IMG/VR virus record: IMGVR_UViG_3300043409_001952
Location: 1-22,658 of that record
DNA: 22,658 nucleotides
Direction: 5' to 3' (one strand)
From: a virus
The position numbers were made by a program, and so were the translations under genes. Shown here in pieces: positions 1 through 22,658 of this stretch (its first letter is position 1; each line of letters opens with the position of its first letter). The notes beneath the pieces were generated by a model that ran no database searches, was not told the origin of the DNA, and saw only the letters and a program-made list of their open reading frames with translations.

Positions 1-1857
1 ATCATGGATCGAACCAACACCGTGTATGAGTTCGTGGGGGTGACCGTCCTCGACTACTATGACCTCTATCGCAAGTTCACCTTCACAACTCAAGAGTCTT
101 ACAAGTTGGGACACATCGGCTTTGTTGAACTAGGTGAGGGGAAAATCTCATTCGAGAATTTCGGATCGATCACCGACTTCTACCGTCAAGATTTTCAGAA
201 GTTCATGGAGTACAATGTTCGAGATGTGGACATCGTCGTGGGGCTTGAGAACAAATTGCGCCTCATCGAACTCGCTTTGGGTCTTGCGTATTCAGCACGA
301 TGCAACTTGGGCGATGTGTTCTCGCAGGTACGCATGTGGGATACGATTATTTACAATTACCTCCTGCAACGAAAGATCGTCATTCCTCCTCGCATGAGAT
401 CCGAAAAGGACGAGCAGTTCGAGGGGGCATATGTGAAAGATCCCCAAATAGGCCAACATGAATGGGTGGTGGTGTTCGATTTGGACTCACTTTATCCAAT
501 GCTTTTAAGTATGGGAAATTTCTCTCCAGAAACTCTTGTGTCTAATCGATTGTCCTCCTTCGCCGTGAACGATTTAATTAAGGTCGGAAACTCTCCCGAC
601 CTAGAAGCGTTCCTCTCGATGAAGAAGGCAGAAAACCTCTGTGTTGCTGCCAACGGAACAACCTATCGTAAGGATATTCGAGGATTTCTTCCTGAACTGA
701 TAGACACGATGTACGCACAGCGAAAGCAAGACAAACAAACAATGTTGGAAGCCAAGAGGAGGTTCAAATCCCTGAGCATTGACGCTTCCGATGAGGAAAG
801 AGAAGAACTCAATAACAAAATTTCAAAGTACAGCGTGAGACAAATCACAAAGAAGGTGTGTTTGAATTCTGTATATGGGTCGTTGGGCAACCAATATTTC
901 CGTTACTACGACCTCGATTTAGCCGAGGCCGTTACGATGTCTGGACAACTCGCCATTCGGTGGATCGAAACCCATCTGAACCAATTCCTCAACAAAATCT
1001 GTAAAACCACAGAGGAAGATTATGTGATCGCCAGCGACACAGATTCTGTGATGGTCAGAATGTCTAAACTTGTGGCTCTGATCAACCCAGATAAAAGTCA
1101 GAAGAAGACCGTCGATTTCCTAGACAAATCGTGCAAGGAACTCCTGTTGCCGTTCATCGCCAAGAAATATGACGAACTAGCGAAGCGGATGAATGCGTAT
1201 GAGAACAAGATGTCTATGAAGCGAGAGACGATCTCGTCGAAGGGGATTTGGACTGCAAAGAAACGATACATGCTCGCCGTACACAAGGGCGAAGACGATG
1301 TGTATATGGAGAAGCCTGAACTCAAGATTACAGGGATCGAAACTGCACGATCATCGACTCCGCAGGTTGTCCGCAAGCATCTCAAGGAAGCCATTCGCAT
1401 CATTATGGTTGAGGACGAGACTGCTCTTCGTGCGTCCGTGCAAAAGTTCAAGGATGTCTTCATGGCTCTCCCCCCCGAACAGGTTGCGTTCCCTCGTGGG
1501 TGTAACGGTATGGACGAGTATGCCGACTATAGCGGCATCTACAAGAAGGCCACCCCTATTGCAGTCAAGGGAGCATTGATCTACAATCATTGGATTCACA
1601 AGAAGAAACTCGACAAGAAATATCCCCTCGTCCGCAATGGCGATAAGGTCAAGTTCGTCTACTTGAAGATGCCCAATCCTGTCAGAGAGAAGGTTATTGC
1701 CTTCACCACGATCATTCCTGAAGAGTTGTGCCTCAAGGATCATGTCGATTATGACACACAATTCGAAAAGACCTTTATAGATCCCCTAACTACTATTACC
1801 AATACCATTGGATGGAAGTTAGAAGAAATCACCACCTTGGAGGACTTGTTCTCATGA
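1..1857 (+). CDS. 43: Family B DNA polymerase, T4 gp43-like (5' end outside window)
   Basis: Replicative DNA polymerase of the phage replisome; this is the C-terminal part. Residues are numbered from the ATG at 4. An exonuclease III motif is visible (Y70-N-V-R-D74). Polymerase motif A is FDLDSLYP (158-165, D159), motif B is KKVCLNSVYG (283-292), and motif C is SDTDS (344-348) with both catalytic aspartates. The last residues (TTLEDLFS) fit the short hydrophobic tail that binds the sliding clamp in gp43. The frame is open through position 1. The first residues align with the middle of T4 gp43, so the ATG at 4 is internal. About 250 residues, with the N-terminal domain and exonuclease motifs I and II, should lie upstream. 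T4 gp43 has 898 residues; this one would be slightly shorter. The stop overlaps the next start (ATGA), as in a coupled operon. Confidence 0.96.
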   Translation: MMDRTNTVYEFVGVTVLDYYDLYRKFTFTTQESYKLGHIGFVELGEGKISFENFGSITDFYRQDFQKFMEYNVRDVDIVVGLENKLRLIELALGLAYSARCNLGDVFSQVRMWDTIIYNYLLQRKIVIPPRMRSEKDEQFEGAYVKDPQIGQHEWVVVFDLDSLYPMLLSMGNFSPETLVSNRLSSFAVNDLIKVGNSPDLEAFLSMKKAENLCVAANGTTYRKDIRGFLPELIDTMYAQRKQDKQTMLEAKRRFKSLSIDASDEEREELNNKISKYSVRQITKKVCLNSVYGSLGNQYFRYYDLDLAEAVTMSGQLAIRWIETHLNQFLNKICKTTEEDYVIASDTDSVMVRMSKLVALINPDKSQKKTVDFLDKSCKELLLPFIAKKYDELAKRMNAYENKMSMKRETISSKGIWTAKKRYMLAVHKGEDDVYMEKPELKITGIETARSSTPQVVRKHLKEAIRIIMVEDETALRASVQKFKDVFMALPPEQVAFPRGCNGMDEYADYSGIYKKATPIAVKGALIYNHWIHKKKLDKKYPLVRNGDKVKFVYLKMPNPVREKVIAFTTIIPEELCLKDHVDYDTQFEKTFIDPLTTITNTIGWKLEEITTLEDLFS

Positions 1858-2111
1858 TCGATCCCACAACACCACAAAAGTTTGCGCTCGTAGCGGTCAC
1901 TCTTCTCATCACTACCGCCGTAGGATGGTTCTATTGGAAAGTGATAGGACGTGAAGCATATGAAGAAAATCTCAAAATTCAAAAAAGCCAGCAGTCTTCC
2001 AAGAAGCCGCAGATAAAAACACAAACAGCCATGAGGGGCAAAGCGATTCGCAAAATTAATGCGGCAAACAAATCGACTCCCAAGAAGACGAAGTCCAAGA
2101 AGAGACGATAA
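1854..2111 (+). CDS. Small single-span membrane protein, position of T4 imm
   Basis: An 85-residue protein. I chose the ATG at 1854 because it overlaps the polymerase stop as ATGA; an upstream non-ATG start would only add residues shadowing the polymerase. Residues about 9-30 form one hydrophobic, likely membrane-spanning segment (ALVAVTLLITTAVGWFYW). The rest is soluble and very basic, ending KKTKSKKRR. The predicted topology is an inner-membrane anchor with a positively charged, probably cytoplasmic tail. No family is recognised. In T4 the gene directly after 43 is imm, a membrane protein of similar size that blocks DNA entry of superinfecting phage. The shared position and size suggest an analogous role, but I see no sequence similarity, and T4 Imm is thought to have two membrane segments. 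Confidence 0.75.
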   Translation: MIDPTTPQKFALVAVTLLITTAVGWFYWKVIGREAYEENLKIQKSQQSSKKPQIKTQTAMRGKAIRKINAANKSTPKKTKSKKRR

Positions 2112-2119
2112 ATATCTAC

Positions 2120-2860
2120 ATGGAACGCTTTAAGTCTTTCGCCTCAACCAAGATTCAGTACCCCCATGTCCACTTGTGTTTTGATGACCATGCGGTTTCG
2201 GATTGGTACACCGCACGGGAAGTTCTTCTGACTAAAAAAGCGAGGGCTGTGTTCTATGTGGATTCTTTCGATGAGTTGGGCGAGGACGATATCTACCAAC
2301 TCAAACTACTACGAGCAGACGGTCATGTTATAGGATGTCATGGCATGACTCATGTTGATGCCATCAAGTACACTCAGAAGCACAGCGTAGAAGAATACAT
2401 CGAGGACGAAGTGATCCCTGCCATGGAAGCGATGACTGAGGCTGGGTTCTCTCCGACCCATTTTGCCTTTCCACATTCTAGTTTTGATGAACCCCTATAC
2501 GAGGCGGTCTCGAAGTTGTTCTGTCATGTTCGTCTCCGTCCTGGGAGCGAAACGCATTACTTGTCCGACAAGCAAATGTTTGACCACAACACATCCCTAA
2601 AAAATCAACACAAGAAAACATATGAGTATCGAATACGCAACGGGGAGATGTCCGATGTTGTGGGGGAGATGACCGACAGACTGAAAACAGGTCACGGGAT
2701 CAATCTTGTATTTCACAATGTTCACCAAACAGGACTACCTAACCCCGAAGGATCTCATGTTGCTGATGGTGTCTTCATCACCCTCGATGAACTCACCACC
2801 ATCCTTGACGCTATCAATACATCGGGGGCTGTGTATGAAACATTTTCCACAGACTGCTGA
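2120..2860 (+). CDS. Polysaccharide deacetylase-like (NodB/CE4 fold) protein
   Basis: A 246-residue protein with the motif layout of carbohydrate esterase family 4, metal-dependent enzymes that remove acetyl groups from N-acetylated sugars. Motif 1 is CFDDH (20-24; family TFDDG), with D22/D23 as base and metal ligand. Motif 2 is CHGMTHVD (73-80), where H74 and H78 match the family H-(S/T)-x-x-H metal ligands. FAFPHSSFD (116-124) sits where motif 3 (RxPxG) is expected, and LVFHNVHQ near the C-terminus could supply the late histidine. No signal peptide is seen, so it acts in the cytoplasm or on a soluble precursor. It follows the small membrane protein by 8 nt and lies just before the uvsX promoter region. 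It may belong functionally with the glycan cassette beyond uvsX. The altered motifs 1 and 3 leave substrate and activity open. Confidence 0.82.
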   Translation: MERFKSFASTKIQYPHVHLCFDDHAVSDWYTAREVLLTKKARAVFYVDSFDELGEDDIYQLKLLRADGHVIGCHGMTHVDAIKYTQKHSVEEYIEDEVIPAMEAMTEAGFSPTHFAFPHSSFDEPLYEAVSKLFCHVRLRPGSETHYLSDKQMFDHNTSLKNQHKKTYEYRIRNGEMSDVVGEMTDRLKTGHGINLVFHNVHQTGLPNPEGSHVADGVFITLDELTTILDAINTSGAVYETFSTDC

Positions 2861-2876
2861 ATTGCCGTAAAATTTC

Positions 2877-2927
2877 TGTTGACACAAATCAACACCCACG
2901 ATAAGATACCCCGATCAACCAACACCC
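2877..2927 (+). repeat. Small hairpin and paired CAACACCC repeats in the uvsX leader
   Basis: TGTTGA (2877-2882) and TCAACA (2889-2894) form a 6 bp inverted repeat around CACAAA that overlaps the -35 element. CAACACCC occurs at 2890-2897 and again at 2920-2927, 30 bp apart and so close to three helical turns. The arrangement could be a protein-binding site; no known operator is recognised. Confidence 0.45.
2879..2907 (+). promoter_or_regulatory. Sigma70-like promoter before uvsX
   Basis: A perfect -35 TTGACA (2879-2884) is followed after 17 nt by TAAGAT (2902-2907), matching 4 of 6 bases of the -10 consensus. It lies in the 86 nt gap between the deacetylase and uvsX. A separate TATAAT (2932-2937) sits only 9 nt before the uvsX ATG. 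It has no -35 partner and would give an almost leaderless message. It could be the -10 of a middle-type promoter that uses an activator. Confidence 0.5.
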
Positions 2928-2946
2928 CTTTTATAATGAGAAAAAT

Positions 2947-3996
2947 ATGAGTTTTTTAAATGGTCTTGTGAAGAGTAGCGGCAACGAGTTTGCTAGCATA
3001 GTTACCGATGGAACCGAAGCAGATGTTACAGGGTTCGTTGACACAGGCTCATATGCCTTCAATGCCCTCGTCTCTGGCTCATTGAAGGGCGGGATCGCAA
3101 GCAATAAGATTATCGGCCTGTCGGGGGAATCGGCCACAGGAAAAACATATTTTGCTCTTGGGATTGCAGGTCAGTTCCTCCAAGACAATAAGGACGGAGT
3201 GATCCTGTACTTCGACACAGAACAAGCGGTGTCTTCGGACATGATAAAATCTCATGGTCTAAATCCTGCGAGGGTTGCTGTTTTTCCTGTTGCCACCGTG
3301 GAAGCGTTTCGTTTCCAACTACTCCAAGTCCTAGACAACTACAGCAAGTTGTCCAAAGCAGAGCAAAAGCCCATCATGGTCATTCTCGATTCGCTTGGGA
3401 TGTTGTCCACAAGCAAGGAGATGAACGACAGCACAGAGGGCAAGGAGACCCGTGACATGACTCGCAGTCAGGTCATCAAGGGAACATTCCGAACAATCAC
3501 CCTGAAGTTAGGCAAACACAGCATCCCTCTTATCGTGACCAACCACACATACACCAGTATGGGGATGTTCCCAACACAGATCCCATCAGGAGGTTCTGGT
3601 CTTCAGTATGCAGCCTCAACCATTATTATGCTTTCGAAAAAGAAGCACAAGGTCGATGATGAGGTGGTGGGTAGCATCATCCATTGCAAGACGTACAAGA
3701 GCCGATTGACCAAAGAGAATCGTCAGGTGGATGTCCTTCTGAACTACGACACAGGACTCGACCGCTACTATGGTCTCGTGGAACTTGGACTTTCTCATGG
3801 AATCTTCAAGAAGGTGTCCAACAAAATCCAATTCCCAAACGGGACAACGGCATTCGAAGGTCATGTGATCAAAAACCCAAAGAAGTTCTTCACCGATGAT
3901 GTTCTCAAGTCTCTTGAAGAGGCAGCAGAAAAAGAGTTCAAATATGGTGGAGGAGAAGATCCCATCACCGATTCTATTGAGGAGGAAAAAGAATGA
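2947..3996 (+). CDS. uvsX: UvsX, RecA-like recombinase
   Basis: A 349-residue RecA-family strand-exchange protein, used by T4-like phages for recombination-dependent replication and repair. Walker A is GESATGKT (60-67). Walker B is IMVILDSLG (143-151, with D148). ILYFDTEQA (87-95) corresponds to the conserved FIDTE-type segment, and IPSGGSGLQYAAS carries the glycine-rich L2-like loop. The C-terminal tail is acidic (EEEKE), as in many RecA proteins. T4 UvsX has about 390 residues, so this is somewhat compact but complete. No intein interrupts it. The ribosome-binding site is weak (TGAG just upstream). The stop overlaps the next start by ATGA, which ties the downstream glycosyltransferase to uvsX translation. 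As in T4, the gene lies downstream of 43 and upstream of 41, though here with a long insert before 41. Confidence 0.95.
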   Translation: MSFLNGLVKSSGNEFASIVTDGTEADVTGFVDTGSYAFNALVSGSLKGGIASNKIIGLSGESATGKTYFALGIAGQFLQDNKDGVILYFDTEQAVSSDMIKSHGLNPARVAVFPVATVEAFRFQLLQVLDNYSKLSKAEQKPIMVILDSLGMLSTSKEMNDSTEGKETRDMTRSQVIKGTFRTITLKLGKHSIPLIVTNHTYTSMGMFPTQIPSGGSGLQYAASTIIMLSKKKHKVDDEVVGSIIHCKTYKSRLTKENRQVDVLLNYDTGLDRYYGLVELGLSHGIFKKVSNKIQFPNGTTAFEGHVIKNPKKFFTDDVLKSLEEAAEKEFKYGGGEDPITDSIEEEKE

Positions 3997-4778
3997 GTCG
4001 CCTAGTTGTCAAATTTCCTACACGGGGAAGACCCGATAAATTCATCTCAACCTTAGATCGCTATGTAAACTTCGCATCAGGTATGCAGGATGTTCAGTTT
4101 GTGATCTCCATGGATCATGACGATGCAAGTATGAACAATCAGAATATGATTTCCCATCTCACTAGAATGCGGAATCAGTTGGAGAACCGAGTTCATTTTG
4201 CATACGGCTCATCGAAATCCAAAATTGAGGCTTGCAACGCCAACATTGATATGGTTAAGAGACTCAATCCCGACATCATCCTACTTGCATCGGATGATAT
4301 GCTCCCTATTGTTTCGGGGTATGATGACATCATCTGCAAGACGATGGGAAAACATTTTCCAAATACAGACGGAGTTCTCCACTTCAACGATGGCTTCTCA
4401 GGCGCAGAAAAACTGATCACCTTGAGCATCCTTGGGCGCAAATATTTCGAGCGATTTGGATACATTTATCACCCAGAGTACAAGAGCGTATTCTCTGACG
4501 ATGAGTTCACTCAGGTTGCACGACTCCTGAACAAGGTGGTCTATATCGATCATTGCATCATTCAGCATCAATGGGTGGGTATTCCGTATGTCAAGGCAGC
4601 ACGGGGAGAAATCCGCCCCGAAGAACTGCAACGAGATGCTCTCCACGAAAGGAACGAAGACCAAGAGATGTATAACCACGACAAGGAAGTCTTCGAACGC
4701 CACAAAGAAAATAACTTCGGCATTCAAACACAAGCAACAAAGGAACAAGAACATGCGACCATGGCGACCAACTCATAA
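3993..4778 (+). CDS. GT-A-like glycosyltransferase, first gene of the glycan cassette
   Basis: A 261-residue protein that begins inside the uvsX stop (ATGA). The N-terminus VVKFPTRGRP (5-14) looks like the first strand of GT-A glycosyltransferases. A candidate nucleotide-sugar/metal motif is ASDDM (99-103), after the strand DIILL. SDDEF (168-172) is a plausible acceptor-side acidic motif, and QHQW (191-194) resembles the late histidine of GT2 enzymes. Residues after about 200 are charged and low in hydrophobicity, probably a flexible tail. No membrane segment is seen, so it would act in the cytoplasm on a nucleotide sugar and an unknown acceptor. Its last 26 nt overlap the next gene in another frame. 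Family level is probable; sugar and acceptor are unknown. Confidence 0.72.
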   Translation: MSRLVVKFPTRGRPDKFISTLDRYVNFASGMQDVQFVISMDHDDASMNNQNMISHLTRMRNQLENRVHFAYGSSKSKIEACNANIDMVKRLNPDIILLASDDMLPIVSGYDDIICKTMGKHFPNTDGVLHFNDGFSGAEKLITLSILGRKYFERFGYIYHPEYKSVFSDDEFTQVARLLNKVVYIDHCIIQHQWVGIPYVKAARGEIRPEELQRDALHERNEDQEMYNHDKEVFERHKENNFGIQTQATKEQEHATMATNS

Positions 4779-5352
4779 ACTATCGATCCTAATTCCATCA
4801 ATCGACGAACGCAAGAATGTGTTGGCTGAGTTGATGGGTGCGTTACGCCCACAAAAAACTGACAATGTCGAGTTCCTCGTTATGAGTGACAATCGGCAGA
4901 TGTCTATTGGGCAGAAGAGAAATATGCTTCTTGGCCAGTCTCATGGTGAATATGTCGCCTTCGTGGATGATGATGACATGGTTCCATCTGACTATGTGAA
5001 GCGGATTATTGAGGCAGTTGCTCATGGCAACCCCGACTGTGCGTCCCTCAAAGGAGAGATTGTTTTCTCCGATGGCTACAGTCGCCCGTTCATCCATTCT
5101 CTACGCTATGACAAGTGGGTAGACGATCATGAGGGCAAGGTTTACTACCGACCACCGAACCATCTGAATGCGATTCGTCGTGATTTGGCTGTTCAGGTGA
5201 AGTTTCCAGCACTCAACAGCGGAGAAGATCGGTACTTCTCGCATCACATTCGTCCACTCCTGAAGAAGGAAGCATGGATCGAGGGAACGCTCTATCAATA
5301 TCGCTGTCGCAAGACCTTCGAAGAGACACACAACAATCAGGTGGTACGATGA
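4753..5352 (+). CDS. GT2-family glycosyltransferase
   Basis: A 199-residue GT-A protein. The ATG at 4753 is preferred because AAGGAACAAG gives a ribosome-binding site just upstream; the longer frame from 4588 would run deep inside the previous gene. The first beta strand is LSILIPSIDER (10-20). After VAF comes DDDD (72-75), which contains the DXD motif that binds the metal and nucleotide sugar. SGEDRYF (156-162) is the ED motif that usually carries the catalytic base in inverting GT2 enzymes. It is short for GT2 (often 250-300), yet the core motifs are present. It is a clear paralogue of the enzyme at 11418-12062: both have a (S/M)DN..MSIG segment before the aspartate run. The stop overlaps the next start by ATGA. 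The sugar is not predictable. Confidence 0.88.
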   Translation: MRPWRPTHKLSILIPSIDERKNVLAELMGALRPQKTDNVEFLVMSDNRQMSIGQKRNMLLGQSHGEYVAFVDDDDMVPSDYVKRIIEAVAHGNPDCASLKGEIVFSDGYSRPFIHSLRYDKWVDDHEGKVYYRPPNHLNAIRRDLAVQVKFPALNSGEDRYFSHHIRPLLKKEAWIEGTLYQYRCRKTFEETHNNQVVR

Positions 5353-6254
5353 AAGTATGTGTAACGGGGGGAGCAGGGTACATTGGTTCGCATCTTGTAT
5401 CTGCTCTAAATCAAGAAGGGCATGAGGTCATCGTCGTAGATAATCTAGAGAATGGAATGAAAATTCATCCTAACTGCCGTTTCTTTTCTCATGATGTTCG
5501 AGAGATCGATCAGATAGAAGACAAACTCGAAGGGACAGAAGTCTTCTTCCATCTCGCTGCCAACAAGAACGCAACCTCGAAAGACTACTACGACATGGTC
5601 TCTACAAATGTCGGTGGGACAACCGCTGTCTTGGAAGTTGCGAAGAGGGTTGGGGCGAGGCGACTTGTGTTCTCCTCCTCTGCGGCTGTCTACTCTGAGA
5701 AGGTTTGTGGTGGAGGACTTGCGTTTGAGAGTGGATCCGTCCAAGGGCAACCACAAAACATCTACGGTGTCAGTAAGTTGTTGGCAGAAAGCGTCTGCAA
5801 CTTCATGAATGATGCCAAGTTCTCAACGATATGTCTCCGATACTTCAATGTGTGGGGAGGGGAGTACTCAAAGAATCACTCACCCACCGCTGTTCGCTCT
5901 GCCATCGAGAATTTCGTTCTACGCATGGAGACATCCCAACCTATCACCATCTATGGTAACGGGACATCAGTCCGTGATTATGTCCATGTGGATGATGTTG
6001 TTGATGCCAATCTTTTGGCAATGAGTCATGTGAAAAACTTTGACGGTGACAACTGTTTCAATGTTTGTACGGGAACAAAAACATCGGTTCTTGAATTGGC
6101 TCAGTTGGTCTGTGGAAAAGACTATCCAATCGTCTCACTACCTGAGCGAGAAAACGAACTCAAATGTAGCGTGGGAGCATCAACACTATCAGAGGTACGA
6201 CTTCGGTTCAAGGCGAAGCGGAACATTCAAGAACTATCAACTGTCCATACATAA
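5349..6254 (+). CDS. NAD-dependent sugar epimerase/dehydratase (extended SDR)
   Basis: A 301-residue Rossmann-fold protein of the GalE/RfbB/WcaG group that modifies nucleotide-linked sugars. The NAD-binding motif is GGAGYIG (7-13), the loop VVDNLENG (29-36) contacts the adenosine ribose, and HLAANKN (68-74) is the NNAG-like strand. The catalytic triad is visible as VFSSS (107-111) with Y139 and K143 in YGVSK. RYFNVWG follows, as in UDP-glucose 4-epimerases. The start at 5349 overlaps the previous stop (ATGA); an earlier in-frame start at 5274 would overlap a conserved gene. It probably supplies an epimerised or dehydrated sugar to the surrounding transferases. Which of epimerase, 4,6-dehydratase or reductase it is cannot be decided from motifs. 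Confidence 0.9.
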   Translation: MKVCVTGGAGYIGSHLVSALNQEGHEVIVVDNLENGMKIHPNCRFFSHDVREIDQIEDKLEGTEVFFHLAANKNATSKDYYDMVSTNVGGTTAVLEVAKRVGARRLVFSSSAAVYSEKVCGGGLAFESGSVQGQPQNIYGVSKLLAESVCNFMNDAKFSTICLRYFNVWGGEYSKNHSPTAVRSAIENFVLRMETSQPITIYGNGTSVRDYVHVDDVVDANLLAMSHVKNFDGDNCFNVCTGTKTSVLELAQLVCGKDYPIVSLPERENELKCSVGASTLSEVRLRFKAKRNIQELSTVHT

Positions 6255-6273
6255 GAGCAGAGGAGTTTATATT

Positions 6274-6942
6274 ATGAAGGTTATTTCATTTGGTCTGTGG
6301 GGCAACGATCCCCGATATATTGATGGGGCAGAATCCAATGTGCTGTTGGCACGACAATTTTACCCAGGATGGAAGTGTTGGTTCTTTTGCGATCAAACTG
6401 TTCCACAAGAAACCCTCAATATTCTATCACAACAATCTGACTGTCGTGTCATAATTGCGGATAGCACGAAGGAACGACAACACCGTTTGTTTTGGCGGTT
6501 TTGGGCGGCATCCTACCCTGAAGTGGAAGTTATGATCATTCGGGACACAGACTCCCGTATTGGTCAGCGTGAGCAGATGGCAGTCAACGATTGGCTATCT
6601 CGTGGAACAGGATTCCACATCATGCGAGACAATCCTCAACACAACGTACCAATTTGTGGTGGTATGTGGGGATGCAAAACCGATAGGTTGCGAAACATCC
6701 GTCAATTGATCGACAACTATTACGATGCGGATCTAGACAAAGAGGTTCGTTTCGGGGTAGACCAAGACTTTCTCATGGCAACAGTTTGGGCAATGACACA
6801 GAGCGATCGCACCGAGCATGACGAGTTCTTCGCCAAGAAGCCGTTCCCACACATTCCCCGCCAGGAGAAGTACTATGTCGGTCGTGCGTTCGGAACCACT
6901 TGCTCTGACTTCACACAACACACCAAGAAACTACCGAGATAA
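6274..6942 (+). CDS. Putative glycosyltransferase with DTD motif
   Basis: A 222-residue protein. The ATG at 6274 is preceded by a good ribosome-binding site (GGAG, spacing about 8); the longer frame from 6040 lies within the epimerase gene. The N-terminal strand VISFGLWG (3-10) and the later IIRDTDSRI (88-96) fit a GT-A fold in which D91-T-D93 is the metal/nucleotide-sugar DXD motif. The run NVPICGGMWG in the middle is also typical of such phage and capsule proteins. There is no membrane segment or signal peptide. It begins 19 nt after the epimerase and ends 3 nt before the next gene. I do not recognise a named family. It resembles, by general layout only, 'hypothetical' DXD proteins in surface-polysaccharide loci. 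Confidence 0.7.
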   Translation: MKVISFGLWGNDPRYIDGAESNVLLARQFYPGWKCWFFCDQTVPQETLNILSQQSDCRVIIADSTKERQHRLFWRFWAASYPEVEVMIIRDTDSRIGQREQMAVNDWLSRGTGFHIMRDNPQHNVPICGGMWGCKTDRLRNIRQLIDNYYDADLDKEVRFGVDQDFLMATVWAMTQSDRTEHDEFFAKKPFPHIPRQEKYYVGRAFGTTCSDFTQHTKKLPR

Positions 6943-6945
6943 ATC

Positions 6946-7809
6946 ATGAAATCAGATAAAATCATCTTCACTTGCTCTGAGCAGTTCAGCCCCTTTTGGA
7001 ACTTGCAATCGCAGATTTGGAAGACCAAGATGGGTATCGAGCCTGTCCTCCTGCTGTTTGGTAAGAAGGAGAACACGAATGTCTCCGAGGAGTTTGGTAA
7101 GGTGCACGAGATGGAGACTGACAGCAGCGTTCCTGCCATCCTTCAGGTGACCATGTCGAAGTTTATCTTCCCATCAGTCGAACCTGAAACCACATGGATG
7201 ATCGGGGACATCGACATGCTCCCGCTACAGACAAACTACTTCACCAAGCGAATCGAAAGCATTCCAAGTGATGACAACGCTTATGCTCACCTTAATTTCT
7301 GTGGCATCTCGCAGAGTATGGGTAGGAATCCGAAGGATTTCTTCTCTGTTGGTAGTCAGACAACGGGTGGGGTGAATCTACCTGGGCATTATCATATCGC
7401 CAAGGGCAAGTTGTATGGTAACCTCTTTGCACAGAACAGAACTATTGGTGATGTCGTTCGCTTTATGGTAGAATCAAAGCGGTATGGAATGTTTGATCCT
7501 GCCGTACAGAAGTACATCGGGCTTGACCCGACCATACACGGTAGTCATTGGTGTGCCGAAGAGGACTACACAAGCGAGATTCTTGCTGCAAAGGTGAAGA
7601 GCAACGAGATCCTACTTCACGGAATATGCTACGACAACCGCAACGAGCGAGTTGACCGTGCAGTGTGGAACCCAAAGACGAGGTCATATGCATTCGATCC
7701 CAATCGTTTGATCGGGGGTCAGTATGTTGACATCCATTGCCATCGTCCCTATCATGAGCAGGAAGATGCCCTGAAGACCATCCTCAAAATGGCTAACATG
7801 ATCCAATAA
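6946..7809 (+). CDS. GT-A-like glycosyltransferase, first of a tandem pair
   Basis: A 287-residue protein with TWMIGDIDMLPLQ (83-95), where D88-I-D90 is a likely DXD metal-binding motif. WCAEEDYTSE further on is an acidic motif that could hold the acceptor-activating base. The N-terminal strand DKIIF (4-8) and the phrase IEPVLLLFGKKENT (31-44) recur almost unchanged in the next gene, so the two are paralogues from a tandem duplication. Both keep the DXD, the WCA-E-(D/N)-YTS motif and the C-terminal YVDIHCHRPY or YIDMHCSVPF segment. It lies 3 nt after the previous stop. No membrane segment is seen. Function as a sugar transferase is inferred from the DXD motif and the neighbourhood. Confidence 0.72.
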   Translation: MKSDKIIFTCSEQFSPFWNLQSQIWKTKMGIEPVLLLFGKKENTNVSEEFGKVHEMETDSSVPAILQVTMSKFIFPSVEPETTWMIGDIDMLPLQTNYFTKRIESIPSDDNAYAHLNFCGISQSMGRNPKDFFSVGSQTTGGVNLPGHYHIAKGKLYGNLFAQNRTIGDVVRFMVESKRYGMFDPAVQKYIGLDPTIHGSHWCAEEDYTSEILAAKVKSNEILLHGICYDNRNERVDRAVWNPKTRSYAFDPNRLIGGQYVDIHCHRPYHEQEDALKTILKMANMIQ

Positions 7810-7812
7810 AAG

Positions 7813-7835
7813 ATACACAATAAAGAATACACAAT
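7813..7835 (+). repeat. Short tandem repeat between the paralogous transferase genes
   Basis: ATACACAAT occurs at 7813-7821 and 7827-7835 as part of a 14 bp tandem unit (ATACACAATAAAGA, then ATACACAATGAAAA). The second copy contains the ATG of the downstream gene. The repeat lies exactly at the junction of the duplicated genes and may be a remnant of the duplication. It leaves the downstream gene without a clear Shine-Dalgarno sequence. Confidence 0.7.
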
Positions 7836-8733
7836 GAAAATTGACAAAATCATCTTTTCGTCAACTGAGCCATACAGCGACTATTGGAATCTACAGGCAG
7901 AGGTTTGGAGTAACATGGGCATCGAGCCTGTGTTGTTGCTTTGGGGCAAGAAGGAGAATACAAAGGCAACCGAAAAGCACGGACGCATCGTTGAGATGGA
8001 GTTCTCTCCTGATGCAATCAAGTCCTTGCAAATGACCTTGAGTAAGTTCTACTACACGCAGACGGAGCCTGAAACCACTTGGCTCACGGGAGACATCGAT
8101 CTGTATCCCCTTCAGCGGAAATGGTTCACCGAATCTATCAAAGACATTCCTGATGACTACTATGCCCACTTAGCGTCTACCGCTATGACATCGAACAACA
8201 TCAGTTGGAACACCCACGGTGGATTTGTTGGTGGTGGTCGGGACTTGGTTGCTTACTTCCATGCTGCAAAGGGCAGAGTATTCAACGATGCTTACAAGTT
8301 CGATGGTATTTCGCTGACTGATTATGTCAACAAGATCGTGGCAACAGGTAAGTATGGCAGACACATTCCCGAGGAGTGCAAGACGATGACCCCCAAGGAC
8401 TTCGCTGCCATCGAGGGAAGTCTGTCTAAGGATCACACCAATCAGCCGTATTGGTGTGCAGATGAGAACTACACATCGGACATCCTGTGGGAGGCTGCGA
8501 ATACAGGTTTGGTTGAGTGGCAGGGTGTCTTCTATGACGGGATCAATTGGGAAAACCCATATCAATCAAACCGCATCGACCGCTACTATTGGCGAGATGG
8601 AAATTACCAAAATGTTGACTTGGCTCGATTGAGGAACAATGAGTACATCGATATGCATTGCTCCGTTCCATTTGGTCCACAGGAAAACGCCCTGACCAAC
8701 ATTCTCCGTTTGTCGGGGATGATTAAGAGATGA
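7834..8733 (+). CDS. GT-A-like glycosyltransferase, second of a tandem pair
   Basis: A 299-residue paralogue of the gene just upstream. Shared landmarks are DKIIF (4-8), IEPVLLLWGKKENT (30-43), TTWLTGDIDLYPLQ (81-94, with the DXD at D87-I-D89), and YWCADENYTSDIL in the C-terminal half. The pair differs most in the middle third, the usual acceptor-binding region, which suggests that the copies now add different residues or use different acceptors. The likely role is transfer of a sugar from a nucleotide donor in the cytoplasm, inferred from motif and context. The start is an ATG within a short tandem repeat without a good ribosome-binding site. The stop overlaps the following kinase-aldolase gene by ATGA. 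Confidence 0.72.
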   Translation: MKIDKIIFSSTEPYSDYWNLQAEVWSNMGIEPVLLLWGKKENTKATEKHGRIVEMEFSPDAIKSLQMTLSKFYYTQTEPETTWLTGDIDLYPLQRKWFTESIKDIPDDYYAHLASTAMTSNNISWNTHGGFVGGGRDLVAYFHAAKGRVFNDAYKFDGISLTDYVNKIVATGKYGRHIPEECKTMTPKDFAAIEGSLSKDHTNQPYWCADENYTSDILWEAANTGLVEWQGVFYDGINWENPYQSNRIDRYYWRDGNYQNVDLARLRNNEYIDMHCSVPFGPQENALTNILRLSGMIKR

Positions 8734-10127
8734 ATCTGATTTGCGTATCTGGTAGTTCGGGTGTGGGCAAGACCACATTTACGAAGTTGATCGAGAGCGT
8801 TATTGGCTCCGAGAACGCTGTCTGCTTGAGTGGTGACGATCTCCATCTTTGGGAGCGCAACAATCCCATGTGGAACAAATACACACACCTCAATCCAAAT
8901 GCGAACGATATCAAAACAGGTCATGCCCACATCGATGCATTGAAGAACGGCGAGACGATTACTCGTAGCCTATACAACCATAACACAGGAAAGTTCGATC
9001 CCCCAATCACCATCGAACCGAAGCCTTATGTCATTTACGAGGGTCTCCATGCCTTGTATTACGCCGATACATCTGCCATTTGTATCTTTGTTGACACAGA
9101 TGATGTCCTTAAGACCGAGTGGAAGGTCAAGCGAGACACCAAGAAGCGGGGTTACACCGAGTCACAGGTGATGGACACCATGCGGCGTAGGAAGCAGGAC
9201 GAGGATCTGTACATCACTCCGCAGCGCAACTCCGCAGACATCGTGGTCAAGTTCACCAAGGACAGGGGCGGCTCCATCTCGTTGGAGTATGTCAGCATGA
9301 CCAACAAGGGTTGGGATCTCATGTCCGAGGTAAAGGATTTCTATGACTCCCTGAACGAGTTCATAGGCATCTGCAAATCCCTCTCACTTGATCCCTCGCT
9401 CACGCAGGGGCGTGGTGGCAATGTGTCGGTGAAGTCGAAGAGTGGGTTGATCGTCAAGGCATCAGGAGCCAAGATGGCCGATATCAATCTACACCATGGG
9501 TTCTGTGTGTGTCGTACCGATGGCTATATGCCCATATTCACCACCGAGGAAGAGTACAATGACTACATTAATGGGTTAAAGAAGATTGGTGTGGGCAGAC
9601 CTTCAATGGAGACAGGCTTCCATGTTGCCATGAAGGATCAAGTCATTGTTCATACCCACCCGATCCATCTGAATGCTCTTCTTTGCTGCAAAGAGTCACG
9701 GGCGATCCTCAAGGGACTGTTCCAAGACCTATCATATGAATTCATAGAGTACACCGTGCCTGGCATGGAACTAGCCAACCGCATTCGTGAAAGTAAGGGC
9801 ATCCTGTTCCTAGAGAATCACGGACTGATTGTCGGTGCAGAAACGGCAGACGAAGCCATAAGCCTCACCGAAGAGATCAACAACAAGTGCAAGCGATGGT
9901 TGGGGAATCATGTCGAATCCTTCGTGGACTTCGATAAGAATGACCAAGCAACCAATCTACCTTTGTTCCCTGATGCTGCCGTGCTACCTGAAGAGATGTC
10001 TGCAACCAACAACTACATACTTCGGCTGATGATGGTGGCTTGCCTGACTCCGAAGTTCCTTGATGAGTTGCAAGTCAAGCACCTCAATGACATGACATCC
10101 GAGAAATACAGAAAGACTATACTATGA
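8730..10127 (+). CDS. Fusion of a PRK/uridine-kinase-like P-loop kinase and a class II aldolase
   Basis: A 465-residue two-domain protein. Residues 1-190 are a P-loop kinase: Walker A GSSGVGKTT (8-16), SGDDLHLW (34-41) at the substrate loop, YEGLHAL (103-109). The stretch 131-170 (WKVKRD, KRGYT, YITPQRNSAD) closely follows the phosphoribulokinase/uridine kinase pattern. Residues about 205-395 are a class II aldolase/adducin domain: QGRGGNVS (226-233) binds phosphate in relatives, PSMET (291-295) holds the catalytic glutamate E294, and the zinc ligands are H308 and H310 in HTHP plus H364 in ENHGLIVGA. Both active sites look intact. The enzyme could phosphorylate a sugar or polyol and then cleave or epimerise a sugar phosphate, feeding the adjacent nucleotidyltransferase, whose start overlaps its stop. 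The substrate is unknown. I know of no named enzyme with this fusion. Confidence 0.88.
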   Translation: MNLICVSGSSGVGKTTFTKLIESVIGSENAVCLSGDDLHLWERNNPMWNKYTHLNPNANDIKTGHAHIDALKNGETITRSLYNHNTGKFDPPITIEPKPYVIYEGLHALYYADTSAICIFVDTDDVLKTEWKVKRDTKKRGYTESQVMDTMRRRKQDEDLYITPQRNSADIVVKFTKDRGGSISLEYVSMTNKGWDLMSEVKDFYDSLNEFIGICKSLSLDPSLTQGRGGNVSVKSKSGLIVKASGAKMADINLHHGFCVCRTDGYMPIFTTEEEYNDYINGLKKIGVGRPSMETGFHVAMKDQVIVHTHPIHLNALLCCKESRAILKGLFQDLSYEFIEYTVPGMELANRIRESKGILFLENHGLIVGAETADEAISLTEEINNKCKRWLGNHVESFVDFDKNDQATNLPLFPDAAVLPEEMSATNNYILRLMMVACLTPKFLDELQVKHLNDMTSEKYRKTIL

Positions 10128-10951
10128 AGATCGTGATTCCTATGGCAGGGACGGGCAATCGTTTCGTTGAGAAGGGTTACGCTGACCCAAAGCCACTCAT
10201 CAAGGTGAACGGCAAGCGCATCATCGAATACATCCTAGACATGTTCGACCGCAAGAAGGACGAGTTTGTCTTCATTTGCAATGATGTGCATTTGAACACT
10301 ACCGACATGGAGAAGATCCTGAAGGAACTCGTTCCGAACGCCAAAATCGTCGCAATGCCACAGCACAAGTTAGGACCTGTCTACACAGTCAAGACTGTCT
10401 ATGACTTGATCGAAGACAACGAGGAGGTCATCATCTCATATTGCGACAACCCACACCTGTGGGATCGCAAAGACTTCGAGAATGCTATGAACAAGGGCAA
10501 GTTCGATGGCTGCGTCCTCACGCACACGGGCTTCCACCCACACACGTTGGCGCACACGAAGATGGCTTTCGTCAAGGGAGACAACGGTGTGCTTGAGGAG
10601 ATCAAGGAGAAGGCTTGCTACACCGACAATCCCCTGAACGAGCATGCGTCCACGGGTGTGTACTACTTCAACAAGGGTTCATACATCAAGAAGTATTTTG
10701 AGCAAGCCATGAAAGAAAACCTTCAATACAACGGCGAATACTATGTGACGCTCGTGTATAACCTTCTCGTAAAGGATGGTCTCAAGATCGGTTACTACGA
10801 CACTCCGTTCGTCACCGTCTTTGGCACTCCCGAGGAAGTAGAGAACTTCGAGTCTTGGGCAAAGATCCTCAAGGGCAAACAAGCCTCACAGCCACTCCAT
10901 GCTGCGGCTTGCTTCGAGTATTGGAGCGAGTACCACAAGTTGACATCATGA
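10124..10951 (+). CDS. Sugar-1-phosphate-type nucleotidyltransferase
   Basis: A 275-residue NTP_transferase family protein that should couple a phosphorylated sugar or polyol to a nucleotide. The signature loop is MAGTGNRF (7-14), followed by DPKPLI (21-26) with K23. SYCDNPHLWD (105-114) carries the metal-binding aspartate D108, and TGFHPH (135-140) is a feature of a capsule-locus subgroup I remember. GVYYFNKGS corresponds to the product-side strand. The length fits the short form without the C-terminal left-handed beta-helix. It overlaps both neighbours by ATGA: upstream the kinase-aldolase fusion, downstream the GDPD-like gene. The three look like one activation pathway. Uridylyl, cytidylyl and thymidylyl transfer cannot be separated from the motifs. 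Confidence 0.87.
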   Translation: MKIVIPMAGTGNRFVEKGYADPKPLIKVNGKRIIEYILDMFDRKKDEFVFICNDVHLNTTDMEKILKELVPNAKIVAMPQHKLGPVYTVKTVYDLIEDNEEVIISYCDNPHLWDRKDFENAMNKGKFDGCVLTHTGFHPHTLAHTKMAFVKGDNGVLEEIKEKACYTDNPLNEHASTGVYYFNKGSYIKKYFEQAMKENLQYNGEYYVTLVYNLLVKDGLKIGYYDTPFVTVFGTPEEVENFESWAKILKGKQASQPLHAAACFEYWSEYHKLTS

Positions 10952-11421
10952 TTTATATCTCTCACCGTGGCAATCTCAACGGGGCGAATCACTCCCGTGA
11001 GAACTCTCCAACCTATATCGATGAGTGCATCAACAAGGGGTTTCATTGTGAGATCGATCTCCGCATGAAGAACGGTGTTCCTCATTTAGGACACGATACG
11101 GCAGACTACCCCATCACGATCTCATGGCTACAGGATCGCATTATGTGGTTGTGGATTCATGTCAAGGAATACGAGGCTCTGATGTGGTTGATGAAGACCA
11201 TGCCATGGGCGAACTACTTCTGCCATGAGTCTGATAAGTACACCCTAGTTAGCAATGGTATGGTATGGTGTCACGACCTAACAAACCAAATGAATGCAAA
11301 CTGCGTGATTCCACTTTTGTCAAAGGAATTTATTGAATCTTGTGGACAAACGGGCTTCGGTGCGGTATGCTCTGACTTCATTTACGACTGTGTATCCAAG
11401 TTCAACAAGGAAAATCTATGA
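10948..11421 (+). CDS. Short GDPD-like phosphodiesterase
   Basis: A 157-residue protein starting at the ATGA overlap with the nucleotidyltransferase. The active-site pattern of glycerophosphodiester phosphodiesterases is visible: SHRGN (5-9) with H6 and R7, E18-N19 (the ENT position), CEIDLR (34-39) with metal ligands E35 and D37, and GHD (48-50) with H49. The rest of a typical 230-250 residue TIM barrel is only partly present, so this is a minimal or shortened form. The family cleaves glycerophosphodiesters to glycerol phosphate and an alcohol. Here, next to a kinase-aldolase and a nucleotidyltransferase, it may supply or remove a phospho-polyol group on the glycan. It could instead be a structural relative with another phosphodiester substrate. 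It ends in an ATGA overlap with the next transferase. Confidence 0.75.
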   Translation: MIYISHRGNLNGANHSRENSPTYIDECINKGFHCEIDLRMKNGVPHLGHDTADYPITISWLQDRIMWLWIHVKEYEALMWLMKTMPWANYFCHESDKYTLVSNGMVWCHDLTNQMNANCVIPLLSKEFIESCGQTGFGAVCSDFIYDCVSKFNKENL

Positions 11422-12062
11422 GCAATGTAAAACTCACTATCGGGATTCCAACAATCCCAAATCGCAACCGAAGATATCTCGAACCTCTCTTTTCCAAGTT
11501 GATGACTCAAGTCGGCAACAACAAGGATGTAGAGATCATCGCCCTAATGGACAACAAAATGATGTCCATCGGACGCAAGAAGACCTTGCTGTTTAGCATG
11601 GCGACGGGAAAGTACGCATGTATCATAGACGATGATGATGATGTGACTGAGGATTTCGTTGCAACGCTACGCTCTGTCATAGATGATCGCTTAGATGTTG
11701 ATGTGATTTGCTACGATCAAGAGGCAGACGTGAACGGCAAGAAGTGGCTTGTTAAGACGAACCTAAACCACAATCGCATTCACCCATTCAATCAGTTGGA
11801 GACGGATCGAAACGGAATCCCCGTCCCATGCAAGAGACCCCCATGGCAATGGTGTGCTTGGAAGACCTCGTTTATCAAGAACATCCCGTTCGGCGACTCG
11901 AACTGGGCAGAGGACGCAGCGTTCACCCTAGCCGCTGTAGAAGCAGCCAAGAGCCAACTCGTCCTCGACAAGGTGCTATGCAAGTACCGCTACTCACCTT
12001 CCGTGTCTGAGGCTCCACAGCAGAACATCACACCTAACCAAATGAATCGAGTTCAACTCTAA
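11418..12062 (+). CDS. GT2-family glycosyltransferase (paralogue of the one at 4753)
   Basis: A 214-residue GT-A enzyme. The first strand is LTIGIPTIPNR (6-16). The nucleotide-sugar site is the aspartate run DDDDD (71-75) after ACII, which contains the DXD. NWAEDAAF (162-169) carries the E165-D166 pair expected for the catalytic base. The segment MDNKMMSIGRKK (44-55) matches MSDNRQMSIGQKR in the gene at 4753, so the two share a recent ancestor. A PPWQW segment (141-145) probably lines the acceptor site. It begins in the GDPD-like stop (ATGA), and the next gene starts on the base after its own stop. The cytoplasmic location and unknown sugar are as for its paralogue. Confidence 0.88.
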   Translation: MSNVKLTIGIPTIPNRNRRYLEPLFSKLMTQVGNNKDVEIIALMDNKMMSIGRKKTLLFSMATGKYACIIDDDDDVTEDFVATLRSVIDDRLDVDVICYDQEADVNGKKWLVKTNLNHNRIHPFNQLETDRNGIPVPCKRPPWQWCAWKTSFIKNIPFGDSNWAEDAAFTLAAVEAAKSQLVLDKVLCKYRYSPSVSEAPQQNITPNQMNRVQL

Positions 12063-12635
12063 ATGAACATCATGGAACACATCTATCAAAATCCGTGGTT
12101 CGGTGAGAACTGGTTTACCTATCCCAAACTATACTCTTCGTTTGTTAAGAATCTACCAAACGGTTCAAAGATCGTTGAGGTCGGCTCGTGGAAGGGCAAG
12201 AGTGTTGCATACCTTGGAGTCGAGATCGTCAACTCTGGCAAGGACATCAAGGTCGATGCCGTGGATACTTGGATGGGTTCTCCTGAGTCTCCCGATCATC
12301 TACAAGATGCCTATGTCAAAACGAACACTCTGTATTCGTTGTTCCTCACCAACATCGCTCCTTTGGCTCATGTGATCAAGCCGATTCGTATGACATCAGT
12401 CGATGCCGCCAAACTCTACGAAGACAACTCTCTTGATGTTGTGTTCATCGATGCAGGACATACCTATGAAGCAGTAAAGTCAGATGTCGCTGCTTGGCTT
12501 CCCAAGGTCAAGGTCGGTGGCATCCTTGCGGGTCATGATTACGCATGGAGTGATGATGTTCGTCGGGCAGTTGATGAATCGATTGCTCCTATTGTTGAGA
12601 CCGAGGGCTGCTTTGTCTTCCAAAAGGTTCAGTAA
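12063..12635 (+). CDS. Class I SAM-dependent methyltransferase (Methyltransf_24-like)
   Basis: A 190-residue protein. Motif I is VEVGSWKGKS (38-47), the SAM-binding glycine loop. VDAVDTW (64-70) holds the acidic residue (D65 or D68) after strand 2. VVFIDAGHTYEAVKSDVAAW is the typical strand 4 and following helix of the Methyltransf_24 family, and GGILAGHDY follows as strand 5 with an HDY that may bind metal. Relatives methylate sugar hydroxyls in capsule, lipopolysaccharide and antibiotic pathways. Here it probably caps or decorates the glycan made by the cassette. The ATG at 12063 directly follows the previous TAA; a second ATG at 12072 is a possible start. Fold assignment is safe; the acceptor is not known. 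Confidence 0.87.
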   Translation: MNIMEHIYQNPWFGENWFTYPKLYSSFVKNLPNGSKIVEVGSWKGKSVAYLGVEIVNSGKDIKVDAVDTWMGSPESPDHLQDAYVKTNTLYSLFLTNIAPLAHVIKPIRMTSVDAAKLYEDNSLDVVFIDAGHTYEAVKSDVAAWLPKVKVGGILAGHDYAWSDDVRRAVDESIAPIVETEGCFVFQKVQ

Positions 12636-12696
12636 GTATCATCACAAAATATCACTCCAAGTCAGATGACTCCCGTCCAACTATAAAGTAATCACA

Positions 12697-13464
12697 ATGA
12701 AAAAAATCAGCAAAATGGTATTGGTTCTTGCGGGGGGTGATTCCAAATGGGACAGGCAAGAAATTTCTTGTAGAGAGACATGGGCAAACCCAAGGTTTTT
12801 TGATAGTGACACTAGAGTTTATTTCGTGCGAGGCAATACCGCTGCGTGTTTCTACGACAAAACTATCACACGAAATGCCGATTGGGAAAAGCACCGCTTC
12901 GACATGTCCACAGAGCAGATTCTTAATGCAAAGGTAGAACTCGATCACCACACAAGAACCATTCATGTTGATGTGCCTGATGGACATGCGTACAGTATGT
13001 TCAAGTTTGGTGTGGCTCTTTTGGAGTTGCGTAAGCACTATGAATGGGACTACCTTGTAAGACCAAACACAGGAAGTTATGTCAATCTGAATGTCCTCAG
13101 CGAAGATCTGAAGCATCTTCCCAAACAGAACTTGGTGTTTTCCATGCCAATCAAGCATTGGGGAATCGAGTATGGGAGTGGAGCATGTTTCACCATCACA
13201 AACGACTTGTCTGAAAAATTGGTTCAGAATGTTTCCAAACTCATTGATATTGGAAGACAGTCGATCATTCCTGACGATGCGATCATTGGATCGATTCTCA
13301 TGGCTCCTGTCGTTCCCGCTATGAGAGCAGAGGTCACATACGACGATATTCTTAAAGGAAACGATTGGTTCAAACTCGACCACCATCACCATTATTTTGT
13401 GTCTACCAAAGATGACCGACCACATTATCATGTACATCGCAAATTTTATGGAGAATCCCCATGA
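12697..13464 (+). CDS. GT31-like (beta-1,3-galactosyltransferase-type) protein without a DXD motif
   Basis: A 255-residue protein that follows the outline of the Galactosyl_T/Fringe superfamily: CRETWA (25-30) like the R-x-x-W of GT31, WDYLVRPNTGSYVN (117-130) where the family has a VKxDDDxYVN strand, SGACFTITNDL (161-171) like the SGxGYVLS region, and PDDAIIGSIL (192-201) like the EDVxxG acceptor motif. The metal-binding DDD is replaced by P123-N124-T125-G126, so metal-dependent transfer by the usual mechanism is doubtful. It may use a different metal site, be a lectin-like relative, or be inactive. It lies 61 nt after the methyltransferase and has no clear Shine-Dalgarno sequence. It ends in an ATGA overlap with the next epimerase. 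The family call rests on pattern, not on a search. Confidence 0.6.
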   Translation: MKKISKMVLVLAGGDSKWDRQEISCRETWANPRFFDSDTRVYFVRGNTAACFYDKTITRNADWEKHRFDMSTEQILNAKVELDHHTRTIHVDVPDGHAYSMFKFGVALLELRKHYEWDYLVRPNTGSYVNLNVLSEDLKHLPKQNLVFSMPIKHWGIEYGSGACFTITNDLSEKLVQNVSKLIDIGRQSIIPDDAIIGSILMAPVVPAMRAEVTYDDILKGNDWFKLDHHHHYFVSTKDDRPHYHVHRKFYGESP

Positions 13465-14453
13465 GTGACACAGTTCTTATCACAGGCGTAGCGGGTCTGA
13501 TTGGATCACGGATGGCTGTATGGATCTTAGACAATGTGCCAAATATCCATATCATCGGGGTCGATGATATGAGTGGTGGGTACAAGGAAAACATCGACCC
13601 AAGAGTTGAGTTTCATCAACTTGACTGTGGGAGTGATGAATTCTCTGATTTGGTGGCACACACGAAACCAAAATATATCTATCACTTTGCCGCCTATGCC
13701 GCTGAGGGATTAAGTCCCTTTATCCGAAAGCACAACTACCAAAACAACCTTATGTCCACGGCTAATGTGGTCAATACCTGCATCAACAATGATGTGTGTC
13801 GGTTGGTCTTCACTAGTTCGATGGCGGTCTATGGTGCTTCTGTCCCGCCTTTCTGTGAATCGCTCCCAAGAAACCCCATCGATCCCTATGGTGTAGCCAA
13901 GGCATCGTGCGAAAGAGATATTGAAATCGCAGGTGAGCAACACGGTATGGATTGGTGCATCATTCGTCCTCACAATGTGTACGGTCGAAACCAAAACATT
14001 TGGGATAGGTATCGCAATGTGTTGGGAATTTGGATGCATCGCCATCTCAACGATAAGACTCTTTCCATTTACGGCACAGGGCAACAGAACCGTGCCTTCA
14101 GTTACATCGATGATTGTTTGAAGCCTTTGTGGGTTGCCGCCATCTCTGATCGTGCATCGAAACAGATCATCAATCTTGGTGGAATGAGAGAGTACAGTAT
14201 CAACGAAGCAGCAGATATCTTGATCCAAGTCATGGGTGGTGGGACAAAGGAATACTTGGAGGAGAGACACGAAGTCAAACAAGCGTGGTCTACATACGAC
14301 AAGTCTGTTGATCTTCTTGGCTACGAAGACAAAACTTCACTTGTGGAAGGTCTATCTCTCATGTGGGAGTGGGCAAAGTGTCAACCAAATCGACCACAAA
14401 AAAAGTGGGAGTCTTATGAGGTTACAAAGGGAATTTATTCTTATTGGAAATAA
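13461..14453 (+). CDS. NAD-dependent sugar epimerase/dehydratase (second SDR)
   Basis: A 330-residue extended SDR enzyme. The cofactor loop is GVAGLIG (9-15), IIGVDDMSGG (31-40) contacts the cofactor, and YHFAAYA (74-80) is the usual strand-4 segment. The active site is VFTSSMAVYG (116-125) with S119/S120 and Y143-x-x-x-K147 in YGVAK. RPHNVYGRNQ and YGTGQQNRAFSYIDD are typical of UDP-sugar epimerases and GDP-mannose-type dehydratases. It is only distantly similar to the SDR at 5349, so the cassette probably makes two different modified sugars. It overlaps the GT31-like gene by ATGA and ends 2 nt before the helicase ATG. The exact reaction is not determined. Confidence 0.9.
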   Translation: MSDTVLITGVAGLIGSRMAVWILDNVPNIHIIGVDDMSGGYKENIDPRVEFHQLDCGSDEFSDLVAHTKPKYIYHFAAYAAEGLSPFIRKHNYQNNLMSTANVVNTCINNDVCRLVFTSSMAVYGASVPPFCESLPRNPIDPYGVAKASCERDIEIAGEQHGMDWCIIRPHNVYGRNQNIWDRYRNVLGIWMHRHLNDKTLSIYGTGQQNRAFSYIDDCLKPLWVAAISDRASKQIINLGGMREYSINEAADILIQVMGGGTKEYLEERHEVKQAWSTYDKSVDLLGYEDKTSLVEGLSLMWEWAKCQPNRPQKKWESYEVTKGIYSYWK

Positions 14454-14455
14454 CT

Positions 14456-16300
14456 ATGAACACAGCCGATAAAATTGAACTCGTTGTACTGCGTAACCTG
14501 CTCTACAACGCCGACTACATTCGCCGTGTTCTCCCGTTCGTGAAGGAGGAATACTTTCACGACCCGTGCGAACGCCGCCTCTTCAAAAGCATCAGCGACT
14601 TCATTCAAAAGTACGCATCGTCTCCGACTGCTGAGGCTCTGAACATTATCCTATCCGAACAGGATGGAGTGGCTCAAGGCGAGTATGATGAGTGCGCCAA
14701 ACTCATCAGTACCTTGTTGGAAGGGAAGGACATCTCCAACGAGATTGCATGGCTGATCGACCAAACTGAGAAGTTCTGCAAAGACAAGGCGGTCTACAAC
14801 GCTCTCATGGAGTCGATCCAACTCCTCGACGATAAGAAATCTGCCAAGAGCGGCAAGTCTCGCAACGCCATCCCTGAGATCCTGACCTCTGCATTGAGTG
14901 TGTCGTTTGACGCTAGCATCGGTCATGATTTTGTTGAAGACGCAGACAGTCGATTTGAGTTCTATCATCGGGTTGAGCAGAAGATGCCGTTCGATCTAGA
15001 CTTCTTCAACAAGATCACGGGCGGGGGCGTACCGAGCAAAACACTCAACATCATCCTCGCAGGATGTGTTCATCCTGATACTAAAGTGAAGATTCGTTAT
15101 CAGAAGCGTATATGGTTGGATGATGTGTGGATGGAAAGTGAAATCAAAATATCAGGTGTGAACGACATGCTGAATGAGGGACACATCGTCCAAGTTGATT
15201 CTCCTGATGGGTATGTTCCTGTTTCTTTGTTTGTTGATAAGGGAACATGGAAAGAATATGTTCTAAACACCGATGACGGAACCGAAGTTCGTTGCAACGA
15301 AAATCATCTATTCGAAACGAGTCGGGGATGGATTTTGGCAAAACACTTAGTAGACACAGATTTCATGGTTTTGACAAAGAATGGGTTTGTCCGTGCTACA
15401 GTCACGAAAACAGGACACGATATTCCTATCGTGGACATTCAAGTCAATCACGAAAAACACCGATATTACACGAATGGTGTTTCGTCTCACAATACGGGCG
15501 TAGGCAAGTCCCTGTTCATGTGTCATCACGCAGCAAGTTGTTTGGCTATGAACAAGAACGTGTTGTACATCACCTTGGAGATGGCAGAGGAGCGCATTGC
15601 AGAACGCATTGACGCAAACATGATGGACATTGCAGTCGATGATCTCAAGTCTCTCACCAAGGAGGTGTACGACCGCAAACTCGCCCGTGCTACCCAAGGT
15701 CTCACAGGCAAGTTGATCATCAAGGAGTACCCCACCGCAACAGCGAATGTGGATCATTTCCGTCACTTGCTTGATGAGTTGCGACTGAAGAAAAACTTCA
15801 AGCCCGACATCCTCTTCGTGGACTATCTGAACATCTGTGCCTCTAGCCGCTTCAAGGCAGGAGCAAATGTCAACTCATATACCTATGTGAAGGCGATTGC
15901 GGAGGAACTTCGAGGGCTTGCGGTGCAGTCCGACTTTCCTATCTTCAGCGCAACGCAGACAAATCGTTCGGGCTTCGGCAACACCGATGTTGAATTGACA
16001 GACACCTCCGAATCGTTCGGTCTTCCTGCCACCGCCGATCTCATGTTTGCTATCATCGCAACCGAGGAGTTGGATGGGCTTGGTCAAATCATGGTGAAGC
16101 AATTGAAGAACCGATACAACGACCCAACGACCCACAAGCGATTCGTTGTTGGCATCGACCGTCCAAAGATGAAACTCTTCGATGTCGAGGAGAAGGATCA
16201 AAAACTGTTTGAGTCGTTGGGAAAGAAGGACGAAGATGACGAGGACGAAACCTCCAAGTTTCAAACAGGCAAGAAGCGTTCATTCTCTGGTTGGGGTTGA
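14456..16300 (+). CDS. 41: Replicative DNA helicase, T4 gp41-like (DnaB family), with internal intein
   Basis: A 614-residue precursor; without the 143-residue intein the helicase is 471 residues, close to T4 gp41 (475). The ATG at 14456 with GGAA 6 nt upstream is preferred over an in-frame TTG at 14444. The N-terminal domain (1-165) is DnaB-like and helical. The ATPase core has the Walker A LAG...TGVGKS, split by the intein between G203 and T347. YITLEMAEERIAERIDANMMD follows as motif 1a, DILFVDYLNI is Walker B, and QTNRSG fits the DnaB H3-type region. The acidic C-terminus (DEDDEDE) may contact other replisome proteins. It forms the hexamer that unwinds DNA ahead of the polymerase. ATP binding requires the intein to be spliced out. 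It directly follows the glycan cassette, whereas T4 has only gene 40 between uvsX and 41. Confidence 0.94.
   Translation: MNTADKIELVVLRNLLYNADYIRRVLPFVKEEYFHDPCERRLFKSISDFIQKYASSPTAEALNIILSEQDGVAQGEYDECAKLISTLLEGKDISNEIAWLIDQTEKFCKDKAVYNALMESIQLLDDKKSAKSGKSRNAIPEILTSALSVSFDASIGHDFVEDADSRFEFYHRVEQKMPFDLDFFNKITGGGVPSKTLNIILAGCVHPDTKVKIRYQKRIWLDDVWMESEIKISGVNDMLNEGHIVQVDSPDGYVPVSLFVDKGTWKEYVLNTDDGTEVRCNENHLFETSRGWILAKHLVDTDFMVLTKNGFVRATVTKTGHDIPIVDIQVNHEKHRYYTNGVSSHNTGVGKSLFMCHHAASCLAMNKNVLYITLEMAEERIAERIDANMMDIAVDDLKSLTKEVYDRKLARATQGLTGKLIIKEYPTATANVDHFRHLLDELRLKKNFKPDILFVDYLNICASSRFKAGANVNSYTYVKAIAEELRGLAVQSDFPIFSATQTNRSGFGNTDVELTDTSESFGLPATADLMFAIIATEELDGLGQIMVKQLKNRYNDPTTHKRFVVGIDRPKMKLFDVEEKDQKLFESLGKKDEDDEDETSKFQTGKKRSFSGWG
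15065..15493 (+). mobile_element. Mini-intein (143 residues) in the helicase Walker A motif
   Basis: An in-frame insertion encoding helicase residues 204-346. It starts with Cys204 in CVHPDTKV, the A block of Hedgehog/intein domains. GTEVRCNENHLFETSRGW (275-292) is the B block, with the conserved histidine H284, although the usual Thr before it is replaced. IVDIQVNHEKHRYYTNGVS (325-343) is the F block. It ends SHN (344-346), the G block with the penultimate His and terminal Asn. The +1 residue of the extein is Thr347. All chemistry for class 1 cis-splicing is therefore present. There is no room for a homing endonuclease, so it is a minimal intein. A hand count of 420 of its bases gives about 41% GC, against about 51% for 300 flanking extein bases, a sign of separate origin. 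Confidence 0.95.
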
Positions 16301-16319
16301 TTAACTGTCCTTGTGAGAA

Positions 16320-16361
16320 GGGCAGATTCCACGAAAAGTATACTTGTATGAGGGGCAGATT
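16320..16361 (+). repeat. Paired GGGCAGATT repeats flanking a 10 bp palindrome
   Basis: GGGCAGATT occurs at 16320-16328 and 16353-16361, 33 bp apart, with the perfect palindrome AAGTATACTT (16336-16345) between them. The second repeat includes the ribosome-binding AGGGG of the following small gene. The arrangement suggests a binding site for a regulator, perhaps a translational repressor, but no known operator is recognised. No terminator is visible between the helicase and this gene. Confidence 0.5.
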
Positions 16362-16363
16362 TA

Positions 16364-16585
16364 ATGTTTAGACTCCATATTGATGTTCCAATTGAAGCCG
16401 CCACCGTCGAAGAAGCACAAGAGAAGGCAACCCTAGTTCTATGTAAATTGGGGGTATCGGCAAACAACGCAGGTATTGAGGGGAACTGTAGACTAGGTAA
16501 TGATGATGATAGAAACCGCTCGAACTATTTTGAATTGGATAAGGCGGGGCATTGCTCCTCTCGCAAAAGCAAAATCTTCTTTTAG
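16364..16585 (+). CDS. Conserved phage protein of unknown function, 73 residues
   Basis: A complete small protein with a good ribosome-binding site (AGGGG at 16351-16355). The first 12 residues form a beta strand (MFRLHIDVPIEA), then an acidic-basic helix (TVEEAQEKATLVLCKLG), then a C-terminal piece with CRLGNDDDRNRSNYF. From memory, similar R-L-x-N-D-(D/E)-D-R-x-x-R-N-Y segments occur in small uncharacterised proteins of marine T4-like phages; I cannot name a family. The frame ends at a TAG that follows TTC TTT, with an overlapping reading frame continuing in +1. It lies 63 nt after the helicase and may be expressed with it. No membrane segment or signal peptide is present. Confidence 0.7.
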   Translation: MFRLHIDVPIEAATVEEAQEKATLVLCKLGVSANNAGIEGNCRLGNDDDRNRSNYFELDKAGHCSSRKSKIFF

Positions 16586-16832
16586 GGAAGAGTGTCCATC
16601 GTGTCCCGACTGTGGCTGTGCAACTATTCGTTCACATCAAGATATAACATTCGAGGTTGGGAACATGGAGATGAGAAGTGAACCCCTTGTTCGTGCATCA
16701 GTAACCATGAATGTTCCTGTTTTCAAATGTACCAACCCCAACTGTCGAGGGGGACTATACGGAGCAGAGGCAGACGAGATCATGGATCCTATCAAAAAGT
16801 TTCTATCGGATCGTGTGAGTTTCAAAGATTGA
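16500..16832 (+). CDS. Small zinc-ribbon-like protein overlapping the previous gene
   Basis: A 110-residue frame beginning with three consecutive ATG codons inside the preceding gene and extending 247 nt past its stop. The part beyond the overlap has CPSCPDCGC (cysteines at 32, 35, 38 and 40) and, about 45 residues later, CTNPNC, a four-cysteine zinc-ribbon layout. The middle (ITFEVGN, VRASVTMNVPVFKC) is beta-rich and resembles YgiT-type zinc ribbons in spacing only. No convincing Shine-Dalgarno sequence precedes the ATGs; a GAGGGGA lies about 15 nt upstream. The product may come from this internal start or from a +1 frameshift out of the upstream gene. Binding of nucleic acid or protein is plausible but not shown. 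Confidence 0.55.
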   Translation: MMMIETARTILNWIRRGIAPLAKAKSSFREECPSCPDCGCATIRSHQDITFEVGNMEMRSEPLVRASVTMNVPVFKCTNPNCRGGLYGAEADEIMDPIKKFLSDRVSFKD

Positions 16833-16835
16833 AAT

Positions 16836-16862
16836 TTGACCAAAAATTGCAATTTTGTTCAA
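16836..16862 (+). repeat. Imperfect inverted repeat upstream of the tRNA promoter
   Basis: The core AAAATTGCAATTTT (16843-16856) is a perfect 14 bp palindrome, and outer arms TTGA (16836-16839) and TCAA (16859-16862) extend it with a mismatch and a bulge. It lies directly after the zinc-ribbon gene and before the -35 of the next promoter. It is too AT-rich for a standard intrinsic terminator and has no following T-run, so an operator is more likely. Confidence 0.55.
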
Positions 16863-16869
16863 CGAAGAC

Positions 16870-16897
16870 TTGACTCTGCCCGAAAATTAAGTATAAT
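16870..16897 (+). promoter_or_regulatory. Sigma70-type promoter for the tRNA-like gene
   Basis: TTGACT (16870-16875) and a perfect TATAAT (16892-16897) are separated by 16 nt. Transcription would begin at about 16904, right at the 5' end of the tRNA-like gene at 16906. This is the best host-type promoter in the window and could also read into the late module starting at 17030. Confidence 0.75.
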
Positions 16898-16905
16898 CAC
16901 AACAT

Positions 16906-16981
16906 GCGCCACGGGAGGTCTTGGTTTATCTCAGCCGCATTTATAAAGCGGTAAGACTTGGTTCGAATCCAAGGTGGCGTA
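16906..16981 (+). tRNA. tRNA-like gene, possibly tRNA-Ile(UAU), with unusual anticodon arm
   Basis: The cloverleaf arms are clear: acceptor GCGCCAC/GTGGCGT (7 bp, first pair G-T), D stem GAGG/TCTC with GG in the loop, and T arm CTTGG-TTCGAAT-CCAAG with a canonical T loop. The anticodon arm is GCCGC/GCGGT around nine bases, ATTTATAAA, instead of seven. Read as CCGCA-TTTATAA-AGCGG, the loop is normal, with one A-A mismatch and anticodon TAT (codon ATA, Ile). Position 8 is G, not T, and position 14 is T, not A. The 3' CCA is not encoded (A-CTA follows). It is probably a phage tRNA, but the odd bases leave anticodon and function unsure. Confidence 0.72.
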
Positions 16982-17000
16982 CTACCATAAATGGTTTTCG

Positions 17001-17008
17001 CATAAATA
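17001..17008 (+). promoter_or_regulatory. Near-consensus T4 late promoter motif
   Basis: CATAAATA matches 7 of 8 bases of the T4 late promoter TATAAATA and lies 22 nt before the ATG at 17030, a suitable distance for a short leader. It sits inside the palindrome GCATAAATATGC (17000-17011). It would open the late-type module, but a 7/8 match to an 8-mer is weak evidence by itself. Confidence 0.4.
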
Positions 17009-17029
17009 TGCCGACAGGAAAGGCAATTT

Positions 17030-18232
17030 ATGCTATCGTTCGGTCATCACAATGCTCTATGCGAACAGATGGTGCAAAACAAGCACCTCGACCACATCGA
17101 GGATCTTATGCTCCTCCAAGGGGCAGAAGGTCTCGCCAACTCCCTTGCCTTCCTCAAGGACATCATACAGAGCCTCAAGGTAGGTTCTACATCTATGGGG
17201 ATGTCTACCAAGTTTGACGGAAAACCTGCTGTCATATGCGGCGTAAACCCCGAAAACAAGAAGTTTTTTGTGGCGATCAAAGGAGTCTTCGGCAAGGAAT
17301 CGAAGTACTTCCACACCGAAAAAGAGATCCACGACTACATTCAAATCCCCGATCTAGCCGACAAACTAGCCATCGTCCTCAAGTACCTCCCCAAAATGGG
17401 CATCAAGGGGGTTCTTCAGGGCGATCTCATGTTTACCCAAGATAGCAAGAAAACATTAGACATTGACGGCAAGCCCCACATCGGGTTTCAGCCCAATACG
17501 ATCTTTTATGCTGTTCCTGTTGCTAGTGAATTGGGCAAGAAAATCGCTACCGCAAAGATTGGAATCGTCTTCCACACAGAGTATTCTGGAGCAACCCTCT
17601 CTGATCTCTCTGCCACATCATTCAATTTTGATTCCTCCAAACTCAAGAATGATGCTGATGTGTGGGTCACAGATCCTAACATCTACGACCTCTCTCCTGT
17701 CATGATCAAGGAAGTTGAAGCAGCGAACCTACTGAAGAATGTTGCCGAATGTGAGGCTCTCTCTAAGAAGGTAGCCCCCTTCCTACCCACACTCTTAGCA
17801 CGGAAGGATCTCATGCCCCTTCTCCTTCCCTATATCAATAGCACGATTAGTGGTGGTCTCACTAACTTCTCTGCTTCAGGACTCAAACTGAATGTAAAAA
17901 CGAAGTTAGAAAGGGAGATAAATAAGTTGAAAACGGAAAATGGCAAAGAGGGCAAGACTGAGGGAATGAACAAAACTCTCAACTTCATCGATGCCTACCA
18001 ATCTCAGTTTTCAGATATGTTCGCTCTGCACAACATGCTCGCCAAGGTGAAGGAAGTGATTCTAGGTAGACTCTATGGGGTCTCACAATTAGGTCACTTC
18101 TTCATGGATGATGATGGTATTCGTCCAACCGACCCAGAAGGAATCGTTGTTGTCCACTCTGGGTCTGTTGTGAAACTAGTCAATCGTCTACGCTTCAGCC
18201 GACAGAACAGGAAAGTCAGAAATGCTCAATAA
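17030..18232 (+). CDS. Nucleotidyltransferase-like protein with DNA/RNA ligase superfamily motifs
   Basis: A 400-residue protein with ribosome-binding site AGGAAAGG before the ATG. Motifs of covalent nucleotidyltransferases appear in order: motif I KFDGKP (61-66, where K61 would be adenylated), QGDLMF (130-135) like motif III (xGEL), IGIVFHTEY (177-185) near IIIa, PEGIVV (369-374) as motif IV and VKLVNR (381-386, K382) as motif V. The nearly 190 residues between IIIa and IV hold an extra helical insertion (about 225-345), unlike the compact cores of ligases. No OB-fold domain follows, so it may be an RNA-ligase-like or stand-alone adenylating enzyme. From memory, proteins of this kind are common and uncharacterised in marine T4-like phages (a DUF6267-type family). 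Its last 11 nt overlap the next gene. Confidence 0.7.
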   Translation: MLSFGHHNALCEQMVQNKHLDHIEDLMLLQGAEGLANSLAFLKDIIQSLKVGSTSMGMSTKFDGKPAVICGVNPENKKFFVAIKGVFGKESKYFHTEKEIHDYIQIPDLADKLAIVLKYLPKMGIKGVLQGDLMFTQDSKKTLDIDGKPHIGFQPNTIFYAVPVASELGKKIATAKIGIVFHTEYSGATLSDLSATSFNFDSSKLKNDADVWVTDPNIYDLSPVMIKEVEAANLLKNVAECEALSKKVAPFLPTLLARKDLMPLLLPYINSTISGGLTNFSASGLKLNVKTKLEREINKLKTENGKEGKTEGMNKTLNFIDAYQSQFSDMFALHNMLAKVKEVILGRLYGVSQLGHFFMDDDGIRPTDPEGIVVVHSGSVVKLVNRLRFSRQNRKVRNAQ

Positions 18233-21200
18233 GTTTTCCGAACACGCCCACAAGATTGAGGTGTCCAAGAAGGATACCATTGTTATTGCTTTTGGGCGAA
18301 TGAACCCACCAACCATCGGTCACGGGGTACTCGTTGATACGGTTGTTTCGGAAGCACAACAGAGGAACGCTGATCACTTGATCTTCACAGGAAAGACGCA
18401 GGATTCAAAAAAGAATCCCCTCTCTCACACACAAAAAGTAACATACTTGGAGAAGTTTTTCCCTCAAGGCAAATTTCCTTTGAACACAGAGGGACACCCC
18501 TATGGAGCAGTTCTCCATGCTTGCTCTCTTGGTTACAAAAACATCGTCATGGTTGCAGGAAGTGATCAGGTAGAAGAGTTCAAGCAGATTGAACAATACC
18601 AAGGCAAGGTTGCCATGAAGGATCCAAAGAAACGAACCTACTCGTTCGAGTCATTTGAGGTCGTACAGGCGGGTGAGGTGAGAGCCGAACAATGTGATGG
18701 CAGTAACGGCATGACTGCCTCCAAGATCCGCAAAGCCGCATTCGGTGGAGATTTTGATAATTTTGCAGCAGGGATTCCAGGAAGCGACATCAATCTCAAG
18801 ATGAGCCTGTACACGGATGTCCGTAGGGGTCTTGGGTTGAAGGAAGAGTACCTCCCCGAAGCGGAGGCCGATCAAGACGAGGTCACAATCATCGCTCTCA
18901 CCTCATCCGAAAAGGATCTGAGTGATACTGTAGAAAAAATGCAAGCCATCTGCAAGAAGCGCAAGATCAAGTTCTGTGCGGTGAAAACAAGTAAAGCACA
19001 GATCGAAATCTCAGGAGTCGCTTCCGACAAGATCCTCATCAAAAACTATGATGGAGAGGGGAACGACCAAACAATCATCCCAGGAAACACCGTAGCGGTT
19101 GTTCGTGGAGGGGTTATGAATAGCGACATCGGTGTTGCCATCATAACAATCCTACAAAACAACGGAGTGTTCATGGTCAATGAGCGTGGAGGAATGGAAC
19201 TCTGTGCTAACAAACTAGAGACTGCCATTGCCCTAAAAAAGCACAACCTCCCGCACCCACGCACGGCGTTCGTGTGCGACGAATCAAACATTGAGTCTGC
19301 GGTCAAGGAAATAGGTGGCAAGTTCCCTGTTATTGTCAAAACCCTCACAGGTGCTGAAGGTATCGGTGTTTCAAAAATCGACAGCATGGAGAGCCTGAAA
19401 TCAGTACTACAGACCTTATGGAAGTACGGGGCTGAGGTCATCATGCAGGAGTTTCTGCCCAATTTCAAGAATGATGTTCGATCAATCGTACTTAATGGCA
19501 AGATTTTTGCTTGTGCGAAACGAGACAAGGCTCCGAAAGATTTCCGAACGAACATTGCTCGTGGCTCAAAAGGTGGAGCAATGCAACTCACCGACGAAGA
19601 AATCAAGTTGGTTGAGCAAGCCGCACGGGTGAGCAAATGCTACTATGTCGGTATCGACCATGTTATCAATGATGGCAAGCCATACATCATCGAGATGAAT
19701 GCTAGCCCAGGCACAGGTAACATCTACTATCGCTACCACGAAGACGGCAAGGGAAAGAATAATGTGAAGGGCGAGGAACTCGTTGAGGATCTTGTTGATT
19801 ACATCACGAACAAGGCGCATTGGAAACTATTCTCCAACCTCGCTGTGCGTGAGCCTGTCACAATTGATGGAGTTGAGTACACCGCAAAGATCGACACAGG
19901 TAACAGCGGTTACAACATGATCCATGCGGAGAACATCAAAGACAACGGCAACCACACCGTGACCTTCAAACTACCTAGCGGCAAGAAGACAACAAAGAAG
20001 ATCGTGAGTAGAATCACCGTAAAGAGCGGCATCGGAAAGAAGACTCGCCTTGTCGTTCTCATGGACATCGAATTCCACGGAAAGAAGTACCCCAACATCA
20101 AGTTTAGTTTGGGTGATCGAAGCCATATGTCTTCTAATGTGCTAATTGGTTTGCAGTTCCTCAGCAAAACAGGGCTGATGGTTGACCCCTCTGAAGCGAT
20201 CTATCCTCAACCAGAAGTTGGCACGAAACGCAAGAGTGAGGAAGAGGAAGAGGAAGAGATTGTGGAGATGCCAACACAAGTGGCAGTTACCGCAACCAAA
20301 GATCTATTTCGTTCTGCCAATGTCACCAAAAAGTTGTTTTCGCTTGCAAATAAGAAAAGGACAATGACATCGGCAGAATTTAAGAAAGAGTGCGAGAAGA
20401 CCAAGAATGAGATCATGATTCAAGCACACACCACAACAAACGCTGTGGTTACGCTCAACCAATTTGCCCAAAAGTCATATATTGGTAAGTTCATCACCAA
20501 ACTGTTTGACAAGTTGATGCAAGGAGGGGGAATGGACTTTCCTGATGTCAACGTGTTGCTACACAAAATCTCATACATGGCACACATGATTCCCTCTTTC
20601 CTTGGGATGGGCGATGAGGTGGATGGCAATCCTGTACTTGAGGATCGGGATCGAACAGAGATTGAAGATGCGTTGGCAATGCTGAATAACATCACGACCT
20701 CGAAAATGAGCATCAAGGAACAGGTAAACAGAACGATTTCTCTTGAGCAAAAAGCACTCTCGAAGGGAAACAAAGATGCCTCTGATCTGTATCGCTTGTT
20801 CATCGAGTACGGAAAAAATCAAATGTACGAGTCCCACAAAGACTCTTCGGATCCAATCACAGACATCGAGTTCCTTTTATGGGAAGTCAGTCCTCCTACA
20901 GGTGCGGCTCGAAGGTTCTCCAAGAAAGCAAAGATCAAGCAGGAGTTCCAAAAGCGATATGGCAGTCGTTGGAAGGAGGTTTTCTATGCGACAGCATGGA
21001 AAATGCACAATGATTCCTACGACCCCAATTTGAACATGGTGGAAGATGCCATCTCCAAGATCCATTCCAAGATCGTTGTAGAGGGGTCTAGTTGGGCAGC
21101 AAAGGCGAACGAGAAGAGAAGACCACTTGGTGTCGGAACAGATAAGATAGCAAAAACTTATCGACAAGACACCCCAGGTCAGCGGGAAAGGCTAAAGGAA

Positions 21201-21587
21201 GAAACCCCCAAACAAGAGACAGAGAAGGAAAGAGGCGACACTTACAAGCAATGGGCAAAACTTGTGAATATGTCCTCCAAGGAACTGTCCAATTTCATAG
21301 ATTCTGACGAAGGAAAAGAGGCGGGATTGTCTCGCAAGGAATCGGGGAAAGCGGGATCCGATGGCGGGAAAATCACAAGCGGCAGAGATTCTGCCCGTGC
21401 GATTGTTCGAATGTTGGATCGTTCCAAGGACAAGTGGACAGATAATGATTGGAAGTGGGCAGGTAAACAGGTTAACTTCATCAATCGCATGAAGGGAGCA
21501 AAGGGAGCATTCCGAGAAAGTGACGGAACACCTACCCGCAAATTGCTTGCTCTGAAGATCTGGGGACACAACCCTGAAAAAAGGTAG
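18222..21587 (+). CDS. Multidomain fusion: HxGH nucleotidyltransferase, RimK-like ATP-grasp, RimB-like protease, DUF3140-like tail
   Basis: An 1121-residue protein. Residues 17-195 form a cytidylyltransferase/NMNAT-type domain: GRMNPPTIGHG (25-35) with the HxGH-type site (TIGH) and MTASKIRKA (164-172) as the ISSTxIR motif. Residues 222-535 are a RimK-like ATP-grasp, with VIVKTLTGAEGIGVS (370-384) as the ATP-binding loop and YIIEMNASPGTGN (488-500) holding the metal ligands. Residues 545-655 are a RimB-like retropepsin, with AKIDTGNSG (555-563) and SSNVLIGLQFL (637-647). After EEEEEEE (673-679) comes a helical part, then KRYGSRWKEVFYATAWKM (911-928), a motif recurrent in phage structural proteins. 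Residues 1008-1120 resemble DUF3140: KLVNMSSKELSNFI, SGRDSARAIVRML and LKIWGHNPEK. AGGAAAG precedes the ATG, and the start overlaps the ligase-like gene. Confidence 0.85.
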   Translation: MLNKFSEHAHKIEVSKKDTIVIAFGRMNPPTIGHGVLVDTVVSEAQQRNADHLIFTGKTQDSKKNPLSHTQKVTYLEKFFPQGKFPLNTEGHPYGAVLHACSLGYKNIVMVAGSDQVEEFKQIEQYQGKVAMKDPKKRTYSFESFEVVQAGEVRAEQCDGSNGMTASKIRKAAFGGDFDNFAAGIPGSDINLKMSLYTDVRRGLGLKEEYLPEAEADQDEVTIIALTSSEKDLSDTVEKMQAICKKRKIKFCAVKTSKAQIEISGVASDKILIKNYDGEGNDQTIIPGNTVAVVRGGVMNSDIGVAIITILQNNGVFMVNERGGMELCANKLETAIALKKHNLPHPRTAFVCDESNIESAVKEIGGKFPVIVKTLTGAEGIGVSKIDSMESLKSVLQTLWKYGAEVIMQEFLPNFKNDVRSIVLNGKIFACAKRDKAPKDFRTNIARGSKGGAMQLTDEEIKLVEQAARVSKCYYVGIDHVINDGKPYIIEMNASPGTGNIYYRYHEDGKGKNNVKGEELVEDLVDYITNKAHWKLFSNLAVREPVTIDGVEYTAKIDTGNSGYNMIHAENIKDNGNHTVTFKLPSGKKTTKKIVSRITVKSGIGKKTRLVVLMDIEFHGKKYPNIKFSLGDRSHMSSNVLIGLQFLSKTGLMVDPSEAIYPQPEVGTKRKSEEEEEEEIVEMPTQVAVTATKDLFRSANVTKKLFSLANKKRTMTSAEFKKECEKTKNEIMIQAHTTTNAVVTLNQFAQKSYIGKFITKLFDKLMQGGGMDFPDVNVLLHKISYMAHMIPSFLGMGDEVDGNPVLEDRDRTEIEDALAMLNNITTSKMSIKEQVNRTISLEQKALSKGNKDASDLYRLFIEYGKNQMYESHKDSSDPITDIEFLLWEVSPPTGAARRFSKKAKIKQEFQKRYGSRWKEVFYATAWKMHNDSYDPNLNMVEDAISKIHSKIVVEGSSWAAKANEKRRPLGVGTDKIAKTYRQDTPGQRERLKEETPKQETEKERGDTYKQWAKLVNMSSKELSNFIDSDEGKEAGLSRKESGKAGSDGGKITSGRDSARAIVRMLDRSKDKWTDNDWKWAGKQVNFINRMKGAKGAFRESDGTPTRKLLALKIWGHNPEKR

Positions 21588-21609
21588 TCTAACCGAAGCC
21601 GCCGATTGT

Positions 21610-21617
21610 TATAAATA
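21610..21617 (+). promoter_or_regulatory. T4-type late promoter
   Basis: An exact TATAAATA lies 31 nt before the ATG at 21649, in the 61 nt gap after the multidomain gene. In T4 this octamer is recognised by the gp55 sigma factor with gp33 and the clamp. A ribosome-binding site (AAGGGA) follows at the right place. The gap contains no clear terminator hairpin. Confidence 0.75.
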
Positions 21618-21648
21618 GGAACAGCACTCCGAAGTAAAGGGATATCTA

Positions 21649-22658
21649 ATGTTTACAAATCCACACAACCAAAATCTATTGAATGATGTTATGCGTGTTC
21701 TTAATGGTGAGACCACCGAACAGCCAATTCGACCAATCCCTATGTGGCTCACCGAAGCCGCCGAGGAAGCCGTAAAGAGCCTCAATGAAGCATATGAGTC
21801 GGGTGAGGTGATGACCCTTGAAATCAAGCGGGACATTCTCCGCAAGCATCTCAACGAAGCCATCAGCACCTGTGCTGATTGTGAGGTCACCAAGGAGACT
21901 CCGCTGCAATATGAAGAGGCTATCGCAGAGGTAAAGCGTGTTGGCAATCGACCCACGACAGGAGTCCCCGCAGGTGCTTCAAAAGAAGATCACGAAAAGT
22001 CTCGTAAAGCGAATCCGTTCAGGGCGAGTTTGGGAAAGGGAGTCCCCGCAGGAGCAAAGAAGGAAGAGTTCGAAGAGGACGAGTTGGATGAAGCCAATCA
22101 GCGTCTTAAAAAGAACAAGCCATACGAAGAACTCTACTACAAGTGGTTCGACGGCGTGGAAGTGTCTGTGATGGACATGGGCAAGATCTCCAAGGAGATT
22201 CAAGCCGCTTTGGACACAAAGGCAGACCTCAATAAGGTCATGCCCGAACTCGTCAAAAAGTACGGCAAGAACTCGCCAACAAAGAAGGAAGAGTTTGAAG
22301 AGGACGAGTTGGATGAAGGCAAGAAGAGTTGGCTTGATACTATCTTGGCAGCACAGGCAAAGGTGAAACCAAAAGACACTCTTGATGGAAATGGGAATCC
22401 CAAGCCCAAGCATGTCAAAGAAGATGTGAATGAAGCCAAACAGAGCGGAAGTTTTGCCGCCTTCTTCAAGACCAAGGAAGACAGTACTTTCGCCACAAAC
22501 GCACTCAGATTCCGAACTGAAGCCGAGGCAAAGCAATACGGACGGGATCTCTTCAATCGATGGTTCGGAGCCTCTGAGTGGAAGGTTATGCCCCACACAG
22601 ATAAGCCAAACTACGAACTGGTCAACAATGAGTTGAAGGCGATCAAAGAGTCTTCGCA
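21649..22658 (+). CDS. Acidic repeat protein, likely prohead core/structural (3' end outside window)
   Basis: At least 336 residues, open to the window edge; starts at an ATG with AAGGGA upstream, behind a late promoter. It is very rich in Glu, Lys and Ala. Six sites fit the T4 prohead protease (gp21) rule (L/I/V)-x-E|(A/G): LTE|A (34-37), LNE|A (45-48), LNE|A (68-71), LDE|A (146-149), LDE|G (221-224) and VNE|A (260-263). KKEEFEEDELDE occurs twice (137-148 and 212-223), and GVPAGA twice (105-110 and 131-136). Between them are small folded-looking segments, for example YYKWFDGVEVSVMDMG (163-178). Acidic proteins with such sites are typical of T4-type scaffold or head-internal proteins (gp67, gp68, gp22, IPs). 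The exact homologue is not recognised. Confidence 0.65.
   Translation, partial: MFTNPHNQNLLNDVMRVLNGETTEQPIRPIPMWLTEAAEEAVKSLNEAYESGEVMTLEIKRDILRKHLNEAISTCADCEVTKETPLQYEEAIAEVKRVGNRPTTGVPAGASKEDHEKSRKANPFRASLGKGVPAGAKKEEFEEDELDEANQRLKKNKPYEELYYKWFDGVEVSVMDMGKISKEIQAALDTKADLNKVMPELVKKYGKNSPTKKEEFEEDELDEGKKSWLDTILAAQAKVKPKDTLDGNGNPKPKHVKEDVNEAKQSGSFAAFFKTKEDSTFATNALRFRTEAEAKQYGRDLFNRWFGASEWKVMPHTDKPNYELVNNELKAIKESS
21961..22052 (+). repeat. Direct repeat encoding GVPAG
   Basis: GGAGTCCCCGCAGG is present at 21961-21974 and 22039-22052, 78 bp apart and in the same reading frame, so each copy encodes GVPAG. Both copies are followed by a lysine-glutamate-rich stretch. They sit within the acidic late protein and mark module boundaries. 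Confidence 0.85.
22056..22318 (+). repeat. 38 bp direct repeat within the acidic late protein gene
   Basis: The copies lie at 22056-22093 and 22281-22318 with a single silent difference (C at 22071, T at 22296). Each encodes KKEEFEEDELDE and ends at a predicted prohead protease site. The 225 bp spacing keeps the frame. Near identity at the DNA level implies a recent duplication or ongoing recombination between copies. Confidence 0.9.

What the first reader, a model, noticed from the sequence alone, without database searches (positions are those of the whole stretch)
18222..21587. One protein joins nucleotidyltransferase, ATP-grasp ligase, aspartyl protease and structural-type tail
The order HxGH nucleotidyltransferase, RimK-like ATP-grasp, RimB-like DTG protease, phage YATA motif and DUF3140-like region is visible from motifs. 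In bacteria RimK adds glutamates to ribosomal protein S6, and RimB-type proteins are encoded next to it. A phage version fused to a nucleotidyltransferase suggests a self-contained modify-and-trim system acting on a host ribosomal protein, a phage protein or a cofactor. I know of no described function for this combination.
Basis: partly seen in the sequence, partly recalled or inferred. Interest (0 to 1): 0.82.

Follow-up and report, generated by a model that had tools for sequence, protein, structure and literature searches.

The report
Phage head-cargo NTase–glutamate ligase–protease fusion
A T4-like phage encodes one long protein that joins a nucleotidyltransferase, a RimK-type amino-acid ligase and a RimB-type protease, and its start and linkers look like the address label and cutting sites of proteins packed inside the phage head, so it is probably delivered into the host with the DNA.

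Summary
ORF 18222-21587 (1121 aa) is intact and at least 80 viral contigs encode relatives. Its order is a PPAT/NMNAT-like nucleotidyltransferase (motif TxGH, not HxGH), a RimK-type ATP-grasp ligase, a RimB/Rlo-type retropepsin, a variable helical region and a DUF3140/DUF6321 tail. Catalytic residues of all three domains are conserved.

Most relatives begin with a T4-style capsid-targeting sequence (MKNFTRHLTE|A; T4 ipIII MKTYQEFIAE|A) and carry a prohead-protease-like site, usually poly-Glu then (L/I)xE, after the protease domain. Homologous nucleotidyltransferases with the same N-terminus (S-SM1, S-CREM2), and a stand-alone RimK-RimB of YerA41, were found in virions by mass spectrometry. I conclude that this is most likely head-packaged, injected cargo.

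Co-occurrence ties the nucleotidyltransferase to the upstream gene (DUF6267, which models as an RNA-ligase-like fold), not to RimK-RimB. The fusion therefore looks like a shared vehicle rather than one pathway.

Phage RimK with a C-terminal RimB domain has been known since 2008. New here are the fusion and the packaging signals. The RimK target (S6 or another protein) is unknown. The window's own targeting sequence is imperfect.

The parts
18222..21587 (+). the fusion protein gene, 1121 aa
   Evidence: intact ORF; 80 related loci fetched
18222..18260 (+). N-terminal capsid-targeting-like peptide MLNKFSEHAHKIE|V (imperfect in this copy: K instead of L/I three residues before the cut)
   Evidence: 27 of 34 distinct family N-termini match [LI]xE before the NTase (26 if L075, where the match lies upstream of the likely start, is left out), 23 with A next; model pLDDT <50 for residues 1-15
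18270..18845 (+). PPAT/NMNAT-like nucleotidyltransferase, residues 17-208; TxGH at 31-34, SxxxxR-type motif ending at R170
   Evidence: PHROG 3041 E 2.5e-49; Z 13.4 to 3pxu; invariant residues
18885..19736 (+). RimK-type ATP-grasp ligase, residues 222-505; K373, E410, R420, R442, N444, E491, N493 invariant
   Evidence: Pfam 1.1e-29; TIGR00768 143.5 bits against cut-off 143.4; invariance
19845..20198 (+). RimB/Rlo-type retropepsin domain, residues 542-659; DTGN with D558
   Evidence: PF05618 3.5e-8; Z 15.4 to 2pma; D558 invariant
20238..20267 (+). poly-Glu linker EEEEEEE-IVE|MPT (residues 673-682), candidate prohead-protease and/or RimB cleavage site
   Evidence: disordered in model, 647-684
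20268..21101 (+). variable, mostly helical region with further modules
   Evidence: poorly aligned or replaced in relatives
20877..20885 (+). second internal (L/I/M)xE site, FLLWE|VSPP
   Evidence: L/I/M-x-E in 39 of 49 homologs
20946..21008 (+). FQKRYG..WKEVFYATAWKMH motif ('YATA')
21252..21563 (+). DUF3140/DUF6321-like C-terminal tail
17030..18232 (+). DUF6267 gene, overlaps the fusion start; RNA-ligase-like fold, KFDG (K61), PEG (370-371), K382
   Evidence: PF19782 2.6e-90; model pLDDT 88.8; Z 8.6 to Naegleria RNA ligase; directly upstream in all 70 loci of this gene cluster

Best explanation
The gene encodes a multi-enzyme cargo protein of a T4-like phage head. Its N-terminal peptide targets it into the prohead. 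The prohead protease (gp21 type) removes that peptide and probably cuts at the acidic (L/I)xE linker behind the RimB domain, separating the enzyme block from the variable C-terminal modules. The enzymes enter the host with the DNA. There the RimK-type domain would add amino acids, probably alpha-linked glutamates, to the C-terminus of a host or phage protein, and the RimB-type retropepsin would trim or edit such chains. The nucleotidyltransferase, which in cyanophages is a separate virion protein, does a different job, probably together with the RNA-ligase-like DUF6267 protein made from the gene just upstream. Shown here: the architecture, conserved catalytic residues, targeting and processing motifs, gp21 and gp23 in near relatives, and published detection of homologs of both halves in virions. 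Inferred: packaging of this particular protein, its cleavage, its injection, its substrate and the amino acid used.
For: N-termini: 27 of 34 distinct family N-termini match [LI]xE just before the NTase (26 if L075 is left out), 23 as [LI]xEA, the same layout as T4 ipII/ipIII MKTYQEFIAE|A. Control genes in the same loci: helicase cluster 8% [LI]xE, epimerase 8%, primase 0%. Linker: 34 of 37 distinct linkers have [LIM]xE against 18.7 in shuffles, and 19 of 37 have E5+[LIM]xE against 0.006; poly-E is coded by mixed GAA/GAG. Relatives carry gp21 protease and gp23, whose major capsid propeptides end LKE|A or LRE|S. The same peptide type starts independent homologs: Mosig RimK-RimB MQVQPFKNYLEE|A, Melnitz NTase MKKFSEIIE|A, Melnitz RimK FSQFITE|E. 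MS-confirmed virion NTases start MKKFSAFLNE|A (S-SM1, PMC3037559) and MKNFSSFLTE|A (S-CREM2, PMC10665884), homologous to this domain at 36% and 31% identity. YerA41 RimK-RimB is annotated 'structural protein' in a phage whose virion proteome was measured (PMC7354516).
Against: The window's own N-terminus has K-I-E, not L/I-x-E, so this copy may be cut differently or not at all. (L/I)xE is short and occurs elsewhere in the protein, also inside the folded core. No virion proteome of this lineage exists as far as I could find. The S-CREM2 authors note that such proteins could be contaminants of the preparation. The window contig itself is a fragment in which I identified no gp21 or gp23. S-RIM8 RimK has no targeting peptide, so phage RimK can also act from the cytosol. 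The ATP-grasp part of the model is low in confidence. A poly-Glu-binding serine of Pseudomonas RimK (S68) is M in this family (from the alignment).
Confidence: 0.6

Rival explanations
1. The RimB domain itself cuts the poly-Glu linker (in cis or in trans), and perhaps the poly-Glu tract of the scaffold protein gp22, so it acts as a second maturation protease; the new C-terminal glutamates could then be primers for the RimK domain.
For: Pseudomonas RimB cleaves internal runs of glutamates in vitro and in vivo (PMC11957791). E6+ runs occur in 38 of 853 genes of the fetched loci, all of them this protein, and in 20 of 24 gp22 scaffolds of the lineage, but not in T4, S-SM1, S-CREM2, Mosig or Melnitz gp22 as far as read. 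One lineage (G003/L060) lacks the run in both proteins.
Against: Several clades with intact RimB lack poly-Glu in the linker but keep a (L/I/M)xE-type site there. Mosig has RimB but no poly-Glu in the part of gp22 read. Joint loss rests on one lineage.
Confidence: 0.15
2. A cytosolic host-takeover enzyme made during infection, not packaged, that polyglutamylates ribosomal protein S6 as bacterial RimK does.
For: The RimK subfamily model is reached, though barely (143.5 against 143.4 bits); R295, R420 and N493 match three of the seven poly-Glu-contacting residues named for P. aeruginosa RimK (R64, R189, N262) (PMC10092738); Monier et al. 2008 proposed host translation as the target (PMC2530865).
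Against: Targeting peptides and virion detection of homologs; the S6-specific equivalog model is far from met (67.9 of 331 bits); a characterised bacterial RimBK hybrid did not glutamylate RpsF from P. fluorescens SBW25 (PMC11957791).
Confidence: 0.15
3. A cofactor enzyme: the nucleotidyltransferase and the ligase act in sequence on a small molecule (NAD/CoA-like or polyglutamylated cofactor).
For: The NTase resembles PPAT/NMNAT; the ATP-grasp also scores against MptN and CofF models (122 and 68 bits).
Against: NTase and RimK-RimB occur without each other in other phages; an endopeptidase domain makes no obvious sense on a cofactor; those models are far below cut-off.
Confidence: 0.06
4. The domains are catalytically dead and serve only as structural head proteins.
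For: The YerA41 homolog is annotated structural.
Against: The expected catalytic residues of the ligase and protease, and the NTase TxGH and R170, are invariant in 27 diverse sequences.
Confidence: 0.04

Closest known systems
Phage RimK with C-terminal DUF785 (Monier et al. 2008, PMC2530865; Mosig_00005; YerA41_066)
   Same: RimK ATP-grasp followed by a RimB-type domain in T4-like phages; Mosig copy also has a targeting-like N-terminus
   Different: stand-alone proteins (Mosig 461 aa, YerA41 473 aa) without NTase, poly-Glu linker or C-terminal modules; about 30% identity
Cyanophage core virion cytidylyltransferase T4-GC190 (S-SM1, S-CREM2 gp154)
   Same: homologous NTase, same kind of N-terminal peptide, DUF6267 gene directly upstream in S-SM1 as in the window
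   Different: no ligase or protease domain
Bacterial RimABK system / RimBK hybrid (PMC11957791)
   Same: RimK and RimB activities linked; DTG catalytic aspartate
   Different: bacterial hybrid has RimB at the N-terminus of RimK; here RimB is C-terminal and an NTase is added; equivalog scores for RimK and RimB are not met
T4 Alt and internal proteins IPI-III
   Same: short N-terminal propeptide or capsid-targeting sequence removed by gp21, head packaging, injection; Alt is also trimmed at its C-terminus (PMC9026906)
   Different: different enzymes; no three-domain fusion described

Membership tests
RimK family alpha-L-glutamate ligases (TIGR00768 / PF08443) | profile score above curated cut-off | tested here: met
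   PF08443 103.8 against 21 bits; TIGR00768 143.5 against 143.4, barely
RimK family alpha-L-glutamate ligases (TIGR00768 / PF08443) | ATP-grasp catalytic and Mg/ATP residues conserved | tested here: met
   K373, E410, R420, R442, N444, E491, N493 invariant
RimK family alpha-L-glutamate ligases (TIGR00768 / PF08443) | poly-glutamate-contacting residues of P. aeruginosa RimK (S7, R8, S14, R64, S68, R189, N262) | tested here: inconclusive
   R64, R189, N262 conserved; S68 is M; S7, R8 and S14 lie outside the alignment (PMC10092738)
30S ribosomal protein S6-glutamate ligase (RimK equivalog NF007764) | equivalog score | tested here: not met
   67.9 of 331 bits
30S ribosomal protein S6-glutamate ligase (RimK equivalog NF007764) | glutamate ligation to the S6 C-terminus | not testable with these tools
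   needs biochemistry
RimB/Rlo retropepsin-like superfamily (PF05618) | profile above cut-off, DTG motif and retropepsin fold | tested here: met
   33.9 against 27 bits; D558 invariant; Z 15.4 to 2pma, 14.2-14.4 to RloA/RloA2
RimB equivalog (NF052261) | equivalog score | tested here: not met
   24.4 of 200 bits
Cytidylyltransferase-like (PF01467) / HIGH-type nucleotidyltransferases | curated Pfam cut-off | tested here: not met
   12.5 against 21 bits for this copy; homologs S-SM1, S-CREM2 and Melnitz pass
Cytidylyltransferase-like (PF01467) / HIGH-type nucleotidyltransferases | fold and (T/H)xGH plus C-terminal Arg motif | tested here: met
   Z 13.4 to PPAT; T31, G33, H34, R170 invariant
T4-type head-packaged proteins with capsid-targeting sequence | short N-terminal peptide ending (L/I)xE | tested here: inconclusive
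   met in 26-27 of 34 relatives, not in the window's own copy (K-I-E)
T4-type head-packaged proteins with capsid-targeting sequence | prohead protease gp21 in the same genome | tested here: inconclusive
   present in G001, G003 and G004 relatives; the window contig is a 22.7-kb fragment
T4-type head-packaged proteins with capsid-targeting sequence | found in purified virions and cleaved | not testable with these tools
   only homologs of the parts are reported in virions (PMC3037559, PMC10665884, PMC7354516)

The most novel reading that the evidence does not exclude
The virion carries a self-processing polyglutamylation machine: its RimB domain cuts poly-Glu tracts in its own linker and in the gp22 scaffold, and its RimK domain extends or rebuilds poly-Glu tails, so that head maturation and early host takeover share one editing enzyme.
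Probability: 0.1. Interest if true: 0.85.

Novelty: new variant of a known kind. Interest (0 to 1): 0.6.

Why it matters
If right, T4-like phages inject a protein-modifying ligase together with its trimming protease, an effector type that to my knowledge has not been shown in phage virions. It gives the orphan phage RimK-RimB proteins, known since 2008, a delivery route and a testable prediction: exact N-termini in virions of cultured phages. It also suggests how such phages build cargo, by joining enzymes on one targeting peptide with protease-cut acidic linkers, and it proposes a fold for DUF6267, a Pfam family of unknown function found in many marine phages.

Tried and rejected
Phage-encoded S6 as substrate: no Ribosomal_S6 match in 15 records. 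Phage-encoded S21 as a partner: only in Mosig and Melnitz, not in the lineage. Fusion as one pathway: rejected as the default because NTase and RimK-RimB occur apart. C-terminal tail as a known structural protein: the last 221 aa have no match in named phages at E 0.01; the equivalent part of L011 hits only short stretches of hypothetical proteins. Direct sequence match of the NTase to solved structures: none by phmmer, one weak hit by profile. DUF6267 by sequence against the PDB: no meaningful hit, and Foldseek alone gave no significant match; only VIA-align gave the ligase fold. Poly-Glu as a general head trait: not seen in S-SM1, S-CREM2, T4, Mosig or Melnitz gp22 as far as read. Cellular RimK-RimB context from genome contigs: hits are mostly short MAG contigs and L101 is clearly phage, so little was learned about substrates. 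The Amidoligase review (PMC3268129) is not held. No paper mentioned DUF6267.

Full report
Observation. The ORF at 18222-21587 on the + strand encodes 1121 aa without interruption. Profile searches give RimK ATP-grasp (Pfam E 1.1e-29, residues 330-501), the RimB/Zn_protease family (3.5e-8, 550-659) and DUF3140 (3.5e-8, 1011-1093), all above their cut-offs. Residues 14-221 match a PHROG cytidyltransferase family at 2.5e-49, although Pfam's CTP_transf_like model is not reached by this copy. NCBIfam places the ligase in the RimK subfamily by a hair (143.5 against 143.4 bits) and far from the S6-ligase, LysX, MptN and CofF equivalogs.

A conserved family. A viral-contig scan found 83 stretches encoding relatives and kept 80 loci. 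Most cover the three enzyme domains and the tail where the contig is long enough, at 51-80% identity over the enzyme part, while residues of about 683-960 are replaced or extended. In 27 diverse sequences the residues expected for catalysis are invariant: T31, G33, H34 and R170 of the NTase; K373, E410, R420, R442, N444, E491 and N493 of the ATP-grasp; D558-T-G-N of the protease. The full-length model has modest confidence (mean pLDDT 59.8; NTase blocks mostly 78-89, RimB mostly 48-80, ATP-grasp poor). Even so, the RimB part aligns to DUF785 structure 2pma with Z 15.4 and to RloA/RloA2 with Z 14.2-14.4, the NTase to PPAT with Z 13.4, and RimK is the best Foldseek hit.

Targeting and processing signals. 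The family's N-termini are short peptides that end (L/I)xE, mostly followed by A, directly before the NTase: MKNFTRHLTE|A, MIERFSQRLTE|A, MTKRFADHITE|A, MEVKKLSQLITE|A. By pattern 27 of 34 distinct N-termini match; one of these, L075, matches only upstream of its likely start, so 26 is safer; 23 have A next. T4's internal proteins ipII and ipIII, read from its genome in the same call, start MKTYQEFIAE|A. T4 work (PMC9026906) shows that this decapeptide suffices for packaging and that residues 8 and 10 govern cleavage. The signal is not general: the helicase, epimerase and primase clusters in the same loci have it in 8%, 8% and 0%, while DUF6267 (83% with [LI]xE) and the small gene downstream (95%) have it. 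The window's own copy reads MLNKFSEHAHKIE|V and lacks L/I at the required place, so its processing is less certain.

After the RimB domain comes a linker that is disordered in the model (647-684). In 19 of 37 distinct linkers it holds at least five glutamates followed by (L/I/M)xE (shuffle mean 0.006), and 34 of 37 hold (L/I/M)xE (shuffle mean 18.7). The glutamates are coded by mixed GAA/GAG, so this is not simple codon slippage. In the window it reads EEEEEEEIVE|MPT. Near-complete relatives G001, G003 and G004 carry the gp21 prohead protease and gp23; their gp23 propeptides end LKE|A or LRE|S, the same specificity. A second (L/I/M)xE site, before VSPP, is kept in 39 of 49 homologs.

Independent support from other phages. 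The cyanophage core cytidylyltransferase T4-GC190 was detected in S-SM1 virions (PMC3037559) and gp154 in S-CREM2 virions (PMC10665884). Both are homologous to this NTase (36% and 31% identity) and start MKKFSAFLNE|A and MKNFSSFLTE|A. In S-SM1 the gene lies right behind DUF6267, downstream of gp43, uvsX and gp41, the same order as in the window. The stand-alone RimK-RimB of YerA41 is annotated as a structural protein in a phage with a measured virion proteome (PMC7354516); I could not read the supplementary table itself. The stand-alone RimK-RimB of Pelagibacter phage Mosig starts MQVQPFKNYLEE|A, and Melnitz has NTase and RimK as separate genes, both with such starts. The RimK of S-RIM8, which has no RimB domain, has no such start, a useful negative.

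Is it one pathway? In nine genomes, NTase and DUF6267 are both present in seven and both absent in two (Mosig, YerA41); RimB is present in exactly those two and in the three with the fusion. So RimK-RimB works without the NTase and the NTase without RimB. The simplest reading is that the fusion shares a vehicle. The NTase's partner is more likely DUF6267, which models well (pLDDT 88.8) and aligns best to RNA ligases (Naegleria RNA ligase Z 8.6, T4 Rnl2 about 7), with invariant KxDG, EG and K as in covalent nucleotidyltransferases. These Z values are middling and Foldseek alone was not significant, so this is a lead, not a proof.

Mechanism. I judge most likely a head-packaged, gp21-processed, injected enzyme block in which RimK adds amino acids (probably glutamate) to a protein C-terminus and RimB trims them, as in Pseudomonas (PMC11957791). 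Shown: architecture, conserved active sites, signal motifs, virion detection of homologs. Inferred: packaging of this very protein, cleavage, injection, target and amino acid. Rivals are RimB self-processing of the poly-Glu linker and perhaps of the gp22 scaffold (E6+ in 20 of 24 gp22 of the lineage; RimB is known to cut internal poly-Glu), a cytosolic S6 ligase, a cofactor enzyme, and dead structural domains.

Known and new. Phage RimK with C-terminal DUF785 was described in 2008, with RimK next to regA and a PolB fragment and host translation as suggested target (PMC2530865), and a RimBK hybrid with the opposite order is characterised in bacteria (PMC11957791). As far as I could find, new are the fusion to the virion NTase, the capsid-targeting and linker signals, and the ligase-like reading of DUF6267. 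Hence: new variant of a known kind, interest 0.6.

Noticed in passing
17030-18232: DUF6267 (PF19782), a family of unknown function, models as an RNA/DNA-ligase-like fold with invariant KxDG, EG and K motifs; co-occurs with the NTase in 7 of 7 phages that have either, among 9 records checked
   Followed up: partly
21649-22656: next gene downstream has repeated acidic linkers with (L/I/V)xE sites (EEFEEDELDE|AN, EEFEEDELDE|GK, KEDVNE|AK), as if it were another multi-module head protein
   Followed up: no
L130-L165 (gp22 scaffold genes): gp22 scaffold of this phage lineage carries runs of 7-11 glutamates in 20 of 24 distinct copies, absent from S-SM1, S-CREM2 and T4 gp22 as far as read
   Followed up: partly
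L024, L027-L030, L032, L051, L056: one clade has VGATDAR/VESTDAR/VRSFDAR in place of the NTase motif GMSASKMR, keeping only the arginine
   Followed up: no
L084 6001-7953 and the +1 gene of the related loci: a DUF5824-like module is fused to the NTase in Melnitz but is a separate small gene just downstream of the fusion in the related loci, with an (L/I)xE start: modular shuffling
   Followed up: partly
3993-14453: glycosyltransferases and nucleotide-sugar epimerases inserted between uvsX and the gp41-like helicase
   Followed up: no
L100 747-2264: RimK-RimB protein on a contig filed as Candidatus Izimaplasma, with an acidic start containing GIVE|AEG; probably a phage contig
   Followed up: partly
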